Assembly (NCBI RefSeq): GCF_017304635.1
Contig: NZ_JAFKMA010000005.1
Coordinates: 62,001-126,000 of the forward strand
Direction of reading: 5' to 3'
DNA length: 64,000 nt
DNA from: Sphingomonas sp.
Lineage (GTDB): Bacteria > Pseudomonadota > Alphaproteobacteria > Sphingomonadales > Sphingomonadaceae
Shown here: positions 1 to 64,000 of the stretch, piece after piece
How the letters are laid out: the number at the start of each line of letters is the position of its first letter
Numbering within the stretch: position 1 is the first letter of the stretch
Notes under the pieces: model-generated
The model's database searches: none
What the model was told of the DNA's origin: nothing
Seen by the model: only the letters and a program-made list of their open reading frames with translations
Translations under genes and position numbers: made by a program

Positions 1-792
1 CCGGTTGCCGCTGACGCGATAGCCGCCATAGCGCAGGTCGCGTGGGCTGATCCGCATCCAGACCGGCGGGTCGGCGTCGTTGAGCTCGAGCGAGGTGAAG
101 GCCGACCGCCACGCCTCGGCCACGCGATCGCGCACCGACAGCTTGCGCAACTCGCGCGGCAGCGTCCGTTCGAGCCGGGCGATCACCCCCTTCAACTTGG
201 CGTCGGCCTTGTCGGTGAACTCGATGCGGCGGCCCAGGAAATCGATGTGCGGCGCGTCGGTCCAGTCATAGCTGATCGAGACGGTGCCGCGCGGCGACCA
301 GTCGGACGCGAGATCGAGCCGGATCAGCGCGCGGACGCGCGCGTCGGCGGTCGCGGTCTCACGCTTCAGCACGCCGCCGATATCCTGCGCGCTGACGACG
401 GCGTGGAGCGGCATCGTCACCTGGATCGTCCGCCCGCTGCCCGACAGCGCCAGCGCGCCGCGCGTCACCCGGCCGACGATGCGGCACTTGATCGTCGGCG
501 TCTTGATCCTGGCGAACAGGACCTTGACCTTGGTCGAGGGCACGCAGACCTGGCCCGGCTGGTCGATCGTCCACAGCGCGCGCGGCACCGCGCGTTCCAG
601 CGCCTTGCTCAATTCGCCGAGCGGCGCGCTGATCGGGACCGCGATGACGGAGGTTTGCGGCGGCACGACGATGCGGTCGTTGGCGCGCGGCGGCGCCTCG
701 CGCGGCACGCGCCACACCAGCCACGCGGCCAGCCCGCCGATCGCCGCGACCAGCACCAGCCCGACGACCGCAATGATCCGGTGTATCGACAT
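1..792 (-). CDS. DUF4403-like membrane-anchored protein (3' end cut by window)
   Basis: The reading frame is open from an ATG at 792 to the left edge, so the C-terminal part is missing. The protein begins with a short cytoplasmic tip and one hydrophobic segment (about residues 5-27), then a proline/arginine linker. A motif PPQTSVIAVPISAPL follows, with pairs of short repeats containing L...LE..VP..L. This pattern resembles the N-terminus of DUF4403 proteins, which are usually about 450-500 residues, exported or inner-membrane anchored, and of unknown function. ATG 792 was chosen over ATG 797 because only it opens the anchor frame. No neighbour suggests a role. The family call is by eye. Confidence 0.6.
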   Translation of the reverse strand, partial: MSIHRIIAVVGLVLVAAIGGLAAWLVWRVPREAPPRANDRIVVPPQTSVIAVPISAPLGELSKALERAVPRALWTIDQPGQVCVPSTKVKVLFARIKTPTIKCRIVGRVTRGALALSGSGRTIQVTMPLHAVVSAQDIGGVLKRETATADARVRALIRLDLASDWSPRGTVSISYDWTDAPHIDFLGRRIEFTDKADAKLKGVIARLERTLPRELRKLSVRDRVAEAWRSAFTSLELNDADPPVWMRISPRDLRYGGYRVSGNR

Positions 793-923
793 CGCATCCC
801 CCAACGCGTCATCGCGCGTCGGGAGCCATGCGTAAATCGCTTCTGGTCCGGCCCGATGTGGGACGGCTCCTATAGCATCGTGTCGCCCTCACCCTTCCGG
901 CAAGCGAGGGTGATCGAATATAT

Positions 924-1172
924 TTAGCGCGCAACTGCGGGCGCGGTCGTCGCCTTGGCCGCTACCGTGCAGCGAGCGGGCGGCGTCATCTGACCGCGGC
1001 CGGCGCGGTGATGCGTTGCCGCCTCGACGCAGGCCGGGCGCTCGCGTGGGCGATAGGTGGCGGCGGGGGTCTTGCCGGCCGGATGCCAGACGAGTTCGTG
1101 CGTATCGGGCAGGGACTGCGCGCCGGCGGTCGCGGGCAGTGCCAGCGCGGCGAGCAGAAGGATCGGTTTCAT
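924..1172 (-). CDS. Small exported protein of unknown function
   Basis: This 82-residue protein starts with a clear Sec signal peptide (MKPILLLAALALPATAGAQS, cleavage probably after AGA). A short, Arg/His-rich mature part with two cysteines follows. The start is supported by a GGAG upstream at a suitable distance. I do not recognise the family. It is divergent from the response regulator at 1307, and the 134-bp gap between them could hold both promoters. The mature region is low in hydrophobic residues and has no visible enzyme motif, so a small periplasmic protein is the most that can be said. Confidence 0.5.
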   Translation of the reverse strand: MKPILLLAALALPATAGAQSLPDTHELVWHPAGKTPAATYRPRERPACVEAATHHRAGRGQMTPPARCTVAAKATTAPAVAR

Positions 1173-1306
1173 GAGTCGGCTCCGCTTGAGTGACGCGCGG
1201 TCAGGTAGCGACCGGCGGCGGACGTCGCTTTGCGGCGGCGTAACGAAACGTTGCTGGGGCGGGTGGCGGCTTGAGATGACGCCGCAGCGGGCCTAGCGCG
1301 ATCGGC

Positions 1307-2017
1307 ATGACCGCCCCCACGATCGTCCTGGTCGAAGACGACCCGCCGCTCCGCGCGCTGACGACGCGCGCCTTGCAGGAGAACGGCTACACCGTCCGCC
1401 CCGCCGCCACCGCGCCCGAGATGTGGCGCGCGTTCGAACAGGGGCCGGTCGACCTCGTCCTGCTCGACATCATGCTGCCCGGCACCAGCGGCATCGACCT
1501 CTGCCGTGAATTGCGCCGGACCAGCGACGTGCCGATCATCTTCGTTTCGGCGAAGGGGAGCGAAACCGATCGCGTGATCGGGCTCGAACTCGGCGCCGAC
1601 GATTATCTGCCGAAGCCGTTCGGCACCCGCGAACTGGTCGCGCGCGTCCGCGCGGTGCTCCGCCGCCATGCGGTCGAGCGCGCGCCGTCGGATCGCGAGA
1701 AGGGCGAGCTGGAATTCGCGCGCTGGACGGTCAACCTGCCGCGCCGCGAACTGCTGTCGCCGACCGGGGCGGTGGTCGACCTGACCGGGGCCGAGTTCGA
1801 CCTGCTGGTGGCGCTGTGCGACAATGCCCAGCGCGTGATCGCGCGCGAGCGGCTGATCGAATTGTCGCGCACGCGGCTCGGCGACAGTTCCGATCGCAGC
1901 GTCGACGTGCTGGTCAGCCGGCTGCGGCGCAAGCTATCGAGCGTCGGCACCGACGCGCCGATCGTGACGGTGCGCGGGGTCGGCTACATGCTCAACGTGC
2001 CGGTGGAGCGCCGTTGA
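1307..2017 (+). CDS. OmpR-family DNA-binding response regulator
   Basis: This 236-residue protein has a receiver domain (about 5-118) and a C-terminal winged helix (about 135-232). The receiver shows the acidic pocket EDD at 10-12, the phosphoacceptor Asp54 in VLLDIMLP, and the conserved Lys in a LPKPFG motif. The output domain shows the typical DLTGAEFDLL start and ends VRGVGYML. The stop overlaps the TTG start of the kinase gene, so the two are translationally coupled and form a pair. The trigger is unknown. The organisation matches EnvZ/OmpR- or RstAB-like systems in which the kinase has a small periplasmic loop. Confidence 0.93.
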   Translation: MTAPTIVLVEDDPPLRALTTRALQENGYTVRPAATAPEMWRAFEQGPVDLVLLDIMLPGTSGIDLCRELRRTSDVPIIFVSAKGSETDRVIGLELGADDYLPKPFGTRELVARVRAVLRRHAVERAPSDREKGELEFARWTVNLPRRELLSPTGAVVDLTGAEFDLLVALCDNAQRVIARERLIELSRTRLGDSSDRSVDVLVSRLRRKLSSVGTDAPIVTVRGVGYMLNVPVERR

Positions 2018-3339
2018 CGCGCACTCCGCACCTGGCGCTCGGGCTGGTCGGGCGGATCTTCGCGATCCTGCTGCTCGCGGTGCTGGTCGAATATGGCGCC
2101 AGCACGTTCCTGTACGAGCGCGCCAGCCAGTTCTCGGTGCGGCAGGACGAATCGCATCGGCTGGCCGAGCATCTGGTGATCGCCGGCAAGCTGATCGAGG
2201 AAGAGGCGGCGGAGCGGCGCGCGGCAGCGGCGGCGGAGCTGACCACGACGCGCTACGCGATCGCGTGGCACGCGACGCTGCCCAAGCTGCCCGCGGTCGC
2301 GCCGTCGCTCGACAATCTGACGCGGCAGATCGTCGATTGGGAGCCGGAGCTTGCACGCCGCGATGTCCGCGTCGGGCTGACCTCGCCGGGCCGCGACGGG
2401 TTCATCACCGGCGCGCTGCGGCTCGCCGACGGCAGCTGGATCACCTTCCGCACGCGCCAACCGGTCGCGGCCCTCGACATGGCGGTCGGTCGCATCCTGC
2501 TCGCGCTGACCCCGGCGGTGGCGCTGATCCTGCTCGGCGGACTGCTGCTGCGGCACACGTTGCGGCCGATGCGCGACCTGCAACGCGCCGCCGATCGCGT
2601 CGGGCACGGCGCGGTCGAGGTCGAGCCGGTGCCGGAGCGGGGGCCGGGCGAAGTGCGCGACGTGGTAATCGCCTTCAACGCGATGCAGGCGCGTATCCAC
2701 CGCCTGATCGCCGACCGGACGCAGGCGCTGGCCGCGGTCGGGCACGATTTCCGCACGCCGCTCGCGCGTCTGAGTCTGCGCGCCGACGCGATTCCCGACG
2801 CCGACCTGCGCGACGCGATCCGGCACGACGTGGTCGAGATGGACCAGATGGTGACGTCGCTGCTCGCCTATTTGCGCGGCGAGGACGCGAGCGAGACGGA
2901 AGCGCTTGCCGCGACCGACGTCGCGGTGATGTGCGCGACGTTGGTGGACGATGTCTGCGACCAAGGCGGCGAGGCGCGCTACGACGGTCCCGACCATTGC
3001 GAGGTCGCGGTGCGGCGCGGGATGCTGAAGCGCGCGCTGACTAACCTGATCGACAATGCGCAGCATTACGGCACGAAGATCGAGGTCACGCTGGCCGAGA
3101 CGCCCGACGCCATCGCCATCACCGTCGCCGACGACGGCCCCGGCATCCCGGCGGCGGACCGCGATCGCGCGTTGCAGCCGTTCGTCCGGCTCGACCCGGC
3201 GCGCGCGCGCGACACGCAGGGGTTCGGGCTCGGCCTCGCGATCGTCCAGCGCGCGGTGGCGGCGCATGAGGGGACGTTGACGCTCGACACCGCGCCGCTG
3301 GGTGGGCTGGAGGTTCGGATCACCTTGCCGCGTAGTTAG
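2014..3339 (+). CDS. Sensor histidine kinase, partner of the upstream OmpR-type regulator
   Basis: The start is taken as TTG 2014, which shares bases with the regulator's stop and has GGTGGAG just upstream. An in-frame extension further upstream would lie inside the regulator and lacks support. The 441-residue product has a transmembrane helix at about 8-28, a periplasmic loop of about 120 residues, a second helix near 160-180, then HAMP, HisKA and HATPase domains. The phosphoacceptor is His244 in GHDFRTPL. The N box (LIDNAQHYG), G1 (DDGPGIP) and G2 (GFGLGLAI) boxes are intact, so it should be an active kinase. The periplasmic part has no recognisable ligand fold. Confidence 0.9.
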   Translation: MTRTPHLALGLVGRIFAILLLAVLVEYGASTFLYERASQFSVRQDESHRLAEHLVIAGKLIEEEAAERRAAAAAELTTTRYAIAWHATLPKLPAVAPSLDNLTRQIVDWEPELARRDVRVGLTSPGRDGFITGALRLADGSWITFRTRQPVAALDMAVGRILLALTPAVALILLGGLLLRHTLRPMRDLQRAADRVGHGAVEVEPVPERGPGEVRDVVIAFNAMQARIHRLIADRTQALAAVGHDFRTPLARLSLRADAIPDADLRDAIRHDVVEMDQMVTSLLAYLRGEDASETEALAATDVAVMCATLVDDVCDQGGEARYDGPDHCEVAVRRGMLKRALTNLIDNAQHYGTKIEVTLAETPDAIAITVADDGPGIPAADRDRALQPFVRLDPARARDTQGFGLGLAIVQRAVAAHEGTLTLDTAPLGGLEVRITLPRS

Positions 3340-3347
3340 AATGTTTG

Positions 3348-3477
3348 AAACGTGCTGACGCACGTTTGCGGTGCCGGCCCGCTCCCCCACCCGGCCTCCC
3401 ATCTATAATACTCTGTGGGTGGCCGGGTGAGAGAGTGGGCCGGCACCGCTCATGAAACGCGCCCTTTCGCGCGTTTC
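3348..3477. repeat. Composite palindromic element with three nested hairpins
   Basis: A small hairpin (AAACGTGC-TGAC-GCACGTTT, 3348-3367) is followed by a large imperfect stem with arms 3371-3396 and 3421-3446. That stem has 26 paired positions, of which two are mismatched and one is a G-T wobble, plus an inner CCCA/TGGG pair. A second small hairpin follows (GAAACGCGC-CCTTTC-GCGCGTTTC, 3454-3477). The two small hairpins are themselves near mirror images. The unit lies between the kinase stop and the carbonic anhydrase start. It looks like a dispersed palindromic unit that may double as a terminator. A related small hairpin recurs at 5826-5851. Confidence 0.75.
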
Positions 3478-3574
3478 GCAAACCCGTACGCCAGCAACAC
3501 TTCCTTACGCTTGCGCTGCACGGCGGAAAATTCCGGGCGCTAGCTATCCGGCTCCAACCAAGAGGAGCTTCCCC

Positions 3575-4270
3575 GTGAACGACGTGATCGGCCGCGTATT
3601 CGACTTCGAAAAGCGCGTCTTCCCCAGCAAGAACGATCTCTATGCCAAGCTCGCCATCCACGGCCAGAGCCCCAAGGCGCTGATGATCTCCTGCGCCGAC
3701 AGCCGCATCGTCCCCGAACTCATCATGCAGGCCGATCCCGGCGACCTGTTCGTATGCCGCAACGCCGGCAACATCGTCCCGCCGTTCGCGACGCAGAACG
3801 GCGGCGTGTCGTCGACCGTCGAATATGCGGTGGCGGCACTCGGCGTGCGGGACATCATCGTGTGCGGCCATTCCGACTGCGGCGCGATGAAGGCGCTGGT
3901 CAATCCGGAGATGCTGGAGGGCATGCCCAACGTCACCGCCTGGCTGCGCCACAGCCATGCCGCGGAGTGCGTCGTGAAGGCCGCCTACGGCACGCTCGCG
4001 CCGGCGGAGAAGGTCCGCGCGGCCAGCCTGGAGAACGTCGTGGTCCAGCTCGCGCACCTGCGCACGCATCCCTCCGTCGCGGCCGGCATCGCGCGTGGCG
4101 AGATTTCTCTGCACGGCTGGTTCGTCGACATCCATGCGGGCCAGGTGCTCGCGCTCGACGGCGAGACCGGGCGGTTCAGCCCGATCCGCGACGGCCAGAA
4201 GCTGCCGGTCGCGCTGGCCGCGGCACAGCGTCTGGCGATGGACGAACCGCAGCTGGAGGCGGCGGAATGA
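3575..4270 (+). CDS. Beta-class carbonic anhydrase
   Basis: This enzyme interconverts CO2 and bicarbonate in the cytoplasm. The chosen start is GTG 3575, preceded by AGAGGAG at 3561-3567. The longer frame from 3452 runs through the palindromic element and is rejected. The 231-residue product matches the usual family length of about 210-230. The zinc site is visible: Cys40 and Asp42 in SCADSR, and His99 and Cys102 in GHSDCGAM, with Arg44 pairing with Asp42. The stop overlaps the start of the SulP transporter by four bases (ATGA). The pair therefore probably handles bicarbonate supply or export together. Confidence 0.95.
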   Translation: MNDVIGRVFDFEKRVFPSKNDLYAKLAIHGQSPKALMISCADSRIVPELIMQADPGDLFVCRNAGNIVPPFATQNGGVSSTVEYAVAALGVRDIIVCGHSDCGAMKALVNPEMLEGMPNVTAWLRHSHAAECVVKAAYGTLAPAEKVRAASLENVVVQLAHLRTHPSVAAGIARGEISLHGWFVDIHAGQVLALDGETGRFSPIRDGQKLPVALAAAQRLAMDEPQLEAAE

Positions 4271-5778
4271 GCAGCGCCGCCGTCCCCAAGACCGGCTTTC
4301 TGGCGCGGGACTTCACTGCGTCGATCGTCGTGTTCCTGGTCGCGATGCCACTCTGCATGGGCATCGCGATCGCGTCGGGCGTCCCGCCCGAAAAGGGCCT
4401 GATTACCGGCATCATCGGCGGCATCGTCGTCGGCGCGCTGGCGGGTTCGCCGCTCCAGGTCAGCGGCCCCGCCGCGGGCCTGGCGGTCATCGTCTTCGAG
4501 CTCATCCGCGACCAGGGCCTGTCCGCGCTCGGCCCGATCCTGATCCTGGCGGGCGCGATCCAGGTGCTGGCGGGCATCTTCAAGCTCGGCGGCTGGTTCC
4601 GCGCGATCTCGCCCGCGGTCGTCCACGGCATGCTCGCCGGGATCGGCGTGCTGATCGTGGTCGGCCAATTCCACGTGCTGTTCGACGCCAAGCCGATGTC
4701 GAGCGGGCTCGACAACCTGGCCGCGATGCCGGGGCGCCTGCTCGGGCTCGATCCAGCCAATGCGGCGGCGACCGAAATGGCGCTGGTCGTGGCGCTGCTG
4801 ACGATCGGCGTGATGATCGGGTGGGAGAAATTCCGTCCGCAGGCGCTGCGGCTGGTGCCGGGCGCGTTGCTCGGCGTCGTTGCCGGGACGCTCGTCGCCG
4901 TCGCGTTCGGTCTCGACGTGACGCGCGTCAACGTACCCGAATCGATCGCGTCGGCGGTCAGCGTTCCCGACGCCTCGATCTTCGCCAAGTGGCTCGACCC
5001 GTCGATCCTGCTGGCGGCGCTCGCGATCGCCTTCATCGCCTCGGCCGAAACGTTGCTGTCGGCGGCGGCGGTCGACAAGATGCACGACGGGGTGCGCACC
5101 GATTACAACAAGGAACTGCGCGCGCAGGGCGTCGGCAACCTGTTGTGCGGTGCGGCCGGCGCGTTGCCGATGACCGGCGTGATCGTGCGCTCGTCCGCCA
5201 ACGTCCAGGCGGGCGCGGCGACGCGGCTGTCGGCGATGCTCCACGGCGTCTGGATCCTGGGCTTCGTCGCGCTGCTGCCGTGGCTGCTGCGCGAGATTCC
5301 GATGGCGGCGCTCGGCGCGGTGCTGGTGGTGACCGGATACAAGCTCGTCAATCTCAAGCACGTCCGCGAACTGTTCAAGCATCACGGCGTGTTGCCCGCG
5401 GTGATCTGGGCGGCGACGCTGATCGTGGTGGTGGCGGAGGATCTGCTGACCGGCGTGCTGGTCGGGATCAGCCTGTCGCTGATCGAGGTGATCCCGCACA
5501 TCCGCCGCCTGAAGCTCGGCGTCGCGCATGACGAGCACGACGATCGCGTCGCGGTCCGGCTGTCGGGCTCGGCCACCTTCGTCCAGTTGCCCAAGCTGAG
5601 CGACGCGCTCGACCGTGTGCCGGCGGACAAGCCGGTCACGATCGACGGGACGCAGCTGGCGGCGGTCGATCACACCTGTGCCGAGTTGCTGCGCGATTGG
5701 TTGGCGCGCCGCCGCTCGGGCCAGCACGACGTCAGCGTGGTGGGCGGCACCGGCCCGCTCGCCAAGCTGGCGGCGTGA
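4267..5778 (+). CDS. SulP-family anion (bicarbonate/sulfate) transporter
   Basis: This 503-residue membrane protein has about 10-12 hydrophobic segments. The SulP core starts with the pattern VVFLVAMPLCMGIAIASG, and a short STAS-like domain occupies about 415-503. The start is the ATG overlapping the carbonic anhydrase stop; the upstream in-frame extension lies inside that gene and is a shadow. SulP proteins exchange sulfate, bicarbonate or dicarboxylates. Overlap with a beta-carbonic anhydrase favours bicarbonate as substrate, as in known carbonic anhydrase-SulP gene pairs and fusions, but the sequence alone does not settle it. The STAS region appears shorter than in sulfate permeases. Confidence 0.92.
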   Translation: MSSAAVPKTGFLARDFTASIVVFLVAMPLCMGIAIASGVPPEKGLITGIIGGIVVGALAGSPLQVSGPAAGLAVIVFELIRDQGLSALGPILILAGAIQVLAGIFKLGGWFRAISPAVVHGMLAGIGVLIVVGQFHVLFDAKPMSSGLDNLAAMPGRLLGLDPANAAATEMALVVALLTIGVMIGWEKFRPQALRLVPGALLGVVAGTLVAVAFGLDVTRVNVPESIASAVSVPDASIFAKWLDPSILLAALAIAFIASAETLLSAAAVDKMHDGVRTDYNKELRAQGVGNLLCGAAGALPMTGVIVRSSANVQAGAATRLSAMLHGVWILGFVALLPWLLREIPMAALGAVLVVTGYKLVNLKHVRELFKHHGVLPAVIWAATLIVVVAEDLLTGVLVGISLSLIEVIPHIRRLKLGVAHDEHDDRVAVRLSGSATFVQLPKLSDALDRVPADKPVTIDGTQLAAVDHTCAELLRDWLARRRSGQHDVSVVGGTGPLAKLAA

Positions 5779-5786
5779 ACCGCGCG

Positions 5787-5813
5787 GCCCCGGAGACCCT
5801 TCCCCTCCGGGGC
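5787..5813. terminator. GC-rich hairpin between convergent genes
   Basis: A perfect 9-bp stem, GCCCCGGAG/CTCCGGGGC, has a 9-base loop and sits just after the SulP stop. It lies between convergent genes and could act in both directions, although there is no clear T-run. Confidence 0.6.
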
Positions 5814-5825
5814 TGCGTTAGGTTG

Positions 5826-5851
5826 GGAAACTCGCGGAAGAGCGAGTTTCC
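5826..5851. repeat. GGAAACTCGC hairpin, possible terminator
   Basis: A perfect 10-bp stem (GGAAACTCGC/GCGAGTTTCC) has a GGAAGA loop. It has the same layout (GAAAC-CGC arm, six-base loop) as the hairpin at 3454-3477. Together with 5787-5813 it fills the space between convergent genes. Confidence 0.6.
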
Positions 5852-5879
5852 GGGCGGCAGCGCGTCAGCTAAAGACTCC

Positions 5880-7061
5880 TTAAATCCCCTGCGCCGCGGC
5901 CCAGCCGCTCGCCCAGGCCCATTGGAAATTGTAGCCGCCGAGCCAGCCGGTCACGTCGACCGCCTCGCCGATCACGTGCAGGCCGGGCAAGTGCCGCGCC
6001 GACAGGTCGCGCTGGTTGAGGCCGTCGGTGGCGACGCCGCCGACCGTGACTTCGGCCTTGGCGAACCCCTCGGTGCCGTTGGGCCGGAAGCGCCAGTCGC
6101 GCAGCCGCGCCTCATGCTCGCCGAGCGCGGCATCGCGCAACGCGCCGATCATCTCGCCCCCGCCGATCCGCTCGGCCAATGTCTCGGCAAGGCGTTGCGG
6201 GAGCAATGTGGACAGTATGCGGCGCATCGGCGCGTTGGGCTGGGCGCGCTTGGCTTCGCGCAGCCAGCCGGCGGCCTGTCCGGGCAGGAAGTCGATCGCG
6301 ACCTCCTGCCCGTGCCGCCAATAGGACGACACTTGCAGGATCGCCGGACCCGATAACCCGCGATGCGTGAACAGTGCCGCCTCGGCGAACGCGGCTGTCC
6401 CGCACCGCGCGACCACCGGCACCGCGACCCCCGACAGCGAGCGGAACAGCGCCTCGTCGCCCGGCAGCGTCAGCGGGACCAGCGCCGGACGCGGCTCGAC
6501 CACCTTCAGCCCGAACTGGCGCGCGAGATCATAGGCGAAGCCGGTCGCGCCGAGCTTGGGGATCGACGGCCCGCCGGTCGCGATCACCAGTGCAGGGGCG
6601 GCATAGGTACCGCCATCGGTCGCCACGCGGAACGTACCGTCGGCGTGGCTCACGTCGCGGATCGGCTCGCCCAGTCGCAGCGTGACGCCGCCGCTGTCGC
6701 ATTCATCGAGCAGCATCCGCACGATTTGCCGCGCCGATCCATCGCAGAACAATTGGCCCAGCGTCTTCTCATGCCAGGCGATGCGGTGGCGCTCGACCAG
6801 ATCAAGGAAATCGTGCGGCGAATAGCGGCCGAGCGCCGACTTCGCGAAGTGCGGGTTGGCCGACAGATAGCGGTCGGGCGCGGCCTCCAGATTGGTGAAG
6901 TTGCACCGCCCACCGCCGGAGATCACGATCTTGGCGCCTGGTTCGGGACGGTGGTCGATGACGACGACGCGCCGCCCGCGCTGGCCGGCGACCGCCGCGC
7001 ACATCAGCCCCGCGCCGCCGGCGCCGAGCACGATCGCATCGAAGGGAGTGGCAGCGGCCAT
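5880..7061 (-). CDS. BaiN/HI0933-family NAD(P)/FAD-dependent oxidoreductase
   Basis: The start at ATG 7061 gives 393 residues, the usual length of the family, and puts the Rossmann motif at the N-terminus: DAIVLGAGGAGLMCA with GxGxxG. ATG 7076 and a far upstream ATG at 7163 are possible but add unrelated sequence. A second family marker, ISGGGRCNFTN, follows the FAD fold. Members of this family (HI0933, YhiN, BaiN) are cytoplasmic flavoproteins. Reported activities are diverse and the physiological substrate is usually unknown. The gene is divergent from the TauE-type permease, with an AT-rich inverted repeat between them. Confidence 0.88.
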   Translation of the reverse strand: MAAATPFDAIVLGAGGAGLMCAAVAGQRGRRVVVIDHRPEPGAKIVISGGGRCNFTNLEAAPDRYLSANPHFAKSALGRYSPHDFLDLVERHRIAWHEKTLGQLFCDGSARQIVRMLLDECDSGGVTLRLGEPIRDVSHADGTFRVATDGGTYAAPALVIATGGPSIPKLGATGFAYDLARQFGLKVVEPRPALVPLTLPGDEALFRSLSGVAVPVVARCGTAAFAEAALFTHRGLSGPAILQVSSYWRHGQEVAIDFLPGQAAGWLREAKRAQPNAPMRRILSTLLPQRLAETLAERIGGGEMIGALRDAALGEHEARLRDWRFRPNGTEGFAKAEVTVGGVATDGLNQRDLSARHLPGLHVIGEAVDVTGWLGGYNFQWAWASGWAAAQGI

Positions 7062-7194
7062 GCTCGTCCCTGCCATGCCCTGCCCATCCGCAAAAGCATT
7101 GTATGGCTGCTGCTGCCCGCAATGACCGTTCGGCTCGGTGCCCGGAATGGCAATTTCTTCCAACGGATCGATCGAAAGCGAAAAGATCGTGCGC

Positions 7195-7210
7195 TTTAAT
7201 TCCCATTAAA
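7195..7210. promoter_or_regulatory. Inverted repeat TTTAAT-TCCC-ATTAAA between divergent genes
   Basis: This AT-rich perfect 6+6 repeat sits in the GC-rich 241-bp gap between the flavoprotein (minus) and the TauE-type gene (plus). It could be an operator or part of a promoter. No cognate regulator is adjacent. Confidence 0.35.
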
Positions 7211-7302
7211 ACGATGGATTATTTTGCCGCCTGCCGACTAGTTTTCGGCATGCCGTCGACGCCGAATCCCTATCGATCGCTGCCGGTGCCGAAGGCGGTC
7301 CA

Positions 7303-8085
7303 ATGATCCTGTCGGTCGACCCGCTCTATGCCATTGCCGGGCTTGCGGTCGGGTTACTGGTCGGGCTGACCGGAGTCGGCGGCGGGTCGCTGATGACGCC
7401 GGTGCTGGTGCTGGCGTTCGGGTTCCATCCGGTGACGGCGGTCGGCACCGACCTGCTCTATGCCTCGGTCACCAAGGCGGCGGGGACCGCCGTGCACGGC
7501 GTCAGCGGCACGGTCGACTGGAAGATCGTCCGTCGGCTGGCGCTGGGCAGCGTGCCGGCGACCGCGCTGACCCTGCTCGGGCTCGCCTATCTCGGCCGCC
7601 ATTTCGACGGGACGCAGCACGTCGTCTCGGTCACGCTGGGCGTAGCGCTGATCCTGACCGCGCTGGCGACGATCTATCGCCGCCGCATCCTGCTTCACTT
7701 CGCGCCGCGGTTCGAGCGCGTGGTGCCGGCGCAGATCCGCCGCTGGACGATCCTGCTGGGCGCGGTGCTCGGTGTGCTGGTCTCGCTGTCGTCGGTCGGC
7801 GCGGGCGCGCTCGGCATGACGGTGCTGCTCGTCCTCTATCCGCGCCTGCCGGTCGGCCGGCTGGTCGGGACCGATATCGCGCACGCCGTGCCGCTGACGC
7901 TGATCGCCGGGCTCGGCCATTGGGCGATGGGGTCGGTGGACGGCGCGTTGCTGGTCTCGCTGCTCGTCGGGTCGATCCCGGGGATCGTGATCGGCAGCCT
8001 GATCTCGAGCCGCGTCTCCGATCGGTTCCTGCAACCGGTGCTGGCCGGCACGCTCCTCGTCGTCGGGGGACGGCTCCTCCTGTGA
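7303..8085 (+). CDS. TauE/SafE (TSUP) family permease
   Basis: This 260-residue polytopic membrane protein has the two-repeat layout of TSUP transporters. The first repeat starts with GLLVGLTGVGGGSLMTP and the second with a related GVLVSLSSVGAGALGMT. These glycine-rich motifs line the substrate path in the family. TSUP members export or import sulfite, sulfoacetate, thiosulfate or other small organic anions. Nothing next to it fixes the substrate. The ATG at 7303 directly follows a non-coding stretch and starts a hydrophobic helix after about ten residues. Confidence 0.88.
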   Translation: MILSVDPLYAIAGLAVGLLVGLTGVGGGSLMTPVLVLAFGFHPVTAVGTDLLYASVTKAAGTAVHGVSGTVDWKIVRRLALGSVPATALTLLGLAYLGRHFDGTQHVVSVTLGVALILTALATIYRRRILLHFAPRFERVVPAQIRRWTILLGAVLGVLVSLSSVGAGALGMTVLLVLYPRLPVGRLVGTDIAHAVPLTLIAGLGHWAMGSVDGALLVSLLVGSIPGIVIGSLISSRVSDRFLQPVLAGTLLVVGGRLLL

Positions 8086-8130
8086 TCGCCGTGCGATCCA
8101 CCTCATCATTGCCCAAGGGGATTACGGACA

Positions 8131-10596
8131 ATGCTCGCTTCTCTGCCGCTCCTGCTCGCCGCCGCCGCACCCTCGGCCGTCGCCGCGGGCGACCGCCCCG
8201 CACCGCCGCCGCCACCCGCGCCCGTTGACGCGCAGGCCGACCCGCAAGCGGCGCCGAAGAGCGAGGGCGATATCGTCATCACCGCGCGTCGCCGCAGCGA
8301 ACGGCTTCAGGACGTGCCGATCGCCGTGTCGGTGCTGTCGGGGGAGACGATCGCGAATACCGGCGCCTACAACATCAACCGGCTCCAGACGCTCCAGCCC
8401 TCGCTGCAATTCTATTCGAGCAACCCGCGCAACTCGGCGATTAACATCCGCGGGCTCGGCGCGCCGTTCGGGCTGACCAACGACGGCATCGAACAGGGCG
8501 TCGGCCTGTATATCGACCAGGTCTATATCGGCCGGATCGGCGCCTCGACCTTCGATTTCGTCGACGTCGACCGCGTCGAGGTGCTGCGTGGGCCGCAGGG
8601 GACGCTGTACGGCAAGAACACGACGGCGGGCGCGGTCAACATCACCACCAAGAAACCGAGCCTCGCCACACCCGACGCGACCTTCGAGGCGAGCACCGGC
8701 AATTACGGGCTGGTCCAGATCAAGGCATCGGCCTCGGCGCCGATCGCGACCGATACGCTCGGCGTGCGCGTCTCGACCTCGGTCACGCGGCGGGGCGGGA
8801 CGATCTACGATACGGCGACCGGCAGCAACTTGCAGAAGCAGGACAATCTGAGCCTGCGCGGGCAATTGCTGTGGCAGGCGACGCCGCGGCTCGACCTCAC
8901 GCTGTCGGCCGACTTCAGCCTGCAGAATCCGTTCTGCTGCGTCCAATATTATGCCCGGGTCGGCGCGACGCAGCGCGCGGTCAACCGTCAGTACGCCGCA
9001 CTCGCCGCCGCGGCCGGCTATCGCCCGCCGAGCTTCGATCCGTTCGATCGCGTGACCGATCTGGATGCGACGATCAATTCGCGGCAGGAAGTCGGGGGGC
9101 TGTCGCTGGTCGGCGACTGGGACGTCGGCGGGGCGACGATCACCTCGGTCACCGCCTGGCGCTATTGGGACTGGCAACCGGCCAACGACCGCGACTTCAC
9201 CGGCCTGCCGATCACCACGGTGTCGCAGAATCCGTCGCAGCAGAAGCAATTCTCCCAGGAACTGCGGATCGGCTCGACCGGCAAGCGACGGCTCAACTAC
9301 ACGTTCGGCGCGTTCTTCTTCGACCAGACGATCGATACGCAAGGGTCGCAGGTGCAGGGCCCGGCGGCGAGCGCGTGGCTGCTCAACCCGACCAGTGCGG
9401 GGGGCAAGGATCCGCTGACGCTGAACGGGCTGACCAGCACCAACACGATCCATTTCAGCAACCAGAGCGTCGCGCTGTTCGGCAAGCTCAACTGGGAAGC
9501 GGCGCCGAAGCTCCACATCCAGCCGGGCCTGCGGGTCAATTACGATCGCAAGTCGGGGTTCTATGAGGCGATCGTCAGCATCCGCAACGCGCGGTACAAT
9601 TTCGTCGCGACGGCCGACAATGTCGCCGCGTTGCTCGCCAGCGGCGCGGCGACCGCCGACCAGCTCAACACGCTGGCGCCGCAACGCTACGCGCCGCGGT
9701 TCAGCGCGTGGAACCTGTCGGGCGACCTGACGCTGTCGTACGATCTCGCCCCCGACGCGCATGTCTATGCGACCTATGCCAAAAGCTTCAAATCGGGCGG
9801 GATCAACCTGTCGGGCCTGCCGCTCAACGCGAACAATACCGGCGTTGACCTGACGACCGAGACGGTGAAGCCGGAAAAGGTCGACCATTTCGAACTGGGC
9901 CTGAAGACGCAGTTCCTGAACCGCCGCGTGACCTTCAACCTTGCCGCGTTCTGGGATGCGATCCACGATTACCAGGCGACGGTGAACAACGGCCAGACGA
10001 CGGTGATCCGCGGCTATCTCGCCAATGCGGGCCTGGTGCGGGTGCGCGGGGTCGAGTTCGACAGCGCGTTCCGGCCGAGCCCGCGGCTGAACCTCTACGT
10101 CAACGGCGCGCTGACCGACGCCAAATACGTCCGCTTCACCAACGCGCCGTGCCCGCCCGAACTGTCGGGCGGCAGCCCCGCGCTGAACGGCGCGACACCC
10201 GGCGCGGCGGGGGTGGCGGGTGCGCTCAGCCCGCTGACCTGCGATATCTCGGGGCAGATCCTGCCCGGCATCTCCAAATATGCGCTGTCCTGGGGCGGGG
10301 AGGTCAACCAGCCGGTCGCGGGCGGGCAAGTGTATCTCGGGTATGACGGCAGCTATCGCTCCAAATTCTCGTCCAACCCGTCGCGGTCGGCCTATACCGA
10401 TATCGACGGCTATTCGCTGTCGAACATCCGGTTCGGGTTCCGCAAGGATCGCTGGAACCTGTTCGGCTGGGTCCGCAACCTGTTCGACAAGCAGTATTTC
10501 GAGCTGCTGAGCACGCAGTCGGGCAGCACCGGGCTGATCGTCGGCCAGCCGGGTGACCCGCGCACCTATGGCGGGACGTTCCGGATCAGCTTCTGA
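8131..10596 (+). CDS. TonB-dependent outer-membrane receptor (catabolic cluster, first)
   Basis: This 821-residue protein has a signal peptide (MLASLPLLLAAAAPSAVAA), a proline-rich linker and a TonB-box-like GDIVITARRR at about 49-58. The plug domain follows with the motif VEVLRGPQGTLYGKNTTAG, then a 22-strand-type barrel ending in FRISF with the expected C-terminal Phe. It should import a bulky substrate using TonB energy. The ATG has AAGGGG upstream. It is the first plus-strand gene of a block with an esterase, a GH1 glycosidase, an acyl-CoA ligase, a second receptor and a TetR regulator, so the ligand is more likely an organic conjugate than a siderophore. Confidence 0.93.
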   Translation: MLASLPLLLAAAAPSAVAAGDRPAPPPPPAPVDAQADPQAAPKSEGDIVITARRRSERLQDVPIAVSVLSGETIANTGAYNINRLQTLQPSLQFYSSNPRNSAINIRGLGAPFGLTNDGIEQGVGLYIDQVYIGRIGASTFDFVDVDRVEVLRGPQGTLYGKNTTAGAVNITTKKPSLATPDATFEASTGNYGLVQIKASASAPIATDTLGVRVSTSVTRRGGTIYDTATGSNLQKQDNLSLRGQLLWQATPRLDLTLSADFSLQNPFCCVQYYARVGATQRAVNRQYAALAAAAGYRPPSFDPFDRVTDLDATINSRQEVGGLSLVGDWDVGGATITSVTAWRYWDWQPANDRDFTGLPITTVSQNPSQQKQFSQELRIGSTGKRRLNYTFGAFFFDQTIDTQGSQVQGPAASAWLLNPTSAGGKDPLTLNGLTSTNTIHFSNQSVALFGKLNWEAAPKLHIQPGLRVNYDRKSGFYEAIVSIRNARYNFVATADNVAALLASGAATADQLNTLAPQRYAPRFSAWNLSGDLTLSYDLAPDAHVYATYAKSFKSGGINLSGLPLNANNTGVDLTTETVKPEKVDHFELGLKTQFLNRRVTFNLAAFWDAIHDYQATVNNGQTTVIRGYLANAGLVRVRGVEFDSAFRPSPRLNLYVNGALTDAKYVRFTNAPCPPELSGGSPALNGATPGAAGVAGALSPLTCDISGQILPGISKYALSWGGEVNQPVAGGQVYLGYDGSYRSKFSSNPSRSAYTDIDGYSLSNIRFGFRKDRWNLFGWVRNLFDKQYFELLSTQSGSTGLIVGQPGDPRTYGGTFRISF

Positions 10597-10599
10597 CGC

Positions 10600-10615
10600 T
10601 GCGCCGTCCGGCGCA
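10600..10615. terminator. Small hairpin after the first receptor
   Basis: TGCGCC-GTCC-GGCGCA lies four bases after the stop. With only six pairs and no T-run, it is at most a weak terminator or a processing site. Confidence 0.35.
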
Positions 10616-10639
10616 TCACGAGAAAACAACGCGGCGCAT

Positions 10640-10663
10640 ATTGACTAACGGATGAATTAATAT
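10640..10663 (+). promoter_or_regulatory. Shared cluster motif, copy A (upstream of the esterase)
   Basis: This AT-rich stretch contains ATGAATTAATAT. Over 24 aligned positions it matches 18 bases of copy B at 13622. It lies about 65 bases ahead of the esterase start. It is a candidate operator or promoter core for the local TetR protein. Confidence 0.5.
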
Positions 10664-10726
10664 CCTATTGGACGCAGACGGATCGCGAGGCCGGCTCGAC
10701 GATCCGCGTCCGAGGGAGAGAGTTCG

Positions 10727-12256
10727 ATGCTTCAGCGCCTGTTGCTCGCGATGGCCGCGCCGGTTGTCCTGGCAGCCGCCACCCCCGCGCTGGCCCAGGC
10801 GTCGCCGACGCAGGCCGCGACCGATGCCGGGACGCTCGCGGGCACTGTCGAAGGTCCGCTGGTCGTGTTCAAGGGCATTCCCTACGCCGCGCCGCCGGTC
10901 GGCCCGTTGCGCTGGAAGGCGCCGCAGCCGGCAACGCACTGGAGCGGCGTCCGCCCGGCCACCAGATACGGCTATGCCTGCCCGCAGGACGGCGCGCACA
11001 AGGAACCCTGGGCGCAGGTCGGGCCGCAGAGCGAGGACTGCCTGTTCCTCAACGTCTGGCGGCCCAAGGCGCCGGGCACATATCCGGTGATGGTGTTCAT
11101 CCACGGCGGCGGCTTTACCTATGGCGCGGCCGGCGTGCCGCTGTACGACGGCGCGGCGCTGGCGAAGCGCGGAGTGGTGCTGGTCACGATCAACTATCGG
11201 CTCGGCCGGCTCGGCTTTTTCGCGCATCCGGCACTGACTCGCGAAGACCCCAACGGCCAGCTCGGCAATTACGGCGTGATGGACCAGATCGCCGCGCTGC
11301 GCTGGGTCCGGCGCAACATCGCGAGTTTCGGCGGCGATGCGGGCAACGTCACCATCTTCGGCGAATCGGCCGGGGCGGGGACGGTCCAGATCATGATGGG
11401 GTCGCCGGCCTCGCGCGGGCTGTTCCACAAGGCGATCTCGGAAAGCGGATCGGGGATCAGTGCCTTGTTCCCGATCCGGGGCGGGGCGATCAACGCGGAG
11501 AAGGTCGGCCAGATGTGGACCGACAGTCTGGGGCTGAAGGATGCGACGCCCGACCAGCTTCGCGCGATCCCGCTGGCCGATGTCATCAGGAACGGCCGCT
11601 CGTTCCCGTTCATCGACGGCAAGGTCGTGACGCGCAGCCCGGGCGATCCGTTCTACCACAACCAGGAAATGCGCATCCCGCTCATCATCGGCGGCAATTC
11701 GAACGAATCGAGTCTCGGCGGGATGACCGAGGCGGCGGCGAAGGCGCTGCTCGGCGCCGAGTTTCCCGCCCTGCAGCAGGGCTATATCGCGATGACCGGC
11801 AAGCCGAGCGCGGCCGCGACGATCGACCTGGCCGAGGATGCCGGCTTCGTCCTGCCCTCGTTCGCGCTGGCCGACCGCCACGCCGCGAACGGCAATCGCG
11901 CGTACGTCTATTATTTCGATCAGGTGCCGGTCGATCTGCGTCCGACCGCCGCCGGTACCGACCATGGCGGCGAGATCGAATATGTGTTCGGGACGCGGCC
12001 GGTCGAGCATCGCTGGGACGCACGCGACGCGCAGGTGTCGACGCTGATGGGCGATTACTGGGTCCGCTTCGCCCGCACCGGCGATCCCAATGGCGGCGGC
12101 GCGCCGCGCTGGCCGGCGGTGACGACGCTGCCGACGACGTATCTGTCGGTGAGCGCGACAACCGAGGTCAAGCGGCTCCAGCCGGTGCAGGAGAAAGCGA
12201 AGGCAAACGCGATGGGCGGCGCACAGAAGCAATGGGCGGCGATGCCGATGCCTTGA
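10727..12256 (+). CDS. Secreted type-B carboxylesterase
   Basis: This 509-residue alpha/beta hydrolase has a Sec signal peptide ending near ALAQA. The oxyanion motif HGGG is at 126-129 and the nucleophile Ser214 sits in FGESAGAG. The likely acid is Glu327 (NSNESS) and the base is His413 (TDHGGEIEYVFG). The type-B esterase cysteine context EDCLFLNV is also present. The full triad implies activity on carboxylic esters in the periplasm. The gene is followed after 26 bases by the GH1 gene and preceded by shared motif copy A, which suggests an inducible esterase-glycosidase operon. Confidence 0.93.
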   Translation: MLQRLLLAMAAPVVLAAATPALAQASPTQAATDAGTLAGTVEGPLVVFKGIPYAAPPVGPLRWKAPQPATHWSGVRPATRYGYACPQDGAHKEPWAQVGPQSEDCLFLNVWRPKAPGTYPVMVFIHGGGFTYGAAGVPLYDGAALAKRGVVLVTINYRLGRLGFFAHPALTREDPNGQLGNYGVMDQIAALRWVRRNIASFGGDAGNVTIFGESAGAGTVQIMMGSPASRGLFHKAISESGSGISALFPIRGGAINAEKVGQMWTDSLGLKDATPDQLRAIPLADVIRNGRSFPFIDGKVVTRSPGDPFYHNQEMRIPLIIGGNSNESSLGGMTEAAAKALLGAEFPALQQGYIAMTGKPSAAATIDLAEDAGFVLPSFALADRHAANGNRAYVYYFDQVPVDLRPTAAGTDHGGEIEYVFGTRPVEHRWDARDAQVSTLMGDYWVRFARTGDPNGGGAPRWPAVTTLPTTYLSVSATTEVKRLQPVQEKAKANAMGGAQKQWAAMPMP

Positions 12257-12282
12257 GGCGCGAGGCCGATCAGGAGCAGCTG

Positions 12283-13602
12283 ATGACCTACACACCATCT
12301 CGTCGCGATCTGGTCGCCAGTGCCGCCGGCCTGATCGCCGCGCCGTCCGCATTGGCGCATCCGGCGCGCGCGACCGGCCGTCGCGCGCCGCCGGGCTTCC
12401 TGTGGGGCACCGCCATCTCCGCGCACCAGAGCGAGGGCGGCAACACCAATTCGGACAGCTGGCTGCTCGAGAACATCACGCCGACCGCGTTCAAGGGCCC
12501 GTCGGGCGACGCCTGCGACAGTTATCATCGCTACGCCCAGGATCTCGACATCGCGGCCGGATTGGGGCTCAACTGCTACCGCTTCGGGATCGAATGGGCG
12601 CGGATCGAGCCGGCGCCGGGCATGTTTTCCGAAGCCGCGCTCGATCACTACGAACGCGTGCTGGCGGCGTGCCACGCGCGCAACCTGCTGCCGATCGTCA
12701 CGTACAACCACTTCACGGTGCCGCTGTGGTTCGCGATGCGCGGCGGGTTCGAGGCGGCGGACGCGGCCGATTTGTTCGCGCGCTTCTGCGGCGAGACGAC
12801 CAAGCGACTGGGGCCGCTGATCGGCATGGCCTCGACCTTCAACGAAGCGAACATCGTGCTGTTGCGCAAGGTCCTGCCGCGCTTCGCCAGCGATGCCGCC
12901 GCGCAGCGCGCCCGCGACATGATCGCGGCGGCGAAGCGCCAGACCAATTCGCCCGCCTTCTCGTCGATGCTGTTCGGCGATCCCGACCGGATCAGCGCGG
13001 TGATGCTCGACGCGCATGCCCGGGGCTATGCCGCGATCAAGGCGGGGCCGGGCGATTTCCCGGTCGGCGTCACGCTGTCGATGCAGGAGATCCAGGGCGT
13101 CGGCCCGAACAACCGCGCCGCGCAGGCCGAAGCGACCATGTATGGCGGCTGGATCGAGGCGGCCCGGGCGTCCGATTTCATCGGGGTGCAGACCTATTCG
13201 CGGCTGCGGATCGGCGACAGGGGGCTGTTGCCACCCGACGGCAGCGTGCCGTTGACCGACATGGGGTATGAAAACTACCCGTCCGCGATCGGGGCGTGCC
13301 TGCGTTACGCCGCCGAGCATATCGGCAAGCCGGTCTATCTGACCGAGACCGGGATCGGGACGACCGACGACGCCGCGCGCGCGACGTTCATCGAGGCGAC
13401 GATCGCGGAAGTGGCCAAGTGCATCGCCGACGGCATCGACGTGAAGGGCTACCTCTATTGGTCGCTGCTCGACAATTTCGAGTGGACGTCGGGCTATGCC
13501 AAGCGATTCGGGCTGGTGTCGGTCGATCGCCGGACGTTTCAGCGGACTCCGAAACCCAGCGCCCATATCCTCGCGGCGCATGCCCGCGCGAACCGGCTCT
13601 GA
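12283..13602 (+). CDS. GH1-family beta-glycosidase with Tat-like signal
   Basis: The chosen start is ATG 12283 with AGGAG at 12272-12276. The frame extends far upstream inside the esterase, but only as a shadow. The 439-residue product opens with SRRDLVASAAGLIAAPSALA, a twin-arginine-type signal, so it probably acts in the periplasm. The GH1 signatures are FLWGTAISAHQSEG, the acid/base Glu188 in TFNEAN and the nucleophile Glu355 in YLTETGIG. Both catalytic glutamates are kept, but the usual TFNEP and TENG are altered. Its neighbours suggest it removes a sugar from a substrate also cut by the esterase. Confidence 0.92.
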   Translation: MTYTPSRRDLVASAAGLIAAPSALAHPARATGRRAPPGFLWGTAISAHQSEGGNTNSDSWLLENITPTAFKGPSGDACDSYHRYAQDLDIAAGLGLNCYRFGIEWARIEPAPGMFSEAALDHYERVLAACHARNLLPIVTYNHFTVPLWFAMRGGFEAADAADLFARFCGETTKRLGPLIGMASTFNEANIVLLRKVLPRFASDAAAQRARDMIAAAKRQTNSPAFSSMLFGDPDRISAVMLDAHARGYAAIKAGPGDFPVGVTLSMQEIQGVGPNNRAAQAEATMYGGWIEAARASDFIGVQTYSRLRIGDRGLLPPDGSVPLTDMGYENYPSAIGACLRYAAEHIGKPVYLTETGIGTTDDAARATFIEATIAEVAKCIADGIDVKGYLYWSLLDNFEWTSGYAKRFGLVSVDRRTFQRTPKPSAHILAAHARANRL

Positions 13603-13621
13603 CCATTCTGCCTCACAATAA

Positions 13622-13649
13622 ACTCACTGATGCATGAATGAATATTGAC
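13622..13649 (+). promoter_or_regulatory. Shared cluster motif, copy B (upstream of the acyl-CoA ligase)
   Basis: A 28-base element beginning ACT and ending ATTGAC is identical to copy C (15428-15455) at 23 of 28 positions, with identical spacing. It contains TGAATGAA and ends in a TTGACA that could serve as a -35 box. It lies in the 198-bp gap after the GH1 gene and ahead of the leader ORF and ligase. Confidence 0.6.
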
Positions 13650-13721
13650 AGCGAGGCGTCTAACCTGTCATCTATCCCCGACCATGCGCCGCAGAGCGCG
13701 GTCGAGTGAGGAGTGGGGAAG

Positions 13722-13799
13722 ATGAGGGGCCGGACCGACAGCAGAGCCGCCATGTGCCGGAGCGGCGATCCCGCGCTTTCGATCGCCGGAGCCGCCTGA
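13722..13799 (+). CDS. Possible 25-codon leader ORF before the acyl-CoA ligase
   Basis: A strong AGGAG (13709-13713) lies eight bases ahead of an ATG. This opens a 25-residue frame ending in a TGA at 13797-13799, one base before the ligase ATG. The peptide (start MRGRTDSRAAM) matches nothing I recognise. The arrangement looks like translational coupling or a leader peptide, but a chance frame cannot be excluded. Confidence 0.35.
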   Translation: MRGRTDSRAAMCRSGDPALSIAGAA

Positions 13800-13800
13800 G

Positions 13801-15378
13801 ATGCAGCCGTTCCCGCTCCTGCTGCACAAGTTCATCGATCATGCCGCCACGTGGCACGGCGCGACCGAGATCGTCACCGGCGGCACCGACGTCGCGGGCC
13901 GGATCGGCTATGCCGCGTTGCGCGATCGCGCGCGGGCGATGTCCGGTGCGTTCGCCGCGCTCGGCCTGATCTTCGGCGATCGTATCGCGACGCTGGCCTG
14001 GAACAGCCAGGCGCACATGGAGGCGTGGTACGGCGCGCTCGGGCTCGGCATCGTCGTTCACACGCTCAATCCGCGGATCGGCGCCCCGCAACTGATCGAC
14101 ATGGTGCGCCAGGTGAGCGACCGCGTGCTGGTCGCGAGCGCCGATCAGGCCGACGCGGTCGCGGCGATCGTCACCGCCTGCCCGACCATCGAACATGTCG
14201 TGATCCTCGACGAACCCGGCACCGCCCATCTGCCGCGTCCCGACGTGACGCGCGTGCGGGTGTGGGAGCAGCAGGCGTTGCTCGACGCGCACGGCGGCGA
14301 CGCGGTCGCGTGGGGCGGGTTCGACGAGAATGCCGATGCCGGGCTGTGCTTCACCTCGGGCACGACCGGCGCGCCGAAGGGCGTGGTCTACACCCATCGC
14401 TCCAACTATCTGCAAACGCTGACGCTTTTGCAGACCGACGTCATGGCGCTCAGCATGCACGAAACGGTGCTGGCGGCGGTGCCGATGTTCCACGCCAATG
14501 GCTGGGGGCTGGCGTTCGCCGCGCCGGCGGCGGGGGCGAAGTTCGTCCTGCCGGCACGGCATACCGACGGCGCCAGCCTGGCGCGGCTGATCGCCGACGA
14601 AGGCGTCACCACTGCGGTCGGCGTCGCGACGGTCTGGCTCGGGCTGATCGAGCATCTCGACGCGACGGGCGGCGAACTGCCGAGCCTGCGCCGTGTCGTG
14701 CTCGGCGGGTCGGCGGTGCCGCAGGCGTTGATGGACCATATCGAGCGCCGGCTGGGCGTGACCGTCCAGACCAGTTGGGGGATGACCGAATTGTCGCCCC
14801 TCGGCACGATCTCGCCGATCGGATCGCACAATCGCGACTCGTCGCGGTCGGGCCGGCCGCCGGTCGGGATCGACCTGCGCGTGACCGATGCGGAGGGGAC
14901 GCCGCTTGGCCAGCAGCGCGGGCAGGAAGGGCGATTGCAGGTCAAGGGCGCGAGCGTCGTCGACCGCTATTTCGGGCAGGCCGAGCTCGCCACCGACGCC
15001 GACGGCTGGTTCGACACGGGCGACCTCGCGGTGATCGATCCCTCGGGCGATCTGTCGATCACCGGCCGGTCGAAGGACCTCATCAAGTCGGGTGGCGAAT
15101 GGATCAACCCCGGCGAGATCGAGGCGATCGTCGGCGCGCTGCCCAGCGTGGCGCTGGTCGCCGTGATCGGTCGCGCGCATCCCAAATGGGGCGAGCGCCC
15201 GGTGCTGGTGCTGGAGGAGCGCGCCGATCACGCCGTCAGCGACGCGCAGCTCGCCGCCGCGCTCGACGGTCGCATCCCGCGCTGGTGGATGCCCGATGCG
15301 GTGGTCCGGCTGGCGCGCATGCCGCTCGCCTTCACCGGCAAGATCGACAAGCAGCAGCTTCGCCGCGAACTCGGCTGA
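13801..15378 (+). CDS. AMP-dependent acyl-CoA synthetase (medium/long-chain fatty acid type)
   Basis: This 525-residue ANL-superfamily enzyme has the AMP-binding loop TSGTTGAPKGVVY, the motif SWGMTELSP (A5-type), and GWFDTGDLAVIDPSG. The hinge and catalytic region GRSKDLIKSGGEWINP is followed by the A10 lysine in FTGKIDKQQLRRE. The N-terminus (LLLHKFIDHAATWHG...) resembles AlkK-type medium-chain acyl-CoA ligases. It is cytoplasmic and activates a carboxylic acid. Since it follows a periplasmic esterase and glycosidase in the same block, it probably activates the released acid. GGAG at 13788-13791 supports the start. Confidence 0.92.
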   Translation: MQPFPLLLHKFIDHAATWHGATEIVTGGTDVAGRIGYAALRDRARAMSGAFAALGLIFGDRIATLAWNSQAHMEAWYGALGLGIVVHTLNPRIGAPQLIDMVRQVSDRVLVASADQADAVAAIVTACPTIEHVVILDEPGTAHLPRPDVTRVRVWEQQALLDAHGGDAVAWGGFDENADAGLCFTSGTTGAPKGVVYTHRSNYLQTLTLLQTDVMALSMHETVLAAVPMFHANGWGLAFAAPAAGAKFVLPARHTDGASLARLIADEGVTTAVGVATVWLGLIEHLDATGGELPSLRRVVLGGSAVPQALMDHIERRLGVTVQTSWGMTELSPLGTISPIGSHNRDSSRSGRPPVGIDLRVTDAEGTPLGQQRGQEGRLQVKGASVVDRYFGQAELATDADGWFDTGDLAVIDPSGDLSITGRSKDLIKSGGEWINPGEIEAIVGALPSVALVAVIGRAHPKWGERPVLVLEERADHAVSDAQLAAALDGRIPRWWMPDAVVRLARMPLAFTGKIDKQQLRRELG

Positions 15379-15427
15379 GCGGGGGTGTGGCGCCGCGGGC
15401 ACAGTTGGGCCGCGATCCGCCGATAAT

Positions 15428-15455
15428 ACTGATTGATGTGTGAATGAACATTGAC
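15428..15455 (+). promoter_or_regulatory. Shared cluster motif, copy C (upstream of the second receptor)
   Basis: This is the same 28-base element as copy B, again starting ACT and ending ATTGAC, and ends 67 bases before the receptor ATG. The conserved core is TGTGAATGAACATTGAC, which again ends in a possible -35 box. Confidence 0.6.
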
Positions 15456-15522
15456 GCTACGGCATGGTGCTGTATCGAGAAGACCAAGCACCCGAGAGTG
15501 CGATATGGATGGGGAGGTTTTT

Positions 15523-17796
15523 ATGAAGGCAGGTTTCTGGCTGTCGGTTTCGGTCGCGGCCCTGATGAGCACGGGGGTCGCCAGCGCGCAGACCGCACCG
15601 GCTCCCGACCAGACGACCACCGATCCGGCCGCCGCGTCACAGCCCAGCGCCACGACCGATCAGGACATCGTCATCACCGCCGAGCGCCGCTCGACCAGCT
15701 TGCAGCGCACCGGCGTCGCCGCCTCGGTGCTGACCGGCGAGGACCTGACGCGCAAGAGCATCAACACCGTCGAACAGCTCCAGTTCGCGACACCCTCGCT
15801 GACGGTCAACACGTCGGGCCAGTCGAACAGCTTCAACATCCGCGGGATCGGCAAGACCGAGATCACCAGCTCGATCGGCGTCGGTGTCGTCACCTATCGT
15901 GACGGCGTCGCGACCTTCCCGGGCTATTTCCAGACCGAGCCCTATTACGACATCGCTTCGGTCGAGGTGCTGCGCGGGCCGCAGGGCACCTTCGCCGGCG
16001 GCAACGCGACCGGCGGCGCGGTGTTCATCAGCGAGACGAACCCGTCGATGGATCGCGTCAAGGGCTATGCGCTGGCGCAATACGGCAATTACAACGACGT
16101 GAAGCTGCAAGGCGCGATCAACCTGCCGGTCAGCGACACGTTGGCGGTGCGCGTCGCCGCCAATTACGAAGGGCGCGACACGTTCTTCAAGGTGACCGGG
16201 CCGTGGACCGGCAATCCCGGCAACCTCAATTCGATCAGCGGTCGCGTGAGCCTGTTGTGGCAGCCCGACTCGCACCTGCGCGTGGCGATCAAGGGCGATT
16301 ACAACAACGTCGATTATGGCGGCTTCCCCAACACGCCGGCCTATTTCAGCAGGAACGGCCTGTCGCTGGCCGCCGGCGGCATCCCGGTCGCGAACACCGC
16401 CGATCCGTTCATCGTCACCAGCAACGCCGATTTGTCGGGCAAGGACGAGTTCGGCCGCATCTCCGCCAACATCAGCTACACGTTCGACAGCGGGCTCGTG
16501 ATCCGCTCGATCTCGGCGTACCAGCACGGCACCACGCAGGAGACGCTCGACGCCGACGGCACCGCGACCGGCAATCCCGGCATCGCCTCGGGGAACTCGA
16601 CGTTCCAGGATTTCGCCCGCGAGCACATCTGGTCGCAGGAACTCAACATCGTCTCGCCCGACAGCAACCGCTTCACCTGGCTGCTCGGCGGCTATTTGCA
16701 GCGCGACAGCTATAATTTTCCGCCCAACGGCGGTTATCGCTCGCTGACCGACGCGGGCACGCTGCGCTCGCTCGAAATCATCGGCACCAATCCGCACACG
16801 GCGACCGCCGCGTTCGGCCAGATCGGCTACAAGCTGACCGACGGCCTGCAACTGACGCTGGGCGGGCGCTGGTCGCGGACGACGTCGCGCAATGACGTCA
16901 TCTACCCTGCGACGCTCTTCATCGGGTTCCTCTACACCTACAACCCGCCGATCTCGCAGCACGATTTCTTCTCGAGCAGCAACGTCGACGGCAAGGTCGC
17001 GCTGAACTGGACGATCGACCAGAACAACTTCCTCTACGCCTTCGCGGCGACGGGGACGAAGGCGGGCGGGCTGAACGGCGCGAACTTCTTCGGCGTGACC
17101 CCGCGCGCTTTTTCGCCGGAGCGAGTGACCGACTATGAGGTCGGCTACAAGGGGACGCTGCTGAACGGTCACCTGCGCACGCAGATCGGCGGCTATTACA
17201 ACATCTATCGCAACTTCCAGGTCGCGATCGTCGATCCGCTGACGCCCAACTACAGCTCGATCTTCAACGTGCCGCAGCCGACCAAGCTCTACGGTCTCGA
17301 AGCGTCGGCGCAGGGCTCGTTCGGCGCGTTCCAGTTCGACTTCTCGACCTCGGTGTCGCATTCGGAAGTCGGCCAGTTCTTCGCCCGCGACCCGCGCATC
17401 GCGACCAGCGGTGCGTGCGATCCGACCACCGGACCGGGCACCGCGACCTGCATCAACGTCGGCGGGCGGCGGCAAACCTATTCGCCGCAATTCACGCTGA
17501 GCGTCGGCGCGCAATACGCCATCCCGCTGGGCGACGGCGTCACGCTGACCCCGCGCGCCGACTATGCCCATATTTCGGGCGTGTGGGCGACGTTGTTCCA
17601 GCGTGCCGACCTGGGCGACTACCTGCCGGAGCGGAACATCGTGAACGCGCAGTTGACGCTGGCGATGCGCGACTGGTCGATCGCGGGGTACAGCACCAAC
17701 CTGACCGACCAGCATTACATCGGCTCGCTCAACGGCACGCGCCGCCTGGCCGCGGCGCCGCGCCAGTACGGCATCCGGGTCAGCCACAACTTCTAA
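15523..17796 (+). CDS. TonB-dependent outer-membrane receptor (catabolic cluster, second)
   Basis: The chosen start is ATG 15523, preceded by GGGGAGG and beginning a normal signal peptide (MKAGFWLSVSVAALMSTGVASAQ). The extension to 15451 would use a TTG within the promoter motif. The 757-residue product carries a TonB-box region DIVITAERRS, a plug with VEVLRGPQGTFAGGNATGG, and a barrel ending GIRVSHNF with a terminal Phe. It has its own copy of the shared promoter motif. Two receptors in one locus may take up different forms of the substrate or act at different concentrations. Confidence 0.93.
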   Translation: MKAGFWLSVSVAALMSTGVASAQTAPAPDQTTTDPAAASQPSATTDQDIVITAERRSTSLQRTGVAASVLTGEDLTRKSINTVEQLQFATPSLTVNTSGQSNSFNIRGIGKTEITSSIGVGVVTYRDGVATFPGYFQTEPYYDIASVEVLRGPQGTFAGGNATGGAVFISETNPSMDRVKGYALAQYGNYNDVKLQGAINLPVSDTLAVRVAANYEGRDTFFKVTGPWTGNPGNLNSISGRVSLLWQPDSHLRVAIKGDYNNVDYGGFPNTPAYFSRNGLSLAAGGIPVANTADPFIVTSNADLSGKDEFGRISANISYTFDSGLVIRSISAYQHGTTQETLDADGTATGNPGIASGNSTFQDFAREHIWSQELNIVSPDSNRFTWLLGGYLQRDSYNFPPNGGYRSLTDAGTLRSLEIIGTNPHTATAAFGQIGYKLTDGLQLTLGGRWSRTTSRNDVIYPATLFIGFLYTYNPPISQHDFFSSSNVDGKVALNWTIDQNNFLYAFAATGTKAGGLNGANFFGVTPRAFSPERVTDYEVGYKGTLLNGHLRTQIGGYYNIYRNFQVAIVDPLTPNYSSIFNVPQPTKLYGLEASAQGSFGAFQFDFSTSVSHSEVGQFFARDPRIATSGACDPTTGPGTATCINVGGRRQTYSPQFTLSVGAQYAIPLGDGVTLTPRADYAHISGVWATLFQRADLGDYLPERNIVNAQLTLAMRDWSIAGYSTNLTDQHYIGSLNGTRRLAAAPRQYGIRVSHNF

Positions 17797-17807
17797 CGGG
17801 GAGGCTC

Positions 17808-17839
17808 CCCGCGCGGTCCGGTTCGCCGGGCCGCGCGGG
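17808..17839. terminator. Strong stem-loop between receptor and TetR gene
   Basis: A stem of about 14 pairs with a TTCG loop (arms CCCGCGCGGTCCGG and CCGGGCCGCGCGGG, one T-G wobble) begins 11 bases after the receptor stop. No T-run follows, so it may be a Rho-assisted terminator or an mRNA-stabilising structure. Confidence 0.6.
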
Positions 17840-17937
17840 ATTCTTCGCCGGGTGCTGGCGTTGATGGCGGAGCGCCGTATATCGGCAGCGTGTTTTTTTC
17901 CGATGAGGCCGGGATCGTTCCCGGCCGCGAGGGAGCG

Positions 17938-18633
17938 ATGACGACGGCGCCGAAACCCAAGCGACGGACCAAGGCGGAACAACGCGCCGAGAGCCTCGAG
18001 CAGATTCTCGACGCGGCCGAATATCTGTTCGCCGAACACGGCCTGTATGGCGTCACGCTGAAGGACGTGGCGCAGCGGGTCGGCGTCCACACCTCGCTGC
18101 TGCATTATTATTTCGACGACAAGAAAGCGCTGTTCGACGCCGTGGTCGCGCGCCGCGCGCCGGTCACGATCGAGCGGCGGATGGATGCGCTGGCCGCGTA
18201 CGAGCGCGATTGCGGCGGCAAGCCGACCGTCGAAGGGGCGTTGCGCGCCTATCTCGACACCGACCTCGACCTCTACAGCCAGCCCGACGAGGGCTGGCGG
18301 CGCTACGGCGCGCTGGGCGCGCTGATGAGCAACACCCCGCAATGGGGCGCCGAACTGATGGACATGCATTTCGACGGCGTCGTGCTGCGGCTGATCGACC
18401 TGCTGCGTCAGGCCTTGCCGGAATGCCCGGACGAGGATCTGTTCTGGGGATATCATTTCGTCACCGGCGCGCTGATGCTGACGCTGGCGCGGACCGGGCG
18501 GATCGACAAATTGTCGGGCGGCCTGTGTCGGTCGGACGATTTCGAGGCGGTAAAGGAACGGATGGCGCACTTCATGGCGGCCGGGTTCATGGCGGTATGC
18601 CGGGACCGGGCGACGGCGCGCGGCGCGACCTAA
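17938..18633 (+). CDS. TetR-family transcriptional regulator
   Basis: The 231-residue product is read from ATG 17938 (GAGGGAGCG upstream). The frame could extend to 17890, but that start has no good ribosome site. The helix-turn-helix is at about 25-70, with the pattern ILDAAEYLFAEHG, VTLKDVAQRVGV and LLHYYFDDKKALF. The C-terminal ligand domain is typical in size and has no recognisable subfamily marker. It closes the catabolic block and is the only regulator in it, so it is the natural candidate to bind the motif shared by the esterase, ligase and second-receptor promoters. That link is inference. Confidence 0.93.
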   Translation: MTTAPKPKRRTKAEQRAESLEQILDAAEYLFAEHGLYGVTLKDVAQRVGVHTSLLHYYFDDKKALFDAVVARRAPVTIERRMDALAAYERDCGGKPTVEGALRAYLDTDLDLYSQPDEGWRRYGALGALMSNTPQWGAELMDMHFDGVVLRLIDLLRQALPECPDEDLFWGYHFVTGALMLTLARTGRIDKLSGGLCRSDDFEAVKERMAHFMAAGFMAVCRDRATARGAT

Positions 18634-18742
18634 CGCACGATAGTATTCGGCGGCGGCTGTGCTATCGGTCGCGCCGGGCAGGGGGATATGGCAGCGGCGG
18701 CGCGCACGCGACCGGCGCTGAGCGACCAAGGAAGGACTGCCA

Positions 18743-18976
18743 ATGAAAGTCTATGCCAAGTCCCTTATCGTCCTCGCCGTCGCGGCGGGTGCCGTCGGCG
18801 TCAATGCTCCGGCCAACGCCAAGGGTTGCATCCGTGGCGCGGTCGCGGGCGGCGTCGCCGGGCATTATGCGCATCACCATGCGATCGCCGGCGCCATGGC
18901 CGGCTGCGCGGCGGGCCACTATTACTACAAGCACAAGGCCGCAGCGGCGGCGCGCGCGCAAGCGACGCATCGCTGA
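18743..18976 (+). CDS. Small exported glycine/histidine-rich protein
   Basis: This 77-residue protein has a signal peptide (MKVYAKSLIVLAVAAGAVGVNAPANA). The short mature part has a glycine-zipper-like stretch (GAVAGGVAGHYAHHHAIAGAMAG) and clusters of His, Tyr and Lys. Two cysteines could form a disulfide. Similar short glycine-zipper proteins occur in alphaproteobacterial envelopes with no defined role. AAGGA upstream of the ATG supports the start. A terminator-like hairpin follows. Confidence 0.65.
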   Translation: MKVYAKSLIVLAVAAGAVGVNAPANAKGCIRGAVAGGVAGHYAHHHAIAGAMAGCAAGHYYYKHKAAAAARAQATHR

Positions 18977-18990
18977 TTCGATCGTCACGG

Positions 18991-19018
18991 GCCGGCGCGC
19001 GGGATGCCGTGCGCCGGC
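18991..19018 (+). terminator. Rho-independent terminator candidate
   Basis: The stem GCCGGCGC/GCGCCGGC has a 12-base loop followed by TTATTCCTGTT. It lies 14 bases after the small exported protein and before the VanZ-like gene. Confidence 0.65.
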
Positions 19019-19050
19019 TTATTCCTGTTGCCGCCGCTCCGGATAGAACC

Positions 19051-19407
19051 ATGAGAATCCAGCTCTACCGCGTCCTGTTCGGCGCCGCGCTCGTCTTCGC
19101 CGTGACGATGGCGCTGCTCCCGCATCCGCCGCAGTTGCCGATCGACCGCTGGGGCGACAAGTCGGAGCATATGCTGGCGTTCGGCGTGCTCGCGGTGCTC
19201 GGGTCGCTGGCGTTCCCGCGGCTGCCGCTGCCGCGGCTCGGCGAAAGGCTGTCGTTCCTCGGCGCGCTGATCGAGGTGTGCCAGTCGATCCCGGCGCTGC
19301 ATCGCGATTGCGACATCCGCGACTGGCTGGCCGATACGCTGGCGATCGTCGTCGCGCTGATCGTGATGCACGTCGTCCTGCGGCGGGGGCAGGCCGCGTT
19401 AGGCTAG
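19051..19407 (+). CDS. VanZ-like small membrane protein
   Basis: The start is ATG 19051; the frame extends back to 18688 but overlaps the preceding gene. The 118-residue product has about four hydrophobic segments. It also has the family pattern DKSEHMLAFGVLAVL after the first helix and EVCQ...RDCDIRDWLADTLA later, with acidic residues in the membrane segments. VanZ-like proteins are often under 130 residues in alphaproteobacteria. Their role is unknown outside teicoplanin resistance, so no resistance function should be inferred here. Confidence 0.75.
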   Translation: MRIQLYRVLFGAALVFAVTMALLPHPPQLPIDRWGDKSEHMLAFGVLAVLGSLAFPRLPLPRLGERLSFLGALIEVCQSIPALHRDCDIRDWLADTLAIVVALIVMHVVLRRGQAALG

Positions 19408-19420
19408 GCGTGCCGACCGC

Positions 19421-20755
19421 TCAGAACGCCACGTACGGCCCGGCGACGCCGCCCGCGTTGCGTCCCTCGATCGAGGTATAGACGGTACGCCCGAAGAAGA
19501 ACGGGATGCCGAAATCGAAGCTGTTGGCGAACGGCAGCGGCGGCGTCACCAACGTCGGGTTGACGCCGAGCCCCGGCGCGACGGTCGACGTGTTGGGCAC
19601 GTCGAGCGGGCTGTAGAGCGTGAACGACCCGCTGACCGTCGTGCCGTTCTGCCCGGTCAGCGTCGGCGACAGCAAGGTCGGCGTCGTCGGGCAGTAGAAG
19701 GCGATCAGGTCGGTCTCGGTGCACGGATTGAGGCTGGTGTCGATGAAATAGTAATCGTTGCTGCCGGTATCGAGGAAGCTCTGGGTCAGTTGCTTGCCCT
19801 TGTACGTCGCGGTCAGCACCCCCGCGCCGAGGCCGCTGCCCGACGAGGTCAGCCGCAGGACGTTGGCGGCGGTGAGCGTGTTGTCGGACTGCGTGCCGAT
19901 CCCGAAGATCACCGTGCCGGTCAACGACGCGACGCCGCGCTGCGCGACCGCCGGCAGGGTGATGATCGTGCCGTTATTGTCGGCGGGGAAGGCCGCGACC
20001 GGATTGGGCAGTTGCTGGAACGGCGCGCTGGCATTGGCGGCGCGGGCGATGACGCTGCTGCACCCGCTCGTCGGGCAGGAATAATAGATCGCGCCCGACG
20101 ATCCCCCGGCGACGGTGCAATAGCTGCCGCAATCGGTGGTCGTCGTGCCGATCCCGATGATCCCGTTGGCGCCGAAATCCTTGACCGTCGTGATCGCCGT
20201 GCCGCCGCCAGACGAGCAACTGCTGGGCGCGCTGGCGAAGACGCCGGTGTCGGCGATCACCTGGAGCGGCATGCCGGCGACCTTTTCGCCGACGATCGAG
20301 AAATCCGCGGTCCGCACCGATCCGAACGCGTAGGAGTTCACGTATTGGTAGCATTCGCCGACCGGGTTGCTCGCCGTGTCGCTCTCGGTCGGCAGCGCGG
20401 CGAGCAGGCTCGCGTTCAGCGCCGGCTGCATGATGCGCAGCCCGACCGAGCCGGTGTCGAGGATGACATGGTCGATCGTCTGGCAATTCGTCGTCGAACC
20501 CGGCGCGCAGATCGTGACGGTGACATAGGGTTCGTTGAACGCGGTATAGGCGTCGGTCCCGGTGTTGAGCGCGGCCGGCCCGGCGTCGAGCGTGACGGTC
20601 GCGGTGTTGACGGTGCTGGCGGTCGGGGTGGGTGTCGGCGTCGGCGTGACCGTCGGCGCCGCCGCCACTGTCTGGGTCGACGATCCGCCATCGCCGCCGC
20701 ACGCCGACAGGGACAGTGCCAGCAACAGGCCGGCGACACTCGCGCGCAGCCTCAC
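19421..20755 (-). CDS. DUF3443-like lipoprotein resembling a pepsin-type aspartic protease
   Basis: This 444-residue protein starts at GTG 20755, which overlaps the stop of the DUF2844 gene (GTGA). A lipobox, LSAC, places the lipidated Cys at 19, and a Thr/Pro linker follows. The mature part has two DTGS motifs, at 100-103 (VILDTGSVGLRI) and 329-332 (SFLDTGSNDYYFID). It also has hydrophobic-Gly segments GIIGIG and FGIPFFFGRTVYTSIEG after them. This is the layout of a two-lobed aspartic protease. DUF3443 and DUF2844 are known neighbours of unknown function. The family call is by eye; protease activity is an inference. Confidence 0.8.
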   Translation of the reverse strand: MRLRASVAGLLLALSLSACGGDGGSSTQTVAAAPTVTPTPTPTPTASTVNTATVTLDAGPAALNTGTDAYTAFNEPYVTVTICAPGSTTNCQTIDHVILDTGSVGLRIMQPALNASLLAALPTESDTASNPVGECYQYVNSYAFGSVRTADFSIVGEKVAGMPLQVIADTGVFASAPSSCSSGGGTAITTVKDFGANGIIGIGTTTTDCGSYCTVAGGSSGAIYYSCPTSGCSSVIARAANASAPFQQLPNPVAAFPADNNGTIITLPAVAQRGVASLTGTVIFGIGTQSDNTLTAANVLRLTSSGSGLGAGVLTATYKGKQLTQSFLDTGSNDYYFIDTSLNPCTETDLIAFYCPTTPTLLSPTLTGQNGTTVSGSFTLYSPLDVPNTSTVAPGLGVNPTLVTPPLPFANSFDFGIPFFFGRTVYTSIEGRNAGGVAGPYVAF

Positions 20756-21231
20756 GGCTGGATCGCCAGATCGGCGACGGCAAACCCGGCCGGGGCGAGC
20801 GAAGGAATGTAGGCGACGCCGTGGAACCAGCCCATGTGACCGCCGACCTGGATCTGGAGGTTCGGTTGCGCGGTGCGCGGCGGCTGGCGCAGCGAATGCA
20901 TGCGCCGCGCGGTCGCGACGCTGTTCGCCTGGAACGTCGGGAAATAGGGTCCGAGCAAGGTCGCGAGGTCGGGCTTGCCCGGCCCCGACCAGGCGACCGC
21001 GAAGACGACGCCGTCGGCATTGGTGAATTCGTGCACCTGCCCGCCGTTCGGGCGCGTGAGTTCGTGACGCGTAAAGCGGCCGGTCGCCACCGTGCTGAGC
21101 CGTGCGGCCATCCGGCTGCGGTCGGCGGTGACGCTCGACGCCGATCCGCCGAGATGGGCGGCGGCGCTATCGGAAACCAGAGCGGCGATGGCGGCAAGAC
21201 CCATCGCGACGGCAGGACGGATCGGCGGCAC
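20752..21231 (-). CDS. DUF2844-like exported protein
   Basis: The chosen start is GTG 21231 with GGGAGG just upstream. The longer TTG start at 21255 would place that ribosome site inside the gene. The 159-residue product has a signal peptide ending SAAA. The mature part has the DUF2844 features AHLGG near its start, a VHEFTNADGVVFAVAW segment and GPGKPDLATLLGPYF. Function is unknown. Its stop overlaps the start of the DUF3443-like gene, so the two are co-translated. One possibility is that it is a substrate, inhibitor or chaperone of the protease-like partner. Confidence 0.75.
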   Translation of the reverse strand: MPPIRPAVAMGLAAIAALVSDSAAAHLGGSASSVTADRSRMAARLSTVATGRFTRHELTRPNGGQVHEFTNADGVVFAVAWSGPGKPDLATLLGPYFPTFQANSVATARRMHSLRQPPRTAQPNLQIQVGGHMGWFHGVAYIPSLAPAGFAVADLAIQP

Positions 21232-21374
21232 GGTCGGGCGACCTCCCAAACGCAAACTAGGGATCGCGGCCGCGGGGAGGCGTCGCGATTGCCGGCAAGC
21301 CTATGCGGGCACCGATCCTTGTCAATATCCCGACGTGGTAACGCCGGCGTTATGCGACCAACCGAGCGAGGGTG

Positions 21375-21758
21375 TCAGGCGACCGCGGCGACCGCCGGCG
21401 CGGGACGGTCGGTGCGCAGGCGCGGATGGTAGAATTCGCGCTCCTCGCGCAGCATCTTGCGTTCGAGCGCGTCGAGGATGCTGCGCGTCTCCCCGCAATA
21501 GGCCGACCATTCGGTGTCGATCCGGTCGGGCGTCCACTTGGCGACATGGTCGCGATAGCGGCGCTCGAACCCGTCGACCAGCGCCTTGCCGACGATCGTG
21601 TTCTCGATCGCGATGTGGCGCAGCAATTGCCGCGTCAGCTGCCAGCGGGTGGAGGCCAGCCAGTGTCCGATCGGCATGCCGTTTTCCGCGAGCAAGTCGC
21701 GCAAGGCGGCCGACAGGCTGCGTATCTCCCGGTGGTCGTCCAGCATCGCGTTCAACAT
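21375..21758 (-). CDS. Hemerythrin-like (HHE) protein
   Basis: This 127-residue, mostly helical protein has His9 in LDDHREIRSL and a later LLRHIAIENTIV. This is the H...HxxxE spacing of hemerythrin-type diiron sites. Further candidate ligands are in the RDHVAKW and REFYHPRL segments. Such proteins bind oxygen, sense redox state or store iron. The usual motif HxxxE is altered to HIAIE, so the exact ligand set is uncertain. The gene sits next to, but separated by 111 bases from, a phosphorelay locus on the same strand. Confidence 0.6.
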   Translation of the reverse strand: MLNAMLDDHREIRSLSAALRDLLAENGMPIGHWLASTRWQLTRQLLRHIAIENTIVGKALVDGFERRYRDHVAKWTPDRIDTEWSAYCGETRSILDALERKMLREEREFYHPRLRTDRPAPAVAAVA

Positions 21759-21869
21759 GGCGCATCCTTTCGCGACCGGGTTCGGCGCGCGCGCTTAACG
21801 AAAGCTTGCCGCGGGAAAGCGCCGGCTCGCGATTACCACCAAGGTCTAAAGCGGATCGCGAAAAGACCG

Positions 21870-22256
21870 TCAGGGCCGCCCGACGAGGGCGCGAATCTCC
21901 GCCGACAGCTGGAGCGGGTCGAACGGCTTCAGGATCACGCCGGCGGCACCGTGCGCGAGATATTGCGCGACATCCGCCTCGCGTCCCTTCGCCGTCATGA
22001 ACAGCACCGGCGTGTCCGCCATCCCCGGCAGCGCGCGCAGCGCCGCCAGCGTCGCGAGGCCGTCCATTTCCGGCATCATCACATCGAGCAGCAGGACGTC
22101 GGGCCGCCACTCGCCGTCGCCGAGCAAGGCGACCGCGTCGCTGCCCGACGCCACCGCGCGAACGGTGAAGCTCGGGTCGAGCCCGAGCGCCATCTCCACG
22201 ATCGTGCGGATGTCGGGATCGTCGTCGACGTACAGGAGCGAAAGCGGCGCCGTCAC
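21870..22256 (-). CDS. Single-domain response regulator
   Basis: A stand-alone receiver of 128 residues starts at GTG 22256, overlapping the kinase stop (GTGA). It shows DDD at 11-13, the phosphoacceptor Asp in VLLLDVMMPEMDG, the conserved Thr in VLFMTAKG and Lys in LKPFDP. With no output domain, it is likely to pass phosphate on or act by protein contact, as CheY-like proteins do. The much longer frame through the kinase gene is a shadow. It forms one operon with the hybrid kinase and the LuxR-type regulator. Confidence 0.9.
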   Translation of the reverse strand: MTAPLSLLYVDDDPDIRTIVEMALGLDPSFTVRAVASGSDAVALLGDGEWRPDVLLLDVMMPEMDGLATLAALRALPGMADTPVLFMTAKGREADVAQYLAHGAAGVILKPFDPLQLSAEIRALVGRP

Positions 22257-24754
22257 GACGGCGGGTTCCGTTGCTCGAGGACACGCCGCACCGTCGCGCG
22301 CAGGTCGGGGAGCGAGCCGCGCGACTTGACCAGCACGGCATCGACCTGCCCCGCCGCCGGGCCGCTGACGTCGTGCGCGGAAAAGATGATCGTCGGTATC
22401 GCGAGGCCGTGTCTGTCGATCAGCATCGGCAGCAGGTCGAGCCCCGACGATCCCTCCGCCAGGTGGAGGTCCATGATCGCCAGGTCGGGCGATTCGTGTT
22501 CGAGGATCGCGCGCGCACTCGCCAGATCGCGCACCTTGACGATCCGCGCGTCCGGACTGAGCGCCGCCTCGACCACGTCGAGCATGTCCTGATCGTCGTC
22601 GAGGTGCAGGATGGTCGGCTGCGCGCCCAGCCGCTCGATGGTCTTGGCGAGCGCGGCGGCGAGGCGCGTGGGATCGACCGGCTTCTCGATCCAGTCGACG
22701 ATGTCGAACGGCACCGGCTCGCCGGCACCATCGCGAGTCATTCCCGACACGATGATGATCGGTAGCGACGGGACGCCGTCGCTGGCGTAGAGCGAATGCG
22801 CGAACGCGAGCCCGTTCTCGTCGGGCAGACGCAGATCGAGCAGCAAGGCGGCGTAGCGCTGCTCGGCGAGCGCGGTGCGTGCGCGTGCGGCGGTTCCGAC
22901 GCAATCCGCGGCATGGCCGATCGCCGCCACCATCTGGCGCAGCGTCTCGGCCGTGTCGGCGTCGTCCTCGACGATCAGGATGCGGGGGGCTTGGTCGCGA
23001 TCCGGCGACGACGCGTGATCGCGGATCAGGTCGAGCTGGAACGCGAAGCGCGTGCCGACCGGGCGATCCTCGAACCAGATGCGTCCATAATGGCGCCCGA
23101 TGATCTCGCGCGAGATGGCGAGGCCCAGGCCGGTGCCGACCCCCTGCTCCCCCGCGGCGCGTTCGAACCGGCCGAAGATGCGGTCGCGGAACTCCGCGGG
23201 CAGGCCGGGGCCGTGATCGTCGATCGTGACGACCGCGCGGCCGTCGGCATTGTCGACCGTCAGCCCGATCTCGACCGCGCTGCCGGCCGGCGACACGCGG
23301 ACGGCGTTCGACGCCAGGTTGGCGATCACCTGCAACAGCCGCTCGGCATCGCCCATCACGCGCACCGGATCGTCGGGCACGCGGCACAGGATCGGGACGT
23401 CGGCGGCGTCCGCCGATCCGCGGATGCCCTCGCCCGCGCGCGTCACGACGTCGCGCAGGTCGATCGGCTGGCGTTCGATCTGCAATTTGCCCGATTGCAT
23501 CCGGTCGATGTCGAGCATGTCGTTGATGAGGCGGATCAGCCGGCGCGAATTGTTCTCGGCGATCTCGATCAGCCGCTGGGCCGGTGCCGGAATCTTGCCC
23601 GCCGACCCGGCCCGCAGTAGCCCCAGCGCGCCGACCACCGACGTCAGCGGCGTGCGCAGTTCGTGGCTGACGGTCGACATCAGCTCGTCCTTCACCCGCT
23701 CGATCCGCTTGCGCTCCGAAATGTCGCGGGCGGAGGCGACGATGTGACAGCCATCGGGCTGCGGCATCACGCCGAGCGCGATGTCGACCGGAATCGTGTG
23801 GCCGTCCTTGTGCTTGATCGTGCGGTCGGGCAGCCAGGCATTGGCCAGCTTGCCGTCGACCAGCCCGATCCGTTCGTGAAACGTGACGGTCCGGTCGAGC
23901 AGGTCCATCAGCACCGACACGTCGCGGCGCTCGACCTCCTCCGGCCGATAGCCGAGCAGCGCCGCCGCCGCCGGATTGATCGATTCGATCGTGCCGCTGG
24001 GGTTGAGGATCGTGATGGCGTCGGTCGTGCTGTCGAGGATCGAGCGATTGCGCTCGGCGATGCTGTGGGCGGCCAGCCGCGCGCGGTAGCGGCCATAGCT
24101 CTCCAGCCAGATCAGCACTGCGCTGCCCAGCGCCAGCAGCCCCGCCACCGCGATCCCGACCCAGATCCAGAAGCGGTCGCCGGCGACGTGGCGGGCGTAC
24201 GCCGCCACCCGCGCGTCGCGGTCGCGCTGGGCGATCGCCAGCATGTCCGTCGATACGCCGCGCATCGCGTCCATCAGATGCTTGCCGCGGCCTTCCTGGA
24301 CACCCTCGATCGCGGCATCGAGCCCGCGGTCGCGACGGTCGGCGATAACTTGGTCCATCTCCGCAAACTTCAGCTCCGCCAGGCCGCGCAGCCGCGCGAG
24401 CAACGCCGCCTGGGCGGGTTCGCCGCGTAATTCCCGGGCGAGCTGGTCGAAGGTCCGCATCACCGCGAGCCGCGCCGGCACGTACGGATCGAGGAATTGC
24501 GGATCGCCGGTCAGGACGTAGCCGCGCTGGCTCGATTCGGCATCGGCGATCCGCGCGATCAGCGTACTCGCTTCCGTGCTGCGGTCGAAGGCGGCCCGCG
24601 CGTCGGCGCGCATCGCCTCGGTCCGCGCATTCTCCGTCCCCAGCCAGGCCGACGCCGCGATCAGGATCGCCGGGACGATCAGCGCGAGCAGGATGAAGCG
24701 CGTCAGGCTGGGCGGCGTCGGGGTGCCGTCGTGACGATTGGCGACAGCGCTCAT
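22253..24754 (-). CDS. Hybrid histidine kinase (CHASE3-PAS-HisKA-HATPase-REC-REC)
   Basis: This 833-residue membrane kinase has helices at about 18-37 and 196-217. A CHASE3-like periplasmic domain lies between them, with the pattern ESSQRGYVLTGD. A PAS domain follows (about 236-345), then HisKA with His364 in SHELRTPL and an HATPase ending near 575. Two receivers follow at about 591-705 (Asp640) and 713-830 (Asp762). The second lacks the usual Lys-Pro context, having VLVKSRGSLPD. The start overlaps the stop of the LuxR-type regulator (ATGA). The two C-terminal receivers imply a multistep relay or phosphate sink. Confidence 0.92.
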   Translation of the reverse strand: MSAVANRHDGTPTPPSLTRFILLALIVPAILIAASAWLGTENARTEAMRADARAAFDRSTEASTLIARIADAESSQRGYVLTGDPQFLDPYVPARLAVMRTFDQLARELRGEPAQAALLARLRGLAELKFAEMDQVIADRRDRGLDAAIEGVQEGRGKHLMDAMRGVSTDMLAIAQRDRDARVAAYARHVAGDRFWIWVGIAVAGLLALGSAVLIWLESYGRYRARLAAHSIAERNRSILDSTTDAITILNPSGTIESINPAAAALLGYRPEEVERRDVSVLMDLLDRTVTFHERIGLVDGKLANAWLPDRTIKHKDGHTIPVDIALGVMPQPDGCHIVASARDISERKRIERVKDELMSTVSHELRTPLTSVVGALGLLRAGSAGKIPAPAQRLIEIAENNSRRLIRLINDMLDIDRMQSGKLQIERQPIDLRDVVTRAGEGIRGSADAADVPILCRVPDDPVRVMGDAERLLQVIANLASNAVRVSPAGSAVEIGLTVDNADGRAVVTIDDHGPGLPAEFRDRIFGRFERAAGEQGVGTGLGLAISREIIGRHYGRIWFEDRPVGTRFAFQLDLIRDHASSPDRDQAPRILIVEDDADTAETLRQMVAAIGHAADCVGTAARARTALAEQRYAALLLDLRLPDENGLAFAHSLYASDGVPSLPIIIVSGMTRDGAGEPVPFDIVDWIEKPVDPTRLAAALAKTIERLGAQPTILHLDDDQDMLDVVEAALSPDARIVKVRDLASARAILEHESPDLAIMDLHLAEGSSGLDLLPMLIDRHGLAIPTIIFSAHDVSGPAAGQVDAVLVKSRGSLPDLRATVRRVLEQRNPPS

Positions 24755-25413
24755 GGCTGGGCGACGTCGCCGAGCAGCGGCTGCATCGCGAGCAGGGCCT
24801 GCGCGCGGTTGGTCACGCCGAGCTTGCGGAAGATCGCGGTCATGTGCGCCTTGACCGTCGCTTCGGTGATGTCGAGGTCGCCCGCGATCTGCTTGTTGAG
24901 CCGCCCGTCCGCCAGTGCCAGCAGCACCTTCAGCTGCGCGCCCGACAGCGTCGCGACGCGGTCGCGCGCCGATTTCGCGGCGCCGCCGGCCGCCGTTTCG
25001 GACGGAAAGATCACGCGTCCCTCGGCAATCTCGCGGATCGATGTCGCCAACGTATCGAGCGGCCGCGTCTTGGACAGGAAGCCGGCCGCCCCCAGCGCGC
25101 GCGCCGCGTCATGGATCACCGGGTCGCGATGCGCCGACACGACGACGATCGGTGTTCGGCCGAGCAGGTGCTGGAGGCGCAGGAATCCTGAAAACCCGCG
25201 CGCGTCGGGCAGCACGAAATCGAGAATGACGAGGCGGTAGCCGGTGCGGCGCTGCGCGATCGCGGCCTCTGCCTCGCCGATCGAACCGGCATTGTCGATC
25301 CCGATCCCGGGCAATCCGGCACGCACCGCCAGCGCAAGTCCCTCGCGCGTCAGCGGATGGTCATCGGCGATCAGGACATGCCGTCCGGTCGCGGTCACGC
25401 TGGGTTCCAGCAC
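24751..25413 (-). CDS. LuxR/NarL-family response regulator
   Basis: This 220-residue protein has a receiver (about 11-128; acidic pair DD at 17-18, phosphoacceptor Asp65 in VILDFVLP) and a C-terminal helix-turn-helix. The latter has the pattern LADGRLNKQIAGDLDITEATVKAHMTAIFRKLGV, typical of the NarL/FixJ group. It is first in an operon with the hybrid kinase and single receiver and is probably the transcriptional output. It is divergent from a receiver-HPt gene, with 103 bases between them. Confidence 0.92.
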   Translation of the reverse strand: MLEPSVTATGRHVLIADDHPLTREGLALAVRAGLPGIGIDNAGSIGEAEAAIAQRRTGYRLVILDFVLPDARGFSGFLRLQHLLGRTPIVVVSAHRDPVIHDAARALGAAGFLSKTRPLDTLATSIREIAEGRVIFPSETAAGGAAKSARDRVATLSGAQLKVLLALADGRLNKQIAGDLDITEATVKAHMTAIFRKLGVTNRAQALLAMQPLLGDVAQP

Positions 25414-25516
25414 GTATCCAGAAGACGTCCCCTGAGTTTATGCTATCATTGCCCCCGAATTACCCAAAATTGTCCAGATTTTTCTGCCTCATTTTGGTGC
25501 TAAACGGAAGCTAAGT

Positions 25517-26164
25517 TTGCGTAATCCCATCGTTCTTGTCGCTGACGACGAGCCGGCGACTCGGTTGTTCGCATCCCGCGTCCTGCAAAAGGCGGGCTGG
25601 CATGTTGTCGAGGCGGCGGACGGAGAGGCTGCGGTCGCGCTGGCGATGTGCGAGCCGGTCGATCTGGTCGTCATGGACATCGACATGCCGCGCCTGGATG
25701 GCTGCGCGGCGACGGCGCAGATTCGCGCGGCGGGCGGTGCCATCGCGAGCGTGCCGATCCTGGCTTACTCGCTCGTCTGTCTCGACGATGGCGCCCTCGC
25801 CGAGCGTGGGTTCGACGGTCGTTTGCCCAAGCCCTGCGCGCCCGAAGCTTTGCTGGCTGCGGTCTCGGCCTGGCATCCGTCTGTGGGGCTGGCCGACACG
25901 CAGCGGCTCAAGGCCGTCTTCGGCGAGGACGAGTTGACGCCGCTAATCGCGCGGTTCCGCGATCAACTGGTCGAGGCACTGGCGGCGCTCGATACCGGAG
26001 ACACAGGGATGGCGCATCGTATCGCCGGGGTCGCCGGGACACTCGGGTTCGCGCAGGTCAGTGAGAGCTGGTTGCGGCTATCCGAGGGCGACGGCGCCGC
26101 GCGCGACGATGCGCGCCGGCTTGCCCGGCTGGCCATCGCGGCGATCGACCGCGACGCGATCTGA
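25517..26164 (+). CDS. Receiver-HPt phosphotransfer protein
   Basis: Read from TTG 25517 (GGAAG upstream), the 215-residue product has a receiver at about 5-118 (Asp54 in VVMDIDMP, Lys105 in LPKPC). A C-terminal helical domain contains His167 in AHRIAGVAGTLGF, matching the HPt motif HxxxGxxxxxG. It lies divergent from the hybrid-kinase operon, which has receivers but no HPt domain, and could supply the missing relay step. The receiver is slightly unusual, having YSLVC where Thr/Ser-Ala is expected. A non-ATG start is assumed because no ATG lies nearby. Confidence 0.82.
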   Translation: MRNPIVLVADDEPATRLFASRVLQKAGWHVVEAADGEAAVALAMCEPVDLVVMDIDMPRLDGCAATAQIRAAGGAIASVPILAYSLVCLDDGALAERGFDGRLPKPCAPEALLAAVSAWHPSVGLADTQRLKAVFGEDELTPLIARFRDQLVEALAALDTGDTGMAHRIAGVAGTLGFAQVSESWLRLSEGDGAARDDARRLARLAIAAIDRDAI

Positions 26165-26345
26165 AGGGCCGGGAATCGCCGCCAATCGCCCTCGGCCGGG
26201 GCCGTCGTGCGGCTGGTCAAGCGACTAACCTAAATTGGTTTCGGCATTATACTATGGTCGTAAAGCGTGGCTCCCGGTGGTCGTCGGTAGCAACCGCTTA
26301 ACCTAGAAGCCCATCCCCCATCCGCACGCGATTTTTTCGGCGGGG

Positions 26346-27305
26346 ATGAGGGTGACGACAGTCGTTCGCAGCGTTGGGAACAGGGCACGGGGCGGCGTTG
26401 CGATGGCAGCGCTCGCGCTGGCCATGGTCGCGCCTGCGCACGCCGCGACACGCGCCGGAACCGCGATCGCCAACACCGCGACGCTGACCGTCGGCAACGG
26501 GGCCGACCGGCAATCGCTGCCGTCGAACACGGTCACGCTGACCACTGCCGAACTGCTCGACGTGACGGTCGCCGCCGACCGGCCGACCATCGCCGCGACC
26601 GGTGCCGAGATCGCGGTCGGCTATGTCGTCGTCAACACCGGCAATGGCGCCGAGGATTTCGTGCTGACGATCGCGAGCGACCGGTCGGCGGTGACGGTGG
26701 CACGTGTCGCGATCGATAGCGACGGCAACGGCAGCTACGACGCCGCGAGCGACCGGTCGCTGGCGCCGGGCGCCCCGCTATCGCTCACGCCGGGCCAGTC
26801 GGTCCGCATATTCGTGCTGGTCGATGGCGGCCAGGTCACCGCCGCCACGCATATTTCCGTCACGGCCACCGCCCATACGGGCAGCGGCGTGGCGGGCACC
26901 ACGTTCGCGGGCGCAGGCGATCAGGGTGGCGACGCCGTCGTCGGTCGGACCGGTGGCACCGCGACCGCCACGACGCTGCTGACGATTTCCGCCGACCAGC
27001 CCAGCCTGACCAAGTCGCAGACGGTGTTCGCCCCCGACGGCAGTACGCGCGCGGTTCGCGGCGCGATCGTCACCTACACGCTGGTCGCCAGCTTCCCAAC
27101 CGCGACCGGCGGGGCGGCGATCGACGATCCGGTCCCTGCCGGCACCACCTACGTCCCCGGCAGCATCACGCTCGACGGCCGCGCGCTCAGCGATGCGGCC
27201 GATGGCGACGCTGCCAGCGTCGATGGCGTCACCATCCACGTCGCGCTCGGTGACGTCGCCGCCGCGAGCACCCGCACCGTTCAGTTCAGCGTCAAGATCC
27301 AATGA
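26346..27305 (+). CDS. Exported DUF11/Ig-like protein (surface cluster gene 1)
   Basis: This 319-residue protein has a long signal peptide ending APAHAA. The N-terminal module contains GTAIANTATLTVGNG and SNTVTLTTAE. A middle region has a calcium-loop-like DSDGNGSYDAASD, and the C-terminal DUF11-type Ig domain has a PAGTTYVPGSITLDG motif. The N-terminal and DxDGNGxYD segments are clearly related to those of the gene at 27819. It ends four bases before the next gene's first possible ATG. The start ATG has only a close GGCGGGG, and a GTG six bases later is possible. Its role is unknown but fits a secreted or surface structural protein. Confidence 0.75.
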   Translation: MRVTTVVRSVGNRARGGVAMAALALAMVAPAHAATRAGTAIANTATLTVGNGADRQSLPSNTVTLTTAELLDVTVAADRPTIAATGAEIAVGYVVVNTGNGAEDFVLTIASDRSAVTVARVAIDSDGNGSYDAASDRSLAPGAPLSLTPGQSVRIFVLVDGGQVTAATHISVTATAHTGSGVAGTTFAGAGDQGGDAVVGRTGGTATATTLLTISADQPSLTKSQTVFAPDGSTRAVRGAIVTYTLVASFPTATGGAAIDDPVPAGTTYVPGSITLDGRALSDAADGDAASVDGVTIHVALGDVAAASTRTVQFSVKIQ

Positions 27306-27316
27306 GGAGTCGTTCC

Positions 27317-27787
27317 ATGTTCAAACCGTTCCCCCTTGCGATCGTCGCCGCGGCGGCGGTCTCCACCGCCGCGATCGCCGCCGGGCCGCTCCAGGTCACG
27401 TCGAAGATCTTGGCTGAGCATCGCGCGCGTGCTGCCGACGGCACCACCAGCGAGACGTTGGTCGCGGCCGCCAAGGTCGTGCCCGGTACGCGCGTCGTCT
27501 TCGTGCTCGAATATCGCAACACCGGCCGCCAGCCGCTCGCGAACATCGTGTTCGACAATCCGGTGCCACGCGGGATCGCCTATCGCGGACCAGCGCCCAA
27601 TTCGCCCGCGCCGGAGGTTTCGGTCGACGGCAAGACCTATGGCGCGCTCGCTGCGCTCAGCGTGCGCACGCCCGCCGGCGCACGTCCCGCCGGCCCCGAC
27701 GACGTGACGCACGTCCGCTGGCGCCTCGCGCGCCCGCTCGCGCCCGGCGCGCAGGGCCAGTTCGCGTTCCAAGCCGTCCTGAAGTGA
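27317..27787 (+). CDS. Small exported DUF11-type protein (surface cluster gene 2)
   Basis: The chosen start is ATG 27317, preceded by GAGGAG at 27304-27309. ATG 27302, which overlaps the upstream stop, is the alternative. The 156-residue product has a signal peptide ending AIAAG. It carries a single Ig-like domain with the DUF11 pattern VVFVLEYRNTGRQPLANIVFDNPVPRG. It contains no cysteine, barrel or enzyme motif. Position between two larger DUF11 proteins suggests an adaptor or subunit of the same assembly. Confidence 0.75.
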   Translation: MFKPFPLAIVAAAAVSTAAIAAGPLQVTSKILAEHRARAADGTTSETLVAAAKVVPGTRVVFVLEYRNTGRQPLANIVFDNPVPRGIAYRGPAPNSPAPEVSVDGKTYGALAALSVRTPAGARPAGPDDVTHVRWRLARPLAPGAQGQFAFQAVLK

Positions 27788-27818
27788 ATCCGATCATCCT
27801 ATCCGAGGAGTAATTCGC

Positions 27819-28916
27819 ATGACCGTCAACAGGGTTAGACTGCTGCTGCTGTCGGGAACGGCTGCCGTAGCGAGCATCGGTACCGCGCACGCCCAGACCG
27901 CGCCGTCGGGCACGGTCGCCGGTACCACGATCAGCAACACCGCGTCGGTGACCTACACCGTCAACGGCACCGCGCAGACGACCAACTCGACGACCGCGAG
28001 CTTCGTGGTCGACCGCAAGGTCAACCTGACCGTCGTCAACGACCAGGCCAATGCCTCGACCAAGGTCAATCTGGGCCAGACCGCCGCAGTCACCCGGTTC
28101 AAGGTGACCAACAACACCAACGGGACGCAGGATTTCCTGCTGAACGCGATCCAGGCTGGAATCGTCGGCGGGCTGATCGGCACGATCACCGGCACCGACG
28201 ACTTCACGATGAGCAACCTGAAGGTCTATGTCGATAAGAACGGCAACGGCGTCTACGATCCCGGCGTCGACACCGCGACCTATATCGACGAGCTCGCGCC
28301 CGACCAGTCGGTCGAGGTGTTCATCGTCGGTGACGTGCCGGCGAGCGGGAACATCAACCTGCACAATGTCGCGTTGCAGGTCATCACCGCCGCCGGCGGC
28401 GCACCGGGCCAGCAGGGCGCGGCGCTGGCGGAGACGGTCAACCTCAACAATGCCGACATGAGCGTCGACGTCGTGTTCGCCGACAACGACAACGATGGGC
28501 TCGGCTTCGACACCGCGCGCAACGGCCAGGGTTGGGCCTATGCCACGTACGAGATCGGCGCGCGCAACGTCGCGCTGACGGTGACCAAGTCCGCGCTCGT
28601 GCTGTCGGACGGGGTCAACCTCACCAATCCGAAGTCATTGCCGGGTGCCGTCGTGCAATATTGCCTGGTCGCGAACAACGCGACGCTGCTGACGGCGGCG
28701 AACAACGTCGTGCTGACCGACGTGATCCCGAGCAACACGACCTATGTCGCGGGATCAACCCAGGTCGGACTGCCCGGTGGCACCTGTACGCTCGCCGGCG
28801 CGGTGCAGGACGATGCGACGGTGTTCAACGCGACCACCAAGACGATCACCACCGCTATCGGGACGCTAGCGGGCGGGGCGTCGACCGCGGTCTCGTTCCG
28901 GGTGACGATCAACTAG
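27819..28916 (+). CDS. Exported DUF11/Ig-like protein (surface cluster gene 3)
   Basis: This 365-residue protein has a signal peptide (ending TAHAQ) and a GAGGAG ribosome site. The N-terminal module has GTTISNTASVTYTVNG. A DKNGNGVYDPGVD loop and an ADNDNDGLGFD segment could bind calcium. The C-terminal DUF11 domain has PGAVVQYCLVANN and PSNTTYVAGSTQ. It shares its order of modules with gene 1, so the two are probably paralogues. Only two cysteines are visible, both in the C-terminal domain. It is abundant in Asn and Thr and may form a repeated surface subunit. Confidence 0.75.
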   Translation: MTVNRVRLLLLSGTAAVASIGTAHAQTAPSGTVAGTTISNTASVTYTVNGTAQTTNSTTASFVVDRKVNLTVVNDQANASTKVNLGQTAAVTRFKVTNNTNGTQDFLLNAIQAGIVGGLIGTITGTDDFTMSNLKVYVDKNGNGVYDPGVDTATYIDELAPDQSVEVFIVGDVPASGNINLHNVALQVITAAGGAPGQQGAALAETVNLNNADMSVDVVFADNDNDGLGFDTARNGQGWAYATYEIGARNVALTVTKSALVLSDGVNLTNPKSLPGAVVQYCLVANNATLLTAANNVVLTDVIPSNTTYVAGSTQVGLPGGTCTLAGAVQDDATVFNATTKTITTAIGTLAGGASTAVSFRVTIN

Positions 28917-28956
28917 CGCGCCGCCGCTCCTGCTTTCTCGAAAGGACCGATCCGCA

Positions 28957-28983
28957 CTCCGGCGCGCCACGCGCGCGCCGGAG
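28957..28983 (+). promoter_or_regulatory. Stem-loop covering the ribosome site of the 1662-residue gene
   Basis: A perfect 10-bp stem (CTCCGGCGCG/CGCGCCGGAG) has a 7-base loop and lies in the 79-bp gap before the large gene. The only plausible ribosome site, GGAG at 28980-28983, is inside its right arm. The hairpin could lower translation or protect the upstream mRNA. Confidence 0.55.
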
Positions 28984-28995
28984 CACGCCCCAGCC

Positions 28996-31900
28996 ATGAC
29001 TCGCGTTCGTCGCCTCGTCCTCCTGGCCGCCCTGATCGGGCTGGCGACCGCCGTTCCCGCGGCGGCGCAGACGAATACGCACGTCACCAACACGGCCACG
29101 CTCAGCTTCGATGCGTCGAGCGGCCGCCAGACGATTTCCTCGAACACCGTCGCGCTCGACGTCGATCGCACGAAGCTCCCCACGCGGTTGAGCTTCCGCC
29201 TGCCGCCGGTCGGCTACACCATGACCGGCATGGCGTGTCAGACCTCGCCGACGACCCAATTCACGCCCGCCCCGATCGACGCCGATACGCTGGCCAAGGC
29301 GCCGCCGATCCGGACGCTCGACGACAACCAGCCGATCATCCTCGTGCTGGAGAATCCGGGCGGCAACCATAATCCGACCAAGCGCGAGACCGCGTGGATC
29401 AACGTTTCGACCGAAAGCTTCCATGGCACGCTGCCGCTCTTGGAGACCGGGCCGGACACCGGTGTGTTCGCCGGCGGCGTGCCGGAAGGCGGCCGGACTG
29501 GCGACATTGCGCCATGCGATCCCACGCTGGTGCGCGGCGAGCATCTGCAGCTATCCTTCGTCGAGGACGATTACAGCCTGGGATCGAGCGCGGCGATCCT
29601 GATCGACCCGGCCGGCTACGTGTTCGATTCGCAGACGGGAGCGCTGATCGACGGCGCACGGGTCAGCCTGGTCGATGCGAACGACCAGCCCGCGACCGTG
29701 TTCGGCGACGACGGCGTCAGCCGCTATCCGGCGAGCGTCGTCACCGGCGGCAGCGTCACCGACGCGAGCGGTCGCGTGTACCAGTTCAGCCAAGGCAATT
29801 ACCGCTTCCCGTTCGTCGCGGCGGGGCAATACCACTTGAAGTTCGATCCGCCGGCGAATTATTCCGCGCCCTCGACTCGCTCGCGCGACGATCTCGCGCA
29901 ACTGCGCGACCCCGGCGGTCGTGTCTATCTCATCAACGACGCCTCGTTCGGCGGTGTCTTCACGCTATCGGACCCGCGGCCGTTCTACGCCGATGTGCCG
30001 TTCGATCGGGCGGGCGACACCAGCCTGCTGCTGACCAAGACCGCCTCGGTGCGCGACGCGTCGCCGGGTGATTTCGTGCAATATCGCGTGACCGTCACCA
30101 ATCGCGGGGCGGCGAGCGCGAACAATGTGCATCTGACCGACATCCTCCCGGTCGGTTTGCGTTACGAACGCGGGTCGACGCGCGGGGCAAGCGAGCCGAC
30201 CGTGTCGGACGACGGCCGCAACCTGGCTTTCGCGGCACCCATGGTGCCGAAAGGCAGCTCGACCGATATAACCTATGTGGTTTCCGTGACGCCAGGCGCG
30301 CCAACCGGAGAGGCCGTCAATCGCGTGCTCGCCTCCGGCCCCGGCGGCGCCACCAGCAACGAAGCGGCGGCGGCGGTGCGGATCGCGGCGTTGCTGTTCA
30401 CCGACGGTTTCACCGTGATCGGACGCATTACCGAGGGCGATTGCCACAACCCCGACAGCGGGCGCCGGGGCATCGCCGGCATCCGCGTCGTGCTGGAGGA
30501 CGGCACCTTCGTCGTCACCGACAAGAACGGCTATTACCACGTCGAGGGCGTCCGCCCCGGCCGTCACGTCGTCCAGATCGACACCGGCAGCATCCCCGCC
30601 TCCTACGCGCCCGTGACCTGCGATCGCGACACGCGCAGCGCCGGCAGCGCGATCTCGCGCTTCGTCGAGGGTGAGGGCGGGGTGCTCAAGCGCGTCGATT
30701 TCCAGCTGCGCCCGACCGGCAAGGTTGCCACGAAGGCGACCGCCCTGCCCATCACGCCGCTCGGCGACGCGCAGGCCGCGGGCGATCGCGACTGGTTCGC
30801 GGGTCAGGCGTCGGGCACCGAGATCCTATTCCCGACCCCCGATTACAACCCCCGCGCGCCCGTCACGCGGATCGTGGTCAAGCACGCCCCGGGCCAGCGC
30901 ATCGCGCTGCGCGTGAACGGCGCGGCGGTCGATCCGCTGACCTTCGACACGACCGACACCAACGATGCCAGGACGATCGCGCTGTCACGCTGGACCGGTA
31001 TCGCGCTGAGGGACGGCGACAATGCGATCGAGGCGCGCGTGCTCGATGCGAAGGGCGCGACCGTCGCGACGCTCACTCGCACCGTCCACGCCGCGACTGC
31101 CGGCACCCGCGCGACGCTGGTGCCGCAACTCAGCCGGCTGGTCGCCGACGGCCTGACCCAGCCGCTGGTCGCGGTGCGCGTGACCGACGCCGCCGGCCGC
31201 CCGGTCCGCGCGGGTAGCCTCGTCCCGTTCCATGTCGACCAGCCCTATGGCGCGGCGATCGACGCCGAACTCGAACAGGGCAACCAGCTCACCGGGCGCG
31301 ATCGTGCCCAGACCATTGCGCGGGTCGTCGGCGACGACGGCCTGGCGTTCATCGCGCTCCAGCCGACGATGCAGGCAGGCAACGTCCACATCGTCGTCAC
31401 CCTCGCCGACGCGAAGGCCGAGCGCACCAGCGACATCCGCGCCTGGCTGGCGAGCGCGGCGCGCGACTGGATCGTGGTCGGGTTCGGTGCCGGCACGATC
31501 GGCTACGACACACTGCACAGCCGTACGACGGCGCTGCCCCCGGGGATGAAGCAGGGCGTCGTCACCGATGGCCAGCTCGCTTTTTACGCCAAGGGCCGGA
31601 TCAAGGGATCGTGGCTGCTGACGCTCGCCTATGACAGCGATCGCCCATATGACCGCACGCGCGGGCTGCTCGGCACGATCGATCCCGACCGCTACTACAC
31701 CGTCTATGGCGACGGCTCGCGCCAGGGCTACGATGCGGCATCGGCGCGCAAGCTCTACATCCGGCTGGAACGGCGTGATTTCTACGCGCTGTTCGGCGAT
31801 TTCGAGAGCGGGCTGACCGATACGCAGCTGACGCGGTTCAGTCGCACGCTGAACGGCATGAAGGCCGAATATCACGGCCGCACCGTCAGCTTCACCGCTT

Positions 31901-33984
31901 TCGCCGCGAAGACCGACCAACTCTATGCGCGCGACGAGATCCAGGGCAACGGCCTCAGCGGTCCGTATCGCCTGACCGGCCGCGACATCGTGCCGAACAG
32001 CGACAAGGTGCGGATCGAGGTGCGCGACCGGCTGCGCCCCGACCTGGTGCTGACCTCGACGCAACTGACGCGGCATATCGACTACGATATCGATCCGGTT
32101 GCGGGCACATTGCGCTTCCGCGAGCCCGTGCTCGGCCGCGACGCTGACCTCAATCCGGTGTTCATCGTCGTGGATTACGAGACCGACGGCACCGCTCGCC
32201 GCCTGGTCGCCGGCGCGCGCGCCGTGGCGAAGCTGGCGGACGGCAAGGTGCAGGTCGGCGCCGGGGTGCTGCACGACGAGACCGTGGGCAATGCAACCGT
32301 CATCGGCGCGGACATCCGGGTGAAGCCGACCGCCAATACCGAAGTGCGCGGCGAAGTCGCGACCGGGGGACGCTACGGCGTCGGCACCGGCCGGGCGTGG
32401 CTGGCCGAGGTCGAGCATCACGACCGCTCGGTCGACGTGCTGGCCTATGCGCGCAGCCAAGACGCGACCTTCGGGCTCGGCCAGCAGAATCTGGTCGAGG
32501 CGGGCACGCGCAAGCTGGGCGTCGACGGCCGCGTCGCGCTGACCGACACGTTGTCGCTGACCGCGACCGCCTGGCATTCGACACAGCTCGACGGACCCGG
32601 CGCGCGGACCGCCGCCGACCTCCGCCTCGAATATCGCCGCGAGGGCAGCACGCTGTTCGTCGGCGGCCAGATCGCCGACGACACCGGGATCGACGGCGGC
32701 GCGCGCCACTCCCGCCTGTTGACGATCGGCGGTAGCCAGGCGCTGCTCGACGGCAAACTGGTGCTGTCGGGCCAGGCGCAGGTCGCGCCGGGCGGCAGCG
32801 GCGATCGCGCCAGCGTCGATCTCCCCGCGCGCCAGCAACTCAACGCCGCGCTGACCGTCGCCAAGGGCATTCGCCTGCTCGGCGGGTACGAGATCGCGCA
32901 AGGGACCGACTTCACGACCCGGACCGCGCGGATCGGCTTCGACGTCGCGCCCTGGGCCGGCGCCAAGCTGATGTCGACGATGAACCGTCAGGCGATCGGC
33001 GAGAATGGCGAGCGGGCCTACGCGCAATATGGGATGAGCCAGTCGCTACCGCTCGGCCGGCACTGGACGATCGACGCGACCCTCGACGCCAGCACGACGC
33101 TCACCGGGCACATCCCGGCGGGCGCGTTCGTCAATGCCTTCACCACCACCGCCGCCGGCTCCGTCGCGGGCGCGTACCAGAACGACGGCGATTACGTCGC
33201 GGTTACCGGCGGGGCGGCGTATCGGGCGGAGCGCTGGTCGTGGAACGGCCGCCTCGAATACCGGCATTCGGACCAGAGCAATCGCTGGGGCGTGACGACC
33301 GACGTCCTGCGCTCGCTGGGGCAGGGGCGGACGTTCGCCGCGAGCCTGCGTTATTACGACATGACCGACCGGAATGGCGCGACGGCCGTGTCGCTCGCCG
33401 CCGACGCCGCGCTGGCGCTGCGGCCGCAGGACAGCCGCTGGTCGGTGCTCGAACGGCTGCAACTGCGCCGCGACCGCGCCGATGCCGGGTTCACCGGCAC
33501 CAACCCGCTCGGCGTGGCGACGGGGAACGGCGCGTTCCAGGCGACGCTGCGGCTCATCAACAACGTTGCCGTCAATTACCGCAGCGGGGCGGAAGGCGAC
33601 GCGCACGGGTTCGAGGCGACGGTCTATTACGGATCGAAATGGGTGCAGGGCAGCTTCGGCGGCGACGATTATACCGGCTATGTCGATGCGATCGGGTTCG
33701 AACTGCGCCAGGATGTCGGCCGCCGGTTCGATATCGGCGTGCAGGGGTCGGTGCAGCACGCCTGGACCAGTGGTGTCGTCGATTACAGCGTCGGGCCGTC
33801 GATCGGCGCGTCGCCCGCGACGAACCTCTGGGTCACGGCGGGTTACAATGCGGCGGGCTATCGCGATCGCGACTTCGAGGGCGATCGCTACACAAGGTCC
33901 GGGCCCTACGTCACGATGCGGCTGAAGTTCGACCAGTTCTCGCTGCGTGGTGCAGCGCAGGCAGTGCTGGGGAGGGGGCGATGA
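28996..33984 (+). CDS. Large exported protein: Ig/DUF11 modules plus C-terminal outer-membrane barrel
   Basis: This 1662-residue protein has a signal peptide (ending AAAQ) and an N-terminal module like genes 1 and 3 (HVTNTATLSFDASSG...SNTV). A carboxypeptidase-regulatory-like segment lies at about 205-300 and a DUF11 domain at about 345-460. A second regulatory/SdrD-like fold follows at about 475-540 (GRITEGDC...VTDKNGYYHVEGVRPG), then Ig-like parts. From about 828 to the end there are alternating beta strands typical of an outer-membrane barrel, including a conserved-looking YALFGDFESGLTDTQL segment. It has no TonB box or plug. It may anchor or export the small DUF11 proteins. The ribosome site is weak and lies in a hairpin. 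Confidence 0.78.
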   Translation: MTRVRRLVLLAALIGLATAVPAAAQTNTHVTNTATLSFDASSGRQTISSNTVALDVDRTKLPTRLSFRLPPVGYTMTGMACQTSPTTQFTPAPIDADTLAKAPPIRTLDDNQPIILVLENPGGNHNPTKRETAWINVSTESFHGTLPLLETGPDTGVFAGGVPEGGRTGDIAPCDPTLVRGEHLQLSFVEDDYSLGSSAAILIDPAGYVFDSQTGALIDGARVSLVDANDQPATVFGDDGVSRYPASVVTGGSVTDASGRVYQFSQGNYRFPFVAAGQYHLKFDPPANYSAPSTRSRDDLAQLRDPGGRVYLINDASFGGVFTLSDPRPFYADVPFDRAGDTSLLLTKTASVRDASPGDFVQYRVTVTNRGAASANNVHLTDILPVGLRYERGSTRGASEPTVSDDGRNLAFAAPMVPKGSSTDITYVVSVTPGAPTGEAVNRVLASGPGGATSNEAAAAVRIAALLFTDGFTVIGRITEGDCHNPDSGRRGIAGIRVVLEDGTFVVTDKNGYYHVEGVRPGRHVVQIDTGSIPASYAPVTCDRDTRSAGSAISRFVEGEGGVLKRVDFQLRPTGKVATKATALPITPLGDAQAAGDRDWFAGQASGTEILFPTPDYNPRAPVTRIVVKHAPGQRIALRVNGAAVDPLTFDTTDTNDARTIALSRWTGIALRDGDNAIEARVLDAKGATVATLTRTVHAATAGTRATLVPQLSRLVADGLTQPLVAVRVTDAAGRPVRAGSLVPFHVDQPYGAAIDAELEQGNQLTGRDRAQTIARVVGDDGLAFIALQPTMQAGNVHIVVTLADAKAERTSDIRAWLASAARDWIVVGFGAGTIGYDTLHSRTTALPPGMKQGVVTDGQLAFYAKGRIKGSWLLTLAYDSDRPYDRTRGLLGTIDPDRYYTVYGDGSRQGYDAASARKLYIRLERRDFYALFGDFESGLTDTQLTRFSRTLNGMKAEYHGRTVSFTAFAAKTDQLYARDEIQGNGLSGPYRLTGRDIVPNSDKVRIEVRDRLRPDLVLTSTQLTRHIDYDIDPVAGTLRFREPVLGRDADLNPVFIVVDYETDGTARRLVAGARAVAKLADGKVQVGAGVLHDETVGNATVIGADIRVKPTANTEVRGEVATGGRYGVGTGRAWLAEVEHHDRSVDVLAYARSQDATFGLGQQNLVEAGTRKLGVDGRVALTDTLSLTATAWHSTQLDGPGARTAADLRLEYRREGSTLFVGGQIADDTGIDGGARHSRLLTIGGSQALLDGKLVLSGQAQVAPGGSGDRASVDLPARQQLNAALTVAKGIRLLGGYEIAQGTDFTTRTARIGFDVAPWAGAKLMSTMNRQAIGENGERAYAQYGMSQSLPLGRHWTIDATLDASTTLTGHIPAGAFVNAFTTTAAGSVAGAYQNDGDYVAVTGGAAYRAERWSWNGRLEYRHSDQSNRWGVTTDVLRSLGQGRTFAASLRYYDMTDRNGATAVSLAADAALALRPQDSRWSVLERLQLRRDRADAGFTGTNPLGVATGNGAFQATLRLINNVAVNYRSGAEGDAHGFEATVYYGSKWVQGSFGGDDYTGYVDAIGFELRQDVGRRFDIGVQGSVQHAWTSGVVDYSVGPSIGASPATNLWVTAGYNAAGYRDRDFEGDRYTRSGPYVTMRLKFDQFSLRGAAQAVLGRGR

Positions 33985-34499
33985 GGCGCACGATGCTCGT
34001 CCTTGCCGCTGTCCTCCAGCCGACGCTGGCGGGGGCGACCGACCTGACCGTCACCAAGACCGCGACCGTGGTCAACGATCCCGTCGGTTCGGTCGCGCCC
34101 AAGTCGCTGCCGGGGGCAGAGGTCGACTATACGGTGCTGTTCACCAACCCGCTCGGCAATCTGGGCCAGCCGGTGCGCAACATCACGATCACCGACACCC
34201 TGCCGGTAAACGTCATCCTGCGCGTCAGCGATATCGCGAGCGCCGGCAAGGGGCCGATCGAGTTCCTCGACGGCAGCGTGCTCGGGATCGGGGGCAGCGG
34301 CCTGACCTGCACCTTCGTGTCGCTCGCCAGCACCAGCGACTGTGTCGATTTCTCGACCGACGGTGCGACCTGGACCTACGTGCCGGTCCCCGATGCCGCG
34401 GGCTACGACGCCAACGTCCGCGCGATCCGGGTGCGGCCGGCGACCACCTTCAACACGTCGGGCTCGTTCCAGCTCCGGTACCGCGTGAGGATCAAGTGA
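33981..34499 (+). CDS. Small exported DUF11-type protein (surface cluster gene 5)
   Basis: The start is ATG 33981, overlapping the stop of the large barrel gene (ATGA), with GGAGGGGGCG immediately upstream. The frame continues back inside the large gene only as a shadow. The 172-residue product has a signal peptide ending AGAT and one DUF11-type domain. This opens with DLTVTKTATVVNDPVGS, followed by PGAEVDYTVLFTNP and NITITDTLPVN. Two cysteines could form a disulfide. Tight coupling to the barrel protein suggests the two work as a pair. Confidence 0.78.
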   Translation: MRRTMLVLAAVLQPTLAGATDLTVTKTATVVNDPVGSVAPKSLPGAEVDYTVLFTNPLGNLGQPVRNITITDTLPVNVILRVSDIASAGKGPIEFLDGSVLGIGGSGLTCTFVSLASTSDCVDFSTDGATWTYVPVPDAAGYDANVRAIRVRPATTFNTSGSFQLRYRVRIK

Positions 34500-34516
34500 C
34501 GGACAGGGAGCGCACC

Positions 34517-35128
34517 ATGGCGAGTAGAGCCGAAGACACGCTGAACGATCGTCGCGACGGCCCCCGGACGCGTAGCGTGCTGGCGCTGGGCAAGATCGTC
34601 CATGCCGGGCGCGAGCATATCGCGATCGTCCGCGACATCGCGTCGGGCGGGCTCAAGATCGAGATGATCGATCCGCCCGAGCCGGGCAGCTACGTCATCG
34701 TCGAAATGCTGGGGCTCAATCCGACGCCAGCGCGAGTCGCCTGGCGGCGCGATCGCCAAGCGGGTCTCGCCTTTTCGATGCCGCAGGAGGTCGAACGGAT
34801 GTGCCGGCGCGGGCGCGACGAATCCGGGACGGCCGCGCGTGGACCGCGCTTCACGATCGCGGCGCGCGCGACGCTCCGCGTCGATGGCCGGGCGGTGCCG
34901 ATCGACGTCGTCAACATCAGCGCCGGTGGCGCCCGGCTGCGCGGGCTTGTCGGCGTCGCTGCCAACCTGCCGGCGTCGCTCGAACTGCGGCGCGGGAAAG
35001 GAGCCTGGTCGGGCTATATTCGCTGGCTCGACGGCGCGGATGCCGGGTTCAGCTTCACCCCGCCGCTCGACTTCCGTACGTTGCTCGACACGGTGCAGAG
35101 TTCGAGCGTGCCGATCGGCAGGTCGTGA
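34517..35128 (+). CDS. Tandem PilZ-domain protein
   Basis: This 203-residue cytoplasmic protein has two PilZ-like domains. The first (about 12-95) has RRDGPRTR and RDIASGGLKIEM, in which the usual Ser of DxSxxG is Ala. The second (about 108-200) has GPRFTIAARATL and VVNISAGGARLRG, matching NxSxxG. PilZ domains bind c-di-GMP through the Arg pair and this loop. The second looks more likely to bind, while the first may be degenerate. It lies 17 bases after the DUF11 cluster on the same strand, so c-di-GMP control of the surface assembly is plausible but unproven. The start follows AGGGAGCG. Confidence 0.82.
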   Translation: MASRAEDTLNDRRDGPRTRSVLALGKIVHAGREHIAIVRDIASGGLKIEMIDPPEPGSYVIVEMLGLNPTPARVAWRRDRQAGLAFSMPQEVERMCRRGRDESGTAARGPRFTIAARATLRVDGRAVPIDVVNISAGGARLRGLVGVAANLPASLELRRGKGAWSGYIRWLDGADAGFSFTPPLDFRTLLDTVQSSSVPIGRS

Positions 35129-35160
35129 GCGGCGTCAGGTGGAACGCTGTCGCTATATCA

Positions 35161-35640
35161 TCACGAGCCGGGGTTGAGTTGACGACTACTCTGCCAGATC
35201 GTGTCGAGCGCCTCGCGCGCCAGATCGAGTCCGTGTTGCGTCAACGCCAATTGCAGGCGCCGGCCGTCGAGCGGATCGGGCAACCGGTCGACCAGCCCGC
35301 GAGCTTCCAGCTTGTCGATCCAGCGAATGACGGTCGCAGCCGGCGCGTTGGTGCCGAGGCAGACCGTCTTCACGATCGTCCGTACCTTGCGGAACCGACC
35401 GACGAACAGGCCGAGCAATATTTCCAGCCCCGGCCCGTGCGCCATCTCGCGTCCCACGATCCGCGCGAGATCGTGCCTCGCCGTCGCCCAGACGAAGGCG
35501 ACGTTCGACCGCCGCTCGTCCGCCAAATCGTCGTGCTTCACTAAGATTGGATCGGGATTATGCAGGCGGGAAGCGGCGGAGCCTGCGCGCAGAGTCGTGT
35601 CGAACAATTCGTCGACCCACAGGTTACCCTGGTCCATCAC
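35161..35640 (-). CDS. MarR-type winged-helix regulator
   Basis: This 159-residue protein has a winged helix in its C-terminal half. It shows helix-turn-helix residues around TNAPAATVIRWIDKLEARGLVDR and the wing DPLDGRRLQLALTQHG, both typical of MarR proteins. The N-terminal 50 residues are less conserved. ATG 35640 and 35637 are both possible starts. It is on the same strand as, and 175 bases downstream of, the MFS transporter. It may repress or activate that transporter. The gap between them holds no obvious palindromic operator. Confidence 0.82.
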   Translation of the reverse strand: MMDQGNLWVDELFDTTLRAGSAASRLHNPDPILVKHDDLADERRSNVAFVWATARHDLARIVGREMAHGPGLEILLGLFVGRFRKVRTIVKTVCLGTNAPAATVIRWIDKLEARGLVDRLPDPLDGRRLQLALTQHGLDLAREALDTIWQSSRQLNPGS

Positions 35641-35815
35641 ATGCCCCTGTGACTTCGCTGTTTCAATAGACCAAGGGCAATGCGCTTGTCCTGAACTAAG
35701 TCAAGGCCGCAATGCGGCGACGAAAACATTTGCTACGCCCAAGCAGTCGACCAAGCATAATCTGTGCTGGCCGGCATCCTGAAGATGTCGGCTTCCAAAA
35801 AGATCGACAAGGAAG

Positions 35816-37081
35816 TTATCGTGCACGAACTCGCGGGCCAGCGAGCAACATGATCCCGCCCAGGCTGAGAATACCGGCGGCGATCAGATAGGTGCCGACC
35901 AACGATAGGCCGCCGCGTAGCGCGAGTGCCTGGGCCGCGATCGGGGCGAGTGCGCCGCCGACGATCCCGCCCAGGTTGAAGGTGATCGACACACCGGTAT
36001 AGCGGACCGCCGGATCGAATAGCGACGGCAGCCAGCCGCCCAGCGGGCCGTAGGTGAAGCCCATCGCGAACAGCGACAGCGCCAGCCAGGCGAACACGAC
36101 GCCGAGCGACGCCGCGCCGAGCATCGGTCCCATCGTCACGCCCGATACGACGCACCCGAAGAAGCCCCAGCGCAGCACCGTCGTCGCACCCCGTGTGTCC
36201 GCCAGCATCGACGACACGATCACGCCTGCGGCCAGGAACAGCACCGCCGCGATCTCCAGCCCCAGCATCACCTGCCGTCCGTGGCCGAGCGTGGTGGTGC
36301 CGTAACTGAGCGCGAACGCGGTCGTCAGGTAGAACAACGCGAAACAGGCGACGACCCCCGCGGTCCCCGCGATCGTCGCGCGGGCGTGGCGACGGAACAG
36401 GTCGGCGATCGGTACCCTGGCCAGCGCATCGTGCGCGGCGGCATCGCTGAATGTCGGCGTCTCGGTCAGCTTCAGCCGCACCCAGAGGCCGAGCACGACC
36501 AGCGCCGCACTCGCCAGGAACGGCAGGCGCCAGCCCCACGCCTGGAACTGCGCATCGCTCAGCATCGTGCCGAGCAGCAGGAACAGGCCGTTCGCCGCGA
36601 CGAACCCGACCGGCGCGCCGAGCGGCGGGTACATGCCCCAGCGATATTCGCGGCCGCGCGGCGCATTCTCGACCGCGAGCAAGGATGCGCCGCCCCATTC
36701 GCCGCCCAGTCCAAGCCCCTGGCCGAAGCGTAGCGCGCAAAGCAGCGCCGACGCGACCCAGCCGATGCTGTCATAGGTCGGCAGGAAGGCGATCGCGACG
36801 GTCGACCCGCCCATCAGCATCAGCGAGGCGACCAGCGTCGACTTGCGCCCCAGCCGGTCGCCGAAATGCCCGAACAGGGCGGCGCCGAGCGGCCGCGCGA
36901 AGAACGCGAGCCCGAAGCTGGCGTAGGACGCGAGCAGCTGGACCGCCGGATCCCTGGCCGGAAAGAATTGCGGTCCGAACACCAGTGCCGCGGCGGTCGC
37001 ATAGATGTAGAAATCGTAGAACTCGACCGAGGTCCCGATCAGGCTGGCGAGCAGGATGCGGCGGTTCGAAGCGATGGCCAT
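35816..37081 (-). CDS. MFS transporter, metabolite:H+ symporter (MHS) family
   Basis: This 421-residue protein has 12 predicted membrane helices. The MHS N-terminal signature is SVEFYDFYIYATAAALVFG, and the MFS loop 2-3 motif is GHFGDRLGRKS. A family marker RFGQGLGLGGEWGGA follows in helix 5. The family moves citrate, shikimate, proline/betaine, alpha-ketoglutarate and similar compounds by proton symport. No catabolic genes adjoin it, so the substrate is open. A MarR-type regulator lies downstream. Confidence 0.93.
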   Translation of the reverse strand: MAIASNRRILLASLIGTSVEFYDFYIYATAAALVFGPQFFPARDPAVQLLASYASFGLAFFARPLGAALFGHFGDRLGRKSTLVASLMLMGGSTVAIAFLPTYDSIGWVASALLCALRFGQGLGLGGEWGGASLLAVENAPRGREYRWGMYPPLGAPVGFVAANGLFLLLGTMLSDAQFQAWGWRLPFLASAALVVLGLWVRLKLTETPTFSDAAAHDALARVPIADLFRRHARATIAGTAGVVACFALFYLTTAFALSYGTTTLGHGRQVMLGLEIAAVLFLAAGVIVSSMLADTRGATTVLRWGFFGCVVSGVTMGPMLGAASLGVVFAWLALSLFAMGFTYGPLGGWLPSLFDPAVRYTGVSITFNLGGIVGGALAPIAAQALALRGGLSLVGTYLIAAGILSLGGIMLLAGPRVRAR

Positions 37082-37190
37082 CGATGCCCTATTCCAACCC
37101 GCCGCGCCGAAGTCACGCGCTTCGCATCATCGCCGCACTCATTTCCCGATCGTGCGTCTATGCGAGAAGCGCACGCGTCCGGGTGCGATC

Positions 37191-37877
37191 TCAGTCCCCC
37201 GCCACCAATCGGTAGCCGACGCCCATTTCGTTCATCAGCAGCGCCGGGCGTGTCGGGTCGACCTCCAGTTTCTGGCGCAGGTTGCGGATGACGATGCGCA
37301 GATAGTCGATATGGTCCTCGTGCGCCGGGCCCCAGACGGTCTGGAGCAACTGGCGGTGGCCGATCACGCGGTCGGGGCGCCGGGCCAGTTCGGCGAGGAC
37401 GCCATATTCCTTCGGCGACAGGTGCACGTCGTCGCCCGCGCGGCGGACGCGGCGGCGGTCGAGGTCGATCTCGACCTCGCCGGCGGTGACGAGCGTCCGG
37501 CCGGCGGCGCCCGCAGTGCGATGGCGCAGCGCCGTGCGGACGCGGGCGAGCAGCTCCTCGGTATCGAAAGGCTTGGTCAGGTAGTCGTCGGCGCCGAGGT
37601 CGAGCGCGGCGACCTTTTCGGCGGTATCCTCGCGGGCGGACACCACGATCACCGCCGCGCCCTTCGTCCGCAGCAGCTGGATCAATTCCAGCCCGTCGCG
37701 ATCGGGCAGGCCGAGATCGAGCAGGACGACTTCCGGTTTCTCGATGTCGGCGAGCGACAAGGCTTCGCGCGCGGTGGCGGCGTCGCTGGCGGCGTGCCCG
37801 GCACGTTCGATCGCGACGCGCAGCAGTCGGCGGATATGCGCGTCGTCCTCGACGATCAGAATCTTCGCGGCCGCCAT
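37191..37877 (-). CDS. kdpE: KdpE response regulator of potassium uptake
   Basis: This 228-residue OmpR-family regulator has phosphoacceptor Asp54 in VVLLDLGLPDRDG and Lys in YLTKPFDTEELLAR. Its winged helix contains VHLSPKEYGVLAELARRPDRVIGHRQLL and ends GVGYRL. It lies 11 bases after kdpC on the same strand and matches KdpE in length and motif wording. It should activate kdpFABC under potassium limitation. Its kinase partner kdpD is not downstream but on the opposite strand beyond kdpF, so KdpD and KdpE levels may be controlled separately. Confidence 0.95.
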   Translation of the reverse strand: MAAAKILIVEDDAHIRRLLRVAIERAGHAASDAATAREALSLADIEKPEVVLLDLGLPDRDGLELIQLLRTKGAAVIVVSAREDTAEKVAALDLGADDYLTKPFDTEELLARVRTALRHRTAGAAGRTLVTAGEVEIDLDRRRVRRAGDDVHLSPKEYGVLAELARRPDRVIGHRQLLQTVWGPAHEDHIDYLRIVIRNLRQKLEVDPTRPALLMNEMGVGYRLVAGD

Positions 37878-37888
37878 GCCGGAATCGT

Positions 37889-38482
37889 CTAGCGGCGCGG
37901 CGCGATCCGGTCGAGCGCGAGGTTGAGCGCCAGCACGTTGACGCGGGGCTCGCCGAAGAAGCCGAGCACCGGGTGTGCGGTGTTGGCATCGACTAACGCC
38001 GCCAGCTTCGCCGCCTCCACGCTGCGCGCCTTCGCGACGCGCGCGACCTGGAACAAAGCCGCCTCGGGGCTGATGTCAGGGTCGAGCCCCGAGGCGGAGG
38101 CCGTCACCAGGTCGGCGGGAACGTTGGAACCTGGGGCGGAAGTGTGCGCGGCGGCGAGGTCGGTGGTGATTCGGTCGACCAGCGCCTTGCTGGTCGGGCC
38201 GAAGTTCGATCCCGACGAGGCGGTGGCGTCGTACCCCTTGCCGGCGGCGGACGGGCGACCGTGGAAATAGGCGTCGCTGGCGAAGGACTGGCCGATCAGC
38301 GACGAGCCGATCACCTTGCCGCTGGCGTCGGTGACGAGGCTGCCGTTGGCGGCGCCGGGGGCGACCAGTTGCGCCACTCCGGTGATCGCGGCGGGATAGG
38401 CCAGCCCGAGCAAGGCGGCGAACAGCAAAGTCAGCATTATCGCCGGGCGCAATGCAGTGGTGAAATCCTTGAGCATGGTCAT
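37889..38482 (-). CDS. kdpC: KdpC, subunit of the K+-transporting ATPase
   Basis: This 197-residue protein has one N-terminal membrane helix (about 12-35) and a periplasmic domain. The family patterns QSFASDAYFHGRPSAAG and SGLDPDISPEAALFQVARVAKAR are present. KdpC joins KdpA to KdpB and increases the pump's affinity. The ATG has GAGGAA upstream and lies four bases after kdpB. The C-terminus contains HPVLGFFGEPRVNVLALNLALD, as in other KdpC proteins. Confidence 0.96.
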   Translation of the reverse strand: MTMLKDFTTALRPAIMLTLLFAALLGLAYPAAITGVAQLVAPGAANGSLVTDASGKVIGSSLIGQSFASDAYFHGRPSAAGKGYDATASSGSNFGPTSKALVDRITTDLAAAHTSAPGSNVPADLVTASASGLDPDISPEAALFQVARVAKARSVEAAKLAALVDANTAHPVLGFFGEPRVNVLALNLALDRIAPRR

Positions 38483-38486
38483 TTCC

Positions 38487-40508
38487 TCAGGCGAGGTGGA
38501 GGCCGGCGACCGCGAGGTCGATCAGCTTGATCCCGATGAACGGCGCGATCAGTCCGCCGAGCCCGTAGACCGCGAGGTTGCGCGCGAGCAGCGGACCGGC
38601 GCCGATCGGGCGGTACTTCACGCCCTTCAGCGCGAGCGGGACGAGCAGCGGGATGATGAGCGCGTTGAAGATGATCGCCGACAGGATCGCGGAGCGCGGG
38701 GAAGCCAGTCCCATCACGTTGAGCACCGCGAGGCCGGGGTACAGCACGACGAACATCGCCGGGATGATCGCGAAATATTTCGCCACGTCGTTCGCGACCG
38801 AGAAGGTGGTGAGCGCGCCGCGCGTCATCAGCAATTGCTTGCCCAGCCCGACGACCTCGATCAGCTTGGTCGGGTCGCTGTCGAGGTCGACCATGTTGCC
38901 CGCCTCGCGCGCGGCCTGGGTGCCCGTGTTCATCGCGACGCCGACATCGGCCTGGGCGAGCGCGGGGGCGTCGTTGGTGCCGTCGCCGCACATCGCGACC
39001 AGCTTGCCGCCCTGCTGTTCCTTGCGGATCAGCTCGAGCTTGTCCTCCGGCGTCGCCTCGGCGAGGAAGTCGTCGACCCCGGCCTCGGCGGCGATCGATG
39101 CGGCGGTCAGCGGGTTGTCGCCGGTAATCATGACCGTGCGGATGCCCATCCGGCGCAATTCCGCGAACCGTTCGCGCACCCCGGCCTTGACCACGTCCTT
39201 CAGCGCCACCGCACCGAGCAGGCGGCCGTCGCGGATGACGGCGAGCGGGGTCATGCCGGCGCGCGCGATCTCGTCGGTCGCCCGCTTGATCTCGGCCGCG
39301 CCGGGTGCGTCGGCGGGCAGCGTCTTCAGGATCGAGTCGACCGCGCCTTTGAGCACCGTGACCCCGTTCGCCTTCACGCCCGAACTGCGGGTCTGTGCGG
39401 TGAACGGGATGATCTCAGAATCGGCCGCCAGTTGCACGTCGAGCGCGAATTTCTCGCGCGCCAGCACCACGATCGAGCGCCCCTCCGGCGTTTCGTCGGC
39501 GAGGCTCGCGAGCATCGCCGCTTCCGCCAGCACCTTCGCGTCGATCCCGCCGACGGGACGGAACTCGCTCGCCTGGCGGTCGCCGATCGTGATCGTGCCG
39601 GTCTTGTCGAGCAGCAGCGTGTCGACATCGCCCGCCGCCTCGACCGCGCGGCCCGACTTGGCGAGCACGTTGAACCGGATCAGCCGGTCCATTCCCGCAA
39701 TGCCGATCGCCGACAGCAACGCGGCGATGGTGGTCGGGATCAGCGTGATGAGCAACGCCGCCAGGATCGCGACCGGCACCTGGCCGCCGGCATAGCTCGC
39801 GAACCCCGGCACGGTGCCCACCGCGATCAGGAAGATGATCGTGAGGCCGACGAGCAGGATGGTCAGCGCGATCTCGTTCGGCGTCTTCTGTCGTTCCGCC
39901 CCTTCGACCAGCGCGATCATGCGGTCGAGGAAGCCCTGGCCCGGTTCCTGCGTGATCCGCACCTTGATTCGGTCCGAAATGACCCGCGTGCCGGCGGTGA
40001 CGGCGGAGCGGTCGCCGCCCGCCTCGCGGATGACGGGTGCGCTCTCGCCGGTGATCGCGGCTTCGTTGACCGACGCGACGCCCTCGACCACCTCGCCATC
40101 GGCCGGGATCAGGTCGCCGGTCTCGACCAGCACGATCTCGCCGCGTTCGAGCCGGTGGGCGGGGATCAGCGACCAGGTGTCGCCGACGCCGATCAGGCGC
40201 TTGGCGTTGAGCTCCGACTTGGTCGCGCGCAAGCTCGCTGCCTGCGCCCGCCCGCGCCCCTCGGCGAGCGCTTCGGCGAAGGTGCCGAACAGCACGGTCA
40301 GCCACAGCCACACGATCAGCTGGATCTGGAACCCCGCCGGCAGCGGCTCGCCGCCGAGCGCCAGCAGCGCGGTCAGCAGCAGCGCCACCGCCGCGGTCAC
40401 GAACAGCACCGGGTTCTTCACCAACTGGCGCGGGTCGAGTTTCTTGAACGAATCGCCGATCGCCGGGACGACCAGGCTGGCGGAGAACATCGAGGTTGCT
40501 TCGGTCAT
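38487..40508 (-). CDS. kdpB: KdpB, catalytic P-type ATPase subunit
   Basis: The start is ATG 40508; the frame reaches 40571 but overlaps kdpA. The 673-residue product has the phosphorylation site Asp301 in DKTGTITIG, the TGES loop at 153-156, and the hinge [19 protein letters not shown]. It has seven membrane helices as expected for type IA P-ATPases. It hydrolyses ATP to drive potassium taken in through KdpA. It lies 13 bases after kdpA and four before kdpC. Family length is about 675-690, so it is complete. Confidence 0.97.
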
Positions 40509-40521
40509 TGTCGGTGCCTCT

Positions 40522-42225
40522 TCAGAACAGCTGGCCGTGGACCATCGCGACGTGATCGGCGATCGGCCCAAGCGCGAGGCTGGGGAGGAAGGTGAGGCCG
40601 CCCAGGATCAGGATGATCCCGACCAGCAGGCTGATCCATAGTCCGCCGGTGGTCGGGAACGATCCCGCCCCGGCCGGCGTGTGGCGCTTGGCGGCCAGGC
40701 TGCCGGCGATCGCCAGCACCGGCACGATCACGAAGAACCGCCCGACCCACATCGCGACCGCGAGCAGTCCGTTGTAGAACGGCGTCCCCGCGCTGAGCCC
40801 GGCAAAGGCGGAGCCGTTGTTCGCGGTCGCCGAACTGAACGCGTAGAGGATTTCGCTGAACCCGTGCGGACCCTTGTTGAGCGTCCCCGCGAGCCCGTCG
40901 GGCAGCACCGACGCCAGCGCCGTGAAGCCGAGGATGGACAGCGGCAGCACGGCGATCGCCAGCACCGCGAACTTCACTTCGCGCGCCTCGATCTTCTTGC
41001 CGACATATTCGGGTGTGCGGCCGACCATCAGCCCGGCGACAAACACCGCGAGAATTGCGAACAGCAGGAAGCCATAGATGCCCGCGCCGACGCCGCCGAC
41101 CACGACTTCGCCCAGCTGCATGTTGAACAGCGGGATCAGCCCGCCGAGCGCGGTCATGCTGTCGTGCATCGCGTTGACCGCGCCGCACGAGGCGGCGGTG
41201 GTGACCGCGGCGAACAGCGCGCTGCCCGCGGTGCCGAAGCGGACTTCCTTGCCCTCCATATTGGCGCCGGCCAGGCCGAGATGGTGGAGCGCCGGGTTGC
41301 CTGCCACTTCCTGCCAATAGGCGACGGCGGTGCCGGCGACGAAGAGGATCATCATCGCGGTCAGGATCGCCCAGCCCTGGCGCGTGTCCTTCACCGCCTT
41401 GCCGAACGTGTAGGTCAGGCCGACGCCGAGCGCGAAGATCGACACCATCTGGACGAAATTGGTCAGCGCGCCCGGATTCTCGAACGGATGCGCCGAATTG
41501 GCGTTGAAGAAGCCGCCACCGTTGGTGCCGAGCATCTTGATCGCTTCCTGGCTGGCGACCGGGCCGAGTGCGATCGTCTGCTTCGCGCCCTCCAGCGTGG
41601 TCGCGTCGATGCTGGCGGCAAATGTCTGCGGCACGCCGCTGAACACGAGGTACAGCGCATAGACGATACAGGCGGGCACCAGCACGTAGAGCGTCACGCG
41701 AGTCATGTCGGCCCAGAAATTGCCGACGCCTTTCGCCTCGCGCCGGGCGAAGCCGCGGAACAGCGCGAAGGCGATCGCGATGCCGGTCGCCGCGCTCAGG
41801 AAGTTGTGGATCGTCAGCGCCAGCATCTGCGCCAGGTTCGACAGCGTCGACTCGCCCGTATACCATTGCCAGTTGGTGTTGGTGACGAACGAGATCGCTG
41901 TGTTCATCGCGCCGTCCGCGCCGACGCCGGGCAGGCCGCGCTGGTTGAGCGGCAACCACCCCTGCGCGCGCAGGATGACGTACGTAAGGAGCGCGGTGAC
42001 GAGCTGGAACACCAGCATGTGGACCGCGTAACGGCGCCAGCTCTGCTCGGCGTCGGGGTCGATCCCCGACAGTTTGTAGAACCCGCGCTCGACCGGGCCA
42101 AGTACCGCGTGAAGCGGCGTGCGGCGTCCTTCGTAGAGCGCGAACAGCCACAGCCCGACCGGCTTCGCCAGCCCGACCATGACGGCGACGAACAGCGCGA
42201 TCAGCGCCCAGCCGGCCAAGGTCAT
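40522..42225 (-). CDS. kdpA: KdpA, potassium-binding channel-like subunit
   Basis: This 567-residue polytopic protein starts at ATG 42225, which overlaps the kdpF stop by one base. The upstream in-frame extension covers kdpF and is a shadow. The four selectivity-filter-type repeats of the SKT family are visible, most clearly [18 protein letters not shown] in the third quarter. Other family segments are [14 protein letters not shown] and [12 protein letters not shown]. It selects potassium and feeds it to the KdpB path. Length and motifs are normal. Confidence 0.97.
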
Positions 42226-42314
42226 CAGAATTTCTCCGGCCGCACGAGCACGGCGACGAGGTAGAGGAGCAGGCCGATCGCGGTCAGGCCGGCAAGCGCG
42301 AGGTGAAGGTTCAT
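42225..42314 (-). CDS. kdpF: KdpF, small stabilising subunit
   Basis: A 29-residue single-helix peptide ends [13 protein letters not shown], the characteristic KdpF C-terminus. It overlaps kdpA by one base. KdpF sits in the lipid interface of the Kdp complex and stabilises it. Confidence 0.9.
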
Positions 42315-42316
42315 TG

Positions 42317-42400
42317 CTATGCCTCGTCGCACAGCCGCACGAACGCGAGCGTCGCGAGGAACAGACCGCCGAATATGGCGAGCCAGATGATGTCGGGCAT
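42317..42400 (-). CDS. 27-residue membrane peptide upstream of kdpF
   Basis: ATG 42400 has GGAAGG upstream and opens [20 protein letters not shown] followed by VRLCDEA. This is a single hydrophobic helix with an Arg-Cys-Asp-Glu tail. It ends two bases before kdpF. Short peptides ending in R-C-(D/E) are seen at this place in some alphaproteobacterial kdp operons. The role is unknown, possibly an accessory Kdp subunit. The reading is supported by spacing, ribosome site and composition rather than by length. Confidence 0.65.
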
Positions 42401-42446
42401 GGCACGAACCTTCCGATTGGGAACGGCCGGCGAGATAGGCGCGAGC

Positions 42447-42488
42447 CGCATTAAGGTTCGCGGGCGAAAGCATGCCGCGCGCATTAAG
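42447..42488. promoter_or_regulatory. Direct repeat CGCATTAAG x2, candidate KdpE site
   Basis: Two perfect copies of CGCATTAAG (42447-42455 and 42480-42488) are spaced 33 bases, about three helical turns, within the divergent kdpF/kdpD control region. On the kdpF strand each reads CTTAATGCG. Spacing on one DNA face fits a response regulator such as KdpE. Confidence 0.5.
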
Positions 42489-42541
42489 AAGCCATAAGGA
42501 TCGATCGATCGCGGCTTGCCTTTCGTTCGATTACCGCCACC

Positions 42542-42607
42542 GTGCTCCGGCGAAAGCGGGAGCCTGGAGCAACGAGCGTCGTGCCGGGCCTGCCTCCGCA
42601 GGAGCAC
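42542..42607. repeat. Palindromic repeat unit just before kdpD
   Basis: The outer arms GTGCTCC (42542-42548) and GGAGCAC (42601-42607) enclose two smaller hairpins. One contains CTCCGGCGAAAGCGGGAG and the other CCTGCCTCCGCAGG. The layout resembles dispersed REP-like units of sphingomonads. It lies immediately ahead of the kdpD ribosome site. Confidence 0.5.
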
Positions 42608-42618
42608 TGGAGTCTCGC

Positions 42619-45267
42619 GTGTCCGACGCCCGTCCATCCCCCGACGCCCTGCTGCGCGCCGCGAAGGCGGCGTCGCGCGGGCGGCTGAAAATCTTCCTCG
42701 GCGCCGCGCCCGGCGTCGGCAAGACGTTCGAGATGTTGCAGGAAGGGGCGGAGCGGCAACGCGACGGCGCCGACGTCGTGGTCGCGGTGGTAGAAACGCA
42801 TGGCCGCGCCGAGACCGAGGCGCTGGTCGCGCCGCTGGAGGTAATGCCCCGCCGCACGGTCGAGTATCGCGGCCATGCCCTGACCGAGATGGACCTCGAC
42901 GCCGTCCTCGCACGGCGCCCACGGATCGCGCTGGTCGACGAATTCGCGCACACCAACGCGCCGGGTAGCCGCCACCCGAAGCGGTGGCAGGACGTGATGG
43001 AATTGCTCGACGCCGGGATCGACGTCTTCACCACGCTCAACGTCCAGCACGTCGAAAGCCTGAACGACGTCGTCGCCAGCTTCACCCGCGTGCGCGTGCG
43101 CGAGACGGTGCCCGACAGCGTGTTCGACGAGGCCGAGGTCGAAGTGGTCGACCTGCCCCCCGACGAGCTGATCGAGCGGTTGCAGGCGGGCAAGGTCTAT
43201 ATCCCGGCCGAGGCGACGCGCGCGCTCGACCGCTTCTTCTCCAAGGCCAATCTGTCGGCATTGCGCGAGATGGCGCTGCGGCGCGCGGCGCTCAGCGTCG
43301 ACCAGGCGCTGACCGAGCATCTCGATGCGCAGGCGATGACCGGGACCTTCGCGGGCGGCGAGCGCGTGCTGGTCGCGGTCAGCGAACTGCCGGGGGCGGA
43401 CAATCTCGTCCGCTCGGCCAAGCGGCTGGCCGACGCGCTGAAGGCGCCGTGGCAGGCGGTGTTCATCGAGACGCCGCGTGCCGCCGGCTTCGACGATGCC
43501 CAGCGGCGCCAGGTCGCCGACGCGCTCGGCCTGGCCGCCGCACTCGGCGCGACGATCGCGACGGTGCCGGCGGAAAGCGTGCTGGTCGGCCTGCGCGCGC
43601 AGATCGCCGAGGCGCGCATCACCCAGCTCGTCATCGGCAAGTCGAGCCGCAGCTGGTGGTTCGCGCTCCGCCACCGCTCGGTGGTCGAGGCGATCCTGGC
43701 GGCGGGCGAGGATCTGGCGGTCCATGTCCTGCCCGCCGCTACCGCGCGGCCGCGCGCGCGTCCCAAGGTGGCCGACAGCGACTGGAGCCTCGCGCTCTAC
43801 GGCGCGGTGGTGATCGGGCTGGTCGCGGCGACGACGGCGCTGGCGCGGCTGGCCGAACCGTGGGTGGGGGTCGGCGGGCTTGACCTCATCTACCTGCTCC
43901 CCGTCATCGTCGCGTCGAGCCGGCTGGGCCTGTGGTCGGGGCTGGCCACCGGCGTCCTGTCGGGTTTGGCGTACAATTTCTTCTTCCTGCCGCCGATCTA
44001 CACCTTCACGATCGCCGATCCGCAGAGCGTGCTGACGATGTTCGTGTTCATCGGCATCGCGACCTTCACCGCCAATCTGACCGGACGATTGCAGGTGCGC
44101 GCGACGATCGGGGTACGCAGCGCGCAGGAGAATGCGGCGGTCGCCGGGTTCGCGCAGGCGCTGGCGCGCGCGTCCGACCGCGCGACGACGGCGACGACGA
44201 TCTGCGACGAGGCGTCGCGGCTGCTCGGTGTGACGGTGGTCCTGCTCGACGACCGGCAGGGTGAGCTGGAGGCGATCGGCGCGGCGCCCGGCGAGGCGCC
44301 CGCGCTGGGCACGGTCGACCGCGCCGCCGCCGAATGGGCGTGGAGCCGGGGCGAGGCGACCGGGGTCGGCACCGCGACCCTCGTCTCGGCCGACTGGCAA
44401 TTCCAGCCCCTCAAGACGTCGGTCGGCATCCTCGGCGTGCTGGGGTTGTTGTCGGAGCATGGCGGCGATCCGGTCGGGGCCGATCGCGCGACGTTGCTCG
44501 CGACGTTACTCGGCCAGGCGGCGCTCGCGCTCGAGCGCTTGCGGCTGGAGGACCAGTTGCGTGAGGTGACCGTGCTGCGCGAGCGCGACCGGCTGCGCGC
44601 GGCCTTGCTGTCGTCGATCGGGCACGACTTGCGCACGCCGCTGACCTCGGTCGCCGCGTCGATCGACGCGCTGGCGGTCGAGCACCCGGATGCCGAGGCG
44701 ATGCCGGTCGCGCGCGCCGACGTCGCGCGGCTGCGGCGGTTCCTCGACAACCTGCTCGACATGGTGCGGATCGATACCGGCGCGATCGTTCTGTCGCCCG
44801 AGCCGATCGACCTGACCGACGCCGTGGCGAGCGCGGTGCATGACCTGAAGGACCTGCTGCGCGGCAACCATATCGACCTGCGCGTGCCCGCCAACCTGCC
44901 GCTGGTGCGCGCCGACCCGGCCTTGCTGCACCATATCCTCATCAACCTGCTCGCCAATGCCGCGATCCATGGCGGGGCGGGGCCGATCGCGATCATCGGC
45001 GAACGCGCGCGCGATGGCGTCACGCTGACGATCCGCGACCATGGGCCGGGGCTCGAGCCCGGCAGCGAGGAGCGCGTGTTCGACACCTTCACGCGCGGCC
45101 ACGGCAGCGACCGCACCGGCGGCAGCGGCCTGGGTCTCGCCATAGTCAAGGGGTTCGCTGACGCGATGGGCCTGACCATCCGCGCCGCCAACGCCCCCGA
45201 TCACGGCGCTCAGTTCAGCCTGCGGTTCGAAGCGGCGGGCATGGCATCCGCCAACCATCTCTCGTGA
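42619..45267 (+). CDS. kdpD: KdpD sensor kinase
   Basis: The chosen start is GTG 42619 with GGAG six bases upstream. The longer frame from 42472 runs through the repeat unit. The 882-residue product has the KdpD N-terminal domain with Walker A GAAPGVGKT at 28-36, a USP-like domain (about 245-365) and four membrane helices near 395-485. A GAF-like region follows, then HisKA with His669 in GHDLRTPL and an HATPase with GGSGLGLAIV. It senses potassium limitation and phosphorylates KdpE. It is divergent from kdpFABC-kdpE, unlike the usual kdpFABCDE order. Confidence 0.95.
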   Translation: MSDARPSPDALLRAAKAASRGRLKIFLGAAPGVGKTFEMLQEGAERQRDGADVVVAVVETHGRAETEALVAPLEVMPRRTVEYRGHALTEMDLDAVLARRPRIALVDEFAHTNAPGSRHPKRWQDVMELLDAGIDVFTTLNVQHVESLNDVVASFTRVRVRETVPDSVFDEAEVEVVDLPPDELIERLQAGKVYIPAEATRALDRFFSKANLSALREMALRRAALSVDQALTEHLDAQAMTGTFAGGERVLVAVSELPGADNLVRSAKRLADALKAPWQAVFIETPRAAGFDDAQRRQVADALGLAAALGATIATVPAESVLVGLRAQIAEARITQLVIGKSSRSWWFALRHRSVVEAILAAGEDLAVHVLPAATARPRARPKVADSDWSLALYGAVVIGLVAATTALARLAEPWVGVGGLDLIYLLPVIVASSRLGLWSGLATGVLSGLAYNFFFLPPIYTFTIADPQSVLTMFVFIGIATFTANLTGRLQVRATIGVRSAQENAAVAGFAQALARASDRATTATTICDEASRLLGVTVVLLDDRQGELEAIGAAPGEAPALGTVDRAAAEWAWSRGEATGVGTATLVSADWQFQPLKTSVGILGVLGLLSEHGGDPVGADRATLLATLLGQAALALERLRLEDQLREVTVLRERDRLRAALLSSIGHDLRTPLTSVAASIDALAVEHPDAEAMPVARADVARLRRFLDNLLDMVRIDTGAIVLSPEPIDLTDAVASAVHDLKDLLRGNHIDLRVPANLPLVRADPALLHHILINLLANAAIHGGAGPIAIIGERARDGVTLTIRDHGPGLEPGSEERVFDTFTRGHGSDRTGGSGLGLAIVKGFADAMGLTIRAANAPDHGAQFSLRFEAAGMASANHLS

Positions 45268-45321
45268 TGTGGCAACGCCGGATCGAAAGCCGGGGGTAGC
45301 GTAATACGCCTGTAAGCTGAC

Positions 45322-45343
45322 CACTGTCTTTGCGCGGACAGTG
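45322..45343 (+). terminator. Hairpin after kdpD
   Basis: CACTGTC-TTTGCGCG-GACAGTG is a perfect 7-bp stem 54 bases after the kdpD stop. It could be a weak terminator or an operator for the following DUF1800 gene. Confidence 0.35.
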
Positions 45344-45454
45344 TAGGTTCATCGGGATAGGCGTATCGCCCGGTTGCTGGATCGGCCTGGCCGGTCCGCC
45401 CGTATCACCGGGCGTTGCGATCGTCCGGATCGGCCGTGAAGAAGGATCGGCGCG

Positions 45455-46960
<1,506 letters not shown>

Positions 46961-46975
46961 CCGAAAGGAACGCCG

Positions 46976-48184
46976 ATGATCCCGCATTTCCATCGCCGAG
47001 ACCTGCTGAAGGGCGCCGCCGCGCTGGCGCCGATGGTCGTCGCCGGGCGCGCGTTCGCCGCGCCGCAGGCCGGAAGCCGGCTGCTCGTCGTATTCCTGCG
47101 CGGCGCCTATGACGCGACCAGCATCGTCGTGCCGACCGGCAGCGACTTCTATTACCAGTCGCGCCCGACGATCGCGCTGGCGAAGCCCGACCTCGCCAAT
47201 CCGAAGGCGGCGCTGGCGCTCGACGGCGACTGGGGACTGCACCCCGCGCTCAAGGACAGCATCCTGCCGTTGTGGCAGCAGAAGCAGATCGCGTTCGTGC
47301 CGTTCGCCGGCACCGACGACATGAGCCGCAGCCATTTCGAGACGCAGGACACCATCGAGCTGGGCCAGCCGATCGGCGGGTCGCGCGATTACGGATCGGG
47401 GTTCATGGCGCGGCTGGCGCAGATGCTGGGCCGGACCGACCGGCCGATCTCGTTCACCGACCAGCTGCCGCTATGCTTTCGCGGCGATCCGGCGCCGGTG
47501 CCCAACCTGGCGCTCGCCAATGTCGGCAAGCCGATCGATGCGCGTCAGGCGGCGCTGATCGAATCGATGTACGGCAGCAAGGGCCAGCTCGCCCAGTCGG
47601 TGGCGGAGGGTTTCCAGGTCCGCGACACGGTGTTCAAGACGCTGGACGAGGAAATGAAGGCGGCCGGACGCGGCGCCGTCAGCAGCAAGGGGTTCGAACT
47701 GTCGGCGCGGCGTGTCGGCACGCTGATGCGCGACCAGTTCAACCTGGCGTTCGTCGATGTCGGCGGCTGGGACACGCACGTCAACCAGGGCAACGCGACC
47801 GGCTATCTGGCCGATCGCATCGGCGAGCTCGGGCGTGGGCTCGCCGGATTCGTCGACGCGATCGGGCCGGAGGCGTGGCGCTCGACCACCGTCGTCGTCG
47901 TCTCCGAGTTCGGCCGCACCTTCCGCGAGAATGGCGACAAGGGCACCGACCACGGCCATGGCAGCATCTATTGGGTGATGGGCGGCGGCGTGTCGGGCGG
48001 GCGGCTGGCCGGGCCGCAGACCAAGCTGGCGGCGGCGACGCTCAACCAGGGGCGCGACCTGCCGGTGATGACCGACTATCGCGGGTTGATCGGCGGGATC
48101 GTCGCGCGGCAATACGGCCTGTCGGGCGATCGCCTTGCCCGCATCTTCCCCGACGCGCGGCCGAGCGACCTGTCGCTGATCTGA
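46976..48184 (+). CDS. DUF1501-family Tat-exported protein
   Basis: This 402-residue protein begins with HRRDLLKGAAALAPMVVAGRAFA, a twin-arginine signal, and has AAAGGA upstream. DUF1501 features include VVFLRGAYDATSIVVPTG, a DVGGWDTHVNQG segment and VVVSEFGRTFRENGDKGTDHGHGS. These Asp/His-rich motifs resemble the metal site of the alkaline phosphatase/sulfatase superfamily. Tat export suggests a folded, perhaps metal-bearing, enzyme. No activity is established for the family. It is paired with the DUF1800 gene and convergent with a phosphatase-type gene. Confidence 0.93.
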   Translation: MIPHFHRRDLLKGAAALAPMVVAGRAFAAPQAGSRLLVVFLRGAYDATSIVVPTGSDFYYQSRPTIALAKPDLANPKAALALDGDWGLHPALKDSILPLWQQKQIAFVPFAGTDDMSRSHFETQDTIELGQPIGGSRDYGSGFMARLAQMLGRTDRPISFTDQLPLCFRGDPAPVPNLALANVGKPIDARQAALIESMYGSKGQLAQSVAEGFQVRDTVFKTLDEEMKAAGRGAVSSKGFELSARRVGTLMRDQFNLAFVDVGGWDTHVNQGNATGYLADRIGELGRGLAGFVDAIGPEAWRSTTVVVVSEFGRTFRENGDKGTDHGHGSIYWVMGGGVSGGRLAGPQTKLAAATLNQGRDLPVMTDYRGLIGGIVARQYGLSGDRLARIFPDARPSDLSLI

Positions 48185-48197
48185 CCGCGCGGGCGCG

Positions 48198-51011
48198 TCA
48201 GCCGCAGGTCGGGGCGGCCGCCTGCAACAACTTGTCGCGGTTGGGCCGCAGGTCGATGCCGGTGCGCACGGTCGGTTCCGGCCCCTGGCCAAGACCACGC
48301 CACAGCGCGGCGTTGAACGCGGCGGTGTCGAGCCGGTCCTCCTTGCTGAAATCCTGCCCGCGCATCGCCGCCGCCCACCATGCCGCCTCGCGCCCCTCGC
48401 ACCGACCGGCGGTCGTGACGCGTGCCGCGAACCGCTCGGCCGGGATCGGCAGTTGCGTCGTGCGCAGGACGTCGGCGGCGCGCGCCGAATAGTCCCACGT
48501 CGCCTGCGCCGGGTCGAACAGGTCGGCCATCGGCAGCGCCAGCGCATCGTTCAGCCCGAGCGGCTTCAGCCCCAGCACCGCCTCGATCGTCCGCAGCACG
48601 TTGACCGTGGTGTAGCGCGTCGAGACCAACGCGTTCTGCTGCACGTACGGCCCGACGACCAGCGCCACGCTGCGGCGTGCGTCGACATGGTCGGCGCCGT
48701 TCTGGGCGTCGTCCTCGATCACGAAGACAAGGGTCGATCCGGCGACGCGGCTATGCGCGATCCGTTCGATCACCATCCCCAGCGCGTAATCGTTGTCGGC
48801 CATCTCCGTCTCGACCGTGTTCACCCCGTCGAGCGCCTGGCCGAAATCGCCGAAATGGTCGTGGCTGAGGCGAAGCAACGTCAGCGCGGGGACGGTGCCG
48901 CCGGCATCGGCCGCATCGAACTCGCGCCGCCATTCGAGCACACGCCAGTAATCGGCCAACTTCTGGTCGAACCCGCGGAAATAGGGATCGCTGCGGCTGG
49001 CGAGCAGGCGGTCGCCGGGCGTGTAGATGCGGCGGCCTTCCTTGAACGGTTCGCGGATCGGCGGGATCGCGCCCGGCGCGCCGGCGTCATAGACCGACGC
49101 GTCGGAAAAGCCGTAATTTCGCACCGACAGCCCGGCGCGGATCGCGGCGTCCCACAGGAAGCCCTGGCCCGGCGCATCGTCGTCGTCGGCATCGGGCGCG
49201 GTCAGCATCGCCGGGCCGGGCATCAGGTCGGGATCGGTCGACAGTTTGGGATTGGTCGCGTGCCGCTCGGCCGGCGTCTGTTGCGGATAGATGAAGCGGT
49301 CGGCCTCCTCGGCTTCGTAGGCCAGGCCCCGCTGCGCGTAATTCACCGGCGCGGTCTTCTCGAGCAAATCAGTGGTGCGCGCGGCGGTCGACCAGGTCCA
49401 GCCGGTGCTCGACTGCTCACCCGAATCGTAGAAATTGTCGAGCGTCACGAAATTGCGCGCCAGCGCGTGGTGGTTGGGCGACAGCGCCTTGCCCAGGATC
49501 GCGAGGTGCGGGTCACCGTTGCCGACCTCCAGGTCGCCGAGCACCTGGTCGTAAGTGCGATTCTCCTTGATGATGAAGACGACGTGACGGACCCGCGCAC
49601 GTATCGCCGCCATGCGCGCATCGGCCGCGGCCCGCGCGGCGCCGGCAGGCAAGCCGATGTTGCGCGCGACCTGCACCGTGGCGGCGGCCTGCGCGCGCGG
49701 ATCGGGCATCGGGAAGTCGAGCAGCCCGGCCTTTTCGAGCTGGAAGATATATTGGTTGGCCGCGCCGCACGCATTGGGTTGGCCGCGATAGATGGCGAGT
49801 TTGGGCGCGCAGCCTTGCGGATTGGGGCCGGGCGGGCTCTTGCGGTTGGTGACGAAGATGCGCGCGCCGCCACGGCTGGTCGCGACCGCGCTGGGATACC
49901 AGCCGGTCGGGAGCAGGCTCTGCACCGCCGCGCCGCCCTCGGCCGGCGCCACCACCGCGACCGCGTTGATTCCGCCGAGCGTGACCAGCAGCCGTCCGTC
50001 GGGCAGTTGCGCGAGCGCGTTCGGGTTCATCCCTTTGGCCGCCGGCGCGGCGCCGAGCGCGTCGGGAAAGGTGAGTCGCGGTTCGGCCGCCAGCTTGCCC
50101 GCCGTCAGGTCGACGATCGCCAGCCGGTCGGCATTGTCCTCGGTCGCGAACAGCCGGCGGCTGTGCGGATCGGCGAGCAACGCGGTCGGCTCGCCGATCG
50201 TCGCGATCCGGCCCGCGACGCGCACCCCGCCCGGCGTCACCGCGAGTGCGACGATCTGGCGGTCGCGGGGGGCCGTGACATAGGCGCGGCCGGCATCGGT
50301 CCAAGCGATCGCATAGGGATTCTCGCCGCCGGGCACGCCGCTCTGGCCCGGGTCGATCTTGCCGGGGCGCAAATCCTGTTCGGCGATCACGCGGCGCTGG
50401 TCGAGATCGAGCAGGCTGACCGAGTCGTTGTAGTAATTGGCGACCAGCGCGCGATGCCCGTCCGGACCGACGGCGATCCCCGCCGTCTGCGGGCGGACGT
50501 CGTTGCCATTGCCGGTCTTGTGGCCGAGGGCGATCGTCCCTGCGCTCGCATAGGTGCCGTCCTTGGCGCGGCGGAAGATCGCGACCATGTCGTCGGCTCC
50601 GCCGCCGACGACGAAGCCGCGTCCGTCGGGCAACCATGCGATTCCGCCGAAGCTGTTCGGCACCGACAGCGTCTGCAACCGTGTCGCGCCGCGCGCGTCG
50701 ATGCGGTTGCGCAGGATGTATTGCATCGATTGCGCCGGGACGAGCTTGCCGTCCGGCCCGTTATAGCGGTTGAACCCGCTGGTCAGCACCAGCATCTCGC
50801 GGCCGTCCGGACTGGTCGCGATCGCCGCGGCGCCGTCGGCGATGTAGGCGGGGTTGGGCCCGATGTTCGTCACCAACGGCACGAACCGAGCGCCCGGCAC
50901 CGCGGTCGGCGTGATCGACTGGCCGGTTGGCAATTGCTGCGCCGTCGCGATCGACCCGCTGCCGATCGCGAGCGCGAGGAACGATGTCCGGAAAATATGC
51001 CAGCGCGTCAT
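48198..51011 (-). CDS. Exported YncE-type propeller plus phosphoesterase protein
   Basis: The chosen start is ATG 51011, which has AGGAG upstream; ATG 51041 is the alternative. The 937-residue product has a signal peptide. A seven-bladed YncE/surface-layer-type beta-propeller covers about 40-420, and a C-terminal phosphoesterase domain follows. The latter opens HVVFIIKENRTYDQVLGDLE and contains STGWTWSTAARTTDLLEKT and DDAQNGADHVDARR. This domain is related to phospholipase C/alkaline phosphatase-superfamily enzymes. The fusion is known as bifunctional YncE/alkaline phosphatase protein, and its substrate is unknown. It probably acts in the periplasm. Confidence 0.88.
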   Translation of the reverse strand: MTRWHIFRTSFLALAIGSGSIATAQQLPTGQSITPTAVPGARFVPLVTNIGPNPAYIADGAAAIATSPDGREMLVLTSGFNRYNGPDGKLVPAQSMQYILRNRIDARGATRLQTLSVPNSFGGIAWLPDGRGFVVGGGADDMVAIFRRAKDGTYASAGTIALGHKTGNGNDVRPQTAGIAVGPDGHRALVANYYNDSVSLLDLDQRRVIAEQDLRPGKIDPGQSGVPGGENPYAIAWTDAGRAYVTAPRDRQIVALAVTPGGVRVAGRIATIGEPTALLADPHSRRLFATEDNADRLAIVDLTAGKLAAEPRLTFPDALGAAPAAKGMNPNALAQLPDGRLLVTLGGINAVAVVAPAEGGAAVQSLLPTGWYPSAVATSRGGARIFVTNRKSPPGPNPQGCAPKLAIYRGQPNACGAANQYIFQLEKAGLLDFPMPDPRAQAAATVQVARNIGLPAGAARAAADARMAAIRARVRHVVFIIKENRTYDQVLGDLEVGNGDPHLAILGKALSPNHHALARNFVTLDNFYDSGEQSSTGWTWSTAARTTDLLEKTAPVNYAQRGLAYEAEEADRFIYPQQTPAERHATNPKLSTDPDLMPGPAMLTAPDADDDDAPGQGFLWDAAIRAGLSVRNYGFSDASVYDAGAPGAIPPIREPFKEGRRIYTPGDRLLASRSDPYFRGFDQKLADYWRVLEWRREFDAADAGGTVPALTLLRLSHDHFGDFGQALDGVNTVETEMADNDYALGMVIERIAHSRVAGSTLVFVIEDDAQNGADHVDARRSVALVVGPYVQQNALVSTRYTTVNVLRTIEAVLGLKPLGLNDALALPMADLFDPAQATWDYSARAADVLRTTQLPIPAERFAARVTTAGRCEGREAAWWAAAMRGQDFSKEDRLDTAAFNAALWRGLGQGPEPTVRTGIDLRPNRDKLLQAAAPTCG

Positions 51012-51098
51012 GGCCGCACTCCTACTGAGCATCCGTGACACCTTAGCTACCTGCCGCCGCCGCGCCAGTGGCGATCGACGGCGCCGTCGCGCGGGGCG

Positions 51099-52577
51099 TT
51101 AGCCCGCCATCGCACGGCTTCGAGCCGAGCGCGGCAGGTCGCGGGTCGGCTGTGCGGCGGCGGGCGCGGTCGTCCAGCCGAAATGCGGCAGCGCGATCGA
51201 ACGCTTGCCCAGCATGTCGACGCGGACGACGATCAACCCGCGCTCCTCGATAAAGCCCAGCATCCGCCGCGCCCGGCTCGGCGAGCTGGTACCGTAGAGC
51301 GCCGCCAGCCGCTCGTCGTCGGGGCAGGGCTCGGTGTGGCGGGCGGCGCGGGCGATGCCCAGGAACGGCGCCCACATCTCGTCGGGCAACGCCGCCGCCA
51401 GCGCCATCGTGTCGTCCCAATCCTCGTCGGGCGACAGGCCGCCCTGCGCCATCGCCAGCCTGCGACGGAAATCGGCGAGCGATTCGAGTGCCGTCACACC
51501 ATGACTGCGGCAGCGGACCTGATAGTCCTGATAGAGTTGCGCGAGCGGCAACCGCGTATCTTCGGCGACGATCGCGGCCACGACCGCGCGGCGGATGTCC
51601 TCCTGCGCATCCTCCTCGATCACCGGCATCGCCGGGACGGCGGTCGGCCGGCTTGCTTCGATGCTCGCCAGAATATCGACCACCGGCGGTGGTGGCGGGG
51701 GAGGGGGAGGGGGCGTTTCCTCGGGCCGTGCCGCGAACAGCGCGCTGCGCAGGTCGGCGGCGTCCCCGCTCGGCAACGGCGTCAGCTTGGGTCCGGCATT
51801 CTTGGCGGACGTGGCGACCGCGCCGATCCGCACGCTGACCGGCCGCCGCGAAATGGCGGGGCCGAGCGCCAGGAACTCGCCGCGCTCCAGGTCGCGGATC
51901 GCGTCGGCCTGGCGTCGCTCCATGCCCAGCAGGTCGGCGGCGCGCGCCATGTCGATGTCCAGAAAGGTGCGCCCCATCAAGAAGTTCGACGCCTCCGCCG
52001 CGACGTTCTTCGCCAGCTTCGCCAGGCGCTGCGTCGCGATCACGCCGGCGAGGCCGCGCTTTCGCCCGCGGCACATCAGGTTGGTCATCGCCGACAACGA
52101 CGCCTTGCGCGCTTCCTCGGTGACTTCGCCGGCGGCGGCGGGCGCGAACAGTTGCGCTTCGTCGACCACGACCAGCACCGGATACCATTGCTCGCGCGGG
52201 GCATCGAACAGCGCCGCCAGGAAGGTCGCGGCGCAGCGCATCTGGCTGTCGATCTCCAGCCCTTCCAGGTTGAGCACCACCGACGCGCGATGCTCGCGCG
52301 CTCGTACGCCCAGCCGCGCGACCTCGGGCAGGGTATAGTCGGCGGCGTCGATCGCGATGTGATCGAACGCGTCGGCGAGCGAGACGAAGTCGCCCTCGGG
52401 ATCGATCACGACCTGCTGGACCAGCCCCGCGCTACCCTCCAGCAACCGGCGCAACAGGTGCGACTTGCCCGACCCGGAATTGCCCTGGACGAGCAGCCGC
52501 GTCGCCAGCAATTCCTCGAGGTCGAGGTCGATCGTCCTCCCCGACGCGTCGCAGCCCATGTCGATCTTGGCGGTCAT
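51099..52577 (-). CDS. HerA-like ATP-binding protein
   Basis: The start is ATG 52577; the frame extends to 52733 through the promoter region. The 492-residue product has Walker A GNSGSGKS at 32-39 and Walker B VLVVVDEAQLF. An arginine-rich RGRKRGLAGVIATQRLAKL segment is typical of HerA/DUF87 translocase-type ATPases. A proline-rich linker containing ten consecutive prolines separates it from a C-terminal domain that may be a winged helix (ARRMLGFIEERGLIVV). Such ATPases act on DNA, often with the nuclease NurA, which is not adjacent. Its role here is unknown. Confidence 0.82.
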   Translation of the reverse strand: MTAKIDMGCDASGRTIDLDLEELLATRLLVQGNSGSGKSHLLRRLLEGSAGLVQQVVIDPEGDFVSLADAFDHIAIDAADYTLPEVARLGVRAREHRASVVLNLEGLEIDSQMRCAATFLAALFDAPREQWYPVLVVVDEAQLFAPAAAGEVTEEARKASLSAMTNLMCRGRKRGLAGVIATQRLAKLAKNVAAEASNFLMGRTFLDIDMARAADLLGMERRQADAIRDLERGEFLALGPAISRRPVSVRIGAVATSAKNAGPKLTPLPSGDAADLRSALFAARPEETPPPPPPPPPPVVDILASIEASRPTAVPAMPVIEEDAQEDIRRAVVAAIVAEDTRLPLAQLYQDYQVRCRSHGVTALESLADFRRRLAMAQGGLSPDEDWDDTMALAAALPDEMWAPFLGIARAARHTEPCPDDERLAALYGTSSPSRARRMLGFIEERGLIVVRVDMLGKRSIALPHFGWTTAPAAAQPTRDLPRSARSRAMAG

Positions 52578-52711
52578 CGGGTCCGCGGATGACCCGCCAC
52601 GGTCGCGGCGACAAGGCCAAAAGCCCGCGCGCGCGCAGGAAGTCGTGGACAAGAGGGATTTTAGCGCGGTCTCCCGCCCAGCCAGGTGCGACTGATCCGC
52701 AATTGCCATGC

Positions 52712-52726
52712 TGAAAATTATTTTCA
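52712..52726. promoter_or_regulatory. Perfect 15-base palindrome TGAAAATTATTTTCA
   Basis: This AT-rich palindrome lies in the 240-bp gap between the HerA-like gene (minus) and the TBDR-phosphatase operon (plus). Its form suits a dimeric regulator and somewhat resembles iron-type boxes. A smaller GCAATTGC palindrome lies nearby at 52700-52707. Confidence 0.5.
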
Positions 52727-52746
52727 CCGCCACGGATCTGCAACCT

Positions 52747-52777
52747 GATTGAAATCAATCTGTCATCGCTTCTTCAT
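52747..52777 (+). promoter_or_regulatory. Inverted repeat and Pho-box-like element before the TBDR-phosphatase operon
   Basis: GATTGA-AA-TCAATC (52747-52760) overlaps CTGTCAT (52760-52766). This is followed after CGCT by TCTTCAT (52771-52777). The PhoB consensus is two CTGTCA-type blocks in 11-base phase. Here the first block is perfect and the second matches four of seven bases. It ends 40 bases before the receptor ATG. Confidence 0.4.
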
Positions 52778-52817
52778 AGCGGGGCCGCGGCATCGTGGGG
52801 ATGCGGGGAAGGCGACG

Positions 52818-55178
52818 ATGAATTCTGCGACGAAGCGGGCCAAGTGGCTGCGGACGACGGCGTTGGCGGCGGTGCTGCTGGGCGCGAGCAACGTGGCGCA
52901 TGCGAGCGACAATCCGGCGCCGGCGACCAACCGCGTCGATCCGACCGCTGCGGCGAAGCAGCCTGACGCCGACCAGACGACGTCCGGCCAGACCAGGAGC
53001 GACATCGCCGAAAGCTCCGACATCATCGTGACGGCAACCAAGGCGAACGAGATCGCGCCGGTCACCGCGTCGCTCGACGCGCGCCAGCCGCAGGCGATCG
53101 TCAGCCGCTCGCTGATCGAGGACTCGCTGCCCGCGACCGCCGACTTCAACCAGATCGCGCTCATCACGCCGAGCGTGTCGAACTATGGCGGCAACAACGG
53201 TATCGGCCTGTCCGAATCGAAGGCGCAGATCCGCGGATTCCAGGACGGCGAATACAACATCACCTATGACGGCGTGCCATTCGGCGACACCAACGACCCG
53301 ACGCACCATTCGACCACGTTCTTCCCGTCGAACACGATCGAGACCTTGGTGGTAGATCGCGGGCCGGGCAATGCGAGCCAGCTCGGCCAGGCGACGTTCG
53401 GGGGCAACATCAACCTGTTCAGCCGCGCCGCGCGCGACGAGTTCGGCGGCCAGCTGAAGGCGAGCTATGGCAGCTTCGACACCTATCTGCTGCGCGGGCT
53501 GCTCAACACCGGCGAGATCAAGGGGCTGGGCGGCACCAAGCTGGTCCTGACGGGCCAGTACGTCCATACCGACGGCGCGCTGAGCTACGAGACGTATCGC
53601 AACTACAATCTTTATGCGAAGGCGGTCGTGCCGATCTCGTCGGCAGTGACGCTGACGCTGCTCGGCACCTACAACAACAACCGCTTCAATCAGCCCGACA
53701 AGGACGGCTCGACGCTGTACCAGCAGTCGCTGTTCGGCAAGTATTTCAGCCTCAACAACGATCCGAAGACGCCGCAATATTACGGCTACAACCATACCGA
53801 CAAGGTAACGGACTTCGAGATCGTCAAGCTGGAGGCGCAGCTCGCGCCGCACAGCGTGTTCGAGAACCGCGCTTACACCTATTATTACGACAACGAGACG
53901 CTGTCGGCGAGCGACGTGACGCTGGTCCCGGGGACCGTCACCACGACCACCAACGCCGCGGGCGCCAAGGTCAGCGGCGACCAGCCCGGTTATACCAAGA
54001 CCAACAAGTATCGCGTGTACGGCGACATCGCCAAGGTCCGCCTGGAACTCGCCCCCTTCGCAGCGCTGACCGCCGGCGGCATGATCGAGTGGAGCCGCAC
54101 GTTCCGCCAGCAGACCGACGTCGACCTGACGACGGGCGGGTTCAACTATGTCGAGAAGAAGGTTACGGCGCCGTCGACCGGTCTGAACCCCGGTGCGGTC
54201 ACGCCGCTCTACGTCAAGTTCAATCAGAACAGCCAGGGCAATAACGACGCCCTTTTCGTCGAGCTCGAATTGCGGCCGATCCCGGGCCTGTCGATCACGC
54301 CGGGCTACAAGCATGTCGATTACAACCGCAAGATCCTGGCGCAGTACAACCAGACGACGCGCTACGCGCAGAACCTCAGCAACAGCTGGAGCGCGGATCT
54401 GCCGTTCCTGCAGGCGAACTGGGCGCTGACGCCGCAGCTGTCGATCTACGGTGAATATGCCCGCGGCTTCCTGATTCCGCCGCTCAGCGCGCTGTACGTC
54501 GACAGCCCGACCTATTCGAACGTCGTACCGGAACGTTCGACCAACTATCAGGCGGGCCTGGTCTATCACGGCCAGCGGCTGTCGCTCGACGCCGACGTCT
54601 ATTCGATCGACTTCCAGAACAAGTTCGCCAGTTTCGTTTCGACGACGCCGGGCGTCGGCACGGTCTTCACCAACATCGGCGGCGCCTTGTACCAAGGCAT
54701 CGAAGGGCAGGTGACCTATGCCTTTACCGACGGCGTCGCGGTGTTCGCCAACGCCTCGCGCAACCGCGCGATCGCCAAGGACACGCGGTTGCAGGTCGGC
54801 CAGGCGCCGATGATGACGGCGGCAGGTGGCGTGATCGTCAAGCGCGGGCCGGTGCGGTTCTCGGTAATCGACAAGCTGGTCGGCGTGCAATACGCCAACA
54901 CCGCCGATCCGACCCAGACCAACTATGTCGCCGCGTACAAGGCCTACCGCATCGCGCCGTACAATACCGCGATCCTGGCGGCGAGCTACGAGCTCGGCCC
55001 GGTTCGCGTCGGCGTCGAAGTGACCGACCTGTTCGACTCGACCCGCGTGACGACGATCGGTTCGGCCAAGGGGACGTTCACGGCGGGGTTGGTCGGACAG
55101 GCGGTCGCCGGGAACTTCGACCAATATTATTACCAGCCGGGTCGTGCTATCACCGGCGACGTGACGTTCAAGTTCTGA
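52818..55178 (+). CDS. TonB-dependent receptor, operon with acid phosphatase
   Basis: The chosen start is ATG 52818, following GGGGAAGGCG and beginning a signal peptide (MNSATKRAKWLRTTALAAVL). The frame from 52749 adds unlikely sequence. The 786-residue product has a TonB-box-like SSDIIVTATKANEI, a plug with IETLVVDRGPGNASQLGQATFGG, and a barrel ending AITGDVTFKF with a terminal Phe. The phosphatase gene begins two bases after its stop, so the imported compound may be a phosphate ester. The plug and N-terminal wording are unlike the two receptors of the 8131-18633 block. Confidence 0.92.
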   Translation: MNSATKRAKWLRTTALAAVLLGASNVAHASDNPAPATNRVDPTAAAKQPDADQTTSGQTRSDIAESSDIIVTATKANEIAPVTASLDARQPQAIVSRSLIEDSLPATADFNQIALITPSVSNYGGNNGIGLSESKAQIRGFQDGEYNITYDGVPFGDTNDPTHHSTTFFPSNTIETLVVDRGPGNASQLGQATFGGNINLFSRAARDEFGGQLKASYGSFDTYLLRGLLNTGEIKGLGGTKLVLTGQYVHTDGALSYETYRNYNLYAKAVVPISSAVTLTLLGTYNNNRFNQPDKDGSTLYQQSLFGKYFSLNNDPKTPQYYGYNHTDKVTDFEIVKLEAQLAPHSVFENRAYTYYYDNETLSASDVTLVPGTVTTTTNAAGAKVSGDQPGYTKTNKYRVYGDIAKVRLELAPFAALTAGGMIEWSRTFRQQTDVDLTTGGFNYVEKKVTAPSTGLNPGAVTPLYVKFNQNSQGNNDALFVELELRPIPGLSITPGYKHVDYNRKILAQYNQTTRYAQNLSNSWSADLPFLQANWALTPQLSIYGEYARGFLIPPLSALYVDSPTYSNVVPERSTNYQAGLVYHGQRLSLDADVYSIDFQNKFASFVSTTPGVGTVFTNIGGALYQGIEGQVTYAFTDGVAVFANASRNRAIAKDTRLQVGQAPMMTAAGGVIVKRGPVRFSVIDKLVGVQYANTADPTQTNYVAAYKAYRIAPYNTAILAASYELGPVRVGVEVTDLFDSTRVTTIGSAKGTFTAGLVGQAVAGNFDQYYYQPGRAITGDVTFKF

Positions 55179-55180
55179 CC

Positions 55181-55876
55181 ATGCGACCACGCGCGATCAT
55201 CCTGCTGGGTCTGCTCATCGGTACGGCGGCGGTCGCCAAGGACAAGGCGCCGTCGCTGCTGTCGGCTGGCGATCTCGATCCGCGCGCGGTCCTGCCGCTG
55301 CCGCCCGCCGCCGGCAGCGCTCAGGCGACGGCCGAGCTTGCCGAACTCCACGCGATGCAGTTGCGGCGGACCCCGGCGGAGATGGCAGCAGCGAAGATCG
55401 ACGGCGATACGAAGACGGTGGCGATGTTCGCTGACGTACTCGGCCCGCGCTTCGATCTCGACAGATTGCCGGCGACGGCCAGGCTGTTCGAGGCGGTGCA
55501 CGCGACCGAAAAGGACGTGGTCGATCGCGGCAAGGACGAATTCCGCCGCCAGCGCCCTTGGATCGTCGATCCGACCATCGTCAGCTGTTCACGCAGCGAA
55601 GACCCGTTGTCGAGCTATCCCAGCGGCCACGCCACCTTCGCCTTCTCGATGGCGGGCGTGCTCGCGCGGCTGGTCCCGTCGCATGCCGCGGCGGTGCTCG
55701 AACGCGCGCACCAGTTCGCCGAGACGCGGATCACCTGCGAGCAGCATTTCCGCAGCGACGTTACCGCCGGCGAAATCCTCGGCACGATCGTCGCCGAACG
55801 ACTGATGACCAAGCCCGCCTTCGCACCGATGGTCGCCGACGCGCGACGCGAACTGACGGCGGCGGGCCTGCGCTGA
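55181..55876 (+). CDS. Exported acid phosphatase (PAP2/class A type)
   Basis: This 231-residue protein has a signal peptide ending AVAK. The complete three-part phosphatase signature is K118xxxxxxR125P, PSGH at 147-150, and R183xxxxxH189xxxD193. This matches class A nonspecific acid phosphatases of the PhoN/PhoC type, which strip phosphate from organic esters in the periplasm. It starts two bases after the receptor stop. The pair fits capture of phosphorylated molecules and release of phosphate, and the upstream Pho-like element agrees with this. Confidence 0.92.
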   Translation: MRPRAIILLGLLIGTAAVAKDKAPSLLSAGDLDPRAVLPLPPAAGSAQATAELAELHAMQLRRTPAEMAAAKIDGDTKTVAMFADVLGPRFDLDRLPATARLFEAVHATEKDVVDRGKDEFRRQRPWIVDPTIVSCSRSEDPLSSYPSGHATFAFSMAGVLARLVPSHAAAVLERAHQFAETRITCEQHFRSDVTAGEILGTIVAERLMTKPAFAPMVADARRELTAAGLR

Positions 55877-55880
55877 GCGC

Positions 55881-57398
55881 CTAGCGCGCTGTCGTTTCCG
55901 GATATCGTTCGAGCAGCTTGGTCGCGGACTTGCGCGCGTCGTCGTCGTGCGGGTCGTTGAGCAGGGGTTGCAGGAGCAGCATCGCTTCCGCCCGCCGCTT
56001 CACCTTCAGCAACGCGTCGGCGGTGCTTAGGCGGATTTCCTGCGACTGCGGCTCGAGCTGCAACGCCTTGCCGAGATAGGCGATGTCGGTGCGCGTCGGA
56101 TAGTCCGGCTGATGCTCGCGCACGGTCGCGGCATAATAATAGGTCAGCGGGTCGGTCGAGCCAGCCGCGAGTGCCGCGTCGAGGTCGCCGGCGGCTGCGC
56201 GGCGGTAGGCGTCGGCGGCGGCCGGATCCTTGCTCTCGTCGGCCTGGCGCAGTCGCGCCCGGGCGCGCAGCAGCAAGGCGTCGGCATCGTCGGGATGCGC
56301 GGCGAGGAGGGGGGCGAGCGTTGCTTCGGCCCGCTTGGCATCGCCGTACTTCGCGTCAGCGCGGGCCGCTGCCAGCAGCGCGAAGCGATCGCTGCCGAAC
56401 GGTGCCGCGGCGGCACGCAGTTTCGCGACGAAATCGGCCTTGTCGTTGTCGCGCACGAAATAACGCGAGCGCGCATCGGGCAGGATCAGCGCCGCCTCGG
56501 CCGGCGACAGCGGTGTGACCGTCACCGTGGGCGGTGTCGGCATGCGCCAGCCGATCCGCTGGACGCGCAGCACGTCGCGATAATATTGCTGCAACTGCCG
56601 CGACAGCGTCGGCAGGTCGACGCCGAGCGCGGCGGTGAGCGAGGTTACGGGATCGCCACCCTGCGATACCGCGACGAGATAGCGGTTGAACGCCGCGGCG
56701 CGCGTCGGATCGGACATCATGTAATGCGTCAGCACCCAAGCCTGGCCGTAGAACGGGAACCACTCGTCGCGCGCGATCGTGCCGGTCGACCCGCGCAAGA
56801 CTTTGTCCCACGGCAGCCACGCCTGTTGCGCGAACCAGACCAGCCCGGGCGAACTGTGACCGAGTACCACCGACCCGTTCTCGACCCGAATCGTCTGGAG
56901 GAACTGCGCGTAGCCCTCGATCACCCAGCCGGGATAGCCCGAGGGAAAATGCGCCTGCTGAAAGAAGTGGGTATATTCGTGATAGGCGGTGCCGTCGGCC
57001 TTGACCTCGTCCTTGTTGGCGTCGGTCTTGATGCGCGGGCGCTGGTAGGTGACGACGAGGAACGGCTCGTCGGCCGAATGGTCGTAGAAGCCGGCGACCG
57101 TCCCGCTCGACGGCCACAGCACCTTCACGTCGCTGCCGTGTGCCAGCAGGTAGACGCGGAGCTTCTGCTGCCGGGGACCGCCTGGCGGCACGCCGAGATA
57201 GGCGCGCAGGAACGCGTCATAGGTCTCGATCTGGTCGGCGAAGGTAGTGATCGCGGTACGGCCGGCATTGCTGAACACGACCAGATGATCGCTGTCCGCG
57301 CGCAGCCACTCCTCCGCCCGGGCGCGTCCGGGCAGGAGGAGCATCAGGGCGCACAGGCCGGCGAGCCGAAGCGCGAAGGCTCGTCCCTTGCGCTCCAT
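55881..57398 (-). CDS. Exported gluzincin-like peptidase with C-terminal repeats
   Basis: Read from ATG 57398 (GTG 57416 is the alternative), the 505-residue product has a signal peptide ending ARAE. A zinc-peptidase motif HEYTH lies at 140-144 with a likely third ligand Glu161 in WVIEGYAQF, the spacing of gluzincin/DUF1570-type proteins. The second half (about 300-500) is helical, Ala/Leu-rich and repeats in TPR style, for example AEATLAPLLAAHPDDADALLLRARARL. It may be a periplasmic peptidase or a degenerate relative. It is convergent with the phosphatase gene, with a four-base gap. It lies downstream of a disrupted receptor on the same strand. Confidence 0.75.
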   Translation of the reverse strand: MERKGRAFALRLAGLCALMLLLPGRARAEEWLRADSDHLVVFSNAGRTAITTFADQIETYDAFLRAYLGVPPGGPRQQKLRVYLLAHGSDVKVLWPSSGTVAGFYDHSADEPFLVVTYQRPRIKTDANKDEVKADGTAYHEYTHFFQQAHFPSGYPGWVIEGYAQFLQTIRVENGSVVLGHSSPGLVWFAQQAWLPWDKVLRGSTGTIARDEWFPFYGQAWVLTHYMMSDPTRAAAFNRYLVAVSQGGDPVTSLTAALGVDLPTLSRQLQQYYRDVLRVQRIGWRMPTPPTVTVTPLSPAEAALILPDARSRYFVRDNDKADFVAKLRAAAAPFGSDRFALLAAARADAKYGDAKRAEATLAPLLAAHPDDADALLLRARARLRQADESKDPAAADAYRRAAAGDLDAALAAGSTDPLTYYYAATVREHQPDYPTRTDIAYLGKALQLEPQSQEIRLSTADALLKVKRRAEAMLLLQPLLNDPHDDDARKSATKLLERYPETTAR

Positions 57399-57417
57399 GC
57401 CCGCCGACCGCGCCACG

Positions 57418-60400
57418 TCAGAACGACTTCGTCAGGCTGAGGTAGAAGCTGCGCCCAACGAGGTCGTAGAACGACAGCGTCGACACGGTGCCCTCGCGGT
57501 ACATCTGCCAGCCGGTGCCCCCGACCGAGATGCGCGGCGGCGGCGAGTCCAGCAGGTTGCGGATGCCGAGCGTCAGGTCGAGATCACCGAACATCCGCCG
57601 CGTCGCCGACAGCGTGAAGTTCGCGTAGAACTCGTTGGTGCGGTCGAAATACACCGTCTGGCCGGTATCGCGATACGGTCCGACCTGCGGCGAGGCGCCG
57701 GTGAAATAGTCGTCATTCGACATCTTGCCGACCAGCTTCGCGCTCAGGCGGATCAGCGTGCTCGGCACCGGCTTGTACCACAAACCGACGTTGCCGAGGA
57801 ACCGGGGCGTGCCGGCATAGCCGAGATAGCTGTCCAACTCGCCGCCCTGGAACGTCGCCGCCTTGCTCATCAGCTGGATGTTGAACTGACCATCGCTGCC
57901 GAAGCGGCCGATCCCGGTGCGGAAATCGAACGCATAGGCGATGTCGAGACCCGAATATTTCTCCTCGCCGGCGTTGATGTAGTTGTTGGTGATCGACAGC
58001 AACTGATGCGTGCTCGGGTCACGATTGACCAACTGGCAGAAGCCGTTGTTGGGGTAGGGCTCGCGCAGCAGACATTCACGCGCGATGCTGACGGCGCCGA
58101 GTTGAGTCACCGACCCGTTGATGTGGATGTAATAATAGTCGACCGACAGATGCGCGTTGAGCACCGGCGGCGACAGCACCACGCCGAGGGTCCGGGCGAA
58201 CGACGTCTCCGGCTTCAGCGCGGTCGAACCGCCGCTGATGATGTTGGCGTTGCCGGTGGCGATATAGTTGGCGCCGCCGAACATCGCGCTGCACCGCGAT
58301 TTCTGCGTGGCCGTCAGGAACGCCGAGACCTGATAGTTGCTGCACGGGTCGAGCTGGGCATTGCCGCTCAGCGCCGACTGGTTCTGGAGAAACAGCTCGT
58401 ATAGTTTGGGCTGGCGGAACGACGTCCCCTGCGTCGCGCGGAACATCAGCCAGTTGGCCGGGCGCCACGCCAGACCCGCTTTGTAGGTGCCGGCCGTGCC
58501 GCCATATTCGGCGCTGGTCAGGCGGCCCGACAGCGTCAGGTTGAGCGACTGGGCCAGCGGCACGCCGCGTAGGATCGGCACGCCGAGTTCGCCGTAAAGC
58601 TCGCGCGTGTCGGCACGGCCCTTGGTCGGCTTGCCCGACAGGTAATATTGCATCGCGACGGTGTCGAAGTCCGACGAGTCGCCCGGTCGATCGTCGATGC
58701 TTTCGCGGCGAACATGCGCGCCGAACGCCGCTTCGACGTCACCCGCCGGCAAAGCGAACAGCTTGCCGCTGACGCTGCCGTCCAGATAATATTGGTCGTA
58801 GGTCGTGGTGCCGTTGCTGCGTCCGATCAGCCAGTAATATTCCTGCTGGGTGAAGCCGTTCTGGTATGCGCGCCAGAAATTCACGCCGCCGGCCGGGCAA
58901 TAGGTGACCGAGGTCAGCTTGGTCATGTCGCAGCCCGACGGGCTGACCGCGGCGGCCATGCGATCAGCATAGACGAAGTTCTGACTGTACGACCCGCTGG
59001 ACCGCGAGAAATTGCCGTACAGGTCGAAATTCCATCCCGCGCCCAGCTTGCCGCGCAGGCCCAGCGTCCCGGTGCCGTAATCGACCTGCTGCCTCGGCCG
59101 CTGCTGGAACTGGAACAGCATGATCGAATAGGCCGAGCGCAGCGGCGTGCCCGACTGGTCGACGAAGCTCGGATTGTTGGCTTAGTTGAACGGGCTGTTC
59201 GGATTCTGCGGCGAAATGTACGGCGTCTGGAAATAGGTCAGGTAGATCTGTTCCGAGTTGCGCCGCGTGCCCAGCGCCTCGCCATACAGTTCGACGCTCG
59301 GCGTCAATTGATAGCTGCCCGATGCGAACAGGGAGTAGCGCTCGCTCGGGCTGACCATCGCCTGGCTGCCGTTGTTCAGACCGCCGCTGTAATAGGGATA
59401 GAAGCCGTTATACTTGTCGGCTGGCGCTTGGGTCGACTGATAGATCCGGGTGTAGCCGTTGAGATCGGCGAGATAGCCCGTACCGACCGTCGCGTTCGAC
59501 GGACGCAGGTACCCGTTCAGATATCCGACCGTGCTGCCCGAGCCTCCGCCCGCATATTTGTACAGGTAGCCATAGCCCCAGCATTTCGGCGTGCCGTCCG
59601 GATTGCGGATGTCGGCGCGGCTGCCGTCGGCATTGAAGACGTAATCCTCGTCGCACGTCGTGTCCTTGCGCTGGCTCGCATACAGCACGTTGGCCTTAGT
59701 GTAGCCGAACCCGAACGACAGCGAGCCGCGGGCGAACTTCAGGCCGTAGCGCGCGGAGATATTGTAGTAATTGCCGCCGCCATGCTGCGGCATCATGCCG
59801 TACAGCGACAGCTTGCCGCCCTCGTCGTCGTCCTTGGTGATGATGTTGACGACGCCCGCAACGGCGTCAGAGCCGTAGATGGTCGATGCGCCGTTGGTCA
59901 GCGTCTCGACGCGCGACACCATCGCATAGGGAATCAGCGTCAGGTCGATCTGGCTGATCTGCGCGCCGGTGCCGGCCGGGCCGACGCGATGGCCGTTGAT
60001 GAGCACCAGCGTCCGCGCCGATCCCATCCCGCGCAGGTCGATCGTGGTCGACCCGCCGCCGCCGTTGCTCGGGAAGCCGTTCGACGACGTTTCCTTCTGC
60101 TGCTGTCCCCCGGCGGCCGGGGTTTCCTGGACCAGTTCGGTGACGCTGATGAGGCCGCGTTCCTTGCCTTGCTCGGACGTGATGACCTGGAGCGGCGACG
60201 GCGCGGAAAAGCTCGGATCCTGAAGGCGAGTGCCGGTGATGACGATATCGGGCGAGTTGGCGTCGTCCTGCTTCTTCGAACCGTCCGTCAGGGTCGCGGC
60301 ATCGGCGCGCTTGGTGCCGTCCGCCTTTTCGCGATCAGGCGTCTTCGTCTGCGCGTCCTGCGCGACCGATGGATTCGCACACGTAAGGGCGGCGATCGCC

Positions 60401-60429
60401 GACCCGGCAAGCAACGTCATTCTGAGCAT
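57418..60429 (-). pseudogene. TonB-dependent receptor interrupted by one in-frame TAA
   Basis: One continuous frame from ATG 60429 (GGGGAGGG upstream) to 57418 encodes a whole receptor. It has a signal peptide, DIVITGTRLQ TonB-box region, plug with VETLTNGASTIYGSDAVAGVVNIIT, and a barrel ending SFYLSLTKSF. It is broken only by TAA at 59182-59184, codon 416 of about 1003. On both sides the frame is intact (..SPFN before, ANNPSFVDQ after). A Tyr codon to TAA change would explain it. It may be a recent pseudogene, a sequencing error or suppressed. The upper part (415 residues) is unlikely to form a pore alone. It is divergent from an XRE-cupin regulator. Confidence 0.85.
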
Positions 60430-60464
60430 ACGCCCTCCCCGTTTTTGACGGCATGCTTTACTCG

Positions 60465-60493
60465 TCAAATTTCTCCTCCATCAAAAAATTTGA
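60465..60493. promoter_or_regulatory. AT-rich inverted repeats between the receptor and XRE-cupin gene
   Basis: TCAAATTT (60465-60472) and AAATTTGA (60486-60493) are perfect inverted arms. The second arm also lies in its own near-palindrome, TCAAA-AAA-TTTGA (60481-60493). It is a good candidate operator for the adjacent XRE-cupin protein, serving both divergent promoters. Confidence 0.5.
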
Positions 60494-60562
60494 TAATGCA
60501 ATCTAATTTGTAATATATGCGATGCATGATGCGCGTAACCGTTTGCAATTGACCACTGCCCG

Positions 60563-61222
60563 ATGAGCGCGCAGGCTGACGTCATGGAACAACCCACGAT
60601 TACCGAGGCCCCGTGGCCGCTGTCGGGAAAGCCGGCACTGCCCGTTGGCGACCGCATTCGGGCGCGTCGCAAGGCGCTCGACATGACGTTGCAGGATCTG
60701 GCCGACCGGTCGGGCCTGTCCGCGCCGTTCATCTCTCAGGCCGAACGGCACCGCACGGTGCCGTCGATCGTCTCGCTGCTGGCGCTGGCGAAGGCGCTGG
60801 GCGTCGACATCAGCTACTTCATGTCGGTGCCGCACAGCGACAAGATCGTCAGCCGCGCCGACGAACCGCGTGAGATCGAGGTCGATTCGCCGGTCACCTA
60901 TTACGACCTGACCGCCGAGTTCGAGAGCCGACGGCTGGATGCGATGATCCTGCACATCCCGCCGGGCTACGCCTTCCGCATCGACCGGCACCATGGCGAG
61001 CACTTCCGCTACGTGCTGAAGGGCGAGGTCTATGCCAAGGCCGGCGACGTCGAGACCGTGCTGCGCGAAGGCGACAGCATGCATTTCGACTCGCTGCTGC
61101 CACATGGCGTCGCCAACCGGTCCAGCGAGACGGCGATCATGCTCCACGTCGGCACGCCCAGCATGTTCAAGACCAACCCGATCTGGGCAACCACGGGCGA
61201 GGAAAACGAGGGGCTGGTCTAG
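60563..61222 (+). CDS. XRE-family regulator with C-terminal cupin domain
   Basis: This 219-residue protein has a helix-turn-helix at about 28-85 (RIRARRKALDMTLQDLADRSGLSAPFISQAE). A small beta-barrel cupin at about 120-205 has HHGEHFRYVLKGEVYAK and LPHGVANRSS. XRE-cupin regulators often respond to a small metabolite bound in the cupin and control the neighbouring transporter or enzyme. Here the neighbour is the divergent interrupted receptor. ATG 60563 is used; ATG 60584 is possible, and neither has a strong ribosome site. Confidence 0.9.
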   Translation: MSAQADVMEQPTITEAPWPLSGKPALPVGDRIRARRKALDMTLQDLADRSGLSAPFISQAERHRTVPSIVSLLALAKALGVDISYFMSVPHSDKIVSRADEPREIEVDSPVTYYDLTAEFESRRLDAMILHIPPGYAFRIDRHHGEHFRYVLKGEVYAKAGDVETVLREGDSMHFDSLLPHGVANRSSETAIMLHVGTPSMFKTNPIWATTGEENEGLV

Positions 61223-61232
61223 CCGAGGGATC

Positions 61233-61258
61233 GGGCCGCGAGCATTCGCCCGCGGCCC
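61233..61258. terminator. Hairpin between convergent regulator and receptor
   Basis: GGGCCGCG and CGCGGCCC form a perfect 8-bp stem around a 10-base loop, with GATC partly extending it. It lies between convergent genes and has no T-run. It could stop transcription from both sides. Confidence 0.55.
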
Positions 61259-61266
61259 GGATCGTT

Positions 61267-63429
61267 TCAAAAAGCCGTCGCCAAACTCAGGCGGACGGTG
61301 CGCGGGGTACCGACATAGAGGTGGGTTTCGCCGCCCGTCGCCCAATAGACCTTGTCGAGCAGATTGTCGGCGGTGACGCGGATCGTCATCGCGTGGCCGT
61401 CGAACGCCTTCAGGTGGTACGCGGCGCCCATGCTGACGGTCGCATAGCCCGGCAGGAACACGCGGTCCTGCAAATCGTCCGAGCGACTACCGGTGTAATA
61501 GACGCCGCCATTCACTTCGGCGCCCGACAGCCAGTGCGGGCGGTAGGCGAGGAACAGCGATCCGGCATAGCGCGGTGCATTGATGAAATGGCGTCCATTC
61601 TGCGCGGGTACGCTCGTTTTGACCTGTTTCGCGTCGAGGAACTGCCACGACAGCGCGCCGGTCAGGTCGGGCACGATGGTGCCCTGGAACGACGCCTCGA
61701 CGCCGCGGAACCGCGCCCGTCCGTCGCTGACGAACACGTTGGTCGCATCGACGTAGCTGGAGGGGCGGTCGATGTCGAAATAGGCGATGCTGGCGACGGC
61801 GCCCGTATCCTCGATCTTGAAGCCGAGTTCCTTCTGCCGGCTGACCAGCGGCGGCAGGACGGCGCCGGCATTGGCGGCGGTCAGCGGCGCGGTTCCGGCG
61901 CTTTCCAGCCCTTCGACGTACGAGGCGTAGAGGCTGGTATGCGCGACCGGATGGAGCAGCACCGCCGCCATCGGCGACAGCTTGTCGAGCCGGAACGGCG
62001 TGGTGCCGACCTTCTCGACGCGGAAGCTCGACTGGCGCGCGCCGCCGATCAGCGTCAGCAGCTTGCCGACGTTCGCCGTGTCCATCAGGTAGAAGCCGTT
62101 ATCGTCGGTATATTGGACGAATGCGGCGCTTTTCGGCGTGAAGGTGAGCGCGGAGGTCGGCACGGCGGGCGGGTGGTAGAAGTTGCTAGCGCCGGTGAAG
62201 CTGCTGGTCGCGATGGCCGATTCGCGCAAATGGTTCGCCGCATAGCCGGCCAGGATTTCCTGCCGCACGATGCCGGTCGTGATCGTCCCGGTAACCTCGG
62301 CGCGGACGCTGTCGTTGCCGAAATCCTCGCTCGGGCTGACATAGCCGACCAGCGTGGCCGCGCCGCTCACCAGGTCGGTCGGATTGACGTCGACGATCCA
62401 GCGGCTGCGGTGGAGGCGCGCGACGCCGCCTTCGACATCGACCGACCAGCCATCGGCGATCTTGTAGTCGAGCCGGGCGAGCCCATTGGTCACGCGGCCG
62501 AAATAGGCGGCGTCGGTCGGGGCGTAGCGGTTGTGCGGGTTGGGGTAGGGGGGCAGCGTGATCGTTCCGCCGATCCCCTTCACCGCGCCGACCGGATTGG
62601 GCAGCAGGACCGATCCGGGCTCGGCCATCTTGCGCTCGTAATGCTCGACGTCGAACTGCAACGACAGGCGATCGGTCGGCCGCACGTCGAACGCGGCGCT
62701 GGTCAGCCAGCGATAGCCGTGGACGCCGTCGATCGGCGTTTCCAGATGCGCGGCATAGCCGTTGACGCGCAGCCCGAATTGCGCCGCGCTGCCGAACGAT
62801 CGACCGATGTCGACACCCGCGCCGTACGTCCCCTCGATATCGGTATCGAGCCGCACGTCGGTGACCGGGTCGCGACCGGCCCGCTTCGTCACCAGGTTGA
62901 CGATGACCGACGGGCTGGTGAAGCCGTAGTAGAGCGCCGACACGCCGTTCAGCGCCTCGACCCGTTCCTTGTTCTCGATCGGGATCGGCAGGTAATTGAT
63001 GATCGGCAGCGCGCCGTTGAGGCGGAAGTTGGTGCGCGGATTGGCGACCACGCCGCGCGCGGCATAGCTGTTGGCGGTCAGCGGGCTGTTGCCCTGCTGC
63101 GTGATCCCGGCGACGTTGCGCAACGCATCGTCGAGGCCGCGCGCATCCTGTTCCTGCAACAGGAGGTGGTCGATGACGGTGACGGTCAGCGGCGTGTCGA
63201 CCAGCGCCTGGTTGCGGAACGCGCCGGTCTGCGTGTCGGTCGGCGTCGGCTGCTTGTCGCGCTTGCCGGTGACCAGGATGTCGCTGCCCGGTCCGGCATT
63301 GGCCGGCGGATCGTCGGTGGCGGCGGTCGCGGCGAAGGCCGTGGCCGGCGTCGCGACCATCAGGATCGACGTCAAAAGAACATGGTTGCGGAACCGGCGA
63401 ATCCGCCGGCCGCGGCGACCGATTGTCAT
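61267..63429 (-). CDS. TonB-dependent receptor, siderophore type
   Basis: This 720-residue protein has a signal peptide ending AFAA and a TonB-box-like SDILVTGKRD. The plug has VIDHLLLQEQDARGLDDALRNVAGIT and the GVSALYYGFTSPSVIVNLVTKRA segment, where the usual RGPxxxLYG is altered. The barrel ends RLSLATAF with a terminal Phe. Its layout and length match the FhuA/FecA-type siderophore receptor group more than the other receptors here. No iron-handling gene is adjacent. GAAGGGG precedes the ATG. It is convergent with the XRE-cupin gene. Confidence 0.9.
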   Translation of the reverse strand: MTIGRRGRRIRRFRNHVLLTSILMVATPATAFAATAATDDPPANAGPGSDILVTGKRDKQPTPTDTQTGAFRNQALVDTPLTVTVIDHLLLQEQDARGLDDALRNVAGITQQGNSPLTANSYAARGVVANPRTNFRLNGALPIINYLPIPIENKERVEALNGVSALYYGFTSPSVIVNLVTKRAGRDPVTDVRLDTDIEGTYGAGVDIGRSFGSAAQFGLRVNGYAAHLETPIDGVHGYRWLTSAAFDVRPTDRLSLQFDVEHYERKMAEPGSVLLPNPVGAVKGIGGTITLPPYPNPHNRYAPTDAAYFGRVTNGLARLDYKIADGWSVDVEGGVARLHRSRWIVDVNPTDLVSGAATLVGYVSPSEDFGNDSVRAEVTGTITTGIVRQEILAGYAANHLRESAIATSSFTGASNFYHPPAVPTSALTFTPKSAAFVQYTDDNGFYLMDTANVGKLLTLIGGARQSSFRVEKVGTTPFRLDKLSPMAAVLLHPVAHTSLYASYVEGLESAGTAPLTAANAGAVLPPLVSRQKELGFKIEDTGAVASIAYFDIDRPSSYVDATNVFVSDGRARFRGVEASFQGTIVPDLTGALSWQFLDAKQVKTSVPAQNGRHFINAPRYAGSLFLAYRPHWLSGAEVNGGVYYTGSRSDDLQDRVFLPGYATVSMGAAYHLKAFDGHAMTIRVTADNLLDKVYWATGGETHLYVGTPRTVRLSLATAF

Positions 63430-63535
63430 GGTGAAAGCCCCTTCGTGGTGTGTCGCCGGGGCCGCTAGGGGCGGGTCATGTCACTTCTGTTGCAAATCGT
63501 CACATTGGGAAAATGTATGGGAACCGAGGCCCGGC

Positions 63536-64000
63536 TCAGCCATCGGCGGCGGTTCGCGGCAGGTCGAGTACGACCGCCAGTCCGGGTCCGGCATCACCGA
63601 GTTCGAGGCGCATGCCGTGCAGCGCCGCGATCGCCGCGACCAAGCTGAGGCCGAGGCCGTGGCCCGGCGTCGCGCGGCTGGCGTCGAGCCGCGTGAAGCG
63701 TTGCAGCGCGCGGACGCGATCGGCTGGCGCGATGCCCGGCCCGTCGTCGCGCACGCCGAGCGCGATGCCTCCGGCCGTTTCCCGCAGCGACAGCGCCACG
63801 CGCGTGCCGGGCGGCGTGTGAGTCGCCGCATTCTCGATCAGATTGACGATCGCCTGCGCCAGCAACTGCCGGTCCCCGACCATCTCGACGCCATCGTCGA
63901 CCTGCCAGTCGAGCGAGCGGCCGCCGTCGCGCACCGCGGGCTCGTAGCTTTCGCTCAGTTCGACGACGAGTGCGGACAGGTCGACGCTGGCGAAGTCGCG
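63536..64000 (-). CDS. Histidine kinase, C-terminal ATPase part (5' end cut by window)
   Basis: The frame is open to the right edge and gives 154 residues of an HATPase domain. The N box (IVNLIENAATHT), G1 (DDGPGIA), F-like (LQRFTRLDASR) and G2 (GHGLGLSLV) boxes are intact, so the kinase core is probably functional. The sensor and phosphoacceptor regions lie outside the window. A response regulator is expected further right. It is on the same strand as the siderophore-type receptor but separated by 106 bases. Confidence 0.88.
   Translation of the reverse strand, partial: RDFASVDLSALVVELSESYEPAVRDGGRSLDWQVDDGVEMVGDRQLLAQAIVNLIENAATHTPPGTRVALSLRETAGGIALGVRDDGPGIAPADRVRALQRFTRLDASRATPGHGLGLSLVAAIAALHGMRLELGDAGPGLAVVLDLPRTAADG

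Follow-up and report, generated by a model that had tools for sequence, protein, structure and literature searches.

A conserved sphingomonad operon may encode a strand-swapped, probably isopeptide-locked CLIPPER fibre anchored by a predicted outer-membrane barrel

Gene layout and conservation

Within the window, by which we mean the whole 64,000-nucleotide stretch of Sphingomonas sp. DNA that was analysed, five consecutive genes lie on the forward strand: P1 (26346..27305, 319 aa), P2 (27302..27787, 161 aa), P3 (27819..28916, 365 aa), BIG (28996..33984, 1662 aa), and P5 (33981..34499, 172 aa). All five products have a plausible signal peptide, as judged by eye. The genes are closely packed, with ATGA overlaps between P1 and P2 (27302-27305) and between BIG and P5 (33981-33984) and gaps of 31 nt between P2 and P3 and 79 nt between P3 and BIG. 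The original prediction of five tightly spaced genes for exported DUF11-type proteins, one of them with a large predicted C-terminal barrel, was thus confirmed, except that it had counted a single ATGA overlap where there are two. A sixth forward-strand gene (34538..35128, start ATG at 34538) begins 38 nt downstream of P5 and encodes a PilZ-domain protein (Pfam PilZ, 7.9e-12), possibly a regulator encoded on the same transcript. A consensus search of positions 26000-34900 yielded no sigma-70-type promoter, a result of little weight.

In order to follow the set in relatives, we scanned a genome collection, retrieved 416 stretches encoding a BIG relative, and kept the best 80 of these 416 as the locus set. 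The named relatives are mostly Sphingomonas and kin, and BIG's best segments among them are 41-71% identical. P1, P2, P3, and BIG are complete and in this order in 73 of the 80 loci, an association that exceeds chance, so the small genes do accompany BIG in its relatives. Counted gene by gene, P1 is present in 75 loci, P2 in 77, P3 in 79, and BIG in 79, and P5 adjoins BIG in 26; P5 matches below 80 bits, including a weaker neighbor of BIG in L099, were left out of this count. Three loci have no P1 (L049, L052, and L091, two of them from Sphingobium) and one has no P2 (L116). Contig edges account for the incomplete loci L048 and L101, the latter with a cut BIG, and in L119 BIG reaches the contig end without a closed frame. 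BIG is split into frames in L090, and P3 is present twice in L102.

BIG gave a single match within its own 3.18 Mb genome. Of the 119 genomes drawn from the family, 43 gave a match to it (a weak one in 6 cases), as did 8 of 190 drawn from the class, and a profile of it matched 51 of 299 genomes drawn from the phylum, many partially; the window's own genome is included in each count. A second, weak DUF11 match in that genome (14.0 bits) belongs to a 1912-aa protein that looks alpha-2-macroglobulin-like by eye, and it was set aside.

Possible regulatory genes recur in the locus set. A PilZ homolog ends the cassette in 21 of the 80 loci. The window also encodes a hybrid kinase, a LuxR-type regulator, and an RR-Hpt protein, and these have homologs in 21, 25, and 15 loci, respectively. 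Adhesion by the fibre may thus be regulated.

Donor modules and truncated acceptor domains

The Ig-like domain DUF11 (PF01345), which forms an internal crosslink through an isopeptide bond between Lys and Asn, now bears the name CLIPPER, according to the accessible portion of PMC12617251. The same portion describes the crystal structure 9IFR, a CLIPPER domain from a fibrillar adhesin of Acinetobacter, in which Lys715 and Asn806 form the isopeptide and Asp748 is the presumed catalyst. BIG carries one complete domain of this kind at residues 340-466 (30013..30393), within which residues 344-455 give a full Pfam DUF11 match (43.8 bits; cutoff 24.6). Its K348 and N442 align with Lys715 and Asn806, the two positions proven in the crystal, and its D382 falls, in our alignment, one residue beyond Asp748; each of the three is kept in 78 of 80 aligned rows, the other two rows being gaps. 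An SdrD_B-like domain follows at residues 487-537 (30454..30606; Pfam, 34.2 bits, cutoff 29.7). Besides these and the C-terminal barrel described below, BIG has a signal peptide, a donor strand, and several further domains, and no truncated DUF11 domain was detected in it.

A common module of 34-36 residues (xIxNTAxxx...SNTV...), which we call the donor, directly follows the signal peptide in P1, P3, and BIG. It occupies residues 35-70 of P1 (26448..26555; ...IANTATL...SNTV...), 32-67 of P3 (27912..28019; ...ISNTASV...), and 26-61 of BIG (29071..29178; ...VTNTATL...SNTV...). Comparison of the three modules by hhalign gave E values from 5e-11 to 1e-16, the donor of P1 matching those of P3 and BIG at 8e-15 and 1e-16. 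The first Asn of the motif is strongly conserved: among aligned rows, 75 of 76 have N43 of P1 (one gap), 79 of 80 have N40 of P3, and 78 of 80 have N32 of BIG (two gaps), and the last is invariant in the 21 rows of alignment A1. No donor module was seen by eye in P2 or P5.

The small proteins carry at their C-termini a domain of the same family, which we call the acceptor. In P1 it spans residues 214-319 (26985..27302) and in P3 residues 248-365 (28560..28913), each following a middle domain, and the two proteins are 35% identical along their length; P2 and P5 consist of an acceptor-type domain only. With the DUF11-repeat model TIGR01451 (cutoff 24), P3 passes at 30.6 bits and P1 (20.3), P2 (22.6), and P5 (20.0) fall just short, and with Pfam DUF11 all four proteins, taken alone, are under the cutoff or unlisted. 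Alignment of the four to BIG's DUF11 domain by hhalign gave probabilities of 96.4-98.3% (96.8% for P2).

Where these matches stop is informative. The Pfam DUF11 match of the P1 and P3 acceptors ends at profile position 84 of 114, and the hhalign matches of P1, P2, and P3 to BIG's complete CLIPPER cover columns 1-93 of 127, indicating that the strand bearing the Asn is absent from these domains. The hhalign match of P5 extends to column 127, and for this protein the truncation was read by eye from the C-terminal residues. In the 80-locus set, no residues lie past the acceptor end in any of the 76 P1, 78 P2, 80 P3, and 27 P5 rows. The CLIPPER of BIG is a complete domain in one chain, and P1, P2, and P3 (by profile) and P5 (by eye) end in an Ig-like domain without its last strand, as subunits of donor-strand fibres do. 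The original prediction had taken the small proteins for soluble modules; ending in this way, they do not look independent.

The residues that could react are kept to different degrees. In P1, K223 and D261 are each invariant (76/76 rows), as are K257 and D301 in P3 (80/80), where C282 and C323 are also conserved. In P5, K26 is found in 25 of 27 rows (Arg in two), and position 72 is Asp in 19 and Glu in 8. The Lys site of P2 is not conserved: position 34 is mostly Ser, position 35 is mixed (Lys in 19 of 78 rows), and D85 is kept in 37 of 78.

Donors and acceptors in more distant relatives

Five more distant operons (L134, L135, L137, L138, and L139) follow the same donor and acceptor logic, as judged by eye. 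In L139 the BIG homolog consists of two genes (740 and 1432 aa), upstream of which lie genes for an acceptor-only protein of 448 aa and a donor-plus-acceptor protein of 792 aa. By eye, Ser replaces the donor Asn in the BIG of L137 and in a 340-aa protein of L135. When the surroundings of BIG were searched for additional acceptor genes with a regular expression, candidates appeared in L062, L084, L099, and L114 only.

Several acceptor-type domains are joined to other domains. L134, which belongs to a different class of the phylum, has an Ice_binding domain (2.1e-60) joined to a C-terminus of the acceptor type, and in L135 the fusion partner is a P_proprotein match (1.8e-6); in these two distant relatives, acceptor-only proteins thus bear an adhesin-like N-terminal domain. 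Separate P5-like proteins that include a Spore Coat U (SCPU) domain lie near BIG in L080, L083, L104, L110, and L114; the SCPU match is above the cutoff in four of the five, and the Lys is absent by eye. L084 has a P5-like match too.

Rejoining donor and acceptor

If the donor supplies the missing strand, appending it to an acceptor should restore the profile match. With a profile made from the CLIPPER of BIG itself, the test fell short of proof. Of 200 shuffled sequences, 2-8 matched the real score of the P1 and P3 donors and 65-71 that of the BIG donor, and appending donors gained nothing for P2 and P5. Of 89 further segments taken from the same proteins, some equalled the donors: on the P3 acceptor, the segments BIG 945 and BIG 670 scored 39.8 and 38.8, compared with 40.7 for the P1 donor, 38.4 for the P3 donor, and 33.3 for the BIG donor. 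Direct alignment of the donors to the tail of BIG's CLIPPER by hhalign was not significant either, with scores of 10.0 for P1 (columns 96-127), 9.0 for BIG (98-127), and 9.6 for P3 (3-77), compared with 17.1 for the best and 13.4 for the tenth of 92 null windows. We therefore turned to the independent Pfam profile and to a distant relative.

In L139, the 448-aa acceptor rose from 33.4 to 50.2 bits against Pfam DUF11 when the donor of the 792-aa protein was appended (36.0 and 39.7 with two shuffled donors). The acceptor of the 792-aa protein rose from 48.6 to 64.3 bits with the donor of the 740-aa protein and to 68.7 with its own (50.3, 51.9, and 55.0 with three shuffles of the 740-aa donor). 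Coverage of the DUF11 profile with the donor appended increased from 84 to 110-112 of 114 positions.

The gains were smaller for the window's own proteins. The P3 acceptor, at 21.2 bits alone, reached 22.5 with the P3 donor, 23.7 with the P1 donor, and 25.2 with that of BIG; when the BIG donor was scrambled in six ways, the scores were 20.1, 20.9, 19.8, 19.7, 21.3, and 22.3, so that the gain of P3 with its own donor is hardly above the scrambles. The P1 acceptor rose from 16.6 to 25.7 bits with the P3 donor. Six scrambled sequences, five derived from the P3 donor and one from the BIG donor, were compared; one reached 23.4 bits, and the others produced no DUF11 row. With its own donor or that of BIG, P1 likewise gave no Pfam DUF11 row, but its DUF7927 score rose from 15.0 bits to 20.6 with the P1 donor and 17.6 with the BIG donor, against 15.4 and 17.1 for scrambles. 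At the level of sequence profiles, rejoining a donor to an acceptor thus appears to restore the DUF11 match, clearly in L139 and weakly in the window's own family.

For structure prediction, near-duplicates were removed from the folding alignments, leaving 45 of 77 loci plus the window in A2, from which L103 was also omitted, and 29 of 35 in A3. The P3 acceptor of L047 reads in frame through its stop codon into the N-terminus of BIG, and we modelled this 208-residue stretch with 29 rows. The single AlphaFold2 model (mean pLDDT 72.5, pTM 0.62) has pLDDT values of 86-90 at residues 11-70 of the acceptor, 62-66 at 71-90, and 87-89 at 91-120, with 39-58 in the linker and 70-79 in the donor, which is predicted to form two strands. 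The first Foldseek matches of the model are Gram-positive pilins, and the crystal CLIPPER 9IFR ranks 9 (211 columns, E 7e-5, TM-score 0.69 by target length, rmsd 5.3). As the acceptor alone has about 118 residues, the 211-column alignment crosses the linker into the donor.

The predicted barrel of BIG

The C-terminal part of BIG (residues 575-1662, 46 sequences) was modelled by AlphaFold2 with a mean pLDDT of 71.9 and a pTM of 0.59. The model contains 35 strands of at least 7 residues across residues 919-1643 (31750..33924), 29 of them from residue 1054 onward, and this region is a predicted outer-membrane barrel, in agreement with the barrel that had been read by eye from the sequence. About 44 among the 50 Foldseek matches listed are outer-membrane barrels by title, including SprA, BtuB, and FimD. 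Eight PDB matches have E values below 1e-6, of which seven are outer-membrane proteins (SlpA/SDBC and LptD, with one titled just "membrane protein") and one is apolipoprotein B. TM-scores by query range from 0.07 to 0.22 over the 50 matches listed, indicating that the barrel has no close solved relative.

Sequence searches did not place the barrel in a family. Up to E = 1, BIG gave no match to an outer-membrane-barrel family of Pfam, nor to the autotransporter or two-partner barrels that would mark a type V system, and among PDB chains a profile of 46 BIG C-termini had no barrel match at E values of 10 or less. A kinship with SprA, suspected by eye, found no support in sequence, this profile matching no SprA chain within that limit, and weak support in structure: in the Foldseek search SprA occupies ranks 13 and 27 with TM-scores by query of 0.20 and 0.22. 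The absence of chaperone-usher and autotransporter genes, also proposed from the sequence, held for the Pfam and NCBIfam matches of the five proteins, among which there is neither a PapD-type chaperone nor an usher.

Discussion

We propose that the operon encodes a strand-swapped CLIPPER fibre, probably locked by isopeptide bonds, anchored by BIG, and carrying acceptor-only proteins at its tip, and we put the probability of this reading at roughly 0.6. Strand complementation in trans is its firmest part and, in our estimation, likely correct: the set comprises a donor-only protein (BIG), donor-plus-acceptor proteins (P1 and P3), and acceptor-only proteins (P2 and P5), and it can be satisfied only by joining in trans. 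Since P1 and P3 carry both an N-terminal donor and an unfinished C-terminal CLIPPER, they could chain head to tail. BIG, with a donor, no detected truncated DUF11, and a barrel to tether it, would be the base, and P5, as an acceptor-only protein, the distal tip. P2, an acceptor without a reactive Lys, may be a non-covalent cap or an assembly chaperone. The suggestion that a dedicated outer-membrane barrel comes with its own surface subunits stands in so far as a predicted barrel protein is co-inherited with exported subunits; the subunits do not appear to be loose, and donor-strand linkage is indicated instead.

A covalent joint in P1, P3, and BIG is probable, though less so than the swap itself. 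Where the Lys and Asp of an acceptor meet the Asn of an incoming donor, the normally intramolecular CLIPPER bond would become intermolecular, as in a natural tag/catcher pair, and the chain would be locked without a sortase, usher, or chaperone. Such a bond is suggested by residue conservation, which also bears on the possibility that the same fibre is held together non-covalently, as in chaperone-usher pili or TasA, with the Lys, Asp, and Asn being relics or structural. P2 has no conserved Lys, and donor Asn or acceptor Lys has been lost by eye in some relatives; the Ser-for-Asn donors of L137 BIG and L135 and the Lys-less SCPU-fused P5-like proteins imply that covalency is not universal. Nevertheless, neither the Lys nor the Asp ever varies in P1 (76/76) or P3 (80/80), and 75/76, 79/80, and 78/80 rows of P1, P3, and BIG retain the donor Asn, even though identity among BIG's best segments is no higher than 41-71%. 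We consider a purely non-covalent fibre unlikely.

The route by which the subunits would cross the outer membrane leads to another reading, in which BIG is mainly an exporter of small DUF11 proteins that are free or act at the surface, and the resemblance of the strands is a recognition signal. With 35 predicted strands the barrel may be very wide, and there are weak Foldseek matches to the secretion or assembly barrels SprA, LptD, and FimD, but none of the 50 matches listed is close (TM-score by query 0.07-0.22). Export and anchoring are moreover compatible with each other; export as its main role seems to us somewhat less likely still than a non-covalent fibre.

Both halves of a domain are present in P1 and in P3, and the N-terminal strand of each could in principle fill its own C-terminal domain, giving a circularly permuted CLIPPER and monomers that stay near BIG by other contacts. 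Closure in cis would, however, leave the set unsatisfied, with a BIG donor in a protein without a detected truncated DUF11 and P2 and P5 acceptors without a donor, and distant operons, read by eye, again contain genes for acceptor-only and for donor-only proteins, which makes it improbable. Least probable of all is that no swapping occurs, in which case the N-terminal motif would simply open a normal Ig domain as its first strand and the truncated DUF11 would be a variant that is short by nature. Despite the weak homology of the donors to the DUF11 tail in the window's own family, the N-terminal segments of L139 add 16-20 bits at the missing profile positions against 2-6 for shuffles, and one and the same module precedes different domains in P1 and P3 and in BIG.

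Chaperone-usher pili, such as type 1 and the archaic Csu pili, are built from incomplete Ig-like subunits with an N-terminal donor strand, and have a donor-less tip and an outer-membrane base. The proposed fibre would share these four features and would differ in having no chaperone or usher match among its five proteins, in its CLIPPER fold, in the C-terminal barrel on a donor-bearing protein, and in its likely covalent joints. Type V pili also use donor-strand exchange outside the chaperone-usher pathway; their fold, like that of TasA fibres, differs from CLIPPER, and we know of no Lys-Asn lock between subunits in either. SpyTag/SpyCatcher is an engineered tag/catcher pair, and in such pairs the split is man-made, whereas here it sits in the genes of a conserved operon.

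In engineered CnaB splits, as far as the available text of PMC5487036 describes them, an isopeptide domain is divided and one strand reacts in trans. The TasA fibres of Bacillus form by donor-strand exchange outside the chaperone-usher pathway, according to the accessible part of PMC9674648. Another parallel is the thread of Sulfolobus acidocaldarius (Saci_0406), for which the portion of PMC9715654 at hand reports donor strand complementation, a donor-only cap, and a proposed intermolecular isopeptide between the N-terminal amine (Asp24) and Asn57, from subunit n to n+2, in a type I pilin-like fold. As described there, a donor strand and a proposed intermolecular isopeptide can coexist, as we suggest for the present operon; the chemistry is different, and the thread has no outer-membrane barrel. 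With the CLIPPER of 9IFR, as presented in the accessible portion of its report, the present proteins share the fold, the Lys and Asn positions (in BIG), and the character of exported surface proteins; 9IFR is a whole domain with an intramolecular bond, unlike P1, P2, and P3, which are cut before the Asn strand that another protein's N-terminus seemingly supplies.

In the parts of the F-ENA preprint available to us, DUF11 is named only as a domain of an anchor protein. A link to type 11 secretion was discarded: the matching paper, in its accessible part, is mostly on DUF1194 and mentions DUF11 once, as a co-occurring domain. Our searches of the open-access literature, which covered few subscription papers and no bioRxiv preprints, turned up no description of this system among the papers listed.

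More tentatively, and with slightly less than even odds in our estimation, the operon may specify a Gram-negative natural tag/catcher polymer, that is, a covalent adhesive fibre made without chaperone or sortase, with a new, very wide barrel that maybe exports its own chain and with interchangeable tips. If the proposed reading is true, it would define a class of donor-strand fibres that does without chaperone-usher or sortase machinery and whose joints are closed by a self-formed covalent bond, and it would provide natural counterparts to engineered tag/catcher pairs. It would also give a function to a conserved sphingomonad operon and explain why certain DUF11 proteins look truncated.

Genes adjoining the cassette

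A PilZ-domain gene (34538-35128 of the window) starts 38 nt past the gene for P5, the acceptor-only protein encoded after the large barrel protein BIG. PilZ homologues lie at the cassette end in 21 of 80 loci (the best 80 of 416), and in 5 of those 21 they start 3 nt before that end. Genes for a hybrid CHASE3 histidine kinase, a LuxR-type regulator and a response-regulator protein (weak Hpt) also adjoin the cassette (22253-26164); their homologues were found on either side of it in 21, 25 and 15, respectively, of the same best 80 loci.

Variant architectures among relatives

Acceptor-type domains are fused to other domains in several relatives. Directly after BIG in L134, a gene (606-1817) joins an Ice_binding (PF11999) domain to an acceptor-type C-terminus. 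In L080, L083, L104, L110 and L114, stand-alone proteins encoded 0.5-5.5 kb from BIG combine a P5-like domain with a Spore Coat U domain, a domain of the chaperone-usher type; no usher operon was seen by eye in L080, L083, L110 or L114.

In the L139 operon (6442-16712), the BIG homologue is split between two genes, one for a donor protein of 740 aa and the other for a barrel-type protein of 1432 aa, with acceptor-only and donor-plus-acceptor genes upstream; this gene order could be the chain order. The BIG of L090 (7896-12958) is fragmented, falling into separate reading frames.

In the donor segments of the L137 BIG and of the L135 protein (16046-17068), Ser replaces Asn, possibly representing a non-covalent variant. 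L102 carries a tandem pair of genes (5698-7904) of the type encoding P3, a donor-plus-acceptor protein, as expected for a chain subunit.
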